This document shows positions 1 through 52,678 of a DNA stretch of 52,678 bases, in pieces. The stretch lies in the NCBI GenBank assembly GCA_937925815.1, contig CALAMQ010000028.1, positions 1 through 52,678 of the forward strand, written 5' to 3'. A model generated the notes under the pieces. That model was given only the letters and a program-made list of their open reading frames with translations. It did not search any database and was not told where the DNA came from. Made by a program: the position numbers and the translations under genes. How positions within the stretch are numbered: the stretch's first letter is position 1; every line of letters starts with the position of its first letter. Origin of the DNA: an uncultured Granulosicoccaceae bacterium. Its GTDB lineage: Bacteria; Pseudomonadota; Gammaproteobacteria; CALCKW01.

Positions 1-423
1 GTTGACGCCGGACTGGTGCCATTTGAAGTCGCCATCCCTCTTGGCTTGGCCGACCTCACTTCTGCGTCGGTCGAATTGCACGACGGTGCGCGCTTTGGGA
101 CCGCGACGTTCTTGTTCGCCATGAACAAAGCGAGCTACGACAGCTTACCCGACGATCTCAAGAAAGTGATTGATGACAACTCAGGCGCTGCACTTGCAGC
201 CAATATGGGCGATGCGTGGAATAACATCGAGCCTATCGGCATCAAGCGCGCTGTGGACGCTGGCAACAGGGTCACACAACTCTCCGCTGAGGCAACAGCC
301 GAGTTCGACGCAGCCTTTGGCGCCACCGTTGAGCGCTGGGTGAGTGAAGCCTCAGGCAGCGGCATCGACGCCGAGACCCTGTTGGACAATGCTCGCGCCG
401 CGATTGCAGCCAACACACAGTAA
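1..423 (+). CDS. dctP: TRAP transporter solute-binding protein DctP, C-terminal part (5' end outside window)
   Basis: The reading frame is open from base 1 and ends at 421-423, so only about 140 C-terminal residues are present. The GTG at 16 is internal to the open frame and is unlikely to be the true start. The text fits the C-terminal lobe of a DctP-type periplasmic binding protein: a helix-rich tail with the pattern YDSLPDDLKKVIDDNSG, in which family members describe the last helices that close the ligand cleft. It is followed 13 bases later by dctQ and then dctM, which fixes the family by context. The ligand is probably an aromatic acid, inferred only from the pobA-pca genes downstream in the same operon. 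Confidence 0.85.
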   Translation, partial: VDAGLVPFEVAIPLGLADLTSASVELHDGARFGTATFLFAMNKASYDSLPDDLKKVIDDNSGAALAANMGDAWNNIEPIGIKRAVDAGNRVTQLSAEATAEFDAAFGATVERWVSEASGSGIDAETLLDNARAAIAANTQ

Positions 424-436
424 AGGACGCAGCACC

Positions 437-940
437 GTGCCGGGCAAAACCCTGTTGCAGAACCTGATCCGCACTTGGGCTTTGCTCGGCGGTGCGCTGT
501 TGTTGCTGATTGTGCTGGGAACCGCAGTCAACACCGCCGGCTTCACCGCCAACGCCGTGGCCCGCTTGTGGGGCGGCAGTGTGGCGGGCTTGCCCGGCTA
601 CGAAGACGCAGTGCAAATGCTGATAGGGGTTGCTGCCCTTGCGATGTTTCCCTACGCCCAACTTCACCGCTCACACGCCGCCGTAGATGTCTTTATGCAG
701 CACGCGCCGGGTTGGGCCAACCGTGCAATGGACAGGTTCACCGGCGTTCTGCTCGCAGGTGTGGCGCTGTGGCTCGCCGTCATGTTGATTCAAGGTACCT
801 TGCAGGTACGCGCGGACCGTGTCGAGACGCCTGTACTCGGGTGGCAGGTCTGGGTGTTTATGCCCACAGCGGTTATTTCTTGCGTGCTTTGGGCGCTCGC
901 GGCACTCATGAGTGCGCGCGGCTGTGAGGGTCGAGACTGA
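437..940 (+). CDS. dctQ: TRAP transporter small membrane subunit DctQ
   Basis: The protein is about 167 residues with four hydrophobic segments, the usual size and topology of the small TRAP subunit that bridges binding protein and permease. I chose the GTG at 437 because AAAGGA lies at 423-428, about 8 bases upstream. The longer reading from 344 would overlap dctP and adds a non-membrane extension unlike the family. The first membrane segment begins about ten residues in (TWALLGGALLLLIVLG). The gene overlaps dctM by one base (TGATG at 938-942). Function by family: secondary, ion-driven import across the inner membrane. Confidence 0.88.
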   Translation: MPGKTLLQNLIRTWALLGGALLLLIVLGTAVNTAGFTANAVARLWGGSVAGLPGYEDAVQMLIGVAALAMFPYAQLHRSHAAVDVFMQHAPGWANRAMDRFTGVLLAGVALWLAVMLIQGTLQVRADRVETPVLGWQVWVFMPTAVISCVLWALAALMSARGCEGRD

Positions 941-2322
941 TGGAGCGCGAACTGCTCGGCATCTACGGCCTGGTCGCCTTATTTATCTTGATCATGTTGC
1001 GCGTGCCGGTTGCGCTCGCCATGCTACTGACCGGGGTTGTTGGCACATGGGTGCTGAGCCTGTTGTCCCCTTTTATCAAGTTTGGCCCCTATCTGCTGCA
1101 GTTCAAGACCGCGCTCTGGAATTCAGTCGCCAACTACGACCTGTCTGTAGTGCCGCTGTTTATCTTGATGGGCTTTCTCGCCGCTGAAACCGGCTTGAGC
1201 CGCGACCTCTTCCAGGGGTTGAGCGCACTGACACGCAAAATCAAAGGCGGCGTCGCGATGGCTACCATCCTCGCCTGCGCGGGTTTTGGTGCGGTCAGCG
1301 GGTCTTCCATCGCCACCGCCTCAACCATGAGCCGAGTTGCGCTGCCTGAACTTCGCCGCCTCAAATACCACGAGGGACTCTCCACTGGCGTGCTGGCCGC
1401 TGGCGGCACACTCGGCATCCTCATCCCGCCCTCCGTGGCACTGGTGATATACGCGATCGTGGTCGAAGCGCCTATCATCGATATGTTTCAAGCGGCGGTT
1501 GTGCCGGGCATTCTGGCTGTGATCTGCTTTTTGGCGGTGATTCACTGGCGCGTGAAGCGCAATCCGGCACTCGCGCCAGCACAACCGCCAATGAGCGACG
1601 CAGCGCGACAGCAAGCAATCCGACGTTTGTTGCCGGTTGCCACAATCTTTGGCTCGATTATTCTCGGCTTGGGCATGGGACTGTTCACCCCGACACCGGC
1701 TGCGGCAATTGGTGTCTTTCTGATTCTTGCTTACGGGCTTGTATTGAGGTTCGTATCCAACGACGGTTTAACCCTTGCGCGTTTGAAATCAGCCTTGCTG
1801 GCAACCGCCAAGACCGCCTCGATGATTTACTTCATCCTCTTCTCAGCAGATATTCTCAAGGGCTTCTTTGCTCGCACGGGATTGCCAGCCGCACTGAGCG
1901 ACTGGGCCGCGGTGTCGGCACTTGACCCCTATTTCATCCTCGTGGCGATGTTGATCATTCTGATTGTCCTCGGGTGTTTTATGGAGAGCCTGTCGATGAT
2001 TCTGGTCATCGTGCCGTTCTTCTGGCCGGTGTTGATCGAGCTCAACGGCGGCGACTACATCAGTTCTGACAGCGCCGCTTTTGGCATGAGCAACGATGAG
2101 CTCCGCATCTGGTTCGGGATACTCGCATTGATTGTGGTCGAGCTCGGATTGATCACCCCGCCGGTCGGGCTCAATGTCTTTGTGATCAAGTCGTTTTCGC
2201 CCGACACCTCATTGGCCACCATCTTCCGTGGCGTTGCGCCTTTTTTCACCATTGAATTATTTCGCGTTAGTATCCTGATTTTACTGCCCGTTCTCTCACT
2301 CTATCTCCCCCGATTACTGTAG
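940..2322 (+). CDS. dctM: TRAP transporter large permease subunit DctM
   Basis: A 460-residue, strongly hydrophobic protein with about 12 membrane segments and typical DctM signatures, including the glycine/serine-rich loop GFGAVSGSSIATASTMS around residues 110-125 and a second matching half with GLITPPVGLN near the C-terminus. This subunit forms the ion-coupled transport channel. The ATG at 940 overlaps the dctQ stop. The next gene, pobA, starts 10 bases after its stop, so the transporter and the aromatic pathway are probably co-transcribed. Confidence 0.95.
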   Translation: MERELLGIYGLVALFILIMLRVPVALAMLLTGVVGTWVLSLLSPFIKFGPYLLQFKTALWNSVANYDLSVVPLFILMGFLAAETGLSRDLFQGLSALTRKIKGGVAMATILACAGFGAVSGSSIATASTMSRVALPELRRLKYHEGLSTGVLAAGGTLGILIPPSVALVIYAIVVEAPIIDMFQAAVVPGILAVICFLAVIHWRVKRNPALAPAQPPMSDAARQQAIRRLLPVATIFGSIILGLGMGLFTPTPAAAIGVFLILAYGLVLRFVSNDGLTLARLKSALLATAKTASMIYFILFSADILKGFFARTGLPAALSDWAAVSALDPYFILVAMLIILIVLGCFMESLSMILVIVPFFWPVLIELNGGDYISSDSAAFGMSNDELRIWFGILALIVVELGLITPPVGLNVFVIKSFSPDTSLATIFRGVAPFFTIELFRVSILILLPVLSLYLPRLL

Positions 2323-2332
2323 GCATCAATCC

Positions 2333-3517
2333 GTGTCAAAGACTCACAAAACGCAAGTGTGCATCATCGGTGCTGGCCCAAGCGGCCTGTTGCTTGCGCA
2401 GACACTCGCCAATGCCGGAATCGATTCAATCGTGCTCGACCGCAAAGACCGCGCATACATCGAAGGCCGTGTACGCGCCGGCGTGCTCGAGCAGGGCTCA
2501 GTTGACGCATTGATCGACGCTGGCGTCTCGTCTCGTTTACAAGCCGAGGGCATACCCCACGGGGGATTTGATCTCGCCTTTGGCGGTGTGCGACACCGCA
2601 TTGACCTCGAGGGTCTGACAGGCAAATCCGTGACAGTGTACGGCCAAACGGAAGTGACCAAGGACTTGTTCGACGCCCGATTTGGCCAAGGGCAATCGTT
2701 TTTTTTTAACGTCGAAGACGTTAGGCCCTCTGATCTCAAGGAGAGCAAACCCAAGGTCCATTTTCAGCATGAGGGCTGCTCAATTACGGTTGAATGCGAC
2801 TATATCGCAGGCTGCGACGGCTTCCACGGCGTCTCGCGCCAAGCCATTCCCGCTGACGTGATCAACACCTTTGAGCGGGTCTATCCCTTCGGCTGGCTTG
2901 GCATCCTTGTCGAGCGACCGCCCGTCAACCACGAGCTCATCTACGCCAACCATGAGCGCGGTTTTGCGCTCGCGTCCATGCGCTCAGCCACCCGCAGCCG
3001 ATACTATATTCAGTGCAAGCTAGAAGACGATCTAATCGACTGGTCCGATGATCGGTTCTGGGGGGAGCTAGCGGAACGGCTCGGGCCAGAAACCGCCGCT
3101 TGCTTGCAGACTGGTCCGTCATTTGAGAAGTCGATTGCACCACTGCGCTCTTTTGTCACTGAGCCCATGCGCTACGGCAATCTCTTTCTCGCAGGAGACG
3201 CAGCCCACATCGTGCCGCCAACCGGTGCCAAGGGCCTAAATCTCGCCATCGCCGATATCAGGCTTCTCTCGCGTGCGCTCATTGAACACTACAATTCTGG
3301 AAACGACTCACACCTCGATACCTACAGCCACACAGTCTTAAAGCGAGTCTGGAAAGTTGAACGGTTTTCGTGGCAACTGTCCAACTTGATGCACCAGTTT
3401 CCACACCACACACCCTTTGAGAAACACATGCAACGCGCGGAATTTGATTACATTGCGTCATCCGAAGCTGCATCCACGGCGATAGCCGAAAACTATGTCG
3501 GCCTGCCGCTGGAGTGA
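2333..3517 (+). CDS. pobA: 4-hydroxybenzoate 3-monooxygenase PobA
   Basis: A cytoplasmic FAD enzyme that hydroxylates 4-hydroxybenzoate to protocatechuate using NAD(P)H and oxygen. At 394 residues it matches the usual PobA length. Visible motifs are the dinucleotide-binding GAGPSGLLLAQ near residue 13, the DG motif in CDYIAGCDGFHG, and the GD motif GDAAHIVPPTGAKGLN near residue 285. The family's substrate-binding YGQTEVTKDL stretch is also present. The start is GTG at 2333. The gene sits between the TRAP transporter and the pca genes, supplying protocatechuate to PcaHG. Confidence 0.96.
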   Translation: MSKTHKTQVCIIGAGPSGLLLAQTLANAGIDSIVLDRKDRAYIEGRVRAGVLEQGSVDALIDAGVSSRLQAEGIPHGGFDLAFGGVRHRIDLEGLTGKSVTVYGQTEVTKDLFDARFGQGQSFFFNVEDVRPSDLKESKPKVHFQHEGCSITVECDYIAGCDGFHGVSRQAIPADVINTFERVYPFGWLGILVERPPVNHELIYANHERGFALASMRSATRSRYYIQCKLEDDLIDWSDDRFWGELAERLGPETAACLQTGPSFEKSIAPLRSFVTEPMRYGNLFLAGDAAHIVPPTGAKGLNLAIADIRLLSRALIEHYNSGNDSHLDTYSHTVLKRVWKVERFSWQLSNLMHQFPHHTPFEKHMQRAEFDYIASSEAASTAIAENYVGLPLE

Positions 3518-3521
3518 CCCC

Positions 3522-4670
3522 ATGAACGTCATCAACATCAACGGCGCGCACATCGCATACCGACATCGAAAGGGTCTTGGCTGCACGCTGGTGTTTGCCA
3601 ACTCACTCGGCAGTGACCAGAGCCTGTGGGACGACGTCATCGACGCGCTGCCCACAGGCTACGGCGTATTGACTTACGACTTGCGTGGCCACGGTCTCAG
3701 CGGCGGCCTGACTGACAGCATTGAGGGATTGGCTGAGGATGTCAGTGCATTACTTGACGCGCTGTCGCTAACCGACGTGGTGTTTTGCGGTGTATCCATT
3801 GGCGGCATGATTGGACAAGTGCTCGCGGCCAACCGCCCCGACGTCGTGCGCGCCGCCATCTTATGCAACACCGACTCCCAAATCGGAACCGCTGCCCGCT
3901 GGCAGGATCGCATCAGTGCCATTGAAGAAAAGGGTGTCGCCGGCATCGCTGACAGCATCGTGGACAATTGGTTTGGACCGGATTATCAGGCACAGTCTGA
4001 ACGCCTTGCCTTGCACAGAAACATGGTTGCCAGGACGCCAGACAGCGCTTACATCGCAGCCTGCCATGCCATTTCACGCGCTGACTTGCACTCCGCTGCC
4101 ACCTCTATCACCGTTCCGGTGCACTGCGTGGGCGGCAGTCACGATAAATCAGTCCCAGCTCAAAATGTACAGGAGCTGGCAGCCCGAATCAGTGGCGCCT
4201 CAGTCACCATACTCGACGGGGTTGGCCATTTGCCAAGTCTGGAGGCGCCAACGGCCTTGGCGGAATTGATTGAATCTGTCGCCATAGAGCATGAAGCACG
4301 CGACGGCATGTCAGTCCGGGAGACTGTGCTCGGCAAGGCACACGTTGCGCGCGCCAACGCCTCTACGACGGCGCTGGACGAGGCCTTTCAAGCGTTGATC
4401 ACCGAGGCGGCCTGGGGACGCGTTTGGGGCAGCCCAGGTATCGCTGCGCGGGAGAGGTCAATGCTGACGCTGGCGCTGCTCGCCGCCACCGGTAACTTTG
4501 ACGAAATCCCCATGCACGTGCGTGCCTGCGCACGTACAGGCGCGAGTGAGCGTGATATGGCCGAAGCGTTTCAGCACGTCGCAATTTACGCAGGCGTACC
4601 CCGCGCCAACCACGCATTGAAACTCACAAAGCGTGTTCTCGCCGAAGACGGGGCCGACAACTGTGAATGA
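3522..4670 (+). CDS. pcaL: PcaL: beta-ketoadipate enol-lactonase / 4-carboxymuconolactone decarboxylase fusion
   Basis: A 382-residue fusion. Residues 1 to about 255 are an alpha/beta hydrolase (PcaD) with the nucleophile elbow GVSIGG (Ser92), an HDKSVP segment and a late GVGHLPSLEAP histidine. From about residue 262 to the end it is a carboxymuconolactone decarboxylase (PcaC) with the characteristic REXSMLTLALLAATGNFDEIPMH-type helix pair. It carries out the two steps after PcaB, giving beta-ketoadipate. I chose ATG 3522, just after the pobA stop with GGAG at 3511-3514; the frame extends upstream into pobA without support. Domain order D-C is as in described actinobacterial PcaL proteins. 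Confidence 0.93.
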   Translation: MNVININGAHIAYRHRKGLGCTLVFANSLGSDQSLWDDVIDALPTGYGVLTYDLRGHGLSGGLTDSIEGLAEDVSALLDALSLTDVVFCGVSIGGMIGQVLAANRPDVVRAAILCNTDSQIGTAARWQDRISAIEEKGVAGIADSIVDNWFGPDYQAQSERLALHRNMVARTPDSAYIAACHAISRADLHSAATSITVPVHCVGGSHDKSVPAQNVQELAARISGASVTILDGVGHLPSLEAPTALAELIESVAIEHEARDGMSVRETVLGKAHVARANASTTALDEAFQALITEAAWGRVWGSPGIAARERSMLTLALLAATGNFDEIPMHVRACARTGASERDMAEAFQHVAIYAGVPRANHALKLTKRVLAEDGADNCE

Positions 4671-5388
4671 CAATCCTTTTGCACCACGCGATCTCGCGTG
4701 GCACCCACCGGCTTACTTTGAAGCCTACCGGTCGACTCACCACCGCTCGCCGCGGCACGCGCCATTGCACATGCCGCAGACACAAACGGAATTGACCGGC
4801 CCGGTCTTTGGGCACAACGTGATTGAACCACTCGACGCAGATCTTATTTGCAACTACGCAACCCCTGGCGAGAGCGCGCACGGCTCGCGCATCTTGGTGC
4901 ACGGCACATTACAAGATGAGACCGGTCGCCTGCTGCCCGGAAAGTTGATCGAAATGTGGCAAGCCAATGCCGGTGGGCGATACCGCCATGTCAGAGACGG
5001 CTACCTCGCCCCGATCGACGACAACTTCGGCGGCTGTGGTCGGTGCTTGACTGATGACAACGGCCGCTACAGCTTTCGCACCATCTTGCCCGGCCCATAC
5101 CCTTGGCCCAATGGCGGCAACGACTGGCGCCCTGCCCACATCCATTTCTCAGTCTTTGGAGAGGGCTTTGCTCAACGCCTGATTACGCAGATGTACTTTG
5201 AGGGCGACCCCCACATTGCGTCCTGCCCCATCGTTCAGTCGATCCCCGACAAAAAAGCCATCGAGCGCTTGGTCGCACGATTGGACATGGACAACACGGT
5301 ACCGATGGATATACGGGCGTACCGTTTCGATATCGTCCTGCGCGGGCGACACGCAACCGTCTTTGAAAATAAGTTAGAGGGCTTGTGA
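4663..5388 (+). CDS. pcaH: Protocatechuate 3,4-dioxygenase beta subunit PcaH
   Basis: The catalytic subunit of the non-heme Fe(III) intradiol dioxygenase that opens protocatechuate to 3-carboxy-cis,cis-muconate. Read from GTG 4663 it has 241 residues, close to the pseudomonad PcaH. The four iron ligands are visible at Tyr107 (GGRYRHVRD), Tyr146 (PGPYPWPN), His159 and His161 (WRPAHIHF), one residue off the classical numbering. The start overlaps the pcaL end by 8 bases; an upstream ATG at 4633 is inside pcaL and less likely. It is followed directly by pcaG with a one-base overlap. Confidence 0.95.
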   Translation: MNDNPFAPRDLAWHPPAYFEAYRSTHHRSPRHAPLHMPQTQTELTGPVFGHNVIEPLDADLICNYATPGESAHGSRILVHGTLQDETGRLLPGKLIEMWQANAGGRYRHVRDGYLAPIDDNFGGCGRCLTDDNGRYSFRTILPGPYPWPNGGNDWRPAHIHFSVFGEGFAQRLITQMYFEGDPHIASCPIVQSIPDKKAIERLVARLDMDNTVPMDIRAYRFDIVLRGRHATVFENKLEGL

Positions 5389-5942
5389 TGACCACATTGA
5401 AGGAGAGCCCTTCCCAGACGGCTGGCCCCTACGTCCACATTGGTTGCACACCGCATCAAGCGGGGTTAGCTCGCCGGCAGACCGGTGCAACGTTGGGCAC
5501 GAACATGGTCACAGGCAATCCCCGCGGCCAACAGATCACCCTCGACATCACGGTTCTGGACGGAACGGACCAGCCGGTTGGCGACGCGATGGTGGAAATT
5601 TGGCAAGCCGGACCCGATGGCGAATTCAATTCAACTGAGGGCTTTTCCAACTGGGGCCGACAGGCTGCTGACTTTAATACAGGTCTGGTTCGATTCTTGA
5701 CGCTAAAACCAGGGGCGGTCTCAGGTCAGGCACCGCATGTTTTGGTCTGGATCGCCGCGCGCGGAATCAACCTCGCTTTAACCACCCGGATCTATTTCCC
5801 GGATGAGGACAACCGCATCGATCCAACGACAGCGTTGGCAGGCGAACGCGCGCACACGCTGATCGCCGAGGCCACCGACGCGGGATACAGCCATACTGTG
5901 CGTTTACAAGGCAAGAACGAAACGGTGTTTTTCGATGTCTGA
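5388..5942 (+). CDS. pcaG: Protocatechuate 3,4-dioxygenase alpha subunit PcaG
   Basis: The non-catalytic partner of PcaH, 184 residues, sharing the intradiol-dioxygenase beta-sandwich (VEIWQAGPDGEF, then GQAPHVLVWI) but lacking the paired histidines of the iron site, as expected for the alpha chain. The beginning, ESPSQTAGPYVHIG, is typical of PcaG. ATG 5388 overlaps the pcaH TGA in a TGATG arrangement. A GTG at 5385 is one codon earlier and cannot be excluded. The end overlaps the next gene by 8 bases. Confidence 0.94.
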   Translation: MTTLKESPSQTAGPYVHIGCTPHQAGLARRQTGATLGTNMVTGNPRGQQITLDITVLDGTDQPVGDAMVEIWQAGPDGEFNSTEGFSNWGRQAADFNTGLVRFLTLKPGAVSGQAPHVLVWIAARGINLALTTRIYFPDEDNRIDPTTALAGERAHTLIAEATDAGYSHTVRLQGKNETVFFDV

Positions 5943-6777
5943 TATCGCGGGCAAGCCCTGCATTCTGTGTTGCGCAATCACGGGCTCTCTACCAACTAAG
6001 GCAAACAACCCCGCGGTCCCAATCAGTGTCTCCGAGCAAGTCGAGAGCAGCCACGCGGCGGTTGAGGCAGGCGCCTCGATCATTCACGCCCACGTGCGCA
6101 ACGACGATCAAACGCCGAGCAGTGATCCCGACAAATTCGCAGCCCTCAAAGCCGGCTTGGAGAAGCACTGCCCTGGTGTGATCATTCAATTTTCCACTGG
6201 TGGGCGCTCTGGCGCTGGGCGCGAGCGCGGTGGCATGTTAGCGCTCAAGCCGGACATGGCATCGCTTTCGGTGGGTTCAAATAATTTTCCAACGCGCGTC
6301 TATGAGAACCCACCGGACCTTGTCGCGTGGCTTGCCGGTGAGATGAAGAGCCACGAGATCACCCCAGAAGTTGAGGCCTTCGATCTGAGCCATATTCTGC
6401 AGGCTATTGCCCTGTCGAGCAGCGGCGCACTACACGGGACGCTCTACGTGCAATTTGTCATGGGCGTAAAGAACGCCATGCCGGCGGACAAAGCCGTATT
6501 CGACTTCTACGTTCAGACCATGCAAAGCCGGGCGCCGGAGGCACTCTGGTGTGCTGCGGGCATCGGCGCGAACCAGCTGACCGTCAATGAATGGGCGATT
6601 GCCGCGGGCGGCCACACCCGCGCCGGGCTCGAAGACAACGTGCGGCTCGACAAGCACACACTGGCACCGTCTAACGCCGCCTTGATCACACGTGCAGCAC
6701 AGATCTGCGAACGCCACAAGCGCCCGGTCGCCTCCATCGCCGAGGCCCGCGCGATGCTCGGCTTGCGCGCCGCATGA
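5935..6777 (+). CDS. BKACE-family (DUF849) beta-keto acid cleavage enzyme, probably acting on beta-ketoadipate
   Basis: A 280-residue TIM-barrel protein of the beta-keto acid cleavage enzyme family, whose founding member is 3-keto-5-aminohexanoate cleavage enzyme. The zinc-site pair is visible as HAHVR (His51, His53). The family's IQFSTGGR and GGHTRAGLEDN segments are also present. Known members convert a beta-keto acid plus acetyl-CoA to acetoacetate plus a new acyl-CoA. Between pcaG and pcaB, with no pcaI, pcaJ or pcaF in the window, I infer beta-ketoadipate as substrate, giving succinyl-CoA and acetoacetate. It overlaps both neighbours (8 bases with pcaG, 4 with pcaB). Confidence 0.85.
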   Translation: MSDIAGKPCILCCAITGSLPTKANNPAVPISVSEQVESSHAAVEAGASIIHAHVRNDDQTPSSDPDKFAALKAGLEKHCPGVIIQFSTGGRSGAGRERGGMLALKPDMASLSVGSNNFPTRVYENPPDLVAWLAGEMKSHEITPEVEAFDLSHILQAIALSSSGALHGTLYVQFVMGVKNAMPADKAVFDFYVQTMQSRAPEALWCAAGIGANQLTVNEWAIAAGGHTRAGLEDNVRLDKHTLAPSNAALITRAAQICERHKRPVASIAEARAMLGLRAA

Positions 6778-7820
6778 TATTCGCGAGCAATCACCCCTGG
6801 TTGGGCGGCCTGTTCACTGACGCCGAGTTAGATGAGATTTTTGCACCAACTCTAGAGATTGACCGTCTGCTGCGTGTTGAAGCCGCTTGGACCCGGGCCC
6901 TTGGCGACGTGGAGAACAACCCCGGAGCCGACGCGATCGCCAAAAAAATTGAATCATCTGTTGTCGCACCGTCTGAACTTGAACGTGGATTTGCAAAAGA
7001 CGGTGTCCCGATTCCGGCACTGGTGGCACACCTCAAAACTGCGCTCGGGGACGAGGCGGCACACTGGATTCACCGTGGATTGACATCGCAAGACGTGATC
7101 GACACAGCACTCATGCTGACACTGGCAGACGTCATTGCGTTGTTCTCAAAACGGTTGGTTCACCTCGACAACCAACTCCAGCAATTGCAATCAGAATATG
7201 GGAGCGCGCGCCTAACAGCCTTTACACGAATGCAACCAGCACTCGAGACCAACGCAAATACGGTTGTGGGCCATTGGCGTAAGCAGATCACGCCATTGTA
7301 CGAAGAGCTGCAACAAGCAGCGAATCACACCAAGAACATTCAATGGGGCGGCCCAATTGGGCAACGCAGCCACCCAAAAGCAGAGGCATTGGGTCCGTGT
7401 TTTGCGCAACTACTGGGGCTCCGTGACCCGGGACATGCATGGCATACTGACCGGCGCTGCATCAGCCACGTGGCACACTCCCTGACGGGCATTACGGTTG
7501 CAACTGGCAAGTTGGGCGAAGACGTAGCGCTGATGGCAAGCCTTGGACCGGCAAACATCACACTGCGTGGTGGCGAGTCATCGGCGATGCCACACAAAAA
7601 CAACCCGGTGACAGCCGAAGCCTTGATAACACTGTCTGATTTGGCCGCCACGCTGCACGGTGGGATGTTGCGTTCAGCGAGGCACGAGGGATTTCGCTCG
7701 GGACAGGCGTGGACTCTAGAGTGGTTGGTACTGCCTCAGCTGTGCCACGCAGCCGGTGCCAGTTTGCTACTCGCCCGTGAGTTGCTCGGCAAAATAGACC
7801 AGATTGGCCAAGCTGACTGA
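6774..7820 (+). CDS. pcaB: 3-carboxy-cis,cis-muconate cycloisomerase PcaB
   Basis: A member of the fumarase/aspartase superfamily that lactonises 3-carboxymuconate to 4-carboxymuconolactone. The superfamily signature GGESSAMPHKNNPVTAE lies near residues 263-279, and the conserved LTSQDVIDTA segment near residue 104. At 348 residues it is shorter than the roughly 450-residue pseudomonad enzyme but within the range of the compact PcaB forms. ATG 6774 overlaps the BKACE stop by 4 bases (ATGA). It is the last gene of the operon; the next gene is convergent, 33 bases away, with no clear terminator hairpin between them. Confidence 0.93.
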   Translation: MIFASNHPWLGGLFTDAELDEIFAPTLEIDRLLRVEAAWTRALGDVENNPGADAIAKKIESSVVAPSELERGFAKDGVPIPALVAHLKTALGDEAAHWIHRGLTSQDVIDTALMLTLADVIALFSKRLVHLDNQLQQLQSEYGSARLTAFTRMQPALETNANTVVGHWRKQITPLYEELQQAANHTKNIQWGGPIGQRSHPKAEALGPCFAQLLGLRDPGHAWHTDRRCISHVAHSLTGITVATGKLGEDVALMASLGPANITLRGGESSAMPHKNNPVTAEALITLSDLAATLHGGMLRSARHEGFRSGQAWTLEWLVLPQLCHAAGASLLLARELLGKIDQIGQAD

Positions 7821-7853
7821 ACGACGATTTCGCTCAGCCAGCAGGATCCAGCA

Positions 7854-9497
7854 TCAGCTGCCGCTGGCAGCCCAGTGCGATCCACCGCAACCGAGGTCCA
7901 TGGACCCGACCACGTTGTCGATGCACATCTCGCGACCGCCTGGTACAGACATTGGGCTCACGGTCATACACATCTGACCGAATCCCGCTTCGCTTGCCGA
8001 ACCGCCCATCACGTCTGAGCCAGACGACAGTGCAGCAGCACCTGAGTTGAAGTAGGCATTGTTACTTGTCACGGTTCCGCTGCCACGCGCGCCTGCGGCG
8101 TTGCCGCCATCGAGCACGACGTTGCATTCGTAGATTGAATCATCCGAACCCGTAGCAGCCCACTTGACCGCCTCGCTGATGTGGTTGCGTCGAACCACCG
8201 TGCCATGCGCCGTTGACCCGCTTACCAGCGCAAAGCCTTCACCGTTGAAGCCGCTGTAAGTGTCTTGAATGATGTTGTCTTCAATCAGTGTGTCCCACAC
8301 ACCCTCAATCAAGGCGATGCCGCGCGCGTTGTCCCACATCACGTTCTTGGTGATGTGCGTGTTGTGAACAGCGAAGTGCGCGTCAATGGCAGAACCCCAA
8401 CTGGACCCAGTGCTGTGGCAAATACGGTCAGTACGGCGCCAGCCCCACATTTTGTTGTCAGTAACCACAACCGGGTTCGTTGCGTCATAGGACCCTGATT
8501 TCAGGTCAATTGCGTTCTCTGTGCAGGCACAGGGACCGTTGGTCGTGAGGTTGCCGTTGCAGTCTGAGTAGCGGCTGGAGTCGACATAAATGTCATTGCC
8601 CGCAATCAATGTGCCTTGGAAATCGGCGATGTAGCTCAGCCCTTTGTCGTGAATGAGCTGAATGCCATCGTTGCAATTGTATATTTCGTTGTTGACGATG
8701 GAGACATTGTGAATGTCGATGTCGGTACCGGCAGAGTCCTTACCGCGCAATGCCACGCAGACCGCATCGTTGCCGTTGACCAGGTCCACGTCCATGTCAC
8801 CGATGTAACTATTTTGAACCATGACATTGTGCGATCCGTGGTACAGCGACAACCCGATGCGGTTCTTCTGCATGCGAATCCGGTTCACGATGACAGACTG
8901 CGAATTGTCGATTTTGATCGGATAGGTCGTGTCGAGGTCGATAAACGCCAAGCGATCAATCACCCAGTGGTCACTGTCTCTGAGCACCAGGTGCGGCATC
9001 AGCGCCAACTTGGCTTCAGGTGCGTCAAAAAGCGTCTCGCCGTCTTCAACACCCGCCGACGCATACCGCAACACCCGCGGCGAATTCGCAGTGCCGTCAA
9101 CCGAATCAATTAACAGGGTGCCGGCAGAGCGGTAATCACCAGGCTCGATGCAGAACACCCGGTAGCTTGGATCGCTGAACAGACTGAATTGTGAGGTTGA
9201 GCTGATAGTGACTGCATCCGAGCTATCGCACTCGGGCAACGCGATTTGCGCGCTGTAGTCGTAGGTGCCAGGAAAAGCACCCTCTGTTTGGACTTCGGCC
9301 TCGGTGAGCTCGCCACCAGTTCCGACCGTTTCCGAGCCAGTTGCAATACCGACCGACTTACCCGTTAAGGCACCAGTGCCAGGGTCTGGCAGCTCAGATG
9401 TCCCGTCGCAGCCGGCCAACGCCAAGACCACGCCCAGAGCCGCCAGAAACCTCGGGCTCGAGCGAAAGGTCGACTGACCAGTCTGATTACTTTGCAT
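7854..9497 (-). CDS. Lipoprotein with right-handed parallel beta-helix domain
   Basis: A 547-residue exported lipoprotein of unknown function. The signal peptide ends in the lipobox LALAGC (Cys30). Asp31 follows at +2, which in enteric bacteria favours retention in the inner membrane. From about residue 150 to 470 the text is a run of short Asn/Asp-rich beta strands (VSIVNNEIYNCNDGIQLI, VVVTDNKMWG, THITKNVMWDNARGIAL), the look of a parallel beta-helix as in pectate-lyase-like and other carbohydrate-active proteins. Paired cysteines around CNGN and CACTEN suggest disulfides. A strong GGAGGC site lies about 7 bases before the ATG. It is divergent from a second beta-helix lipoprotein gene at 9760. 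Confidence 0.8.
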   Translation of the reverse strand: MQSNQTGQSTFRSSPRFLAALGVVLALAGCDGTSELPDPGTGALTGKSVGIATGSETVGTGGELTEAEVQTEGAFPGTYDYSAQIALPECDSSDAVTISSTSQFSLFSDPSYRVFCIEPGDYRSAGTLLIDSVDGTANSPRVLRYASAGVEDGETLFDAPEAKLALMPHLVLRDSDHWVIDRLAFIDLDTTYPIKIDNSQSVIVNRIRMQKNRIGLSLYHGSHNVMVQNSYIGDMDVDLVNGNDAVCVALRGKDSAGTDIDIHNVSIVNNEIYNCNDGIQLIHDKGLSYIADFQGTLIAGNDIYVDSSRYSDCNGNLTTNGPCACTENAIDLKSGSYDATNPVVVTDNKMWGWRRTDRICHSTGSSWGSAIDAHFAVHNTHITKNVMWDNARGIALIEGVWDTLIEDNIIQDTYSGFNGEGFALVSGSTAHGTVVRRNHISEAVKWAATGSDDSIYECNVVLDGGNAAGARGSGTVTSNNAYFNSGAAALSSGSDVMGGSASEAGFGQMCMTVSPMSVPGGREMCIDNVVGSMDLGCGGSHWAASGS

Positions 9498-9759
9498 TTA
9501 ACTGCCTCCAAAACCTCGGACCGACCACATCCGTCTGGAGTGGTTCCGGCCGTCGAGGGTACTTTACGGCCATGCGAGTATACCTGTACTACCTGCATCG
9601 GCCAAGTCGCTAAACAACTTAAGCGAGCCGAACATCAGAACATACCGCGTAGCTCATTCCAACCATTCAGGTTCGCAAATCGCCACCGATAACTCGCTCG
9701 ACAGGATCAATTTACCGCCTCGCCTAGCAAATAGATGTGACGAGCTATGGATAATTGCC
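9498..9759. promoter_or_regulatory. Divergent intergenic region between two beta-helix lipoprotein genes
   Basis: 262 bases separate two outward-facing genes, so both promoters must lie here. The only element I can place firmly is the GGAGG ribosome site of the leftward gene (about 9508-9512). I see no convincing operator or -35/-10 pair. Confidence 0.45.
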
Positions 9760-11766
9760 ATGACGCATGACTGGATACGTTTAACTGGACTCGCTGCGTG
9801 TCTGGCGCTGTCCGGCTGCCAATCTGCCGACAACGACGTCCAAAAATCCGTTGTCACGCCAGCCTCCGTGCCCGCTGAACCCGCTACACCTCCGTCTGAA
9901 TACCCGGACGATTCGGTACTGACTGCGATGGTGTTCCGACCTGATCCTGAGTTTTGTGACGCGTGTCACACTTCTGAGCCCTGGGTGCCAAGCACCCATT
10001 CAGTGCCCAACTCCGTGCATGTCGCCAATTACGGTGCAACTGGGGATGGCGGTGCCGAGCACGCAGAACTGCAGCGAGCAATCGATGCTGCCGGAGAAGG
10101 CGGTCGCATCATCTTCGAAAGCAACCGCACTTACTACATCTGCAAAATGCTGATTGCCAAAGAGAACCAGCATTGGCTTTCAAGCGGATCCGACCCTGCC
10201 ACGATAAAACGTTGCGACACACCAGTCGCAACACTCACCGCAGACGTCAGCGCTGGTGCCACCGCGCTGCCGGTCGACGACACAGACGGCTTTGAACATG
10301 GCATGTGGGTGTCTCCGGTACAGGCCGGAAACGACGACTTCTACGCTGGCGAGCTGAGCCATCACCCCATTTACAACATCAGCGGAAATGTACTGAACGT
10401 CTACCAGACACTTGGTAAAGACTACAAAGCCGGAGACAAAGTGGTGTTGTCTTTCGCCATGGTCAAAGACAATGACGGAGCGCTTTTTGAAGGCCTTCAG
10501 TTCGATGGCAACGCCGAGGGCAACGACCACTTCGTGAGCTGGGCCCGACACACCTCGTTGTGGCTGCAAGCCACAGGCAGCCGCGCGAGCCACAACCGTT
10601 TCATTAATTCGCAGGGCGATGCTATCAGTGTGCAAGGATGGGACAACATCATTGAGCACAACGCGTTCAGTGATCTCAATGGCGCAGCAATTCACTTCAG
10701 CGCAGCAAAACACACGATCGTGCGTCACAACAGCGTGGTCAAATCCAATCTTGAAGCCGCGCGCGTAGTACACGCAGAGGCCGCATTCACGTGGTCGCTC
10801 GGCAACGAAGATATTCTCGTTGAGCACAACTGCATCCAAGATATTCCAGCGGCGGCATTTGGTCACTTTCTCACACATGGCAACAACCACGGGGCGGACA
10901 TCCGGGAAAACCAAATTTGTGAAACAGATTCGCTGATGCGTGTCGTGTCGACCCTTCCTCTAGACGTCGATCTACTGTTCACCGACAACACAGTCAGAAA
11001 TGCTGGGACTCTGACATTGTCTGGACTAAACACACACATGTATGGATTTGAAATCTCGGGCAATCGATTTCACAACAGCGCGATCAACGCCAAGAATGTC
11101 TCTGACATCCTGATTGAGGACAACCACTTCTCAATCACATCCGACGCAGAACTCGGGGATGAGCTGGAATCCCACCACAATAAATTGGCGACCATCACCA
11201 TTCGCGGTGGCAGTGATATCACCGTAGCGGACAACTTCATCAGCGGAGGTCAAAAAGGCATTCAGGTCTACAACGATTTGGCTCGCGTCTCAAACCTACT
11301 GATTAGCAACAACAGCGTCACCCAACACACAGAGCACGGCATCATCATTGGTCACCCAGTGTCAATTGATTCCGAAGACGCCGATCAAAGCGATTTCAAC
11401 GGCGTGACAGTGGAAAACAACCTGATATCGAGCGATCAGCTCGACATCGCGAGATCAGCGGTGGAAATTGGCCGCGGTGCGCCATTGATCGGAAACTGCA
11501 TTGAATCCAACGAATTCGGTGCCACCCTACACGGCCACACCGGTAGCGCGGCCACTCCAAGCACTCAAGTGTCAGGCAACCGAATCAACTCGACTGCCGC
11601 ATCCCTTAACGCTTATGCACCCTACACATCTGGGATTTTGATCAGCGACAACTCCGCCTCGAGCTCAACCGCAGCTGCACTGCTTACTGGCGCCAGCTCC
11701 GTCGAAAACACCAATCCGCTCAGCGACACTTGCCACCTCAGGTATGTTCCAACACCCAAACAGTGA
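9760..11766 (+). CDS. Lipoprotein with pectate-lyase-like parallel beta-helix domain
   Basis: A 668-residue lipoprotein. The lipobox is LALSGC (Cys20) with Gln21 at +2, compatible with outer-membrane sorting. After a Pro/Thr-rich linker (residues 30-60) comes CDACH (residues 66-70), then VANYGATGDGGAEHAELQRAI (from about 84), the entry motif of pectate_lyase_3-type beta-helix proteins, where GATGDG is typical. From about residue 235 on, repeated coils such as SHNRFINSQGDAISVQGWDN and IVRHNSVVKSN run to about residue 600. The substrate is unknown; polysaccharide binding or cleavage is an inference from the fold. It is divergent from and analogous to the gene at 7854-9497, though the two differ greatly in sequence. 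Confidence 0.8.
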   Translation: MTHDWIRLTGLAACLALSGCQSADNDVQKSVVTPASVPAEPATPPSEYPDDSVLTAMVFRPDPEFCDACHTSEPWVPSTHSVPNSVHVANYGATGDGGAEHAELQRAIDAAGEGGRIIFESNRTYYICKMLIAKENQHWLSSGSDPATIKRCDTPVATLTADVSAGATALPVDDTDGFEHGMWVSPVQAGNDDFYAGELSHHPIYNISGNVLNVYQTLGKDYKAGDKVVLSFAMVKDNDGALFEGLQFDGNAEGNDHFVSWARHTSLWLQATGSRASHNRFINSQGDAISVQGWDNIIEHNAFSDLNGAAIHFSAAKHTIVRHNSVVKSNLEAARVVHAEAAFTWSLGNEDILVEHNCIQDIPAAAFGHFLTHGNNHGADIRENQICETDSLMRVVSTLPLDVDLLFTDNTVRNAGTLTLSGLNTHMYGFEISGNRFHNSAINAKNVSDILIEDNHFSITSDAELGDELESHHNKLATITIRGGSDITVADNFISGGQKGIQVYNDLARVSNLLISNNSVTQHTEHGIIIGHPVSIDSEDADQSDFNGVTVENNLISSDQLDIARSAVEIGRGAPLIGNCIESNEFGATLHGHTGSAATPSTQVSGNRINSTAASLNAYAPYTSGILISDNSASSSTAAALLTGASSVENTNPLSDTCHLRYVPTPKQ

Positions 11767-12168
11767 CGAGGCGTTCCAGTCCAGTGCCGTGGCAGCAGGC
11801 TAGAGATCAACATCGCTGATTGAGACCCAGCCGGATGCAACGCATAGACAGTTGCCTCCTTTGGCGTGGATAGACGGCACTGTTTCTTACGCTGCCCTTT
11901 AGACCGTGATTGCGCGTTGAGTCCACCGGTACATATACGACCTGGCCCCTTCTAACACCGAAGCGATTGGCCTGTCCGATCTGTTCATCCTCACTCAAGC
12001 AGCTCCCAGTCCCCGTACAAATTAGCGACAACTGTGCACTGATCGGTGCAAAATCGGCCGGAGAAAAGCTTGGGCACGCCCGGCCTGCTTTGAGTTTATA
12101 CTTGGCAACCTAGGATTGTGAGGCTTTCACAGACCACACCACTTGCGAAAACAGGTACCGCATACACC
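11767..12168. other. Intergenic region without a supported gene
   Basis: About 400 bases between the beta-helix lipoprotein and the FKBP gene. Short open frames exist on both strands (for example 11807-12031 on minus), but none has a convincing ribosome site or recognisable product. The FKBP promoter presumably lies in the last 150 bases. I see no hairpin terminator with a T-run. Confidence 0.4.
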
Positions 12169-12642
12169 ATGAAATTCTTAGCGCTTATCGTCGTTGCGTT
12201 CGCCGTTGCCTATCTGATACTGCAATTTGTGAACAGTGGAAAAGCCAAAGACAACATACGATCTGGTAAAGATTTTTTAAATCAAAACGCCACAATAGAC
12301 GGTGTAACAACCACCTCCACTGGCTTGCAATATCTGCGGTTGGAGCCCGGCACAGGTGACACACACCCTGGCCCACGAGACCGAGTTAAGGTGCACTACC
12401 ACGGTACATTGATTGACGGCACTGTCTTCGACAGCTCAGTCGAACGAGGCGAGCCAATAGACTTTGCTCTAAATCAGGTCATACCAGGATGGACTGAGGG
12501 GGTGGGGATGATGGTTGAGGGCGAAAAAGCGCGCCTTTTCATCCCAAGCAAGCTCGCTTACGGCAACCGATCTGCTGGAGCAATCGCACCCGGGTCAACT
12601 CTGATTTTCGATGTTGAATTAATCGCTATTCACCCCGAGTAA
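12169..12642 (+). CDS. Membrane-anchored FKBP-type peptidyl-prolyl isomerase
   Basis: A 157-residue protein with one N-terminal membrane segment (residues 3-21) and a complete FKBP domain from about residue 60. Typical stretches are VKVHYHGTLIDGTVFDSS, VIPGWTEGV and LAYGNRSAGAIAPGSTLIFDVELI. It catalyses cis-trans isomerisation of prolyl bonds, here probably facing the periplasm from the inner membrane. I chose ATG 12169; an in-frame GTG at 12118 would put 17 polar residues before the membrane segment. It stands alone, convergent with the GGDEF-EAL gene. Confidence 0.9.
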   Translation: MKFLALIVVAFAVAYLILQFVNSGKAKDNIRSGKDFLNQNATIDGVTTTSTGLQYLRLEPGTGDTHPGPRDRVKVHYHGTLIDGTVFDSSVERGEPIDFALNQVIPGWTEGVGMMVEGEKARLFIPSKLAYGNRSAGAIAPGSTLIFDVELIAIHPE

Positions 12643-12789
12643 AAAAGCTCTATCCCTCGCAAGCAGCCTATTTTTCCCCAAAATAAGGGCCGTCGTCTCG
12701 GTATACTTTGAACGACAACTGGGCCATCGCTCGCTGTGTTCGGACTTCACTGAGTTAGGCACACGGCATAGTTGAACGCGAGACCCCGT

Positions 12790-15117
12790 TTACGCGGCGT
12801 CTTGATTGCTTCCAACACAGTGCCGACGTTTTCTGAGCCAAGCTTCAAAGTCCTCAGACGCCATTGGCCTAGCGATATGGAAGCCCTGCGCCTGATCACA
12901 GTGTCGTACCGCCAGCGCATTTAGCGTTTTTTGATTCTCAACGCCCTCAGCAACCACTGACAATGAGAAATTGTGCGCTAGGGAAATGATCGAGTCGACA
13001 ATAATAGCGTCCGACTCACTCGACAACATATCAATGACAAAGCTGCGGTCAATTTTCAAAGTGTCGACAGGCAGCTGCTTGAGATGGCTGAGTGACGAGT
13101 ACCCTTGTCCAAAATCATCGATTGCCACTGAGACCCCAAGCTGGTCTAGCCGGTTTAAATTTTGAATTGCGCGTTGCGGGTGGTTGATCAATGCACTTTC
13201 CGTCAGTTCAATTTCAAGCAGCGACGGATCAAGACTCCTCTCTTCGATTAATTTCTCAAGGACGTTGACGAACTTAAAATCTGCGAGGTTGCGAGCAGAG
13301 ACATTGATCGCGACGGGCAAGTAAAAGCCTTGCCGACATAACTCTTCAATCTGAGCAACTGCAGTACAAAGCACCCATTCGCTCAGCGGGTGAATGAGGT
13401 TTGACAACTCAACCATCGGCATGAAGTCACCTGGCGGCACCAACCCATGTGTCGGATGGTGCCACCTGACCAGCGCTTCACAGCCCACCGCTCGACCTGT
13501 TTCAAGGTCTATTCTTGGCTGATAGTGCAACACCAGCTCCTGATGTCGAATGGCATTGCCAAATTCAACCATGATCGCGAGCCGACGCTTGTTGTTCAAA
13601 TCATTGCGTGCGTCATACCAAGAGGATTCGCCATCGTGATTCTTGGCGTGATACATCGCCACATCGGCACAGCGCAGCAATTCATGGCTGTCACGTCCAT
13701 TTCCAGGATAGAGCGCAATGCCGATACTGGCACCCATCTCAATACTCATGTCATCCAGATCAATACTGGTATTCATCGAGCGATTCAGAATGGACTCAAG
13801 CTCACTGAAATCAACAGAGCAAGATTTCGCATCAAACACCGCGACAAACTCGTCACCGCCAAGCCGGAAAAGCTGTCCACCAACAATGTCAATTTTCTCT
13901 TTCAAGACACAGGCAAGATTAACCAGCACTTTGTCACCTGTGGCATGACCAAGCGTGTCATTGACCTCTTTGAAATGATTCAGATCAAAGAGATAGAGCG
14001 CGATTTGTGAAGGCTCATTGTTCATGGCCTCATCGTTGATCAACGCATTGACATGACGGTGAAACTGTTCACGATTTAGCAAGCCTGTGAGTGAATCGTG
14101 ACAGGCGCGAAACTCTAGCTCAGCTTTCGCAGACCGCGCTTGCCTCTCAGCATTTTTCTTTGACGTGATGTCGCGAACCAGCGCAAACAACGTGTCTTCG
14201 CCAGCGAGGTGGACGGGATTCAATGTAACGTCAGCATCGAACTGCGTACCGTCCAACCGCATGTGCGTCCATTCAAAATTCTGTGGTGTGCCTTTCATGC
14301 AGTTGGAAACATACGCCAATGCCTTTTGCTTTGAAGGCTGACCGTCGGGTTGGAATTCCGGTGACACATCGACAGGGCTGATACCGAGCAATTCGCTTTC
14401 AGAACCACCAAAAATGCGACAAATTGCCGGATTGACTTCGACAAACTTACCACCGCTGAAAACGATTATCCCCTCGGAGGTGTTTTCAAAAAGAGCGCAG
14501 TACCGCTCTGTATTCGCGTTGAGCTCATTGACCAACAGCAAGCGCGACACGACTTCTGCCAACGAGGCAAGGTAGGATTGTTCACGCTGCGTCCAGACTC
14601 TGGACTCGCCAACAATGTCTGCACACAAAACACCTGAGAGCACACCGTTGTGCCTAACTGGCGCCGCCAGCATCGCACAAGTGTGATTCGGTTGGATGTA
14701 CGCCCCGACGAGCCCCTGTGTTCTCTCATCTGCAGTGATATTCTCAACCTTTACGACTCGACCCACGTCGAGCGCTTGAAGAAAGTTGTCACAAACGTCC
14801 GTGGCAATGGCGGTCCCATTCATGAAGACCGTGTCATCGCTATGCGTTCCGTCTATGCGAACCAACTGCGTTTTACAACTCGAGATCGTCCAGATACTCA
14901 CGCGGGATACCGTCAGTGCTTGCAAGCAACTGCGCACGACCAGCCCCAGCGAGTATTCGGGATCGCTGCCATAAACACGATTATTCTCAATGAGTGCCAT
15001 ATAGGCCTCATCAAGTGCTTGCTGATTCCGCTCAACCACTGTGCACACCCATTTGTCGCTTCGCCGATAGCAACCGAGAAAACCTCGATTGGCTGTTGCG
15101 GAACTAACGGCATCCAA
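12790..15117 (-). CDS. Cyclic-di-GMP signalling protein with GAF, PAS, GGDEF and EAL domains
   Basis: 775 residues, with no membrane segment. Approximate order: GAF-like sensor 45-195, PAS 205-320, GGDEF 335-500, EAL 515-765. The cyclase motif GGDEF is intact at 420-424, but no RxxD inhibitory site lies just before it. The phosphodiesterase motif is intact (CEALVRW at 546), as are INVSARNL, DDFGQGYSSL, KIDRSFV and AEGVE. Both activities are therefore possible, with the net direction unknown. The longest reading starts at a TTG (15117) with a weak ribosome site. An ATG at 15000 has GAGG five bases upstream and may be the true start, giving 736 residues. Confidence 0.93.
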   Translation of the reverse strand: MDAVSSATANRGFLGCYRRSDKWVCTVVERNQQALDEAYMALIENNRVYGSDPEYSLGLVVRSCLQALTVSRVSIWTISSCKTQLVRIDGTHSDDTVFMNGTAIATDVCDNFLQALDVGRVVKVENITADERTQGLVGAYIQPNHTCAMLAAPVRHNGVLSGVLCADIVGESRVWTQREQSYLASLAEVVSRLLLVNELNANTERYCALFENTSEGIIVFSGGKFVEVNPAICRIFGGSESELLGISPVDVSPEFQPDGQPSKQKALAYVSNCMKGTPQNFEWTHMRLDGTQFDADVTLNPVHLAGEDTLFALVRDITSKKNAERQARSAKAELEFRACHDSLTGLLNREQFHRHVNALINDEAMNNEPSQIALYLFDLNHFKEVNDTLGHATGDKVLVNLACVLKEKIDIVGGQLFRLGGDEFVAVFDAKSCSVDFSELESILNRSMNTSIDLDDMSIEMGASIGIALYPGNGRDSHELLRCADVAMYHAKNHDGESSWYDARNDLNNKRRLAIMVEFGNAIRHQELVLHYQPRIDLETGRAVGCEALVRWHHPTHGLVPPGDFMPMVELSNLIHPLSEWVLCTAVAQIEELCRQGFYLPVAINVSARNLADFKFVNVLEKLIEERSLDPSLLEIELTESALINHPQRAIQNLNRLDQLGVSVAIDDFGQGYSSLSHLKQLPVDTLKIDRSFVIDMLSSESDAIIVDSIISLAHNFSLSVVAEGVENQKTLNALAVRHCDQAQGFHIARPMASEDFEAWLRKRRHCVGSNQDAA

Positions 15118-15615
15118 ACGTTCGGCCTAGAGCACAAAAGACTGTACGCACCAATATTTTGAATAATAATTCAATATACAGCTAATCTTGCACACAATCA
15201 CAGGACGCTGGAGCGCACAGCAGGGTAACCAGGCCGAAGCCAAGTGGACGGGTTGGGCGATAAGCTTCGCGTGCTACAAAGCACCGCGCGGGGCGGCCAA
15301 AAAACACCATTTTTGGTTTGAACCACATTGTGTCCACACAGCATCTAAACGCTCCAAATCAGAGAACTGTTGCATCAAGCTGCGCGAAACATAATTCTTA
15401 TCGTGTGATTTATTGCTGAGCACCATAACGCCCATTGACAGATGATTTTGGTATTCGCGCACCACACTTTTGCACGCCTCATGCTTGACACGCGGGATTT
15501 ATTCACTCTGACACCCCAACACGGCGTATACTGCGGCACAAAGTGTTATGTCCGTCACATTTTTCACCGCGTTATTTGTGCATGCTGTCTCACAAATGAC
15601 GCACACGTAGATTCC
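15118..15615. other. Intergenic region, AT-rich promoter area of the GGDEF-EAL gene
   Basis: About 500 bases without a supported gene. Next to the GGDEF-EAL gene there is an AT-rich block (15151-15180) with the inverted repeat TTGAAT-N4-ATTCAA at 15159-15174, a plausible promoter or operator for that gene. Further right, TATACT at 15527-15532 could be a -10 box for a rightward transcript, but I find no good -35 at the right spacing. Confidence 0.35.
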
Positions 15616-16026
15616 ATGAAAGTCAGATCGCAAAACGCAAACGACAACAAACCCAAAACAAATGCGGTCTGTGTGGACGTGAACTTGTTGACAGTTGGTG
15701 CGAAGATAGTCGGGTTTGAAAGGCCGTGGAATGAGTCCGGGGAATCCAGCTTGAGCTTCACGATCACCGGGGCAGCAGAGCTCTCCGAACTTCGTGCACA
15801 GCACAACTCGGTCTATATAGAAGTCACCGACGAAAGCACCTCTGTCCGTGCCAGCTCATCGACGGCGATCGATCAATATGACGGCTCTGATCGACCCATC
15901 GTGATTTGGGACCAATCAGCCGAGGCAACCGAGAACGGCGGGGTGTCACACGCGATCATGCAACGCCTCAAGAAAACAAAACGTTTTTTTTCACGACGAA
16001 AAAAGACCGCACCCGGAAACACCTGA
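15616..16026 (+). CDS. Hypothetical protein with basic C-terminus (doubtful)
   Basis: A possible 136-residue protein that I do not recognise. Read from ATG 15616, it has a moderately regular middle (VCVDVNLLTVGAKIVGFERPW, then LSFTITGAAELSEL) that could fold as a small beta-rich domain. It ends in a strongly basic tail (MQRLKKTKRFFSRRKK). The frame continues upstream to 15442, but that part looks non-coding. No ribosome site is visible before 15616, and open frames overlap on the other strand, so it may not be a gene. It lies alone between the GGDEF-EAL gene and the regulator at 16278-17996. Confidence 0.35.
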   Translation: MKVRSQNANDNKPKTNAVCVDVNLLTVGAKIVGFERPWNESGESSLSFTITGAAELSELRAQHNSVYIEVTDESTSVRASSSTAIDQYDGSDRPIVIWDQSAEATENGGVSHAIMQRLKKTKRFFSRRKKTAPGNT

Positions 16027-16277
16027 GGCGGAAGAAACACAGGCAGAACTCCGTCTCCGAGTCCCGCAATATCGGTTGCAGCTCTTCGAGCGTACTTTTA
16101 CGCAAGGCCACAAAACGTCTCTTTACCCAGCCGTTGTGGCAAGGCGCCGCTAGAAAGCCTGAAAAGTCACGGACGACAAGGTGAGAACTGGCATCGGACA
16201 AGCCAATGTCAGCAGCCAGATGCTGGCCCTGCGACACCGTCCCAGAGAAAACCCGTCAAACTACCAAAACACAGGCA

Positions 16278-17996
16278 TCAGGTCTGGATGCCATATCTCT
16301 TGATTTTGTTGTAGAGCGTGCGAGTTGTCATTCCCAGAGCGCGTGCGGTTTGTGAACGCCGGAATCCATTGTTTGCCAATGCACGCGCTATGCGATCCCG
16401 TTCTGATGACGCGTCGGTGCTTTCGATGACTTGAGCGCTGTCGGCCACTGGCTGGCACAAGAATTCAACCGAGCGACGCGTCACAGTACGCCCATCCACC
16501 TCCCTGATAGCACGCTTCATTGCAAAATAGAGCTCTCGCACATTACCCGGCCAACGGTACTCCATCAGCACACGCAATGCGGCATTGGAAAACTGAGGCG
16601 CGTTGTCTTCAGTAAGTGCAGTGGCCAAGTGCATGGCCAACTCCGGAATATCTTCACATCGCTCACGCAGCGGCGGAATACGCAAGACATGTCCCGACAG
16701 CCTGAAATACAAGTCCAGACGAAAATCCGCATTCACTGCCAAATCTTCTGCGCTCATCGAGGTGGTTGAGACCACGCGAGTGTCAACCACACGGTGGTTC
16801 AGTTCACCGGGCCGCTGCACCACACCGTTGTCAAGGAAGTTCAACAACCGCCCTTGCTGGGACGAGGGCAAAGAGGCAATTTCTTCAAAAAGGATACTCG
16901 TGCCACCGGCGCTCTCGAGCACACCGCGCTGCCCGGGCGGTGCACTGCGCCCACTCGCAGCGCGCCCGAGCAAATGCAGTCCGTTGTCACGCGCATCAAT
17001 CGCGGGGCAATCGACAACCACTGGCGGCTTGTTACTGTGAGGCGACAAGCGATGCAAACTCAGGGCCGCAAGGCTTTTTCCAACTCCGGTCTCACCAGTG
17101 ACCAACACCGGCACATCATCTAGCGCGAGTTGGTCAATGTCTTCACGCAGAGCCTGCATACAGCGAGAACTGCCCACCAACATGTGATCGCCATCGCGGA
17201 CTCTTTGTCGCTGAACACGTGTCAGAGACGGAATTGCAGTAAAGCTGCGCGCCACTTCGTCTAGTGTTTTTTCAAGAGGGATGCGGTCCAACGCTGATCC
17301 GGCAACAAACCCGCGCACGTCACACATTCTCATCAACGACAAGGCGTGCTCCGGGGAGGTTATGGGCCCACCGTGGCAAAGTGCCGCCACATCCGATGGC
17401 AGCCCTTCAAGCACGGAGTTGATTTTTGCAGCCGCCGCTTCAAGCGTTAGGTGCGTGGCGACACCCGTAGCACCACCAGTAAATCCCACATTGACGCATA
17501 TGGAAGTTGCACCCACATCGATCATCTGGCGGACCTGTTGATTAGTCTGCACGTAAACGAAGGTATCCAGACCGACACCACGCGCAATCTGCACAAGCTC
17601 GACTTCACGTGCAAAGCCGAGACCTTCACGGTCAAATACGCTCGCCAGCCTGCCGTCCACAGAGCTCGTCGACGGAAAATTGCACACACCAGCAAAACCC
17701 ATATCGAGCACGCGCTCGACCAGGGATCTCAGATTCAAAGCCGGGTCACTGACAGAAAGACCCGCGTACAACGGCGTGCGACAGCGACCCAGCAGTTCGC
17801 GTTCTGAGAACTCCATGACCCATTCGTTTGCCGGGCGAACTGGCAGAAAGCTTGTCAATGAAGACGCCCCTTGCACCCGAAACCGACCGGCGTTCAACGC
17901 CAGTAAATAGTCAGCACCAGATCTGTCGGCCGCTTTGGCCGTCAACCCGGAGCCAACTACTGCACCAAACAGAAAGGGCCGTTTCGCCCGCGTCAC
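16278..17996 (-). CDS. Transcriptional regulator: PEP-hydrolase-like TIM barrel fused to AAA+ and Fis-type HTH
   Basis: 572 residues in three parts. Residues 8-250 are a TIM barrel of the phosphoenolpyruvate-hydrolase-like family, aligning throughout with the enzyme at 24621-25469 and keeping its signature residues: GSGLTAK (15-21), NAGRFR (35-40), CHGGP (207-211). Residues 272-500 are an enhancer-binding-type AAA+ domain with Walker A GETGVGKS (301-308), FRLDLYFRL and PGNVREL. The GAFTGA loop that contacts sigma-54 is absent (AASGRSAPPG stands in the region), and Walker B reads ILFEE rather than FLDE. Residues 530-570 form a Fis-type helix-turn-helix. GTG 17996 overlaps the preceding gene by 4 bases. 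I infer a ligand-sensing regulator of the divergent transporter operon. Confidence 0.88.
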   Translation of the reverse strand: MTRAKRPFLFGAVVGSGLTAKAADRSGADYLLALNAGRFRVQGASSLTSFLPVRPANEWVMEFSERELLGRCRTPLYAGLSVSDPALNLRSLVERVLDMGFAGVCNFPSTSSVDGRLASVFDREGLGFAREVELVQIARGVGLDTFVYVQTNQQVRQMIDVGATSICVNVGFTGGATGVATHLTLEAAAAKINSVLEGLPSDVAALCHGGPITSPEHALSLMRMCDVRGFVAGSALDRIPLEKTLDEVARSFTAIPSLTRVQRQRVRDGDHMLVGSSRCMQALREDIDQLALDDVPVLVTGETGVGKSLAALSLHRLSPHSNKPPVVVDCPAIDARDNGLHLLGRAASGRSAPPGQRGVLESAGGTSILFEEIASLPSSQQGRLLNFLDNGVVQRPGELNHRVVDTRVVSTTSMSAEDLAVNADFRLDLYFRLSGHVLRIPPLRERCEDIPELAMHLATALTEDNAPQFSNAALRVLMEYRWPGNVRELYFAMKRAIREVDGRTVTRRSVEFLCQPVADSAQVIESTDASSERDRIARALANNGFRRSQTARALGMTTRTLYNKIKRYGIQT

Positions 17997-18631
17997 GCTC
18001 TGGGCTCCACAAAAACCACACCGTCAACTGGCAGCTCACTCAGTGCGACCTGGCTCTCGTGCCACGCCGAGGTATAAACACTGATATGGACGGCTTTAAC
18101 CTCACGGCGCAAGGTATCAATCATCCTACCCAGTGAACGCAACAGCAGTTCGCCGTCGGTCTGACTGGGCTCCAATAACCCTGGGTGTAAGACCAGCTGG
18201 TCAAGCCCTGCACCGACCGCTGCGCGCGCCTGATCAAGTGACCTAAAAAATGCGAGCGCACTCAAACCGACAGCGGACGCGCGGGCAAGAAAGGCGTACT
18301 CCGTTTCCGCTGAGGCAGGAATGGTGGACATGGCTTGACGCATCTGGCCATCGAGCACAATTGCAGACGGCCAATTCACGACACCGCGGTAGCCTTTATC
18401 GACGAGCAGACTAAACAACGCCGATTCAGAGCCGAAGGGATCACTCGCCAGGAGTGCCGCCCACTCACTGCGACGCGCTTGAGAACGAACTGCACGATTG
18501 TGGTCCATCCTCGGCATCAGAAACGCGAGGTCGACCTGCGCCGGGGACAAGTTCGCAATGCCCGGACAGTAGATGCCTTGTTTGGGATCATCAATATCGT
18601 CGAGAAGCCCGTAGAGCTGCAATTTGCGCAT
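17993..18631 (-). CDS. Degenerate TIM-barrel paralogue of the PEP-hydrolase-like family
   Basis: A 212-residue protein with no match to a described function that I know. Its middle (ALLASDPFGSESALFSLLVD, then GYRGVVNWPSAIVLDGQM) aligns by eye with the core of the regulator's barrel (GLSVSDPALNLRSLVERVLD, GFAGVCNFPSTSSVDGRL) and with the enzyme at 24621-25469. It lacks the N-terminal GxGLxAK and NxGRxR motifs, and YTSAWHES replaces the CHGGP region, so catalysis is unlikely. It is first in a two-gene leftward operon, and its TGA overlaps the regulator's GTG by 4 bases, implying coupled translation and perhaps a complex with the regulator. Confidence 0.72.
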   Translation of the reverse strand: MRKLQLYGLLDDIDDPKQGIYCPGIANLSPAQVDLAFLMPRMDHNRAVRSQARRSEWAALLASDPFGSESALFSLLVDKGYRGVVNWPSAIVLDGQMRQAMSTIPASAETEYAFLARASAVGLSALAFFRSLDQARAAVGAGLDQLVLHPGLLEPSQTDGELLLRSLGRMIDTLRREVKAVHISVYTSAWHESQVALSELPVDGVVFVEPRA

Positions 18632-18820
18632 CAGAAATCGGCAAGAATAAATTTCCGAAAATTCTACATGATTTCCGATTATTTCTCATTTTCAGACTTT
18701 CAGGCTTGGTTTAATATATTTTAATTCTTATATTTCAATAGTTTATAACTTTCTCTATTCTGCGGAAATCAGTGGACGCCGTCTGCCTGTAATCAGACCA
18801 TATGCATCAGGGAGGACCTA
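18632..18820. promoter_or_regulatory. Divergent promoter region of the TIM-barrel/Liv system with inverted GATTTCCG repeats
   Basis: An AT-rich 189-base region between the leftward regulator pair and the rightward transporter operon. A 9-base inverted repeat, TGATTTCCG (18669-18677) and CGGAAATCA (18763-18771), is a candidate operator pair; a related TTTCCGAAAA lies near 18652. A possible rightward sigma-70 promoter is TTGGTT (18706-18711) and TTATAT (18728-18733) with a 16-base gap. I find no sigma-54 element (GG-N10-GC), in line with the regulator's missing GAFTGA loop. GGAGG at 18811-18815 is the ribosome site of the first transporter gene. Confidence 0.5.
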
Positions 18821-19687
18821 ATGCGTTTATTTCTGATCGTGACACTCAACGGCCTGACGCTCGCCGCTTTGTATTTTCTGGCCGCAAGTGGTTTCAGTTT
18901 GATTTTCGGGCTCATGCGCACCGTCAACATGGCACACGGCGCATTGCTGTTGCTCGGTGGCTACGTTGGGTATGACGTCGTCGAACTCACGGGGTCCTGG
19001 ATGCTAGGAATCGCCTGTGGCGGCCTTGCCGCAGCACTCGCCGGCGCTGCTGTGCAAGCCGGGATTCTCGGCTGGATGCAAGGCGACGAACTGCGCCAGA
19101 CGCTAGCGTCAATTGCCATCTCTATCGTGCTCGCCGACCTGATGCTTTGGTACTGGGGCGGAATCACTTATCAAGTCAGTTTGCCAGACATACTCAGCGG
19201 CGGTCAGAAACTACCGCTGCTCGGTGTCGGTTACGCCAACATTCGTCTTGCACTGATGGCATTTGCCGTAGTCGTCGGTGTCATGCTTTGGTTCTTGATT
19301 CAGCGCACGCGATTCGGCGCTGTCATTCGAGCGGGTGTCGATGACCAAGACATGTTGCGCGCACTTGGGTTTCCGATTGGCCGAATCTTCATTGCAGTGT
19401 TCGCATTGGGCAGCGCACTTGCAGGCATGGCAGGCGTGATCGCCGCCAGCGCCCTTTCAATTTCACCCGGCACGGATTTGCAGTTCCTGTTGTCATCACT
19501 TGTCGTTGTGATTGTTGGCGGAATGGGATCCATCGGTGGCGCCGCGCTTGGCGCCCTGCTCGTCGGACTGGCCGAACAATACGGACTGGCTTACGCCCCA
19601 ACCTACGGCGTCGTTTTCACATTTGGCATCATGGTGCTGATCTTGGCAGTGCGCCCGCAGGGCCTAATGGGCAGATCAGAACAATGA
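18821..19687 (+). CDS. Liv-type ABC transporter permease (LivH family)
   Basis: 288 residues with about eight membrane segments and the LivH pattern: NGLTLAALYFLAASGFSLIFGLMRTVNMAHGA at the start (split here over two helices) and the conserved VVIVGGMGSIGGA loop near residue 235 that docks the ATPases. It forms one half of the inner-membrane channel of a branched-chain-amino-acid/amide-type importer. Strong GGAGG site five bases before the ATG. It overlaps the next permease gene by 4 bases. First gene of the rightward operon divergent from the regulators. Confidence 0.93.
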   Translation: MRLFLIVTLNGLTLAALYFLAASGFSLIFGLMRTVNMAHGALLLLGGYVGYDVVELTGSWMLGIACGGLAAALAGAAVQAGILGWMQGDELRQTLASIAISIVLADLMLWYWGGITYQVSLPDILSGGQKLPLLGVGYANIRLALMAFAVVVGVMLWFLIQRTRFGAVIRAGVDDQDMLRALGFPIGRIFIAVFALGSALAGMAGVIAASALSISPGTDLQFLLSSLVVVIVGGMGSIGGAALGALLVGLAEQYGLAYAPTYGVVFTFGIMVLILAVRPQGLMGRSEQ

Positions 19688-20670
19688 AAGCTGGATTCCT
19701 TGCACTGCCATTGATTGCGTTGCCATTCGTCCTGAACGATTTCTGGCTCACACAAATTGCTACACGCGCATTGATACTGGGAATCACCGCGTTGAGCCTG
19801 AGCTTCCTCGCCACGTATTTAGGTGTGGTTTCCTTCGCTCAAATAACCTTGGCCGGGATAGCGGGATACACAATTGCCTACTTTGGCCCCAATACTGTTG
19901 GCGTCGGCATCAAACTGCCATTCTGGGTATCTATTCCAGCAGCCCTTTTATTTTCAGTCACCGCAGGCGCCCTTATTGGGTACATCGCACGCCGGTCACG
20001 CGGCATCTACGCGATCATGATCACCCTTGCAATAGGGGTCGCTTTTTTCTACTTCACTCGTCAAAACTACGCCGTATTTAACGGCTGGACTGGCTTCTCG
20101 GGCATCACCGCTCCGGTCGTCGCTGGCACGAGCTTACGAGATCCCAGCACCTTGTACTTTTTGTCACTCGCAACAGCGGCAATCGCTGTGGTACTGGTGA
20201 GTCTGTTCGCGCGCGCACCATTGGGCCTTGCTATCCAAGCCGTGCGAGACGCACCCAGCCGCGTGATGGCGCTTGGAATACCGGTGACAACCCCTGTCGT
20301 TGCAGCTTTCGCCTTCTCAGGCCTGATCGCCGGGGGTGGCGGCATTCTCAATGTTTGGTACCAAGAGCGCATTTCCTCTTTCTCAGTTGGTCTCGGTCCG
20401 ATCATCGACGTGTTGATCATTGCTGTGATTGGCGGATTGCGCCACCCATTAGGCGCTTTTCTCGGCGCAATCGTTTTCGTCCTACTGGACACCTTCGCTG
20501 TCGATCTCATCGACCGCGATCGCTTCAACACACTGATCGGCATGGTGCTGCTGATCATCGTGATGGTCGCCCCTAACGGGCTTCAGCAGCTAGCCGCAGA
20601 CGCGGTGGCAAAGCTGCGCGCAAAAGAGCACCAGTCGGGCAAATCTGCTCGCATAAAGACGAACACTTAA
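19684..20670 (+). CDS. Liv-type ABC transporter permease (LivM family)
   Basis: 328 residues, about nine to ten membrane segments, with LivM features such as LSLSFLATYLGVVSFAQITLAGIAGY near residue 38 and VIGGLRHPLGAFLGAIVF near residue 250. It pairs with the LivH-type subunit. ATG 19684 overlaps the previous stop in an ATGA arrangement. The C-terminal tail after about residue 300 is charged and cytoplasmic. Confidence 0.93.
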   Translation: MKAGFLALPLIALPFVLNDFWLTQIATRALILGITALSLSFLATYLGVVSFAQITLAGIAGYTIAYFGPNTVGVGIKLPFWVSIPAALLFSVTAGALIGYIARRSRGIYAIMITLAIGVAFFYFTRQNYAVFNGWTGFSGITAPVVAGTSLRDPSTLYFLSLATAAIAVVLVSLFARAPLGLAIQAVRDAPSRVMALGIPVTTPVVAAFAFSGLIAGGGGILNVWYQERISSFSVGLGPIIDVLIIAVIGGLRHPLGAFLGAIVFVLLDTFAVDLIDRDRFNTLIGMVLLIIVMVAPNGLQQLAADAVAKLRAKEHQSGKSARIKTNT

Positions 20671-20686
20671 TGAGGAGTAACACAGC

Positions 20687-21925
20687 GTGAAAAGACTGAA
20701 AATTGCTGCCACTGCATTGGCTATTGGCGCCGTGGTCGCACCAGCGCAGGCAGAAGATATCAAGATCGGCGTTATTTCCATCTTGGAAGGTGCATTTGCA
20801 TCACTTGGACAGGACGGTATTCGCGGCGCGGAGCTGGCGGTCAAGGAAGCCGGTGGCGTTGTAGATGGACAGAGCATCGATGTGATCACGATGTCATCGG
20901 ACGCAAGCCCGGACAGCGCAGTCAATGCTGCACGAAAACTGATCGAACAAGACAACGTCGACATATTGGTAGGACCGCTTTCAGGTTCAGAAGGCATAGC
21001 CCTGAGGGACTTGTCAAAATCCTACCCTGACATCACCTTTATCAACGGATCATCTGCCGCACAGGACACAACCCTCCGCGACAGCTCTGAGAACTTTTTC
21101 CGCTTTGGCGGTGATGGTGCGCAATGGATGGTCGGCGTCGGCCAGTACGCCTACGAAGAGATGGGATACAAGTCTGTCGCTGTCGTGGCCGAAGATTACT
21201 CGTTTCCCTATACCCAAGTGCTTGGCTTCATGAGTGAGTACTGCAGCGCTGGCGGTCGTGTGCCAGAGAAGTTCTGGACACCCATTGGCAACAAAGACTA
21301 CTCATCCGTTGTCTACTCAATCCCAGACGATGTTGACGCCATTTTTGTCGCGCTCGGTGGTGCAGATGCCGTCAACTTTCTCACACAGTACGACCAAGCC
21401 GGCGGCGACAAACCGATTATCGGCGGCTCAATCACGATCGACTCGTCAATTCTCGAATCTAAAGGGCCGTTTAAGAATCTCTTGATAGGCGCTCCAGCTG
21501 GCACGCCAACAGTCAGCGACTACGAGGGCGACGAATGGATTGCTTTCACCGCGTTGTACAACGAGGCCTATCCAGACGGTTTTTCCGCACCGTCCATTTT
21601 TGCACATCACTATTACATGGGTGCGAAGGCGGCCATGTTGGCACTGGATGAGGTGGACGGTTCGCTGGATGATGGACAGCAAGCGTTTCGTGCAGCTCTG
21701 ACCGATCTCGAGTTTGTCACGCCAACCGGTGGCACTATGCGTTTGGACGAGAACCGCAACGGTATTATTGACAACTTTGTCACCGAAGTGTACGAGCGCG
21801 AGGACGGCAGTCTTGGCACCCGGGTAGTCAAGGTCGTACGTGACGTCAACCAAGTGTTAGGCCAAGACCCTGAGATTTTCCTCGCCTCAGGCCCTGTCAG
21901 CCGGGATAACCCGTCTTGTCCCTGA
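20687..21925 (+). CDS. Liv-type ABC transporter periplasmic substrate-binding protein
   Basis: 412 residues. A Sec signal peptide ends near residue 22 (AVVAPAQA, then EDIKIG). The mature part is a type I periplasmic binding protein of the LivJ/amide class (IKIGVISILEGAFASLGQDG, VDILVGPLSGSEGIALRD). The start is GTG 20687 with TGAGGAG at 20671-20677. The ligand cannot be told from sequence; family members bind amino acids, amides, urea or aromatic compounds. The gene overlaps the next ATPase gene by 10 bases, so all five transporter genes are one unit. Confidence 0.92.
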   Translation: MKRLKIAATALAIGAVVAPAQAEDIKIGVISILEGAFASLGQDGIRGAELAVKEAGGVVDGQSIDVITMSSDASPDSAVNAARKLIEQDNVDILVGPLSGSEGIALRDLSKSYPDITFINGSSAAQDTTLRDSSENFFRFGGDGAQWMVGVGQYAYEEMGYKSVAVVAEDYSFPYTQVLGFMSEYCSAGGRVPEKFWTPIGNKDYSSVVYSIPDDVDAIFVALGGADAVNFLTQYDQAGGDKPIIGGSITIDSSILESKGPFKNLLIGAPAGTPTVSDYEGDEWIAFTALYNEAYPDGFSAPSIFAHHYYMGAKAAMLALDEVDGSLDDGQQAFRAALTDLEFVTPTGGTMRLDENRNGIIDNFVTEVYEREDGSLGTRVVKVVRDVNQVLGQDPEIFLASGPVSRDNPSCP

Positions 21926-22689
21926 TCACTGAAAATGCTGTATGCCCTGCCCTGGAAGTCCAGGGCATCGGCAAGCGGTTTGGCGGCTTTTGGGCTGTCA
22001 AGGATATTGACCTCGTCATTAAACAGGGCGAACGCCGTGCCATATTGGGACCGAATGGCGCCGGCAAAACGAGCTTGTTTAATGTGCTAACTGGCGACCT
22101 ATCAGCCAGTTCAGGACAGGTGCGAATGCACGGCGAGGACATTAGCCGCTACCCGATGGACAAGCGCATCCGGCGTGGCCTTCGACGAACCTATCAACAC
22201 GCACATTTGTTCGATGGCTTGTCCGTTCGGGACACGTTGTTTCTGGCCGTCGCCGCCTTGCGCGGCGGCTGGAGACAAGTGTGGCCAGTGAGCCAACGGG
22301 ACGCGCGCGTGCAACAAGCCGAAGCACTGGCCGAACTCGCCGGATTGTCTGATGCGATTCATCGCGGCGTCGCCGAGCTCAGTCACGGTCAGCGCAGACA
22401 ACTCGAGATTGGGATCGCGCTAGCAGGCGAGCCACGTGTACTGCTTCTCGACGAACCAGCAGCGGGTTTGTCCCCTGCCGAGCGGCCAAAACTCAGGGAA
22501 TTATTGACCTCACTGCCAAACCACATCACGGTGGTGCTGATTGAGCACGACATGAATATTGCCTTGCAAACCTCGGATTTCGTCACAGTACTTTACAACG
22601 GTGAATGGCTCGCCGATGGAACACCAGACGAAATCGTACTAGACGACAATGTCAGGCGCGTCTACCTCGGTGGTAGAGATGGCGACTGA
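21916..22689 (+). CDS. Liv-type ABC transporter ATPase (LivG family)
   Basis: A 257-residue ATPase with Walker A GPNGAGKTS (from about residue 46), Q-loop in the RTYQHAHLF segment, signature LSHGQRRQLEIG and Walker B VLLLDEPAAGLSP. The LivG-type extra C-terminal tail (YLGGRDGD) is present. The only start near the family's usual N-terminus is a TTG at 21916, inside the end of the binding-protein gene, so translation is probably coupled. The signature reads SHGQ rather than SGGQ, a common LivG variation. Confidence 0.93.
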   Translation: MSLITENAVCPALEVQGIGKRFGGFWAVKDIDLVIKQGERRAILGPNGAGKTSLFNVLTGDLSASSGQVRMHGEDISRYPMDKRIRRGLRRTYQHAHLFDGLSVRDTLFLAVAALRGGWRQVWPVSQRDARVQQAEALAELAGLSDAIHRGVAELSHGQRRQLEIGIALAGEPRVLLLDEPAAGLSPAERPKLRELLTSLPNHITVVLIEHDMNIALQTSDFVTVLYNGEWLADGTPDEIVLDDNVRRVYLGGRDGD

Positions 22690-23395
22690 TTCGGTTCTAG
22701 ATATTACAAATCTGGACCTGCACTACGGCTCTAGCCACGTGTTACACCAGGTAAATCTCAGCGTAAGCCACAAGCCACTGAGCATTCTGGGGCGCAATGG
22801 CATGGGCAAGACCAGCCTGTGTCAAGCCATCATGGGATTGCATCGCCACAGCGCTGGCAACATCCGCTTTTGTGGCCGAGAAATCGGCGCAATGCCACCG
22901 GAACAGCGCGCGCAGGCCGGTTTGGCCTATGTGCCACAAGGACGTCGTGTTTTCAGGTCTCTAACCGTAGACGAGCATTTACAAATCGTTGAACGCTCAG
23001 GCGCTGCGTGGAATCGGGAACGGGTCTACGACACCTTTCCAAGGCTAGCAGAGCGTCGACGTAACCTTGGAGACAGGCTGTCAGGCGGCGAGCAACAAAT
23101 GCTCGCCATTTCACGTGCGTTGTTACTCAATCCCCGCCTGATCCTATTGGACGAGCCCACTGAAGGCTTGGCCCCAACCATTGTTGACGACGTTGTGACG
23201 TTAATCACCAACATCGTTGAAGAAGGTATCGCGGTTGTACTGGTCGAGCAGAACATGCACGCGGCCCTCCAAGCCGTGGACGAGGTGGCAATCATGGTTG
23301 GCGGTCAAGTTGTTGACGTGCTGCCGTCAGAGCAATTGGCCTCTGATTCAGAGTTGCAAAATCACTACCTCGGACTCGACTTGGTCAATAACTAA
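22679..23395 (+). CDS. Liv-type ABC transporter ATPase (LivF family)
   Basis: The second ATPase, 238 residues from ATG 22679, with Walker A GRNGMGKTS, LivF-type YVPQGRRVFRSLTVDEHL, signature LSGGEQQMLAISRAL and Walker B LILLDEPTEGLAP. An earlier in-frame ATG at 22649 would add ten residues lying inside livG; I preferred 22679 because GGTGGTAGAG precedes it and the product then has the usual LivF length. It overlaps livG by 11 bases and is followed 14 bases later by the UPF0261 gene. Confidence 0.93.
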   Translation: MATDSVLDITNLDLHYGSSHVLHQVNLSVSHKPLSILGRNGMGKTSLCQAIMGLHRHSAGNIRFCGREIGAMPPEQRAQAGLAYVPQGRRVFRSLTVDEHLQIVERSGAAWNRERVYDTFPRLAERRRNLGDRLSGGEQQMLAISRALLLNPRLILLDEPTEGLAPTIVDDVVTLITNIVEEGIAVVLVEQNMHAALQAVDEVAIMVGGQVVDVLPSEQLASDSELQNHYLGLDLVNN

Positions 23396-23409
23396 CAAGA
23401 GAGTACATC

Positions 23410-24615
23410 ATGAAAAAGCGTATTTATGTCATCGGCACCGCTGACACAAAGTCTTCCGAGCTGCGCTATGTACGGGATTTGATCAACGCCGCAGATCTTG
23501 AGACCGTGCTTGTCAATGTAGGCATCAAGGGCAGTGAAAACGGTGTTGATGTGACCGCCAGCACGGTGGCTGCATGCCACACAGACGGGCCCGCCGCTGT
23601 GTTTATTGACGACCGCGGCCGCGCTGTCATGGCCATGGCCAGTGCACTCGTCAACTACCTCACAGCACGCGATGATATTGGCGGCGTGATCGGGCTCGGT
23701 GGTTCTGGTGGCTCGGGCATCATCGCGCCTTCAATGCAAGCCCTGCCAATAGGCGTACCCAAAATATTGGTTTCCACCTTGGCGTCAGGTGACGTGTCGG
23801 CTTACGTCGGCGCGAGCGACGTCAACATGTTCCACCCAGTCACCGACGTCTCCGGTTTGAATCGAGTGTCTCGAATTCTGCTCGCCAACGCGGCCCATGC
23901 CATGGTCGGCATGGCAAGTCACGTTGTGCCAAGCACCACAGATAATCGCCCCGCACTGGTTTTTTCGATGTTTGGGATCACCACGCCCGCCGTACAAGCG
24001 ATCACGCAGCAGCTGGAAAAGGACTTCGATTGCATCGTATTCCACGCCACTGGCAACGGTGGAAAGTCGATGGAATTACTGGTTGATCAAGGCGAGATTA
24101 GCGGTGTGCTGGACATCACCACAACCGAGGTATCCGATCTCATTGTGGGCGGCGTATTGAGCGCCGGCGAAGACCGATTTGGCGCAATTGCTCGCAGTCA
24201 GGTGCCTTATATCGGTTCATGTGGGGCACTTGATACAGTGAATTTTTGGGGACCAGAGACGGTGCCACCACAGTTCAAGGACCGCACGTTCTACCAACAC
24301 AATGCACAAGTCACTTTGATGCGTACCTCGCCAGATGAGTGTGCAAGTATCGGATCGTGGATTGGCCAAAAGCTCAATGCCTGCCAGGGGCCCGTGCGCT
24401 TCTTGCTGCCGCTACAAGGTGTCTCGTCACTCGACACACCAGACGGTCCTTTTCACGACCCAGTGGCGTCAGACGCACTTTTTCAATCATTGCGCGACAC
24501 CGTCAATCAAGACAGCCAACGCCAACTGATCGAGTTGGATCTACACATCAATGACACCGCGTTTGCCGACGCGGCCTTGCAGCAATTCATCACTATTTAC
24601 CGGGGAGTTGAGTAA
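23410..24615 (+). CDS. UPF0261 / Tm-1-like ATP-binding-domain protein
   Basis: A 401-residue cytoplasmic protein of the UPF0261 family, homologous to the N-terminal half of the plant virus-resistance protein Tm-1. Family hallmarks seen: the start [19 protein letters not shown], the Gly-rich [10 protein letters not shown] (about 95-104) and [16 protein letters not shown] near residue 215. No enzymatic reaction is established for the bacterial family. AAGAGAG precedes the ATG by six bases. In Tm-1 the second half is a TIM barrel; here that half is the separate next gene, 5 bases downstream, so the two products probably work together on whatever the Liv transporter imports. Confidence 0.9.
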
Positions 24616-24620
24616 CAACC

Positions 24621-25469
24621 ATGGCACAGTCAGGACGTAAGGCAATCCTCACAGGGCTTCGAAGTAAAATTGATTCGGGTCGCTTGATCATTGGCGGCGG
24701 CGCCGGCACGGGCCTATCCGCAAAATGCGAAGAGTCCGGCGGCGTCGACCTCATTGTCATTTACAACTCAGGACGGTATCGCATGGCAGGCCGGGGATCG
24801 CTTGCAGGTTACATGTCATACGGCAATGCAAACGACATCGTTGTGGAAATGGGCAATGAAGTGTTGACCGTAGTCAAACGCGTCCCAGTTCTCGCGGGCG
24901 TCAACGCCACCGACCCATTTCGCAACATGGATTTGTTCTTGGATCAGCTAAGCGCCATGGGGTTTGCCGGCATCCAGAACTTTCCAACTGTCGGCATCAT
25001 TGACGGTCGCTTTCGCGCGGAACTCGAAGCCACCGGTATGTCCTATGAACTCGAAGTCCAAGCCATCGCTAAAGCGCATGAACGCGATATGTTGACGACA
25101 CCGTATGTTTTCAGTGCGGACAATGCTGTCTCAATGGCACAGGCCGGCGCTGACGTTATCGTTGTGCATTTTGGCCTGACCACTGGCGGCACAATCGGCG
25201 CAGCTGATAGCGCACCGAACATTGACGAATGCGTTGATCTCTACAACGACTGGACTCGAGAGGCACGCAAATACCGAGAAGATCTGATATTCATTTGCCA
25301 CGGTGGTCCACTGGCAGAACCCGAAGACGCACAGAACTTTTTGGATAAATGCCCTGACTGCCACGGTTTTTACGGCGCGTCGTCAATGGAGCGCCTGCCG
25401 ACAGAACGCGCGATTACCCAGCAGGTTGCGAAATTTGGCAGCATGCGCCGCTCTGTTAAACCCAACTGA
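24621..25469 (+). CDS. Phosphoenolpyruvate-hydrolase-like TIM-barrel protein (Tm-1 C-terminal-half homologue)
   Basis: 282 residues, one TIM barrel with all family motifs: GTGLSAK (29-35), NSGRYR (49-54), [13 protein letters not shown] (from 120), CHGGP (226-230), GASSMERLP (252-260). The family name reflects similarity to phosphoenolpyruvate-using barrels; I know of no proven reaction. It is the complete and presumably catalytic copy of a domain that occurs three times at this locus, the others being the regulator's N-terminus (16278-17996) and the degenerate copy (17993-18631). Start ATG 24621, 5 bases after the UPF0261 stop. Confidence 0.9.
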
Positions 25470-25479
25470 GGGAATCACT

Positions 25480-25923
25480 GTGATCAAAGCCTACTCTTCA
25501 ACCATCATTGCTCTGCCCGTCAACGATGTCTGGGAACGGGTCAGTGACTTTAACGGACTCCCGCTGTGGCATCCGGCCGCCACCGACAGCCAGATCGAGC
25601 CTGGAAGTCACAACGGTGTCGTTGGGTGTGTCCGCAACTTCGCGCTCACTGACGGTTCTGGTCGCATCCGAGAGACGCTGCTATCAATTTCCGCAAGCGA
25701 ACGCTCCCTCACTTATGACATGCTGCCTGGCGGCCCACTGCCATTCGTCAACTACGTGGCGAAAATGCAGTTCAGTGACTTTAGCGATCGTGGACACACT
25801 TTTGCCCAATGGTGGGCGGAGTTCGAAGCTGGTGATGGGCGCACAGAGCACTGGCACCAATTTGTTGAAAAAGACGTTTTTCTCGGTGGCTTTGACGCTT
25901 TGGAGAAGAGTTTCTCTCGCTAG
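25480..25923 (+). CDS. SRPBCC-family (START-like) protein
   Basis: 147 residues from GTG 25480, with GAGGGA about 7 bases upstream. The frame extends back to 25303, but that part lies inside the previous gene. The pattern KAYSSTIIALPVNDVWERVSDFNGLPLWHP is the classical first strand and helix of the SRPBCC fold, a hydrophobic-cavity binding domain found in polyketide cyclases and START-like proteins. The ligand is unknown. As last gene of the transporter operon, it may bind or transform an intermediate of the pathway. Confidence 0.85.
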   Translation: MIKAYSSTIIALPVNDVWERVSDFNGLPLWHPAATDSQIEPGSHNGVVGCVRNFALTDGSGRIRETLLSISASERSLTYDMLPGGPLPFVNYVAKMQFSDFSDRGHTFAQWWAEFEAGDGRTEHWHQFVEKDVFLGGFDALEKSFSR

Positions 25924-26007
25924 CAAAGCCCATAGAACCTCTTTCAGCGACTTAGACGCTCGAAGTTCACCTGCGGACAATGCGACCTGTCTCAACACGG
26001 AATCCAT

Positions 26008-26034
26008 GACTGCGGAAATGTGCTTTCCGCAGTC
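26008..26034. terminator. Perfect 11-bp inverted repeat between convergent genes
   Basis: Arms GACTGCGGAAA (26008-26018) and TTTCCGCAGTC (26024-26034) with a 5-base loop, in the gap between the SRPBCC gene (+) and the CBS gene (-). The placement suits a bidirectional terminator, but neither side has a T-run. CTGCGGAAAT is shared with the promoter region at 18760-18769, so a protein-binding site is an alternative. Confidence 0.5.
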
Positions 26035-26052
26035 TGAGCCTAAGCTCGGTTA

Positions 26053-27135
26053 TCAGTGAGTGCCCCAGCCTTGTATTTTTAACAAGGTTTTGAAAATGCG
26101 CAGAATATGATCAACCGTGATCACACCCTCGACTTTAGAACCGCTCTTCACAAGAAAGACCAGGTCTTCCTCGGACATTAACAGTTGCGACACCACTTCT
26201 TGCACACGCGTTGTAGCTTCTATCGTGGCGACTTTTGTGCCGACTAAAGACTGAACTGGTTCGCGCATGACGGGGTCGCGACTGGCACTCAGAATGTCCC
26301 ATGGCAGCAGAGCCAGTTTGCCAGTTGCTTCGCCCTCTTTCGTGTCTGATCGGTTTGCTATTGCAGCCAAAGCACGAATATCCGTTGGCACAGACTGCGC
26401 AATGAACACATCGTCCGCGGTCACCACAGACGTAACATCACCGGATTCATCGAGCACGCCGAGAACTGTCGTTTGGTTATCATGCATCGCTTTGACGGCA
26501 GCGAGCACAAGCTCACTCTCGTCAATCAGCGCAATTGAGCCCATCACATCCCGTGCAGTTTGCGCACCGCGAAAGAAAATCTCGTCGAGTTGAAGTGTAT
26601 CGAGGTCAACGAGCCGCAACCTCTGAAGGGGGTTAACCTGACTGTGGATCTGGTAATACACCATCATCGTTTTCAGGAAGTCAGTTGGGCGCACTACTCC
26701 AAGAATTTTCTTCGAATCGTCATACACAAAGACACAATCACACTGGCGCTTTTCAAACAGTTCCAACACAGCCAGCGGCGTGGCTGTGGAGGGAACATGT
26801 GGCACCGGGCGAGTCACAAACGAGGTCAGTGACATGCCAAGGATTTGGGCATCGTCGTCTTTTTCGACAAGCGTATTGAGGTAGCGCGGATAACAGCGTT
26901 GAACCGTCGTGCGGTCCAGCACGCCGATCAATTGGCGATCGTCGGGGTCAATGACGCCCACAGACCCCATGGAGCGAACGTCACGGCGCCCGACAAAAAG
27001 ACCAAAATTGTCGTCGCACGATACTGTTGGTACCTGACGATCGACAAGATCCATTACAGTCTGGAGTCTGGCGAAGAAACCAAACTCGTTGCTCGCAATT
27101 TGCTGAAAAAGATCAACTACGCGTTGTTCACTCAT
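26053..27135 (-). CDS. Protein with four CBS motifs
   Basis: About 360 residues made almost only of CBS motifs, which usually bind adenosine nucleotides as energy sensors. Four units are visible: around residues 30-85 (ending IGVLDRTTVQ), 100-160 (ILGVVRPTDFL), 190-245 (VTSVVTADDVF) and 290-350 (VEGVITVDHIL). No enzyme, transporter or DNA-binding domain is attached. The longer reading begins at TTG 27141; I prefer ATG 27135, with AGGTGA about 10 bases upstream. It is convergent with the TIM-barrel/transporter operon and has its own promoter, so a link to that system is only positional. Confidence 0.85.
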   Translation of the reverse strand: MSEQRVVDLFQQIASNEFGFFARLQTVMDLVDRQVPTVSCDDNFGLFVGRRDVRSMGSVGVIDPDDRQLIGVLDRTTVQRCYPRYLNTLVEKDDDAQILGMSLTSFVTRPVPHVPSTATPLAVLELFEKRQCDCVFVYDDSKKILGVVRPTDFLKTMMVYYQIHSQVNPLQRLRLVDLDTLQLDEIFFRGAQTARDVMGSIALIDESELVLAAVKAMHDNQTTVLGVLDESGDVTSVVTADDVFIAQSVPTDIRALAAIANRSDTKEGEATGKLALLPWDILSASRDPVMREPVQSLVGTKVATIEATTRVQEVVSQLLMSEEDLVFLVKSGSKVEGVITVDHILRIFKTLLKIQGWGTH

Positions 27136-27141
27136 AACCAA

Positions 27142-27619
27142 ACGTCACCTTATTGTCGACGGTCGCTGTTTTCCTGTACGCCACAGAGCTTCCGCGACAC
27201 GAACAGTGTTGACGGAAAATCCAATGACAGGCAGTCCAAAAAATCACTTGTCAGAGCGCACGAGAGCACGGATAAAACGCTGACATCAACCAACAAAGCA
27301 GTCTGCTGCCAGATCGCCGGCGCATGCTGCCTCTCCAACCTGTCAAATTGGAAAGCAACAGCAATGCCATTGGGTTACTACGCCGCGCGAATCTAAGCTA
27401 ACAAGACAACTGAGTCATGCCTATTTTTCCCAATAAAAACATGGACTTAATGGGCAACTAAACAAATTAGCAGCCAGTGCTTCACGCAGATTGGCCCAAG
27501 GCCAGATTCCTAGACGAATAGAGAGGGCGTGCGTGAATTACGACGAGTTATTTACAACTGTGGAACCACAGCCATCACCCCACCCAAACAGCCGAGTTCA
27601 GAGAAACGGCAGATCGGGG
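27142..27619. other. Intergenic region upstream of the CBS gene and downstream of the iolJ-like gene
   Basis: About 480 bases without a supported gene. It must hold the promoter of the leftward CBS gene (right next to 27142) and the end of the leftward iolCBJ transcript. I find no hairpin with a T-run after the iolJ-like stop. GCCTATTTTTCCC (27419-27431) also occurs at 12666-12678, with no evident function. Confidence 0.35.
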
Positions 27620-28450
27620 TTAACCTGCTCGCATTGAACCCAAAGAGCGACGCGCAGCCTGCACCAGAGGATCTACCGTTTCGCCGAGAATCGCCAGCCT
27701 GTCAAAGCGTTCTTCATCACGACTAACGGCCTGCCTCAACGCGACACCAAAGGCCATTCGCAATTCTGTTCCGATATTGAATTTACAAATTGCCGTGTCA
27801 CGGGCGAGCTCGGCGCGTTGTGCCTCAGGGACACCTGAGCCGCCGTGGATAACAAGCGGAACGGTTGTGATGCTTTGAATCAATCTGATGCGCTCAACAT
27901 CTAGCCCGTCTTTGGCATCTTGCTGAAGGTGAACGTTTCCAACGGAAATCGCCATCGCATCCACTTGGGTCTCTGCCGCAAACTGGGCTGCTTCAGCCGG
28001 GTTGGTACCCATCGAGGCCTCGCCATTGTCGTACCCGACAAACCCAATTTCACCCTCGCATGACACGCCAGCGGCACTGGCCAGCTGAACAATAGCCGCT
28101 GTCTCATCGATGTTTTGATTGAGTGGCTTGCGCGAACCGTCGTACATCACAGACGTAAAACCGCAATCAATCGCTTCCCGGCACTCATCAATGTGGTAAC
28201 CGTGGTCTAGGTGGCACACAACGGGAACCGAGGCGCTCTCAGCCAGATGCCTGAACATCTTGCCGAGCACAGGAAGCGGCGTGTAAGCGCGACAGCCGGG
28301 TCCTGCCTGCAGTATTACGGGGCAATTTTCAGCTTCGGCGGCTGCAACATAGGCCTGCATGTCCTCCCAGCCAAGGCAGACCAATCCGGCGACTGCGTAC
28401 CCGTTTTCTAATGCCGGCTGCAGAACATCCGCGAGCGTTGCGACCGTCAC
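27620..28450 (-). CDS. iolJ: Class II aldolase of the fructose/tagatose-bisphosphate family, IolJ-like
   Basis: 276 residues from GTG 28450, which overlaps the iolB stop by 4 bases (GTGA); the longer open frame to 28621 lies inside iolB and is not part of it. Class II aldolase features are clear: the zinc-ligand segment VVCHLDHG, AIDCGFTSVMYDGS, the glutamate of CEGEIG, GNVH and IHGGSGVP. In the inositol pathway an aldolase cleaves 2-deoxy-5-keto-gluconate-6-phosphate to dihydroxyacetone phosphate and malonate semialdehyde (IolJ). That role is inferred from position directly after iolC and iolB, since the family also contains ordinary sugar-bisphosphate aldolases. Confidence 0.83.
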   Translation of the reverse strand: MTVATLADVLQPALENGYAVAGLVCLGWEDMQAYVAAAEAENCPVILQAGPGCRAYTPLPVLGKMFRHLAESASVPVVCHLDHGYHIDECREAIDCGFTSVMYDGSRKPLNQNIDETAAIVQLASAAGVSCEGEIGFVGYDNGEASMGTNPAEAAQFAAETQVDAMAISVGNVHLQQDAKDGLDVERIRLIQSITTVPLVIHGGSGVPEAQRAELARDTAICKFNIGTELRMAFGVALRQAVSRDEERFDRLAILGETVDPLVQAARRSLGSMRAG

Positions 28451-29289
28451 TTGAATTTGGCAATCATGTCTTTGATGCCTGGAATAGACTCTATTTGATA
28501 CGCGTGTGTTGGCTGAAAATACTGTACCAGCGACCGCTGGCTCAAGCCCCCGAGTATGGTGAAGTAATACATCTCGTACCCCGGCAACGCACAGCAGGGG
28601 TGGTAACCGTTGTCGAGGCAAATGGTCGAACCATCTACAATGTGGTATGCGTCACCCGGTTCGTTGTCGACGCGTTGCAGCATCTGCACGCCCGAACCGT
28701 GGTTAGGCTTGAAACGGAAATTGTATGTCTCATCGTGGCGCGACTCGGTCGGCAGTCGATCCGTGTCGTGCTTGTGTGACGGGAATCCTGACCAACCACC
28801 CGCGCCGACTGTGAACAGCTCACTGACTAACAATCGCCCGACCTTGTCGTGCTGTTTCTGGCCGAGGATGTGTTTGATCTTGCGGTGGGTCTTGGTGTCA
28901 TCAGAGCCGTACTGAACGAGATCAATGCCGTCGGCACGCACATCAAAGGGTTCGAGCACCTTGTCGTAGCGGGCGCCGGCGACAAATACTTCCGCGGTGT
29001 CGGACACGCATTCCATCGTGACACTGGCGCCGACGGGCACGTATACGCCTTCTGGCTCACCGTCCCAGACGTCTTCACCACGGTTGCCAAGTGACGGGTA
29101 CGCCACGCCCTCCACGTCTACATTGACGGTGCCAGTCGCAGGCGCGATACAGGTCTCGTAGCCCGGCACCTGGTATTGAAAGGCGTCGCCTTTTTTGAGC
29201 TTGACGATATTGAAATAGTTGAGTGGCACCGTCGGGTTGTCGATGTCGACGATGGGTTGGTTGTTGTTGTCAAACGGGGCGATGTGCAC
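28447..29289 (-). CDS. iolB: 5-deoxy-glucuronate isomerase IolB
   Basis: A 280-residue double-cupin protein that isomerises 5-deoxy-glucuronate to 2-deoxy-5-keto-gluconate in myo-inositol breakdown. Family features: an N-terminal cupin half (YQVPGYETCIAPATG) and a C-terminal half with the metal-site segments GFPSHKHDTDRLP and RHDETYNFRF, then GYHPCCALPGYEMYYFTILGG split over the last strands. GTG 29289 has GGAG about 8 bases upstream. It lies 12 bases after iolC. Confidence 0.94.
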   Translation of the reverse strand: MHIAPFDNNNQPIVDIDNPTVPLNYFNIVKLKKGDAFQYQVPGYETCIAPATGTVNVDVEGVAYPSLGNRGEDVWDGEPEGVYVPVGASVTMECVSDTAEVFVAGARYDKVLEPFDVRADGIDLVQYGSDDTKTHRKIKHILGQKQHDKVGRLLVSELFTVGAGGWSGFPSHKHDTDRLPTESRHDETYNFRFKPNHGSGVQMLQRVDNEPGDAYHIVDGSTICLDNGYHPCCALPGYEMYYFTILGGLSQRSLVQYFQPTHAYQIESIPGIKDMIAKFK

Positions 29290-29301
29290 GATTGCACTCC
29301 T

Positions 29302-30291
29302 TTAGACAGGCGTCGTAACGCCTGCATGACTGGAAAGAAAAGCCTCGAGCTCAGGCTCGGTGGGCATGGCCGGTGCGCAGCCGACACTTGCGACCACAAT
29401 TGACGCACAGGCCGAGCCACGCAACACGGCGGTTTCAATATCAGAACCACTTGCCAGGCTTGCGATAAAGCCACCCATGAAACTGTCACCTGCGCCGGTC
29501 GGCTTGAGCGCGGTCACAGGGTAGATGCCAGTGCGGATCTCGTTGTCCGGTGTGATGGTGATTGCGCCTTCCTCACCCATTTTGTAGACGACTATGCTGG
29601 CAGTGCTGTTAGCAAGCTCGCGCGCTTTACTGAGACCGCGGTCATAGCCGCCCGCCATGAAACCGAACTCCACATCATTGCCGACAATGACGTCGCACAG
29701 TTCGCCTGCTCTGGAATAGGTCTCGGCCGCGTCTTCGGCAGACACCCAACTGTAGGGCCGGTAGTCAACGTCGAAAATCAACGGCAGGCCCGCCTGTTTG
29801 GCGAGATCGAACGCGTAAAAGGCCGCGCTGCGCGAAGGCTCGGCGGCGAGCACCGTCCCCGTGGTGATCAGTGCGCCAAAGGCCGAAAAATCGACCGCTT
29901 CGACATCACGCTGGTCCATTTGAAAATCTGCCGCGCCGTTGCGGTAAATAACCGACTGGTGGTCCTCGATGCGGGATTCGACCACCGCCAGCGAATTGCG
30001 GTACTCACCACCCTCACGACTGACGAAACGACGATCGATGCCGTACGCGTCGAGTTGATTAAGGCAGAAACGGCCGATGGCATCGTCAGAGACACGGGTC
30101 ACGAGCGAGGCGGCGCATCCGAGCTTGCTGAGTGCAACACAGATGTTTGCAGATGAGCCACCCAAGCTTGCGAAGAAGTGAGTGGCCTCCTCGGTCTTGG
30201 CGCCAGGGGGGTCAGCGTAGAAATCCATGCCGGCGCGCCCGATCACTACAAAGCGCTTCTGGGCCAGGGCCTGCTGAAGTGGTGATGCCAT
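29302..30291 (-). CDS. iolC: 5-dehydro-2-deoxygluconokinase IolC (PfkB family)
   Basis: A 329-residue sugar kinase phosphorylating 2-deoxy-5-keto-gluconate. PfkB features: the N-terminal strand FVVIGRAGMDFYADPP, GGSSANICVALSKLG and the catalytic PTGAGDSFMGGF near residue 265. Read from ATG 30291, the product begins like other IolC proteins; the frame continues to 30360, but that adds 23 residues that look non-coding. Many proteobacterial IolC proteins carry an extra aldolase-like DUF2090 domain (about 640 residues). This one does not, which fits a separate IolJ-type aldolase in the same operon. Transcribed leftward from a promoter region with a LacI-type palindrome. Confidence 0.93.
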   Translation of the reverse strand: MASPLQQALAQKRFVVIGRAGMDFYADPPGAKTEEATHFFASLGGSSANICVALSKLGCAASLVTRVSDDAIGRFCLNQLDAYGIDRRFVSREGGEYRNSLAVVESRIEDHQSVIYRNGAADFQMDQRDVEAVDFSAFGALITTGTVLAAEPSRSAAFYAFDLAKQAGLPLIFDVDYRPYSWVSAEDAAETYSRAGELCDVIVGNDVEFGFMAGGYDRGLSKARELANSTASIVVYKMGEEGAITITPDNEIRTGIYPVTALKPTGAGDSFMGGFIASLASGSDIETAVLRGSACASIVVASVGCAPAMPTEPELEAFLSSHAGVTTPV

Positions 30292-30503
30292 GTTGTCTGT
30301 CGCAGCGTGAATGAGGCGCGGCACGCTGCCCAGTGCAACAAGCACCGATGCATTGACCACAATTCAGACCCGAGGATACAATAAATGCAACCGGTTGCAA
30401 ACCGTAACATCCCTGCTAGATTGCAGGCTGACACCCTATCTCAGGTCGTGACGGACCCCCGGCCCCGACGACCTCGCCTCGCTCACATCTAAGGCCCATA
30501 GAC
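30292..30503. promoter_or_regulatory. Divergent iolC / iolE-like promoter region
   Basis: 212 bases between the leftward iolCBJ operon and the rightward iolE-like operon. It contains the perfect palindrome listed separately at 30386-30399, placed where one bound repressor could control both directions. The remaining sequence has no other clear structure. Confidence 0.6.
30386..30399. promoter_or_regulatory. Predicted LacI-family operator
   Basis: TGCAACCGGTTGCA, a perfect 14-base palindrome with the central CG step typical of LacI-family operators. The identical 14-mer occurs at 39304-39317, upstream of the operon that ends with the only LacI-family gene of the window (34308-35315). Confidence 0.7.
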
Positions 30504-31397
30504 ATGACCATCAGAATTGGAAACGCACCTTGCTCATGGGGCGTGGAGTTCGCTGACGACGCCCGCAACCCGAGTTGGCAAACCGTGTTGAAAGAGTGCC
30601 GTGAGGCCGGCTACACCGGCATCGAACTCGGACCAGTCGGTTTCATGCCCGAAGACCCAGCCAAGCTCGGCGACGCACTCGAAGCGCACTCACTTGAACT
30701 GATCGGCGGTGTAGTGTTTCGCGCTTTCCATGACGCCAACCAGTGGGACGACGTACTCGACGGTGCAAAACGGACTTGCGAGGCGCTGGCCGCACACGGG
30801 GCGAAGCACTTTGTACTGATTGATTCGATCTCTCCACGTCGCGCGCCCACCGCTGGTCGCGCCGCTGAGGCCGAACAAATGGACGCAGCGGAATGGACCG
30901 CCTACCGCGAACGCATCGTCACGGTGGCCAAGATGGGTGCCGAGGAGTACGGCCTGATACCCGAGATCCACCCGCACGCCGGCGGCTTCATGGATTTCGA
31001 GCCGGAGATCGAACGTTTGCTTGAAGAGGTGGACCCAGACCTTCTGAAAATCTGTATCGACACCGGCCACTGCACTTATGCAGGCTTCGATCCCGTCGCC
31101 TTTATGCAGCGCCACCTCGAACGCATCACCTATGTGCATTTCAAAGACACCAGCGCAGCGGTCAAGGCCGACGTGATCGCCAACCGCACAGGCTTTTACG
31201 ACGCCTGCGGTCAAGGCATCTTCTGCAACCTTGGCGACGGCGAAGTGGATTTTCCAGCGGTGCACAAACTCCTAACCGACGCTGGATTTTCGGGTTGGTG
31301 CACAATCGAGCAAGATTGCGACCCCACCCTCGATCCAAACCCGGTCGGCGACGCCAAGCTCAATCGCAACTACCTTGAATCCATCGGTTTCGCCTAA
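30504..31397 (+). CDS. iolE: IolE-like inosose dehydratase / xylose-isomerase-type TIM-barrel protein
   Basis: 297 residues, a TIM barrel of the AP-endonuclease-2/xylose-isomerase superfamily. The beginning IRIGNAPCSWGVEF and metal-ligand candidates in PEIHPHAGG, ICIDTGHCTY, VHFKDTS and TIEQD fit IolE-type enzymes. IolE removes water from 2-keto-myo-inositol. I give the symbol because of length and the divergent iolC-iolB-iolJ operon. A related sugar isomerase or epimerase role remains possible. It is first in a rightward operon with a GNAT gene and a Gfo/Idh/MocA oxidoreductase. Confidence 0.75.
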   Translation: MTIRIGNAPCSWGVEFADDARNPSWQTVLKECREAGYTGIELGPVGFMPEDPAKLGDALEAHSLELIGGVVFRAFHDANQWDDVLDGAKRTCEALAAHGAKHFVLIDSISPRRAPTAGRAAEAEQMDAAEWTAYRERIVTVAKMGAEEYGLIPEIHPHAGGFMDFEPEIERLLEEVDPDLLKICIDTGHCTYAGFDPVAFMQRHLERITYVHFKDTSAAVKADVIANRTGFYDACGQGIFCNLGDGEVDFPAVHKLLTDAGFSGWCTIEQDCDPTLDPNPVGDAKLNRNYLESIGFA

Positions 31398-31406
31398 GGC
31401 CTCCCT

Positions 31407-31943
31407 TTGACCACTTGTATCGAGATACCCGAGCTGACAACTGAGCGGCTGAGACTCAGAGCACCGCGCTTTAGCGACTACGACGCCTATGCAGCGTTTC
31501 GTGGCGACCCGGTGCGCACTCGGTTTCTCGGCGGACCTTACAGCCCTACACAGGCCTTTGATCAGCTTGGGGAAGCGATTGGTCATTGGCATCTGCGCGG
31601 TTACGGCCGATTCATGGTCGCCGATATCAAAACAGATGAACCACTTGGAATCGTCGGGCCATTTTTCCCGGTTGACTGGCCAGAGCCTGAAATTGCGTGG
31701 TCAGTGTTTGCCAAGGCCGAAGGGCGTGGCATCGCCTACGAGGCAGCCAACGCAGCACGACACTTTGCCTATACAACACTCGGCTGGACCACAGCGATCA
31801 GCATGGTGCCAAAGGGCAATCAAAAGTCTGACGCCTTGGCAATCCGTCTCGGCTGCACCCCTGATCCAGACTTTATTCATCCAGACTATGGCCCTATGTC
31901 GCGCTGGCGCCACCCACCAGCCAGCACATTAGTACAAGCCTGA
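31407..31943 (+). CDS. GNAT acetyltransferase (RimJ/RimL type)
   Basis: 178 residues with the RimJ/RimL-type opening LTTERLRLRAPRFSDYDAY and the acetyl-CoA-binding region around AKAEGRGIAYEAANAARHFA. These enzymes acetylate protein N-termini or small amines. The start is TTG 31407, 9 bases after the iolE-like stop; no ATG lies near the family's usual N-terminus. The gene is wedged inside an inositol-type operon, and its role there is not evident. Confidence 0.85.
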   Translation: MTTCIEIPELTTERLRLRAPRFSDYDAYAAFRGDPVRTRFLGGPYSPTQAFDQLGEAIGHWHLRGYGRFMVADIKTDEPLGIVGPFFPVDWPEPEIAWSVFAKAEGRGIAYEAANAARHFAYTTLGWTTAISMVPKGNQKSDALAIRLGCTPDPDFIHPDYGPMSRWRHPPASTLVQA

Positions 31944-31988
31944 AGCCAGAGCAGCTCTGCGCGATCAAGACAACGAGAGAACAGCACG

Positions 31989-33146
31989 ATGAACACACTC
32001 CGATGGGGAATGATTGGCGGCGGCGAAGGCAGCCAAATCGGACCGGCGCACCGCCTGGGCTCAGGCCTTGATGGCTTGTTCGACTTCACAGCAGGTGCCC
32101 TCGACCACCGACCAGACGAAGGCCGAGCCTACGGCCAACGCCTCGGCCTCGCCGCAGACCGCGCCTACGGCAGTTGGCAGGACATGCTCGCCGGCGAGCG
32201 CGAGCGCGATGACCGCGTCGACCTCGTGACGGTCGCCACACCCAATTCGACGCACTACGAAATCACCAAGGCTTTTCTCGAAGCAGGCTTCCATGTGCTG
32301 TGCGAGAAACCGATGACCATGACGGTCGAGGAAGGCGAGGACATCGTGCGCACCGCCAAGGCGAGTGGCCGCATTTGCGCGGTGAACTACGGCTACAGCG
32401 GCTACTCATTGGTGCGCCACATGCGCGCCATGGTAATGCGCGGCGACCTCGGCGCCATTCGGCTGGTGAATGCTGAATTCGCGCACGGCCACCACGCGGA
32501 TGCAGCAGATGCCGACAACCCACGCGTGCGCTGGCGCTACGACCCAGCGCAAGCTGGGGTCTCGGCACAGTTTGCCGACTGCGGCATACACGCGCTGCAC
32601 ATGGCGTCCTTCGTAACAGGACAGGAGGTCACCACATTATCCGCAGACATCGTGTCCTGCATCGCCTCGCGCGAGCTCGAGGACGATGCCATGGTGAACT
32701 TCCGCATGGACGGTGGGGCCGTCGGACGTCTCTGGACGTCATCGGTCGCCATCGGCCGGCAGCACGGGCTTGGCATACAGGTGTTTGGCGAGAAAGGCGG
32801 CTTGCGCTGGTCACAAGAGCACCCGAATCAGCTCTACTACATGCCACTCAACGAACGCTTGCAGATCATCGAGCGCGGTGAGGCCAACCTCTCCCCCGAG
32901 GCCGACCGCACCACGCGCGTGACCATCGGCCACGCCGAGGGCATGCCGCTCGCGTTCGCAAATATCTACAAAGACTTGAGCGACGTCATTCACGCTGTAA
33001 ACGAAGGCGCAGCAGTAAACCCGGCAAGTGACCTCTACCCGCGCGCAACAGACGGATTGCGATCTATGGCAGCGGTTGCCGCAGTTGCGGAATCTGGCAA
33101 GGCAGAGGGCAAATGGGTCGATGCTCGACCCCCGATGTTTCGCTGA
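31989..33146 (+). CDS. Gfo/Idh/MocA-family NAD(P)-dependent oxidoreductase
   Basis: 385 residues. The Rossmann start RWGMIGGGEGSQIGPAHR, the segment VDLVTVATPNSTHYE and the catalytic EKP motif in CEKPMTMTVEEGE (near residue 107) place it in the family of inositol, glucose-fructose and rhizopine dehydrogenases. A hydrophobic-to-aromatic C-terminal sheet domain follows. From context it probably oxidises an inositol isomer, methyl-inositol or a derived keto-sugar. Members of 385 residues are often not the classical IolG (about 330-340), so I give no symbol. Ribosome site GAGAG in ACGAGAGAACAG before the ATG. Last gene of its operon. Confidence 0.9.
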   Translation: MNTLRWGMIGGGEGSQIGPAHRLGSGLDGLFDFTAGALDHRPDEGRAYGQRLGLAADRAYGSWQDMLAGERERDDRVDLVTVATPNSTHYEITKAFLEAGFHVLCEKPMTMTVEEGEDIVRTAKASGRICAVNYGYSGYSLVRHMRAMVMRGDLGAIRLVNAEFAHGHHADAADADNPRVRWRYDPAQAGVSAQFADCGIHALHMASFVTGQEVTTLSADIVSCIASRELEDDAMVNFRMDGGAVGRLWTSSVAIGRQHGLGIQVFGEKGGLRWSQEHPNQLYYMPLNERLQIIERGEANLSPEADRTTRVTIGHAEGMPLAFANIYKDLSDVIHAVNEGAAVNPASDLYPRATDGLRSMAAVAAVAESGKAEGKWVDARPPMFR

Positions 33147-33182
33147 GAGCTGGCGGTCTTGCCAAATGTGATGGTACCCAAG

Positions 33183-33209
33183 CAGCCCCATCAACCTTCG
33201 ATGGGGCTG
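33183..33209 (+). terminator. Hairpin between convergent genes
   Basis: CAGCCCCATC (33183-33192) pairs with GATGGGGCTG (33200-33209) around a 7-base loop, 36 bases after the oxidoreductase stop and before the convergent lipoprotein gene. No T-run follows, so it is a GC-rich hairpin rather than a textbook intrinsic terminator. Confidence 0.55.
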
Positions 33210-33243
33210 TCACGCGGATTGCTCCAAGAACACGCAGAATAGA

Positions 33244-33531
33244 TCAGTCCGCGGGCACCAACATGAACGACGATCCATCGCGGTGGACGTCGAAATGGTC
33301 AGTCTTGTCTCGTATGCCCGCAATCTCACTCTCAGTGTCACGTTGAAGTCGTTGCAAGCTTCGCTGTGTCTGCTCTTGCTCGCCCGACAATTCATCAATC
33401 TCATTTTGCAAGTCCAACACCATTTGTGTCAACTCACGATCACGCTGCTCGAGGTGCGAGTATTGGACACCCGCCGCGCAACCTCCGAGCGTCGCCACCA
33501 AGGTGATTGCAACAATGACTCGACGAGGCAT
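33244..33531 (-). CDS. Small coiled-coil lipoprotein
   Basis: A 95-residue lipoprotein of unknown function. Signal peptide with lipobox TLGGC (Cys18, Ala19 at +2, compatible with outer-membrane sorting). Residues about 25-70 are a charged heptad-like stretch (LEQRDRELTQMVLDLQNEID), very likely a coiled coil. ATG 33531 overlaps the stop of the upstream Tat-signal gene by one base, so the two are co-translated and their products may interact in the envelope. Confidence 0.72.
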   Translation of the reverse strand: MPRRVIVAITLVATLGGCAAGVQYSHLEQRDRELTQMVLDLQNEIDELSGEQEQTQRSLQRLQRDTESEIAGIRDKTDHFDVHRDGSSFMLVPAD

Positions 33532-34121
33532 CAAGTCCGCCTGACCTCTCCCTCGGACGCCACGTAAAATGGCTCAGAGGGCTGAACTTTAATATGAGGC
33601 GAGTCTGCCCGGCCAACAAGTCGCTTAACGCCCGTATTAGGCAGGTCCGCTATGACGAAATCTCGGACAAAAGCACGACTGCTAGATCCGTTTAGCGCCG
33701 CAAAATACGCGAGCGGCTTGGTGTGCTCAACACGACCAGTCTCAACGTCGACAACATCACAATACACATTGCCGCCTTGCGGCATACGCGATGCGTTGCG
33801 CACCACAAAGGTAAACGGATTATCGTGCCCGTCCTTTGACCAAATGGCTGTCGCGCTGTATTTCACTATTTGTGACGCCGCCTCGCGTGACGCCCCAACC
33901 ACAACACCTGCAACGACCAAATTCTCAAGTCGGCGGCTGCTGGATGCGGTCAGCAACGCACGCGTTGTCACACGCCGCAGCCCCATACCAACCACAAAGT
34001 GCGCGGCCCACCCCAGAGCGGGAACCAACGGCAATACGGCATGTGCGCTGTGTGGTACGGCGAAGACACCACCTCCTACAACGATGGATTTCAGAAAATC
34101 TCTACGGTTGGTTTTACACAT
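33531..34121 (-). CDS. Tat-signal exported protein of unknown function
   Basis: 196 residues. The N-terminus carries a twin-arginine motif RRDFLK (6-11), a hydrophobic stretch and a likely cleavage after HSAHA (about residue 28), so export as a folded protein is predicted. The rest contains a hydrophobic segment (VVAGVVVGAS) and a beta-rich C-terminal half (FTFVVRNASRMPQGGNVYC). I recognise no family. It is translationally coupled to the coiled-coil lipoprotein gene downstream. It sits between two inositol-related operons, with no evident link to them. Confidence 0.65.
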   Translation of the reverse strand: MCKTNRRDFLKSIVVGGGVFAVPHSAHAVLPLVPALGWAAHFVVGMGLRRVTTRALLTASSSRRLENLVVAGVVVGASREAASQIVKYSATAIWSKDGHDNPFTFVVRNASRMPQGGNVYCDVVDVETGRVEHTKPLAYFAALNGSSSRAFVRDFVIADLPNTGVKRLVGRADSPHIKVQPSEPFYVASEGEVRRT

Positions 34122-34307
34122 GTGTCAGCCTCCCGTGGTTTTGCGGCAACCCAACGTAGTGCAACCCCACTGCACGATCACCGCCTGACACTGGTGTATC
34201 ACGCACTGTTTCAGCAGTGCAACATTTCGTTCGTATAAATAGGAATTTCTAACGAACGGAGAACACCAAAAATCTGCGCAACTCGCCAAGCAACTCGGGT
34301 GATTACG

Positions 34308-35315
34308 TCAGTCACACCGGGGCTTGAGCGTGTCGCGCTCTATCACTGTGCTCGGAAAGAGACGCGCCTCGGGGTAGCGCGTTGGCTCATCGAGCATGGC
34401 GACGATAAGCTCAATTGACGAATTGATGATTTGCTGAATCGGTTGGCGGATGGTGGTCAAACTGATGTTCTCCCAGCCAGACATCTGCATGTCGTTGAGA
34501 CCGATCAATCCGACATCATCTGGCACAGCAAGGCCCGTTCCCTGCACGGCGCTCAACGCACCTATAGACAAGACGTCATCACCACAAAAATACGCCTCCG
34601 CAGGCTTTCGCCGCAGCAAACGCGTCATTTCGTCACGCCCGGCGTCAAAAGAGTAAGCCGCGGCAAATGAGTGCGTCACTTGTATTTTGGGATGTTGGGC
34701 CATCTCAGTCATGAACCCGTCGAAACGGTCTTGGGTTGACGTTGCCGATTCCGGCCCTCCGAGAAACGCGACCCGTTTGTAGCCACGCGCCACCAATTCG
34801 CGCGCTGCCATGCGACCACACTCGACGTTATCAATGCCAACGACGTGCACTTGCGGTGTACTGGAATGCCGGCCGAAGGAATGCACCACCGGCATGCCTG
34901 CATCGCGAAAGGCCTGAGAGAACGCGGGCGTCAAGGTGGACGACGCCACCACGACACCGTCAACTGAATACTGCCGCAGCATTTTCACGGAGTTAGCTGG
35001 GTCAGTTTCATCCGTGAGGTTCACGAGCAGAGGACGGAGGCCCCGCTCTTGTAGACCGCGTGTGAAAAGATCAAAGACCTCGAGAAAAATGGGGTTGTGG
35101 AAGTTGTTCGAGACCAACCCAATCAGGCGCGTACGCCCCGTGGTTAAACTGGATGCGAGCGCGTTGGGCGTGTACCCCAGATCACGCGCCGCTTTCTCAA
35201 CTTTGCGCCGCATCTTTTCAGAGACAGACGCGCCATCGGTAAAGGTCCGCGAAACCGCCGAGCGTGAAACGCCCGCGCGGTTGGCGACATCTTTTAACGT
35301 GACAGACACAGGCAC
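34308..35315 (-). CDS. LacI-family transcriptional regulator
   Basis: 335 residues: an N-terminal LacI helix-turn-helix (VTLKDVANRAGVSRSAVSRT) with hinge LGYTPNALASSL, then a periplasmic-binding-protein-like ligand domain (RLIGLVSNNFHNPIFLEV to the end). These regulators release DNA on binding a sugar. The start is GTG 35315. It is the last gene of the sugar ABC operon, 55 bases after the ATPase gene. Identical palindromes at 30386-30399 and 39304-39317 are its probable operators, which would join the iol genes and the transporter into one regulon. Confidence 0.93.
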   Translation of the reverse strand: MPVSVTLKDVANRAGVSRSAVSRTFTDGASVSEKMRRKVEKAARDLGYTPNALASSLTTGRTRLIGLVSNNFHNPIFLEVFDLFTRGLQERGLRPLLVNLTDETDPANSVKMLRQYSVDGVVVASSTLTPAFSQAFRDAGMPVVHSFGRHSSTPQVHVVGIDNVECGRMAARELVARGYKRVAFLGGPESATSTQDRFDGFMTEMAQHPKIQVTHSFAAAYSFDAGRDEMTRLLRRKPAEAYFCGDDVLSIGALSAVQGTGLAVPDDVGLIGLNDMQMSGWENISLTTIRQPIQQIINSSIELIVAMLDEPTRYPEARLFPSTVIERDTLKPRCD

Positions 35316-35370
35316 ACCACAGGATTTGGAGCCGACATTCTACTCCGACTTTGTCCGGTGCGACTCAGAC

Positions 35371-36144
35371 TCAAGCCGCGCCTTCGTATTCAGCCCCGGT
35401 CTTGGCCCCTGTGATATACGCCACGATGTCCTGACCGTCCGTCTCTTCTTTTTTCAGATTGGCGACAATACGGCCCCGACGAAACACCACGATCCGGTCC
35501 ACAAGGTCCATGACTTGGCGCATGTTGTGGCTGATCAATATCAGCGGCTCACCAGCCTCTTTCAAGGTGCGAACGATATTTTCGACTTGTGCCGTCTCCT
35601 GCACGCCGAGCGCCGCAGTGGGCTCATCCATGATGGTGAGCTTGGATGCAAAAGTCGCGGTGCGCGCAATCGCCACGCACTGGCGCTGACCACCCGACAT
35701 GTTCTGGATAGTGTTGTTGATGTTCGGGATCTTGACCGCTGTGCGCTCCAGACCCGCGATGGTCGCTTCGCGCATGGCTTTGTAATCCAGCAAGCGAAAC
35801 GGCCCGAGCCAGTTAAACCGGGTGATCTCACGACCGAGAAAGAGGTTGTCTGGCACATCGAGGTCATCGGCAAGAGCCAAGGTTTGAAACACGGTTTCAA
35901 TGCCAGCTTCGCGCGCATCAATGGGGCCCGCAAAATGAACGTCTTTGCCGTCAAACGTAATCGTGCCACTGGTGCGCTGCTCTACGCCTGTGATCTGGCG
36001 AACGAAGGTGGATTTGCCAGCTCCGTTGTCACCCATGATCGCAACGTGCTCACCTTTACGCAGTACAAAATCAGCGTCCGTCAGCGCGTGCACGCCACCG
36101 TAGTGCTTGGTCAGGCCCTTCGTTTCGAGAATGATGTCGCTCAC
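35371..36144 (-). CDS. Sugar ABC transporter ATPase, single-domain (FrcA-like)
   Basis: 257 residues with one ABC domain: Walker A GDNGAGKST, signature MSGGQRQCVAIAR, Walker B LTIMDEPTAALGVQE. The CUT2 family usually has a double-length ATPase (RbsA, about 500 residues). A single-domain ATPase with this gene order resembles the rhizobial fructose transporter FrcBCA. Start GTG 36144, 9 bases after the permease stop. It energises uptake with the permease and binding protein encoded just upstream. Confidence 0.92.
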   Translation of the reverse strand: MSDIILETKGLTKHYGGVHALTDADFVLRKGEHVAIMGDNGAGKSTFVRQITGVEQRTSGTITFDGKDVHFAGPIDAREAGIETVFQTLALADDLDVPDNLFLGREITRFNWLGPFRLLDYKAMREATIAGLERTAVKIPNINNTIQNMSGGQRQCVAIARTATFASKLTIMDEPTAALGVQETAQVENIVRTLKEAGEPLILISHNMRQVMDLVDRIVVFRRGRIVANLKKEETDGQDIVAYITGAKTGAEYEGAA

Positions 36145-36153
36145 ACGTCCCCC

Positions 36154-37236
36154 TTAGCTTCGCAGCATGGCGCGTTCTTGACGCACCTTGTCGAGCACCA
36201 CCGCACCGATGATGATCGCGCCCATTGCCATCAGTTGGTAAAAGGCGTCGAGTTTGATGTACGTGAATCCTGATTGGATTACACCAAAGACCATTGCGCC
36301 GAGCACAGTGCCGATAATCGAGCCACGACCACCAGTGAGACTAACCCCACCGATAACGGCCATGGCGATCGCATAGAGCTCGTAAAAAATGCCCATGCCA
36401 GACTGCGCCGTGAGATTCTTCGAGCTCAAAATAATTGCGGCAAACGCGGCGAGCATGGACGCGATCATGTACACCAGCACTTTGTGGCGCTGCACATTGA
36501 TGCCCGACATGCGCGCGGCGTCTTCGTTGGAACCAATGGCGTATGTGCGTTTGCCATACAGCGTGTATTTCAAAATGAAGTGAAACACAATCGCAAGGCC
36601 GATAAACCAGTAGACCGGCATCATGCCAGTGCCCAGTGCGGCGTAGCCTTCTGTTGGAAACGACACGGGCTTGCCTCGGGTCCAAGCTTGGGCAATACCT
36701 CGGCAAATTAGAAACATACCCAGCGTGGCAATGAAGGGGGGTATGCGGGTGTACGCAATCAAGCTGCCGTTGATGGCACCGATGAACGCCCCAAACGCGA
36801 GTCCGACAAACACGGGAATGAGAATCGGCAAATCAAAGGCCCAAGTACCGAATACCGCTTTAGGGTTTGGGTTGCCGTTGACCAGCTCTGTCTGGGCAAA
36901 GGACATCACTATCATGGCCGCAGCGCCGACAAGCGGTCCAGAGGATAGGTCTATTCCACCAGAGATAATGACCTGGGTTACGCCAAGTGAAATGATCCCG
37001 ATAATCGAGACCTGAAGAATGATGATGCGCAATCGCGCCTCATTGAAAATGGAATCGAAGCGACCTCGCGAGTCAAACAAGAAGCTTTGGTCGTTCATAT
37101 ACGGCAGTGTTTGGCCGAGTACCTCAAACACCACAATGATCAAGATCAACGCAAAAAAGATGTTGAGCTCATTCGGCCAGGTGCGTTTTTTCTCGTCGAA
37201 CTTGAGCCCACCAGTGCCGTGTTTGGTGTCAGCCAT
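36154..37236 (-). CDS. Sugar ABC transporter permease (RbsC/FrcC family)
   Basis: A 360-residue inner-membrane protein with about ten membrane segments and CUT2-permease features: GVTQVIISGGIDLSSGPLVG, the TLGMFLICRGIA segment and NEDAARMSGINVQRHKV cytoplasmic loop that contacts the ATPase. A charged N-terminal 25 residues precede the first segment, as in FrcC. Start ATG 37236. It is separated from the binding-protein gene by 123 bases containing an intrinsic terminator, so its expression is probably lower than that of the binding protein. Confidence 0.92.
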   Translation of the reverse strand: MADTKHGTGGLKFDEKKRTWPNELNIFFALILIIVVFEVLGQTLPYMNDQSFLFDSRGRFDSIFNEARLRIIILQVSIIGIISLGVTQVIISGGIDLSSGPLVGAAAMIVMSFAQTELVNGNPNPKAVFGTWAFDLPILIPVFVGLAFGAFIGAINGSLIAYTRIPPFIATLGMFLICRGIAQAWTRGKPVSFPTEGYAALGTGMMPVYWFIGLAIVFHFILKYTLYGKRTYAIGSNEDAARMSGINVQRHKVLVYMIASMLAAFAAIILSSKNLTAQSGMGIFYELYAIAMAVIGGVSLTGGRGSIIGTVLGAMVFGVIQSGFTYIKLDAFYQLMAMGAIIIGAVVLDKVRQERAMLRS

Positions 37237-37303
37237 CGTGACTTGCCCCCTGCGCCAGGCTTGCTAATCCACTGCACACCTTCCGAAAAAAGTTGCAGCT
37301 GAA

Positions 37304-37333
37304 AAAAAGGTGGGCGGCGCGAGTGCGCCGCCC
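37304..37333 (-). terminator. Intrinsic terminator / attenuator between binding protein and permease genes
   Basis: On the minus strand, GGGCGGCGC and GCGCCGCCC arms (37325-37333 and 37312-37320) close a 4-base loop and are followed by ACC and a run of seven T (plus-strand A-run ending near 37308). This textbook rho-independent terminator lies 27 bases after the binding-protein stop and should allow only partial read-through to the permease and ATPase. Confidence 0.88.
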
Positions 37334-37359
37334 AGATCAATTAAGACGCTGTCGTATCC

Positions 37360-38310
37360 TTAGAGGAAATCTGCAACAGTCTCAGGTGTGACCAATTTGA
37401 ATGGGATGAAGACGGTCTTGTCGACTTCTTCACCATTAGCCAGCTTCAGCGCAGTGTCGATCGAGCCCGCACCTTGACCAGCAAGGTCTTGGAAAACGGT
37501 CACGTCCATCTCGCCAGCTTGCATCGCAACCAACGCATCTGGCGTGGCATCAACACCACCAACAACCACGTCGTCCATGGAGATACCGGCCGCTTTCATG
37601 GCCTGAATGGCGCCAATTGCCATTTCGTCGTTGTTGCCGAAGACCGCATCGAATTCCTCACCTGAGGAGATCCAGTTGGTCATGAGATCCTGTGCTTCGT
37701 CACGAGACCAGTTCGCTGTTTGCTCGTCGATCAGTGTGATGAAGTTGCACATGTCCATGCCAATCACGTCATGGAAATCCTTTGAGCGCTGAACTGCTGC
37801 TTGGTTGGAAAGCTGGCCCATGAGCATGTACGCTTTCGCGCCGCCAGACTTGCCCTGCGCACGCAGGTCCTGACACATGCGAAAAGCCGCGAGCGTGCCA
37901 GATTCGATCTCATTAGACGCCACGAATGCCTGACCTTCGGGCAGTGTGTCCATGTTGACCGGCTGGCGGTTCACATAAACAAGTGGCACACCGGCTGAAG
38001 CCGCCGCTTGACTCATGGCCTCAGTGGCGTTGGTGTCGACCGCGTTGACAATGATCGCGTCGACGCCAGAGGCGATGAAATTGTTGATTTGGTCGAGCTG
38101 ACGCGCAACGTCGTCTTGCGCATCTTCCATTTGCAAGTCGACACCGTCCAGTGTCTCAACGTGTGAAGTCATACCGTTACGCATGATGGTCAGTCCGTTG
38201 TCATCGAAACGTGCAACCGACACACCGAGAGTCGCGGCCATCAACGATCCAGACATCAAAGGCGCAGTCAACAGCGCCGCAACGCCCGCAGCAATAAGCG
38301 ATTTTTTCAT
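37360..38310 (-). CDS. Sugar ABC transporter periplasmic binding protein (RbsB/FrcB family)
   Basis: 316 residues from ATG 38310, which has GGAG about 7 bases upstream; a longer frame to 38349 adds residues before the signal peptide. Signal peptide ends near residue 25 (GSLMA, then ATLGVS). The mature protein is a type I sugar-binding fold with VDAIIVNAVDTNATEAMSQ, VFGNNDEMAIGAIQAMK and VVVGGVDATPDALVAM. The ligand is not certain; inositol or a related cyclitol is suggested by the shared operator with the iol genes. Confidence 0.92.
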   Translation of the reverse strand: MKKSLIAAGVAALLTAPLMSGSLMAATLGVSVARFDDNGLTIMRNGMTSHVETLDGVDLQMEDAQDDVARQLDQINNFIASGVDAIIVNAVDTNATEAMSQAAASAGVPLVYVNRQPVNMDTLPEGQAFVASNEIESGTLAAFRMCQDLRAQGKSGGAKAYMLMGQLSNQAAVQRSKDFHDVIGMDMCNFITLIDEQTANWSRDEAQDLMTNWISSGEEFDAVFGNNDEMAIGAIQAMKAAGISMDDVVVGGVDATPDALVAMQAGEMDVTVFQDLAGQGAGSIDTALKLANGEEVDKTVFIPFKLVTPETVADFL

Positions 38311-38394
38311 CTCAAGTCTCCAATGGATGTGTCCGGCACACATTGTCAAAACCGGAATTCCTGCCCCGAAAGGCGATTTGTGTCACCCACCCCA

Positions 38395-39219
38395 TCACGC
38401 GGCCGAAGCCGAGAAGTTGGAGCGGAGGGTTTGAAACTGTTGTGCTAAAGCCAACTGAGGCGCGTCCAAGCCGTGCGTTGATGGCGCGAAAGCCTCCACC
38501 GAGATTGGGCCTACATAGCCGGCGGACGCCAGCGCATCCAACTGCTCAACGTTGCCGAGCTGGTCTTTATCATCAACCAAGCCTCTGTCCGCATCGCACA
38601 TCTCATGTGTGGCCAAGCCTCGGCGACTCACGCCCGAGATATGGACAAGGCCAGTGTGGGTCGCAAAAAACGCTGTTTCACCCGACACGTGGTGGTGAAA
38701 CGTGTCGTGAATGAGTTGGAAACGGTCACTGTGTCCACTGGACTCGATGAGGTCCACGGCATCGGCCTTGAACCGCAGCGACGCGCTCGCAAACCCCAGC
38801 GGTTCGACGTATCCAATCAAGCCGTGATCTTCAAGCACAGGCGCTGCGAGATCGAGCGCTCGCGAGATCGCACGCCGCGCCTGCACTGAGCCCGCGTCCA
38901 CCGCACCGTCATTGCGCGGGATTAAACTGATGCCCAGTGCGCCGCAGCGTGATGCGAGCGTCGCAAGCGTACGAAGGTCCCGGTATGCACGCTCGGAACC
39001 GTCGTCAAAGGCTGAAACTTCCGCGAGCGCCAAAATTGAGAGGCCTTGCTCTTTGGCCAACGCACCCACGACGTCTGGCGGCGCGCCGTCAAACAGTGGG
39101 CTGTCGAGATCATTGCGCAGCTCCACACCCACGCAACCCAGCTCGTTCGCCAAAGCGAACAACTCGCCAACAGGCAAGCGTGGCGTGGTCATGTGATTGA
39201 GGGCAAAAGTGCGCAACAA
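38395..39219 (-). CDS. IolI-like sugar isomerase/epimerase (TIM barrel)
   Basis: 274 residues, xylose-isomerase-type TIM barrel. The opening FALNHMTTPRLPVGELFALANELGC resembles IolI-type proteins, and metal-ligand candidates occur in YVEPLGF, LIHDTFHHH, VHISGVS and SVEAF. IolI isomerises inosose stereoisomers. I infer such a role from the regulon but give no symbol, since this superfamily is functionally broad. The start TTG 39219 has GAGG about 5 bases upstream. First gene of the transporter-lacI operon, 84 bases before the binding-protein gene. Confidence 0.75.
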   Translation of the reverse strand: MLRTFALNHMTTPRLPVGELFALANELGCVGVELRNDLDSPLFDGAPPDVVGALAKEQGLSILALAEVSAFDDGSERAYRDLRTLATLASRCGALGISLIPRNDGAVDAGSVQARRAISRALDLAAPVLEDHGLIGYVEPLGFASASLRFKADAVDLIESSGHSDRFQLIHDTFHHHVSGETAFFATHTGLVHISGVSRRGLATHEMCDADRGLVDDKDQLGNVEQLDALASAGYVGPISVEAFAPSTHGLDAPQLALAQQFQTLRSNFSASAA

Positions 39220-39530
39220 ACCGCCTCTTTTAGGTTAAAAAAGCAAGGTACTTCACCATTGGTCAGATTATGAGAGTGCCACCGACCGGTTGCAAGCACT
39301 TTTTGCAACCGGTTGCATTTCTGAATAACCGCTCACGTTCAGCCCGATTGCCTCACGGGAGCCACCCAGCTCCCGCCGGGCACGCCACACCCGCTGCAAC
39401 ACCATCTACACTGTGTCGGCACTAACTTGTTTCTGGTTCTGGGACTCGACAGGCACACTCGCTCTGCCGAGCGCGCACCTCGGGGCCAGGCCAATCAACG
39501 TGTTTTACTCAACGACTCGAGCAAGCAACC
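39220..39530. promoter_or_regulatory. Divergent promoter region, isomerase-transporter operon and glycosyltransferase
   Basis: 311 bases between outward-facing genes. The left part holds the LacI-type operator at 39304-39317 and, 23 bases closer to the operon, an imperfect second copy with an intact half-site ACCGGTTGCAA-like sequence (CCGGTTGCAA at 39286-39295), as for a tandem operator. The right part towards the glycosyltransferase shows nothing clear. Confidence 0.55.
39304..39317. promoter_or_regulatory. Predicted LacI-family operator
   Basis: TGCAACCGGTTGCA, identical to the palindrome at 30386-30399. It lies 85 bases upstream of the first gene of the operon that ends in lacI. Confidence 0.7.
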
Positions 39531-40643
39531 GTGTCCTCACCGCGTGCTGTACTGATTTTGCCTTCAACGTCGCTCGGCGGCGCGGAGCGCATGGTAATTC
39601 GGCTGACTAACAACCTCGCCGAGAACAACGTCGACACACATTTAATAATGCTGACGAATGACGGCGCGCTGTCAGACAGCATCGCCAACAATGTCACCAC
39701 GCACACACTTAACGTGAAGCGGGCACGTAACGCGCCTTTTTCTCTTTACAACGCGGTGCGTCCACTCCGGCCAGATGTGTTGTTCTCTTCTCATGCCCGA
39801 CTGAACTTCGTCACCGTCGGTTTGCGAAAAATCCTGCCTGGCTCGCCGCGTGTGGTAATCCGCGAAGCATCCAATCCGATTGCAGACATGGCCATCCAAC
39901 AAACCACTCGGATCTACGGGCCACTTTATAAGTGGCTCTATCCACGCGCCGATGCGTTGGTTTGTCAGTCCCAGCAAATGGTCGCTGATTTCGACACCTT
40001 GATGGGGCGGCGGCTCGAAAATATCGTGCAGATATACAACCCCGCGCGACCAGACATGATCGCGGCGAACGCGTCTGACACGCCATCACCCTTCACGACG
40101 CCAGCCACGCATCAGTTACTGACCTGCGGCAGCCTGACCCACCGCAAGGGCTACGATTTGCTGCTAAATGCCCTCGCTCCACTCAAGCAATCCGGCGTCG
40201 ACTTCAGACTCACACTGCTTGGCGACGGTCCAGAACGGGAGTCGTTGGAAGCCTTGTGCAACAGCCTGGGGCTGCGCGAGCACGTGCACTTCAATGGTCA
40301 GACGATGGACAACACACCGTGGTACCTGCACGCGGACGTGTTTATTCAGCCTTCTCGCATCGAAGGACTGCCAAACACCGTGATTGAAGCGATGGCGTGT
40401 GGCACGCCCGTTGTTGCAACCGATTGCCCAGGCGGCACGCGAGAGCTACTACAACACGGTAAAAATGGCCTGCTGGCTGAGACCGAGAACGTTGCCGCAC
40501 TGACTGAGGCGGTCGAGACCCTGCTGGCAACCCAAGACCAATACCCCGCTGACGCAGTGCGAAGCAGCGTGTCGCACTTGCACCCGGACACCGTCTTCCC
40601 GCGTTTTCGCAAAACCATATTGGGTCCGCTGTTCAGTGATTGA
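39531..40643 (+). CDS. Glycosyltransferase, GT4 family
   Basis: 370 residues with a GT-B fold. The N-terminal glycine loop reads LPSTSLGGAERMVIRL, and the C-terminal donor-binding half has LTCGSLTHRKGYDLLLNAL and the EX7E-type segment PSRIEGLPNTVIEAMACGTPVVA. It transfers a sugar from a nucleotide donor, most likely in surface polysaccharide or lipopolysaccharide assembly. GTG 39531 starts just before the first strand; no stronger start is near. It is a single gene, convergent with the aminotransferase 27 bases away. Confidence 0.92.
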   Translation: MSSPRAVLILPSTSLGGAERMVIRLTNNLAENNVDTHLIMLTNDGALSDSIANNVTTHTLNVKRARNAPFSLYNAVRPLRPDVLFSSHARLNFVTVGLRKILPGSPRVVIREASNPIADMAIQQTTRIYGPLYKWLYPRADALVCQSQQMVADFDTLMGRRLENIVQIYNPARPDMIAANASDTPSPFTTPATHQLLTCGSLTHRKGYDLLLNALAPLKQSGVDFRLTLLGDGPERESLEALCNSLGLREHVHFNGQTMDNTPWYLHADVFIQPSRIEGLPNTVIEAMACGTPVVATDCPGGTRELLQHGKNGLLAETENVAALTEAVETLLATQDQYPADAVRSSVSHLHPDTVFPRFRKTILGPLFSD

Positions 40644-40670
40644 TCGTCAGACCTCAAAGCGTTAAATCGA

Positions 40671-41846
40671 TTACCCCAGACCTTCACAAAAATGCACAAT
40701 GCGCTCGCACCCTGCGCGCAACTCTTCATCTGAAACGGTGAAGGAGAGGCGCACACAGTGGCCAATCGTGTCACTGAATGCCGACCCACCAAGCACTGAC
40801 ACACCGGTGGCTTCATACAACGCCCAACTGAAAGCGTGCCCGTCCATGCCTGTGCCGCTGACGTCAACCACCAAAAACATTCCAGCTTCCGCGGGCAACA
40901 CCCTCAGCGCTGGCGCTGTTCGCAAAAGGTCAATTGCGAGATCACGGCGACGGCGGTAAATGTTGCGCATGCTGTTGGTGGCATCTCGACACACCGTCAA
41001 TGCCGCCGTGGCGGCAGCCTGACTGAATCCAGGCGCCCCGTACAACATGCAAAGCGCGAGCTTCTCGGCATGCACAACCATGTCCTGTGGACCAATCATC
41101 CAACCGACCCGCCAGCCGGTCATGGCGTGACTCTTTGACACACTGCTCAAGGTGATTGTCCGCTCAGCCATGCCGCTGAGACTTGCCATTGGGATGTGCG
41201 GTTTTTCAAAGGTCAGCGCCCCATACACCTCATCTGAGACAACCCAGAGATCGTGCTCCCGCGCAATGGCAGCAAGGCCTTCAAGTTCGTCTCGGCTGTA
41301 CACAATTCCCGTGGGGTTACAGGGGTTGGCGTAAAAAAGCGCACGCGTCTCAGGCCTAACACTCGCCGCAACGGCTTCGATATCTGGCCGAAGTTGCGCG
41401 CTGTCCGCTGGGCGCACCCGCGTGAGGCTTGCACCAGTGACTCCAATCACGGCGTCGTACGTCACGTATTGCGGATCAATCGACAATGCGTGACTGCCGG
41501 GATCGAGTATGAGCTGCGCCGCGGCAAACAGCGCGTTTTGCGTCCCGGCGAAAATCGCCACATTTGAAGGGGATGTGTTCGGGCCACCCAGTGATTCAAA
41601 CTGCGCAACTATCGCCTCGCGCAAATCATCACGACCGGCAACAGAGGTGTAGTGGGTATCACCGGCGCGCAGGGCTTCAACAGCCGCGTCTACAGCCTCT
41701 TCGGGCGTTTCAAAATCCGGATCACCAACGCTCATGATAATCACGTCTTCGCCACGTGCCTTAGCAACACGGGACGCACTTAGAATATCCCATGCCGCAG
41801 CACCCTCACCGCCCATATGCTGTGTACGACGAGCAAAATCCGGCAT
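40671..41846 (-). CDS. aruH: Arginine:pyruvate transaminase-like aminotransferase AruH
   Basis: A 391-residue PLP-dependent fold-type I aminotransferase. The opening GEGAAAWDI, SVGDPDFETPE, the PLP-lysine segment SSVSKSHAMTGWRVGW and LALCMLYGAPGF closely follow what I recall of Pseudomonas AruH. AruH transfers the arginine amino group to pyruvate, giving 5-guanidino-2-oxopentanoate and alanine. The neighbouring AruI-like decarboxylase gene, overlapping by one base, strongly supports the assignment over a general aspartate aminotransferase. Confidence 0.85.
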   Translation of the reverse strand: MPDFARRTQHMGGEGAAAWDILSASRVAKARGEDVIIMSVGDPDFETPEEAVDAAVEALRAGDTHYTSVAGRDDLREAIVAQFESLGGPNTSPSNVAIFAGTQNALFAAAQLILDPGSHALSIDPQYVTYDAVIGVTGASLTRVRPADSAQLRPDIEAVAASVRPETRALFYANPCNPTGIVYSRDELEGLAAIAREHDLWVVSDEVYGALTFEKPHIPMASLSGMAERTITLSSVSKSHAMTGWRVGWMIGPQDMVVHAEKLALCMLYGAPGFSQAAATAALTVCRDATNSMRNIYRRRRDLAIDLLRTAPALRVLPAEAGMFLVVDVSGTGMDGHAFSWALYEATGVSVLGGSAFSDTIGHCVRLSFTVSDEELRAGCERIVHFCEGLG

Positions 41847-43435
41847 CAGTCGACGCCTCTTACGTCAATCACTGTACAGCCGCCCTGATCCAGCGCCGTG
41901 CCAATGGACGCGACCAAGGCCTCTGGACTGTCGAGCACAATGGCATTGAGACCATAGGCCGCTGCAATGGCACTGAAGTCCGGTGCAGACACAGCACAGC
42001 TGGATGGCTCCACACCAATGCCCTTCATATAATGCTCAATTTCTCGATAGCCACTGTTATTCCAAACAACGACAACCAGCGGCTCTCTGGCGTCGGCAAT
42101 CGTGCCAAGCTCCGCCAGACAAAACTGCGCGCCACCGTCACCGGTCAACGCAATCACAGGCGCATCTTTTTTGCCAAGCTTGGCACCGAGTGCCGCTGGA
42201 ATGGCATATCCCAACGTGCCAAACCCCCCCGAAGACTGAAAGCGCATGCCACTGTTTCCGGGAGAAAAAACTGTACTGCAGGCATAAACCGGTTGAGTTG
42301 AGTCACCGACAACGACCAATTCTGGCCGGGCATCGCGGAGCGTTTCGAAAATCGCGATTTGTGCGCGATAGGCCTCAGGCTGTTCCGCCAGCGCATCGGC
42401 CCGAGCCCTCTCCACTTCACGATACACCTCCGGCACCATCAACGCTTTAGGCAAGGCCCGGTCTAGCCTCGCCAGTGCGTCTAACGCATCGCCGCAACAG
42501 GTTATGTGAGCCGAGTAATTACGGTGCAGTTGATTGGCGTCAATGTCTATGCGAATCAATTTTCCGAAGTCGTGCCGCACCCCAGTTGCATACATGTCAA
42601 AGTCGGTGTCGCCGAGCTCGCTACCGGCAACCAACACAACATCTGAGGCTGCGATCAGTGATCTGACGGACTCACAACTTGGTGAAGCGCCAAGCACAAG
42701 CGGGTGCCGTGCCGGCACCCTGTCCGACGCCGCAAGCGTTGCAAGCAATGGACAGCCGAGCTTCTCTGCAAGCGACAGCGCATCATCAGCCGCCTCACGC
42801 GCACCGCCACCAATTATCACCATGGGCTTTTTGGCGGTGAGTAAGGTGTCGAGCGTGCTTGATACACTGTGCTCATCTGCCACGGGGCGACACTGCGGCA
42901 GACGCGCGCTGACTTCAGTCACCCCGCTGGCGTCAGAGGTCATGATATCGAGCGGAATGTCGATGTGTACTGGGCCTGGGCGCGCGCTTTCAAACAAGCT
43001 CCAAGCGCGCTGCAACACTTCAGGCAATTGCTCAGGGTGAGTCACTGTGTGACTAAAGAGACCCAACTCGCGACCAAAGCTGTGTTGGTCCGGCATTTCG
43101 TGCAACTGACCACGCTGCATCGACAATCCTGAGCGAGGCAAGGTGCTCGATACCACGAGCATCGGGATGGAATCCGCTCGCGCCTGCAACATGGCAGTTG
43201 CGATATTTGCCAACCCCGGCCCCGTTATAACAAAACAAACGCCTGGCTTGCCACTGGTTCGGGCGTAGCCGTCTGCCATAAAACCCGCGCCTTGTTCATG
43301 GCGAGCGGTCACATGACGAATCGAGCTGTCAGCCAATCCCCGGTACAGCTCCGCTGTGTGCACGCCTGGAATGCCAAATACTGTGTCCACCTGCCACGCC
43401 TCGAGCGTGGCGATGAGATACTCGCCAATATTCAT
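41846..43435 (-). CDS. aruI: Thiamine-diphosphate 2-ketoarginine decarboxylase-like enzyme AruI
   Basis: 529 residues, acetolactate-synthase superfamily. Seen: the pyrimidine-domain glutamate in TARHEQGAGFMADGYAR, the entry DTVFGIPGVHTAELYRGL typical of AruI, and the TDP-binding GDGGAQFCLAELGT with a following WNNSGY. AruI decarboxylates 5-guanidino-2-oxopentanoate to 4-guanidinobutanal. It cannot be the inositol enzyme IolD, which is about 100 residues longer and differs at the N-terminus. It lies upstream of aruH (TGATG overlap) and 54 bases after the ACT gene. Confidence 0.85.
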   Translation of the reverse strand: MNIGEYLIATLEAWQVDTVFGIPGVHTAELYRGLADSSIRHVTARHEQGAGFMADGYARTSGKPGVCFVITGPGLANIATAMLQARADSIPMLVVSSTLPRSGLSMQRGQLHEMPDQHSFGRELGLFSHTVTHPEQLPEVLQRAWSLFESARPGPVHIDIPLDIMTSDASGVTEVSARLPQCRPVADEHSVSSTLDTLLTAKKPMVIIGGGAREAADDALSLAEKLGCPLLATLAASDRVPARHPLVLGASPSCESVRSLIAASDVVLVAGSELGDTDFDMYATGVRHDFGKLIRIDIDANQLHRNYSAHITCCGDALDALARLDRALPKALMVPEVYREVERARADALAEQPEAYRAQIAIFETLRDARPELVVVGDSTQPVYACSTVFSPGNSGMRFQSSGGFGTLGYAIPAALGAKLGKKDAPVIALTGDGGAQFCLAELGTIADAREPLVVVVWNNSGYREIEHYMKGIGVEPSSCAVSAPDFSAIAAAYGLNAIVLDSPEALVASIGTALDQGGCTVIDVRGVD

Positions 43436-43489
43436 ACGACTTCTCTACTTACAACGCCTGGATGGCAGTGGACACGCGCTCGCCTAGCG

Positions 43490-43885
43490 CTACGAAATGG
43501 ATGCAAGCGCATTGAGTGCGTCCTCTGCACATCCCGCTGGCACCAACAGGTGATCATGGTAGTGGCCAGCGATGATATTTGCAGATATCTGGTGCTGGGC
43601 AAGTGTCGTCGAGATTGCAGCTGTCAAACCGACAGCTTCGAGACTCGAATGCACCGACAAACTGATGAGCCGAAACACGCCATCGTAAGCCAGACCTGCG
43701 GCATCAGCCCGCTCGCGCGGAACGGTTAGCGACAAGCCCTCTTTTTCGACGCAACTGGCAACGGGGCAAAGCTCAGCGCCATCGCCATAGGCACCACTTG
43801 GCAAGGATACATAGACGAATTCGCCCGGCAGCAAGGCAGGTTGCATGTGAGACAACAACTCACCAAGGTCAGTCATGCCGCTCAT
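43490..43885 (-). CDS. ACT-domain protein (ACT_3 / DUF2241 type)
   Basis: 131 residues. The pattern DLGELLSHMQPALLPGEFVYVSLPS, followed by GLAYDGVFRLISLSVHSSLEAVGLTAAIS, is that of the small stand-alone ACT_3 proteins, which have a domain before a C-terminal ACT fold. ACT domains bind amino acids and regulate enzymes; no specific ligand is known to me for this group. ATG 43885 overlaps the adenine deaminase stop by 4 bases; an in-frame ATG at 43876 is also possible. In this operon it might sense an amino acid such as arginine. Confidence 0.85.
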   Translation of the reverse strand: MSGMTDLGELLSHMQPALLPGEFVYVSLPSGAYGDGAELCPVASCVEKEGLSLTVPRERADAAGLAYDGVFRLISLSVHSSLEAVGLTAAISTTLAQHQISANIIAGHYHDHLLVPAGCAEDALNALASIS

Positions 43886-45672
43886 GTGGAGATCACAAGA
43901 TCGATGTGAGCAAACTGGCGTACGTCGACCAACCCCTTGTCAGACAAACGAAGCTCAGGAATCACAGACAAGGCGAGCAAGCTGTGTTGCATGTAGGCGT
44001 TGTTGAGCGTGCATCCACAAGCAACCATCGCATCAATGATCTGTTGCGCTTCAACAGCAACCACCTCACACCGTTTATCTGACATCAAACCGGCAATGGG
44101 CATCTCAACCAATGCCAGCTCCTCACCATTCGATATGACAACAACCCCACCCCCGACGTCTGATAGGCGATTTGCTGCTCGCGCCATGTCGTCCTTGTCA
44201 GTGCCCACAACCAACATGTGGTGGCAATCGTGGGCAACAGTTGATGCCACAGCGCAAGGCTTGTTGTAGCCAAACCCGGAGACCAGAGCATTTTGCACAT
44301 TGCCCGTTCCGCGGTGACGCTCGACAATAGCGATATGGCAAATGTCATTGTCAGGGTCGATCCCAACCATGCCATCAACCACTGGCACGCGTGCTTCCAG
44401 CGCTCGGGTTGGCGCCTGGTTTTCAATCACCCCGATGACCCTCGCCAGCACACTCTCAACACCCTCTGGTGCGGCTGCACCAAAGTCGGCGACAGACAGC
44501 ACCTTTCCCACATTGACGGTGTTGCGTGCTGATTCCGGGTAACTGAACACTGGCAAATCAATCGCAACATCACCGTTTTCGGCAACCGTCTCGCCGCGAG
44601 CAAGCACGTGCTCGATCGGCAGGGTTGGCAAGTCCGAACTGATGATCGCATCAGCCCGCCGGCCCGGCGTGATCGATCCAAGCTCTCGCGCAAGTCCGAA
44701 GTGTTGCGCCGTGTTTAGGGTTGCCATTTGAATCGCTGTCATTGGTTTGAGGCCCTGCGAGATGGCATGGCGCACAACCCGGTTCATGTGACCTTCATTG
44801 ACCAATGTGCCACTGTGCGAGTCATCCGTACAGAGCACCATGTGGCGCGAATCCAAACCCGACTCCGTAATCGCTTTAATTTGCTCCGCGACGTCATACC
44901 ACGCCGACCCAAGTCGCAGCATGGCGCACATGCCCTGGCGGACTCGTGCAATGGCATCCACCGCACGCGTGCCTTCATGATCATCCGCTGGACCACCGGC
45001 GACGTACGCTTGAAAGGGAATGCCATGATACGGCGAGGCATAGTGGCCACCAACAGTCTTTCCCGCCCGCTGCGTGGCTGCTATTTCACCGAGCATCGTG
45101 GAATCTGCCGCCGCAACGCCTGGAAAATTCATCATTTCGCCCAAGCCGATGATATTGGGCCAGCGCATTGCCTCAATCACATCATCGACGCCGATCTGCG
45201 CACCTGCAGTCTCGAGCCCTGGTGCCGATGGCACACAGCTTGGCATTTGCACAAAAACATTAACCGGTAGACCGGCCGCCTCATCGTGCATGAGTCGAAC
45301 ACCGTCAAGTCCAAGCACATTGGCGATTTCATGCGGATCGATAAACAGACTAGTGGTGCCGTGCGGAATCACGGCACGCGCGAACTCCGTGACAGTGACC
45401 ATGCCGCTTTCAACGTGCATGTGGGCATCGCACAGACCAGGCAAAACATACCGGCCCTCCGCCTCAATGATTCGGGTCTCATCCGATACGGTGTGATCCA
45501 GATCTGGCCCAATAGCGGCGAAACGCCCATTGGCGATGGCAAAGTCTGTACCGGGCAAAATCTCCCCGGAGTGCACATTTACCCATCGCCCATTGCGAAT
45601 CAACGTCTCCGCAGGTGCACGCCCGGCTGCGACATCAACCAACTGCGCCGCCACATCATACCATGCTTGCAT
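43882..45672 (-). CDS. ade: Adenine deaminase
   Basis: 596 residues, metal-dependent amidohydrolase converting adenine to hypoxanthine and ammonia. Features: the metal-binding DAHMHVESGMVT (about 80), IDPHEIANVLG, GLGEMMNFPGV, CTDDSHSGTLVNEGH and the C-terminal adenine-deaminase domain with ASTVAHDCHHMLVVG. ATG 45672 has GGAG about 8 bases upstream, so I prefer it to a GTG three codons earlier. It leads a leftward operon ade-ACT-aruI-aruH, all concerned with releasing nitrogen from purines and arginine. Confidence 0.93.
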   Translation of the reverse strand: MQAWYDVAAQLVDVAAGRAPAETLIRNGRWVNVHSGEILPGTDFAIANGRFAAIGPDLDHTVSDETRIIEAEGRYVLPGLCDAHMHVESGMVTVTEFARAVIPHGTTSLFIDPHEIANVLGLDGVRLMHDEAAGLPVNVFVQMPSCVPSAPGLETAGAQIGVDDVIEAMRWPNIIGLGEMMNFPGVAAADSTMLGEIAATQRAGKTVGGHYASPYHGIPFQAYVAGGPADDHEGTRAVDAIARVRQGMCAMLRLGSAWYDVAEQIKAITESGLDSRHMVLCTDDSHSGTLVNEGHMNRVVRHAISQGLKPMTAIQMATLNTAQHFGLARELGSITPGRRADAIISSDLPTLPIEHVLARGETVAENGDVAIDLPVFSYPESARNTVNVGKVLSVADFGAAAPEGVESVLARVIGVIENQAPTRALEARVPVVDGMVGIDPDNDICHIAIVERHRGTGNVQNALVSGFGYNKPCAVASTVAHDCHHMLVVGTDKDDMARAANRLSDVGGGVVVISNGEELALVEMPIAGLMSDKRCEVVAVEAQQIIDAMVACGCTLNNAYMQHSLLALSVIPELRLSDKGLVDVRQFAHIDLVIST

Positions 45673-45823
45673 TTGAAACACTCCGTGTCACAACGAACCA
45701 ACGCGATAGCACACCCGCGTCAGCTGATTGTACGCCGTTCCCTGACAGCCGGCGCACGATGAAAGAGTCATCACAAATATTTACACATGTGCGAACGACA
45801 TAGTGTCCTGTCTGACACAAATA

Positions 45824-45857
45824 TGACGCATATCTAGCCCAAATTAGGCATGCGTCA
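45824..45857 (-). terminator. Inverted repeat at the end of mazG
   Basis: TGACGCAT (45824-45831) and ATGCGTCA (45850-45857) form an 8-base stem around an 18-base loop. The right arm includes the mazG stop codon. On the minus strand the hairpin is followed by TATTTGTG, a weak T-tract. It could terminate the leftward transcript ahead of the ade promoter. Confidence 0.4.
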
Positions 45858-46655
45858 CTGACGGCCTTCACACGCCTTTGCAGCGCGCCAGTAGTCTTCG
45901 AGCTCATCCAATGAATGGCAATCAATCGGGCGACCCGACGCCCGAGCACGCGCCTCGACAAACCGAAAGCGGCGCTCAAATTTTTCACAGGTGCCTCGCG
46001 CGGCTTGCTCAGGATCACACGACACGTGCCTGGCGAGATTGGCAGTCGCAAACAACACATCACCGAGTTCATCCTGAACCGCCGCAGGACACCCGCCACC
46101 GGATAATTCACTTTCGAGCTCGTCAAGCTCTTCACGGACTTTGGCAATCACAGGCGCAATCTCGTTCCAATCAAAGCCAACCTTAGCAGCGCGTTTTTGC
46201 AGCTTAACGGCGCGTTGCAGCGCCGGCAATGCGCGTGCAACGCCGTCCATCAAAGACGACTCACCGCCAGCCTTGGCGTCACGTTCCTCGGCTTTTATTC
46301 GCTCCCAATTCGCATGCACCTCAGCTGCCGTGTCAGCCGATTCTTCACCAAAAATATGCGGATGACGCCTGACCAGCTTGTCGGCAATAGTTGTGGCGAC
46401 ATCATCGAAAGCGAAGTAATCAGACTCCTGTGCAATGCGCGCATGAAACACAACCTGCAACAACAGGTCACCCAACTCATCCTTGAGCTCAACCATGTCA
46501 TCACGCTCAATGGCGTCAAGCACTTCATACGCCTCTTCGAGAGTGTACGGCGCGATAGTCTCAAAAGTTTGTGCAATGTCCCAAGGACACCCCGTGTCCG
46601 GGTTGCGCAGCCGCGCCATGATCGCGCAGAGCCGATCAATCGGTGACTGACTCAC
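45855..46655 (-). CDS. mazG: Nucleoside triphosphate pyrophosphohydrolase MazG
   Basis: 266 residues, tandem MazG domains hydrolysing NTPs to NMP and pyrophosphate. The N-terminal domain begins with LCAIMARLRNPDTGCPWD and has the acidic EEAYEVLDAI and ELKDELGDLLLQVVFH helices that bind magnesium; the C-terminal half repeats the pattern with ELDELESEL and VQDELGDVLFA. GTG 46655 overlaps the alcohol dehydrogenase stop by 4 bases, an unusual partner for this housekeeping gene. Confidence 0.95.
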   Translation of the reverse strand: MSQSPIDRLCAIMARLRNPDTGCPWDIAQTFETIAPYTLEEAYEVLDAIERDDMVELKDELGDLLLQVVFHARIAQESDYFAFDDVATTIADKLVRRHPHIFGEESADTAAEVHANWERIKAEERDAKAGGESSLMDGVARALPALQRAVKLQKRAAKVGFDWNEIAPVIAKVREELDELESELSGGGCPAAVQDELGDVLFATANLARHVSCDPEQAARGTCEKFERRFRFVEARARASGRPIDCHSLDELEDYWRAAKACEGRQ

Positions 46656-47638
46656 GGGCGCAGTACGATTTTCGGCGCCGCAACCACGCCCGAGGCAATG
46701 TCCGCAAAAGCCTGCGCGCCGTCAGCCAAAGGACGCTGCTCTGGCCACTCCAAGCTACCAAGCTCTCCCGCAAACAGCGCTGTACAGGTGTTAACAAAAT
46801 CCTGAGCGCTGTAGGTGTAAGTGCCAATAAACGTGATTTCTTGCAGCGTCATACGGCGTACATCCAAGCCATCGGCTGCCTGACCCAGTCCAATGTGCGC
46901 AATCACACCGCCCGGTCGAACAGCCCGGCAGGCGGTTTCGCGTGTTGCAGCATAGCCAACGCCATCAATCACTATTTGAAACGCGTTATCCAAGTCAGCC
47001 TCACGTGGATCGACCACGTCGAAGCCTTCAGCTGAAACAGCTGGGTGGCGCAACGGGTTGGTCTCTGCCACCGTCACGCTCGCCACACCGCGTGCGCGTA
47101 AGCACAGTGCCGCACCCAGTCCGATGGCGCCCCCCCCGAGCACCAGAGCGCGTGCACGCACCGCCTCTTGCTGCAAGCTACCGATTGCACGGTCTACCGC
47201 GTGCCAGCCACACGCCAGAGGCTCTGCCAACGCGGCTTTCTCAATTGGCACATGACCAGGCACCACGACCAGATTCTGATCGGGCATCGCGAGTTGTTCG
47301 GCAAATGCACCCGCTCGGGGTGGCATAGAGATGATTTGCCGATCTGGGCACAAATTATCCTGCCCGCGATCACACCATTCACAGTCACCGCAACTGACCA
47401 AAGGGTTGACGGTTACCCGCTGTCCATCGCGCGGCCCGCCACGAACGGTCCCCGCCGCTTCATGGCCCAAAATCAAAGGTGCAGGACGGCGCTCGTCGTG
47501 TCCAGCCCAAGCATGCATGTCTGAACCGCAGATCCCCACCGCCTCTACCTCGATCAGCGAACTACCGCCAGTTACCGTTGGCGGCTCTGCGGCCTGGTAG
47601 CTGAGCGTTTTGACACCAGTGTAAACAAGGGCTTTCAC
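46652..47638 (-). CDS. Zinc-dependent alcohol / polyol dehydrogenase (MDR family)
   Basis: 328 residues. Catalytic zinc site in GICGSDMHAWAGH and LGHEAAG; structural-zinc cysteines spaced as CGDCEWCDRGQDNLC; Rossmann loop ALVLGGGAIGLGAAL. It resembles threonine, sorbitol or idonate dehydrogenases, and the exact substrate is not evident. GTG 47638 has AGGAG seven bases upstream. It leads a two-gene operon with mazG and has a 34-base palindrome 60-94 bases upstream that is probably its operator. Confidence 0.9.
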   Translation of the reverse strand: MKALVYTGVKTLSYQAAEPPTVTGGSSLIEVEAVGICGSDMHAWAGHDERRPAPLILGHEAAGTVRGGPRDGQRVTVNPLVSCGDCEWCDRGQDNLCPDRQIISMPPRAGAFAEQLAMPDQNLVVVPGHVPIEKAALAEPLACGWHAVDRAIGSLQQEAVRARALVLGGGAIGLGAALCLRARGVASVTVAETNPLRHPAVSAEGFDVVDPREADLDNAFQIVIDGVGYAATRETACRAVRPGGVIAHIGLGQAADGLDVRRMTLQEITFIGTYTYSAQDFVNTCTALFAGELGSLEWPEQRPLADGAQAFADIASGVVAAPKIVLRP

Positions 47639-47949
47639 AATCGACTCCTAAGGTCAGGGACTACAACTACACAGTTAGCGCCGGGCTGGCCAAAACTGGC
47701 ACGAACTAATTTGCATGCAACCTAGTTCGTGCGGAATTGTACCAACAAGTGCACACGCTTTTCGCCGCATTCTCACGGTGTATCAACATTGCGACTTGGC
47801 GAACGCACCAACAAAAAAATTAAATTGCCGTTTGATATTGCATTGCAAAACACACAAGTGTCTGCAGTACTCTGCGTTGATTGCGCCGTGGCTTGCACCG
47901 GCAAGAATAAATAGATTTTGAAAGGCAATTTAATTTAAGTGACGTAGCC
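47639..47949. promoter_or_regulatory. Divergent promoter region, alcohol dehydrogenase-mazG and O-antigen ligase-like gene
   Basis: 311 bases. It contains the 34-base palindrome at 47699-47732 and an AT-rich part (about 47805-47830) nearer the rightward gene. I see no gene here. Confidence 0.45.
47699..47732. promoter_or_regulatory. 34-bp concentric palindrome upstream of the alcohol dehydrogenase
   Basis: Outer arms GCACGAACTA (47699-47708) and TAGTTCGTGC (47723-47732) and inner palindrome TTGCATGCAA (47711-47720) share one centre; only two base pairs (47709/47722, 47710/47721) mismatch. It probably binds a dimeric or tetrameric regulator; no T-run follows, and it lies between divergent genes, which argues against a terminator. 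Confidence 0.6.
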
Positions 47950-49410
47950 GTGTTTAACCCCTTGCCAAGGCGACCACACATCAGCATGCGACAATACAAA
48001 TCTGTTCATTCATCCCACTACAACACATTGCGTTTGGCGGCAGCCTCGCTGTTCGCGGGATGCATGCTGCTCGTTTTGGTAAACGCACCGGTCTTCATCG
48101 CCGATACCTCACTGCTCCCAATCAGCCCTGCGGCTTTCATTGCATTTGCCGCGGCCTGTGCTGTTGCAGTATGGGCCAGCAGCGATAATCGCCCATCGCT
48201 AAAACAGCTCGCAGTCCTGCTGGCACTGAGCATCACTTGGGTTGCAATTGCTGTATTGAATGGCGCCCTAGATCTGTCGCAGGCAGGGGTCACAACTCGC
48301 GTTGCAATGCACAATCACGTTTTATTTATGGCAGTGCTGATCAGCTTCACACTGGCACTGTCAGACCATGACACACACAACATCGCGGGCAAGCTTGTTG
48401 TCACTGCCGTGCTTGTAAATACTGTGCTCATTTTGTTTGAGGCCACAACGCGACTCAGCCTGAGCCCTGACACGCTGGCGATGGTCGAATCACAAAGCCG
48501 CTTTAGATCAGCCGGGCTTTTCAAGCAACCAAATGTCTCAGCCAAATTTCTGGTTTTAGGTCTGGCTTGCAGTGTAGCCACTCTGCCCAAGCGCTGGGCG
48601 CTCCCGTACTTTATCTTCGTGGCGCTAGCGGTATTTCTCACAGGCAGTCGCTCTAACATGCTGCTGACCGCTTTGGTGTTCGTGCTCGCCTCACGACACC
48701 TGCTCGGCTCGCGCTCGGTGATCACGTTAATCTACGCCGGCACTGTTGCAGCCATTTCATATGCCGCAATCACCACCAATGTCACGTCTGAGCTTGAAAA
48801 CGTCGTTGGCGACGACGTTGCCGAAAACATCGCGCGGATAGTTGAGCGCGTGCAAAGTGGATTTGACGACGTCGAGGAATCACGTGACTCTCGAATTGAG
48901 GCGTCTAGACAAGCATGGAAGACTCTGCTTGACCACCCACTAGGCGGCTCAGGCGTGACACAATTTGCTACCTTGACCAATCAACTCGATCTCACGCCAC
49001 ACAATAGCTACGCAACTCAAGGCGTGCTGTTCGGCTTCCCGGGGTTGCTTTGGCTCGCCACATTGACTGCCCTGGTCGCACTCAGAGCACGTTGGCGCAG
49101 CATGATTTTTATGAGCTGCTTTCTCGCATCTTGCTTGTTCTCCGGCGAAAATCTTCAAGACCTTTTTATAGCGGTTTTCCTAGCCTGGACATTCGCCATG
49201 CCGCGCCAGCGACGCTGGCATCACGCTGGGCTGCGACCACGCACCATGCAGCGCCCATTTCAGACATTGCCACATCAATCACAGTCGACCCGTTCTGAAA
49301 ACGCCAACGAGCCTGTCAGATCGAAGGCCAAGACGCGGCGACGGCGGCGCAGAAGACGATCCGCTATCGACAGTCTGGGCAATGAAGACCTGGAGAATCT
49401 CGACATTTAA
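47950..49410 (+). CDS. O-antigen ligase-like (Wzy_C) membrane protein with polyarginine tail
   Basis: 486 residues with about ten to twelve membrane segments. The region LTGSRSNMLLTALVFVLA and the later LTPHNSYATQGVLFGFPGLLW are typical of the O-antigen ligase/polymerase (WaaL/Wzy_C) family, with a periplasmic loop in between (about 280-345). Such proteins join or polymerise surface glycans. The C-terminal 60 residues are soluble and carry eight consecutive arginines after KT, near residue 460, which is unusual. The start GTG 47950 has a weak ribosome site; ATG 47986 is an alternative. Confidence 0.85.
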   Translation: MFNPLPRRPHISMRQYKSVHSSHYNTLRLAAASLFAGCMLLVLVNAPVFIADTSLLPISPAAFIAFAAACAVAVWASSDNRPSLKQLAVLLALSITWVAIAVLNGALDLSQAGVTTRVAMHNHVLFMAVLISFTLALSDHDTHNIAGKLVVTAVLVNTVLILFEATTRLSLSPDTLAMVESQSRFRSAGLFKQPNVSAKFLVLGLACSVATLPKRWALPYFIFVALAVFLTGSRSNMLLTALVFVLASRHLLGSRSVITLIYAGTVAAISYAAITTNVTSELENVVGDDVAENIARIVERVQSGFDDVEESRDSRIEASRQAWKTLLDHPLGGSGVTQFATLTNQLDLTPHNSYATQGVLFGFPGLLWLATLTALVALRARWRSMIFMSCFLASCLFSGENLQDLFIAVFLAWTFAMPRQRRWHHAGLRPRTMQRPFQTLPHQSQSTRSENANEPVRSKAKTRRRRRRRRSAIDSLGNEDLENLDI

Positions 49411-49453
49411 AAACACAATGCGCGCGCCCGGATGCACGTGGCGACGAGTTATC

Positions 49454-49993
49454 ATGACCGATCTGACTGACTCAAGATTCGAAAGCATGGCAACTGACAA
49501 CATCATTTATCGGGACGCTACGAACGACGACACCGCCACCGTCTGCACCCTCAATCGAATTGATGAAGTGCGGCTGAGCCCGATGGATCCCGAACGATTT
49601 GCCGCATTGCGCGCCGCCGCTTGTTACTGCAAGGTTGCTCAGTGTGAGGGCGAGGTCGCCGCGTTTTTGATCGGATTTTCTGACGGCGCCGACTACGACA
49701 GCGACAACTACCGGTGGTTTGACGCGCGCATGAAGAATTTTTTTTACATTGACCGCATCGTTGTCGATGCACGCTTTAGAGGACGTGGACTTGCCAGTGG
49801 CCTGTATCGGGATGTGCAAGCCCACGCACGCGATCATGCGCTCCACTGGCTCGCTGCAGAAATTGATATCGAACCGCCTAACCCCGTGTCTCTGGCGTTC
49901 CATAGCCATCTTGGGTTCAGCGAAATTGGCACACAAGTGACCGGCTCTGGGAAAACCGTGTCATTGCAGCTCGGGCCTGTCCCACCAGCTTGA
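49454..49993 (+). CDS. GNAT-family N-acetyltransferase
   Basis: 179 residues from ATG 49454, a GNAT domain with the acetyl-CoA-binding motif FYIDRIVVDARFRGRGLASGLY (V-x-x-x-x-RGRG-x-A pattern near residue 105) and the final strand LAFHSHLGFSEIG. The open frame extends upstream to 49382, overlapping the ligase-like gene, but the added text is not GNAT-like. An in-frame ATG at 49487 would also work. The substrate is unknown. Confidence 0.88.
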   Translation: MTDLTDSRFESMATDNIIYRDATNDDTATVCTLNRIDEVRLSPMDPERFAALRAAACYCKVAQCEGEVAAFLIGFSDGADYDSDNYRWFDARMKNFFYIDRIVVDARFRGRGLASGLYRDVQAHARDHALHWLAAEIDIEPPNPVSLAFHSHLGFSEIGTQVTGSGKTVSLQLGPVPPA

Positions 49994-50303
49994 CGCATTC
50001 TGCAATACGCACGGCGAACGGCCCACGCAGCGCGCAGCCGCGCAACGTCTCATGCCGGGTATTTTTTTGGTTGATGCAGCTGCAAAGACTGCCGAGCGAC
50101 TTTGCAGATACCACCTGAAAACACAAAACCCTTATAGAAGGGGCTAGTGTCGCCTTAGGTGCGTCAAGACGAGGGTCGCAGCCACGGCATTCTTGGCAGA
50201 GGGCTGGCAATCAGATCAATTGCACAGCAGCAGATCGCTCTTTGGTCATTGCGACACCAAGTCGACATCAGTGCGCCGAACTTGTGGCGGGGCCAGACAC
50301 AAA
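49994..50303. other. Intergenic region between convergent GNAT and cspA genes
   Basis: About 310 bases with no supported gene. A small CCCTT/AAGGG hairpin lies near 50130-50145 but has no T-run. Nothing else stands out. Confidence 0.35.
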
Positions 50304-50328
50304 TAAGGCCGCCAATTTGGCGGCCTTA
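50304..50328 (-). terminator. Intrinsic terminator of cspA
   Basis: TAAGGCCGCC (50304-50313) pairs with GGCGGCCTTA (50319-50328), a 10-base stem with a 5-base loop. On the minus strand it is followed by TTTGTG after the stem-end TTA, a short T-rich tail, 31 bases after the cspA stop. Confidence 0.8.
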
Positions 50329-50358
50329 CTTTACCTGTAACCGTCTGCGGCGGCTCGC

Positions 50359-50565
50359 TTAGATCGCACGCACCTTGTTAGCGCAAGGACCTTTTTGGCC
50401 TTGGCCGACTTCGAATTCCACGGCTTGGCCATCAGCCAAAGTGGCGTAGCCACCGTCCGCTTGAATTTCTGAGTGGTGGACAAACAAATCTTTGCTACCG
50501 TCTTCTGGTGCAATAAATCCGTAGCCCTTTTCAGCGTTAAACCACTTAACCGTTCCTTTGTTCAT
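50359..50565 (-). CDS. cspA: Cold-shock protein, CspA family
   Basis: A complete 68-residue cold-shock domain binding single-stranded RNA and DNA. Both RNA-binding motifs are present: RNP1 KGYGFI (around residue 13) and RNP2 DLFVHHSEI (around residue 26), preceded by the canonical [11 protein letters not shown]. Cells use such proteins to melt mRNA structure, in the cold or constitutively. Followed by a good terminator and preceded by a roughly 480-base gap that probably holds a structured leader. Confidence 0.97.
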
Positions 50566-51041
50566 TCTGTTCTCATTTACTCAAGGTGAGGAATAATGCT
50601 CTGGCGGCGTTATCACCATCATGACGCCAGACTGTGATCAAAATGTGACAGCGAAAGCGGTGCCGTTTAACCGACCAAAACGCAACGTCGTCCATCTACA
50701 GCTTCAGAAGCTGACCCCGCGCACCGTTGCGACAGGCTGATCGACTAATCGCCAACAAACGCTTTGGTTGCACGCTTGAGGGCGAGTGTCTTGCTCCCGG
50801 ATCCAGCCAACAAGGCCTTTTCGGGAACTCCACACGGTCCATACTGACACATGTGACTCGCCATTGTGCAAAAAGTGCACAGTTTCAGCAAAAAAATTTG
50901 AATCAAAGGCCATTTTCTGCAGTTTTAGCGGGTCAAATCGCCTTTTATTGCTCGCGGTCTAACGATTACACCGTGTTTAGAGTCATAACAGCGGTCTCTC
51001 GATCGACATACACCACAGATGGAGAGCGGACCATCGAGCCA
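50566..51041. promoter_or_regulatory. cspA upstream region and possible structured leader
   Basis: About 475 bases between the leftward cspA and the leftward PhyH gene. Close to cspA, two overlapping stems can form: TCTGGCG (50600-50606) with CGCCAGA (50625-50631), or GGCGT (50606-50610) with ACGCC (50624-50628). These cannot exist together, which would suit a folded 5' leader as in described csp mRNAs, though this is only suggestive. The rest shows no gene I can support. Confidence 0.4.
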
Positions 51042-51944
51042 TCAGTCTGTCACGTTGAAAGCACTCTGCGCTCCGCTACTCGATTGAACCGCAAAAATGG
51101 AACTGTTGTCCGGTGGTACCGGCAGCGGCAAATTGACAGGCACTGCCTCAAGGCGCGCTTGCATTGGCAACTCACCGCAGATCATGCGAGCTTGCAAATC
51201 CGCCAGCAACTCAGACTGCGTCATGCCGTTGTAAGGGCCTGCAATACCGGCCAGCGGCCAGGCGTCTGCTGCGCAGCACTCGAAAAACAACACGCGCCTC
51301 GCGCAGTTCGACAGGTTTGGTGCAGAGCCATGCAACACACGCACGTGGTGCACACTGGCGCTGCCTGCAGCTCCAGTGAGTGCTGACACTTGGTCGATTT
51401 CAAACAAAGGATCCTTCGGGTCGATGGCGCCAGCAAACACGCCGTTAGCACAATGTTGCAACACTGGCCCTTTATGACTGCCTGGGATAGCGAGCAAGGG
51501 CCCGTTCTCAGGTGTGACATCATCCAACCAAATGCCCAGCGCGAGAATGTCATCATTGGTATGAGGGTAAAAGGCCCAGTCTTGATGCCACTCCACCGCG
51601 CGCCCACCGTGAGGCGACTTGCAGTTAAGCTTGCTGGTGTGCAGCCGCAGCGCAGCCGTGCCGAGTAACTGAGAGAGCAGCCGCAACACCGGCTCGCTGC
51701 TGAGCACTTGCCAGTAGAGCGGATGCTGAATGTGCGGGAGCTTGATGCGTGTCAGCCGAGGACTGTCCGCCGAATGCCCGGTGTCGAGATCATAAACAGC
51801 GTCGCTTTTGGACACACTTCGCGACGCGTCAATCAGCTGGTCGGTCACCTCTCTCAGCGCAGCCAACGTCTCGGCATCAACCAAGTCTGGCACCACCACA
51901 AAGCCATCGCGCCGGTAGTGCTCCGCCAACAGGTCCAATTCCAA
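51042..51944 (-). CDS. Phytanoyl-CoA dioxygenase (PhyH) family protein
   Basis: 300 residues, an Fe(II)/2-oxoglutarate-dependent dioxygenase of the PhyH family. The iron ligands are visible as the HxD pair in EWHQDWAFYPHTND (near residue 120) and a distal histidine in VRVLHGSAPNLS, followed by the arginine RRVLFFE that binds 2-oxoglutarate. It hydroxylates an unknown small molecule; members include ectoine and mitomycin-type hydroxylases. The start is TTG 51944 with GAGGGG five to six bases upstream. It lies 10 bases after the zinc-finger gene, so the two are probably co-transcribed. Confidence 0.9.
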   Translation of the reverse strand: MELDLLAEHYRRDGFVVVPDLVDAETLAALREVTDQLIDASRSVSKSDAVYDLDTGHSADSPRLTRIKLPHIQHPLYWQVLSSEPVLRLLSQLLGTAALRLHTSKLNCKSPHGGRAVEWHQDWAFYPHTNDDILALGIWLDDVTPENGPLLAIPGSHKGPVLQHCANGVFAGAIDPKDPLFEIDQVSALTGAAGSASVHHVRVLHGSAPNLSNCARRVLFFECCAADAWPLAGIAGPYNGMTQSELLADLQARMICGELPMQARLEAVPVNLPLPVPPDNSSIFAVQSSSGAQSAFNVTD

Positions 51945-51954
51945 GATTACCCCC

Positions 51955-52221
51955 TCATCTCAATTGACTGTCCTTGCTGCCACGGCGATTGATTGCGGAT
52001 GCACCCTGATTGGAACGGTCTCGCGCCGCCTGGCACACCACACAACATCGCACACCCTTTACGGCATCGCGGCGCGCTTCTGGGATTGGCTGGTCACAGT
52101 CTTCGCAATACAACGCGCTGTCACCAGATGGAATTTGCCGGCGAGCGTGCGCCACCGCATCTTCAACGCTCGCATCAATTTGATCTTGCACGGCCCCGTC
52201 TTTCGACCACCCACCTGCCAT
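51955..52221 (-). CDS. DksA/TraR-type C4 zinc-finger protein
   Basis: 88 residues. The cysteine pattern CEDCDQPIPEARRDAVKGVRCCVVC is the C-terminal DksA/TraR finger, and the N-terminal half is a short helix (QDQIDASVEDAVAHARRQ). It resembles the small YbiI-like relatives, which lack most of the long DksA coiled coil. The start ATG 52221 is fixed by GGAGGTGAGG immediately upstream; the frame runs on to 52239 without a ribosome site. It may act on RNA polymerase, which is not shown for this subgroup. Confidence 0.85.
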   Translation of the reverse strand: MAGGWSKDGAVQDQIDASVEDAVAHARRQIPSGDSALYCEDCDQPIPEARRDAVKGVRCCVVCQAARDRSNQGASAINRRGSKDSQLR

Positions 52222-52252
52222 GGCCTCACCTCCACTCAAAACTCAGCCAGGT

Positions 52253-52678
52253 TTACGACAGCCACTTATCGTAATCAGATACCAATAGCCACAGCGGATC
52301 GACGTCCTCTTCGATCTCTCCAAAACGCGACAGCGGTTGCTCAAACACGTTGTCTGTTTGATCGTCATTGACCGTGGACACCTCCCCGATCAAGACATCG
52401 CCGTCCTCGCCCCAAAACGCATGCCAGTTGCCGGGCATCAACGTCACGCTCTCACCCGGCGTCAATCTGAGCACCTCGCCAGCCGCCTGCCGGTGCATTC
52501 GGCCATCAACACTCACACGCACGGGTGCCGAGCGATCAATACCGCCGTCTTCGTCGGACTCAAACATTTGGATGGCGAGCGTCGCGCCGCCTCGATTGAT
52601 GATGTCCTCAGCCTTTATCAGGTGGCGGTGCATGGGAGAGAGCTGGTCGCGCCGCGAGATCATAATTTTCTCGGCGTA
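52253..52678 (-). CDS. D-lyxose ketol-isomerase-like cupin, C-terminal part (5' end beyond window)
   Basis: The frame is open to the right edge (first residues YAEKI, then MISRRDQLSPMHRH), so the gene is truncated by the window and about 142 C-terminal residues are seen. Metal-binding histidines in MHRHLIKAEDIINRGG and a later PGNWHAFWGE, and the ending GEVSTVNDDQTDNVF followed by WLLVSDYDKWL, match the D-lyxose/D-mannose isomerase cupin family. It lies upstream of the zinc-finger gene on the same strand, 31 bases away. Confidence 0.82.
   Translation of the reverse strand, partial: YAEKIMISRRDQLSPMHRHLIKAEDIINRGGATLAIQMFESDEDGGIDRSAPVRVSVDGRMHRQAAGEVLRLTPGESVTLMPGNWHAFWGEDGDVLIGEVSTVNDDQTDNVFEQPLSRFGEIEEDVDPLWLLVSDYDKWLS

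Follow-up and report, generated by a model that had tools for sequence, protein, structure and literature searches.

A PEP_hydrolase-like barrel fused to an AAA+ module lacking GAFTGA: a probable sigma-54-independent, metabolite-sensing regulator

The gene at 16278-17996 in the window (the whole stretch of DNA analyzed here, 52,678 nucleotides) raises the question of how a protein assembled like a sigma-54 activator works when it carries an enzyme-type barrel at its N terminus and, as the initial annotation claimed, no GAFTGA loop. It is a single open frame on the minus strand with a GTG start at 17996, encoding 572 amino acids, and the plus-strand frame across the same interval is riddled with stops. 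Orthologous loci and low dN/dS values ruled out a spurious open reading frame or a chance product. The sigma-54-activator-type core, the lid, and the Fis-type helix-turn-helix (HTH) are all present (PF00158, PF25601, and PF02954), and the N-terminal region matches positions 14-267 of the 267-position PF09370 profile with 221 bits, i.e., as a whole barrel.

16278 to 17996, minus strand: regulator, PEP_hydrolase-like barrel plus AAA+ core, lid, and Fis-type HTH (open reading frame, Pfam, orthologue L047 at 59%)
17232 to 17978, minus strand: putative sensor barrel, residues 7-255 (Pfam PF09370, PEP_hydrolase, E 1.6e-65)
16692 to 17180, minus strand: AAA+ alpha/beta core, residues 273-435 (Pfam PF00158, Sigma54_activat, E 1.8e-30)
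17073 to 17096, minus strand: intact Walker A, GETGVGKS, residues 301-308 (alignment)
16929 to 16967, minus strand: loop-1 segment GRAASGRSAPPGQ at the GAFTGA position, residues 344-356 (alignment)
16878 to 16895, minus strand: altered Walker B, ILFEEI, residues 368-373 (alignment)
16701 to 16724, minus strand: intact arginine-finger segment, FRLDLYFR, residues 425-432 (alignment)
16461 to 16667, minus strand: AAA+ lid with GNVREL, residues 444-512 (Pfam PF25601, AAA_lid_14, E 1.9e-15)
16284 to 16409, minus strand: Fis-type HTH, residues ~530-571, the most conserved module of the family (Pfam HTH_8, PF02954, at 532-568, E 6.9e-11)

Alignment with enhancer-binding proteins (EBPs) of the same genus bore out what had been read from the letters. 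Loop 1 of the regulator is GRAASG-RSAPPGQ where the EBPs have GHEKGAFTGAISTR, and no GAFTGA loop is present; Walker B, noted as altered, is ILFEEI in place of hhhDEI or hhhhDE; and Walker A, the arginine-finger segment, and GNVREL (noted as part of PGNVREL) are intact, as had been stated. The same alignment revealed an Asn-to-Asp change in the NC.A segment (VDCPAI). Loop 1 is deleted or replaced, as it is in the GAFTGA-less, sigma-70-type relatives of EBPs. An AlphaFold model of the regulator, built from a two-row alignment, had a mean pLDDT of 39.6 and was set aside. Elsewhere in the alignment, the genus has other EBP-type proteins without GAFTGA: L009 (G000:C172), L018, and L019, with a loop, GTETLLASGETVV, that is common to three genomes, and L008 (G000:C31), which has a Walker B of LFLSAV and no arginine fingers.

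The regulator belongs to a family of such fusions. We collected 30, mostly from alphaproteobacterial genomes and plasmids; 29, including that of the window, were aligned, and the 30th (L142, from Azospirillum) was read. Rhodobacterales carry them, as does a broader sampling of Alphaproteobacteria, the class of L047; in the window's class, one other genome (G362) has one. Plasmid-borne copies come from rhizobia, Shinella, Bosea, Qingshengfaniella, Terrarubrum, and Azospirillum. Most matches in the first genome scan shared the AAA+ part only, and those from Salinibacter, Rhodococcus, and Streptantibioticus proved not to be fusions. GAFTGA was found in none of the 30. Chance or misalignment as the source of the loop loss was ruled out, since the 59% orthologue L047 and 28 remoter members also lack the motif. 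A single branch sets the regulators apart in both the AAA+ tree (98*) and the barrel tree (100*), quick trees with some long branches, that of L107 above all, and by these trees the fusion regulators form one clade. The regulator barrel of a further locus, L113 (G739), is broken by one TGA and may represent a pseudogene or a sequencing error; that locus was used only for its companion (see below) and enzyme.

We then considered whether this family uses sigma-54 at all. Searches for two separate domains indicated that rpoN is missing from 7 of 17 other fusion-bearing genomes: Sigma54_CBD was absent from all seven, while Sigma54_DBD was absent from five and represented in two by only a 41-residue, 22-bit match. 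The same domain search finds rpoN in G000 and G362. The completeness of the seven assemblies is not given, but an assembly gap that removed one and the same gene from each is unlikely. Among the seven are the hosts of L047 (Pacificibacter marinus) and L115, the orthologues closest to the window regulator. On this genomic evidence, sigma-54 is not needed by the fusion family. The window's own genome carries rpoN, and the sigma-54 independence of its regulator follows, by inference, from the rpoN-less hosts of its orthologues, the missing loop, and the promoter region: neither strand of 18632-18820 contains the GG-N10-GC core of a -24/-12 promoter, in agreement with the earlier failure to see a sigma-54 promoter there. 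A scan for the sigma-54 consensus with three mismatches was uninformative (598 matches versus 605 expected).

The databases name these proteins "sigma-54-dependent Fis family" or "phosphoenolpyruvate hydrolase family," and a literature search found no published description of a PF09370 regulator and no functional study of the fusion. The members on rhizobial plasmids, which have the same architecture as the window regulator, are known by database names only (y4pA and the two names just given); we take y4pA to be the fusion regulator gene of these plasmids. In Bradyrhizobium, y4pA has been listed as a sigma-54 factor copy (PMC9069715). If the annotation "sigma-54-dependent Fis family transcriptional regulator" were correct, the protein would be a true sigma-54 activator whose loop 1 has diverged. 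The annotation of the rhizobial-plasmid members, the rpoN gene in the window's genome, and the intact Walker A, arginine fingers, and GNVREL of the window protein would fit. However, published work on sigma-54 activation treats an intact GAFTGA as essential (PMC3162934), the loop is absent throughout the family, seven hosts lack rpoN, and 18632-18820 has no GG-N10-GC core; we find this reading scarcely credible. Because there are fusion hosts without sigma-54, the standard "sigma-54-dependent" annotation of the fusion regulators is very probably wrong.

Loss of the loop is accompanied by erosion of the ATPase. Among 25 members, the HTH has the highest mean pairwise identity (57%), followed by the barrel (45%), the lid (33%), and the AAA+ core (26%), the reverse of the order in ordinary EBPs of the genus (AAA+, 53%; lid, 37%; HTH, 39%). 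Invariant or nearly invariant positions number 4 of 168 in the AAA+ core and 35 of 248 in the barrel. Twelve of the 25 members have a broken Walker A, two of them through a Lys-to-Arg change, and outside the window's clade of six the arginine fingers are gone; mapped onto the barrel tree, loss of Walker A needs two changes and loss of the arginine fingers one. In most close pairs, dN/dS is 0.12-0.17 for the AAA+ core versus 0.05-0.09 for the barrel, about twice as high and well under 1. To judge from these comparisons, constraint on the AAA+ core has loosened but not vanished, as one would expect for a scaffold. The AAA+ module of the window protein probably still binds ATP, with hydrolysis that would be weak or nil, and several distant relatives appear from their sequences to be unable to bind ATP.

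These findings bear on another possibility, that the protein is an ATP-driven activator of the sigma-70 polymerase and that ATP binding or hydrolysis is essential in the window's clade, as in the NtrC proteins of Rhodobacter or Caulobacter. Walker A and the arginine fingers are kept in all six members of that clade, and in published work, ATP binding is required by Rhodobacter capsulatus NtrC and residues of both Walker motifs, A and B, by Caulobacter NtrC (PMC10274813). On the other hand, the Walker B Asp is replaced in most of the clade (the close relative L115 keeps LIFDEI), and the rest of the family, which has the same cassette, has lost its ATPase residues. We regard ATP-driven action as a credible but lesser possibility. 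The core inference of the initial annotation, that a sensor of enzyme origin sits on an AAA+ module working without sigma-54, gains more support here than a single sequence could give: the loop is absent (0 of 30), Walker A is broken in about half of the members, and 7 of 17 other fusion-bearing genomes lack rpoN.

What the barrel might sense is suggested by the divergent genes, which form a cassette with an ABC transporter of the branched-chain/urea type and an enzyme of the barrel's own family.

18821 to 20670, plus strand: two ABC permeases, start of the divergent operon (18821-19687 by Pfam BPD_transp_2; 19684-20670 by translation and position)
20687 to 23395, plus strand: substrate-binding protein (20687-21925) and two ABC ATPases (21916-22689 and 22649-23395)
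23410 to 24615, plus strand: Tm-1-like UPF0261 protein
24621 to 25469, plus strand: PEP_hydrolase-like enzyme (Pfam E 5.7e-124)
25486 to 25923, plus strand: SRPBCC/Polyketide_cyc2 protein, end of the cassette

Linkage of the regulator with the cassette and with the companion gene is constant across loci. The claim that the regulator barrel keeps all of the signature residues held only in part: GSGLTAK, NAGRFR, and CHGGP are retained, with many pocket residues, but His183 (numbering of the enzyme at 24621), invariant in 29 of 29 cassette enzymes, is Asn169 in the window regulator and Asn in 24 of 29 regulators, and Glu80, Arg132, and Asp178, further enzyme-invariant positions, also differ. Loss of the invariant His favors a barrel that binds its ligand over one that turns it over. 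A still-active barrel would make the protein a trigger enzyme with two jobs, for which the retained pocket residues could be cited; with the His invariant in the cassette enzymes and three other positions changed and a bona fide enzyme already encoded in the same cassette, we think this very unlikely.

The regulator does not travel alone. Directly upstream, overlapping it by 4 bp, lies a second gene of the same enzyme family.

17993 to 18631, minus strand: companion, a second degenerate PF09370 barrel, 212 amino acids (Pfam E 5e-14; 30 of 30 loci; fold match 2p10)

With a profile seeded solely by clean companion sequences, we found the companion at all 30 loci scanned (the 29 aligned and L113), although L130 has only a 127-amino-acid open fragment, and all 14 plasmid records with a companion match were also among the regulator-barrel matches. 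Where loci are annotated, a short control region in most cases separates the companion from a cassette gene that it faces. The unit is larger than 16278-17996, since the companion gene goes with every copy. Its predicted structure (pLDDT 62.7, middling) has 2p10 as the best PDB match. The companion is probably a dedicated partner of the regulator, and DhaR, which is controlled by binding its pathway's own kinase, offers a parallel.

The companion might even be the sensor itself, with the regulator's own barrel as a docking platform only. Its constant presence would agree with this, as would its retention of the equivalents of enzyme residues D98, P99, N120, P122, and E145 in at least 26 of 29 cases. 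Against it, the companion, whose C-terminal alignment is unsure, lacks the GSGxxAK, R54, HGGP, and GASS loops that the regulator keeps, and we judge this arrangement unlikely.

The regulator's own barrel is the preferred sensor, and candidate sites at which the protein might act lie in the control region shared by the two operons.

18632 to 18820, unstranded: shared control region between the companion-regulator and transporter operons (189 bp, 35% GC, no sigma-54 core)
18638 to 18644, minus strand: candidate half-site TTGCCGA (predicted)
18652 to 18658, plus strand: candidate half-site TTTCCGA (predicted)
18672 to 18678, plus strand: candidate half-site TTTCCGA (predicted)
18691 to 18720, plus strand: weak sigma-70-like match TTCAGA-18-TATATT, towards the transporter operon (2 found, 0.7 expected)

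The pattern T[CG]GG[ACT]AA occurs at 3.6 per kb in control regions versus 0.99 per kb elsewhere in these loci, and 35 times versus a mean of 5.8 in local shuffles, figures for a pattern that was chosen on the same data and that has no match at several loci. Two half-sites lie 10 bp apart at L116, L123, and L133, and L113 has the palindrome AAAAATCGGCAATAGTTGCCGATTTTT. We regard the TT(G/T)CCGA half-sites as a candidate operator, a lead rather than a demonstration. In the window they lie 7-47 bp from the companion start codon; with respect to the weak sigma-70-like match (18691-18720), they are on the upstream side, a position that could suit an activator.

The same positions could suit a plain ligand-released repressor of both divergent operons, one that never activates and whose AAA+ module only holds the oligomer together. 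The closeness of the sites to the companion start codon would fit, as would an eroding AAA+ core beside an HTH that is held; however, the sites are upstream of, not on, the match for the transporter operon, and we consider pure repression rather unlikely.

Taken together, these results make it probable that the protein is a sigma-54-independent, metabolite-sensing regulator of the divergent transporter/Tm-1-like/PEP_hydrolase cassette. In this mechanism, the N-terminal barrel, a member of the pathway enzyme's family, would bind a metabolite of the Tm-1-like/PEP_hydrolase pathway, the AAA+ module would serve as a scaffold for oligomerization and signal relay, and the HTH is predicted to bind the TT(G/T)CCGA half-sites at 18638-18678. 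From there, as the site positions suggest, the regulator would repress its own companion-regulator operon and, with ligand bound, activate the divergent operon through sigma-70 RNA polymerase, with the companion as its partner. The proposal builds on features read directly from the genes and genomes, namely, the domain make-up, the absence of GAFTGA (30 of 30), the ATPase erosion, the seven rpoN-less hosts, and the constant companion gene. Activation as opposed to repression, like the kind of ligand, is suggested by gene order. The rpoN gene of the window's genome counts against the proposal, as do the intact Walker A and arginine fingers, with which ATP-driven action is possible. A broader and more tentative idea, which may well prove wrong, is that of a two-part metabolite sensor drawn from one enzyme family: a barrel fused once to a sigma-54 activator would have given a fusion that dropped sigma-54 and, stepwise, its ATPase and that works with an ever-accompanying second degenerate copy of the enzyme.

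The cassette itself seems to have come from elsewhere. In the trees, both genes of the window, regulator and enzyme, group with L047 and L115, whereas the window genome lies outside the class of L047 (in the window-centered search, genomes of that class belong to the same phylum but not the same class), and PF09370 is absent from the three other genomes of the window's genus. Horizontal acquisition is the simplest reading; GC content, at 55-57% on all sides, does not mark the cassette as foreign and speaks neither for nor against.

Other gene contexts, in the window and at related loci, were also noted. A likely inositol-catabolism cluster adjoins the cassette at 27620-33146 (class-II aldolase, KduI/IolB, PfkB kinase, xylose-isomerase-like barrel, and Gfo/Idh/MocA). 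Cassettes L120, L121, L124, L125, L126, L128, and L129 have a sugar-type transporter or neighbors, with cupin, Gfo/Idh/MocA, sugar kinase, or HAD genes; such sugar-type genes in rhizobial and related cassettes hint at a sugar- or polyol-derived substrate. In L125 (Terrarubrum flagellatum plasmid, 3024-12367), a single companion and fusion regulator lie between two Tm-1-like/PEP_hydrolase pairs. Farther away in the window are an aromatic-acid cluster at 940-7820 (TRAP transporter DctM, FAD monooxygenase, a hydrolase fused to carboxymuconolactone decarboxylase, protocatechuate dioxygenase, BKACE, and a lyase) and, at 7854-9497, a 547-amino-acid open reading frame with no Pfam match at an E value of 1e-5.

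Beyond correcting the standing annotation of family members as sigma-54 dependent, the fusions would provide a natural graded series, from Walker A plus arginine fingers to neither, with which to probe the role of an AAA+ module once sigma-54 and ATP are gone, and the rpoN-less hosts make such a test clean. The regulator's ligand, if found, would also give a clue to what substrate the widespread Tm-1-like/PEP_hydrolase pair acts on, the solved protein 2p10 included.

That protein, Mll9387 of Mesorhizobium, is a PF09370 barrel like the regulator's sensor and is identical to the enzyme of the Mesorhizobium pMLa cassette, which has its own fusion regulator (L121); unlike the regulator, it is a stand-alone enzyme with the invariant His and without an AAA+ module or HTH. 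The sensor modules of TyrR and DhaR are not known to be enzyme barrels, unlike that of the regulator. Plant Tm-1-like proteins fuse UPF0261 to a PF09370 barrel, the products of adjacent genes in the window's cassette, but lack AAA+ and HTH modules (PMC5028733). EBP relatives without GAFTGA are an already known kind, including TyrR, DhaR, HupR, Rhodobacter NtrC, and VpsR. TyrR and DhaR of Escherichia coli are ligand- or partner-sensing EBP relatives with no working GAFTGA and, like HupR, are sigma-70 dependent (PMC3162934). R. capsulatus NtrC, HupR, and Caulobacter NtrC share with the regulator an EBP-type AAA+ module with a loop-1 deletion and act at sigma-70 promoters, R. capsulatus NtrC with a need for ATP binding but not hydrolysis (PMC10274813, PMC3162934); they differ in having a phosphorylation-controlled receiver domain, not an enzyme-type barrel, and no erosion of their AAA+ modules is reported. 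One of the better matches, by sequence, to the regulator's AAA+ core is VpsR of Vibrio cholerae (PDB 7v2b). It differs in its receiver-like N terminus and its control by c-di-GMP, but it too lacks GAFTGA, has an altered Walker B (LLLNDI), and acts at sigma-70 promoters with no need for ATP (PMC10274813).
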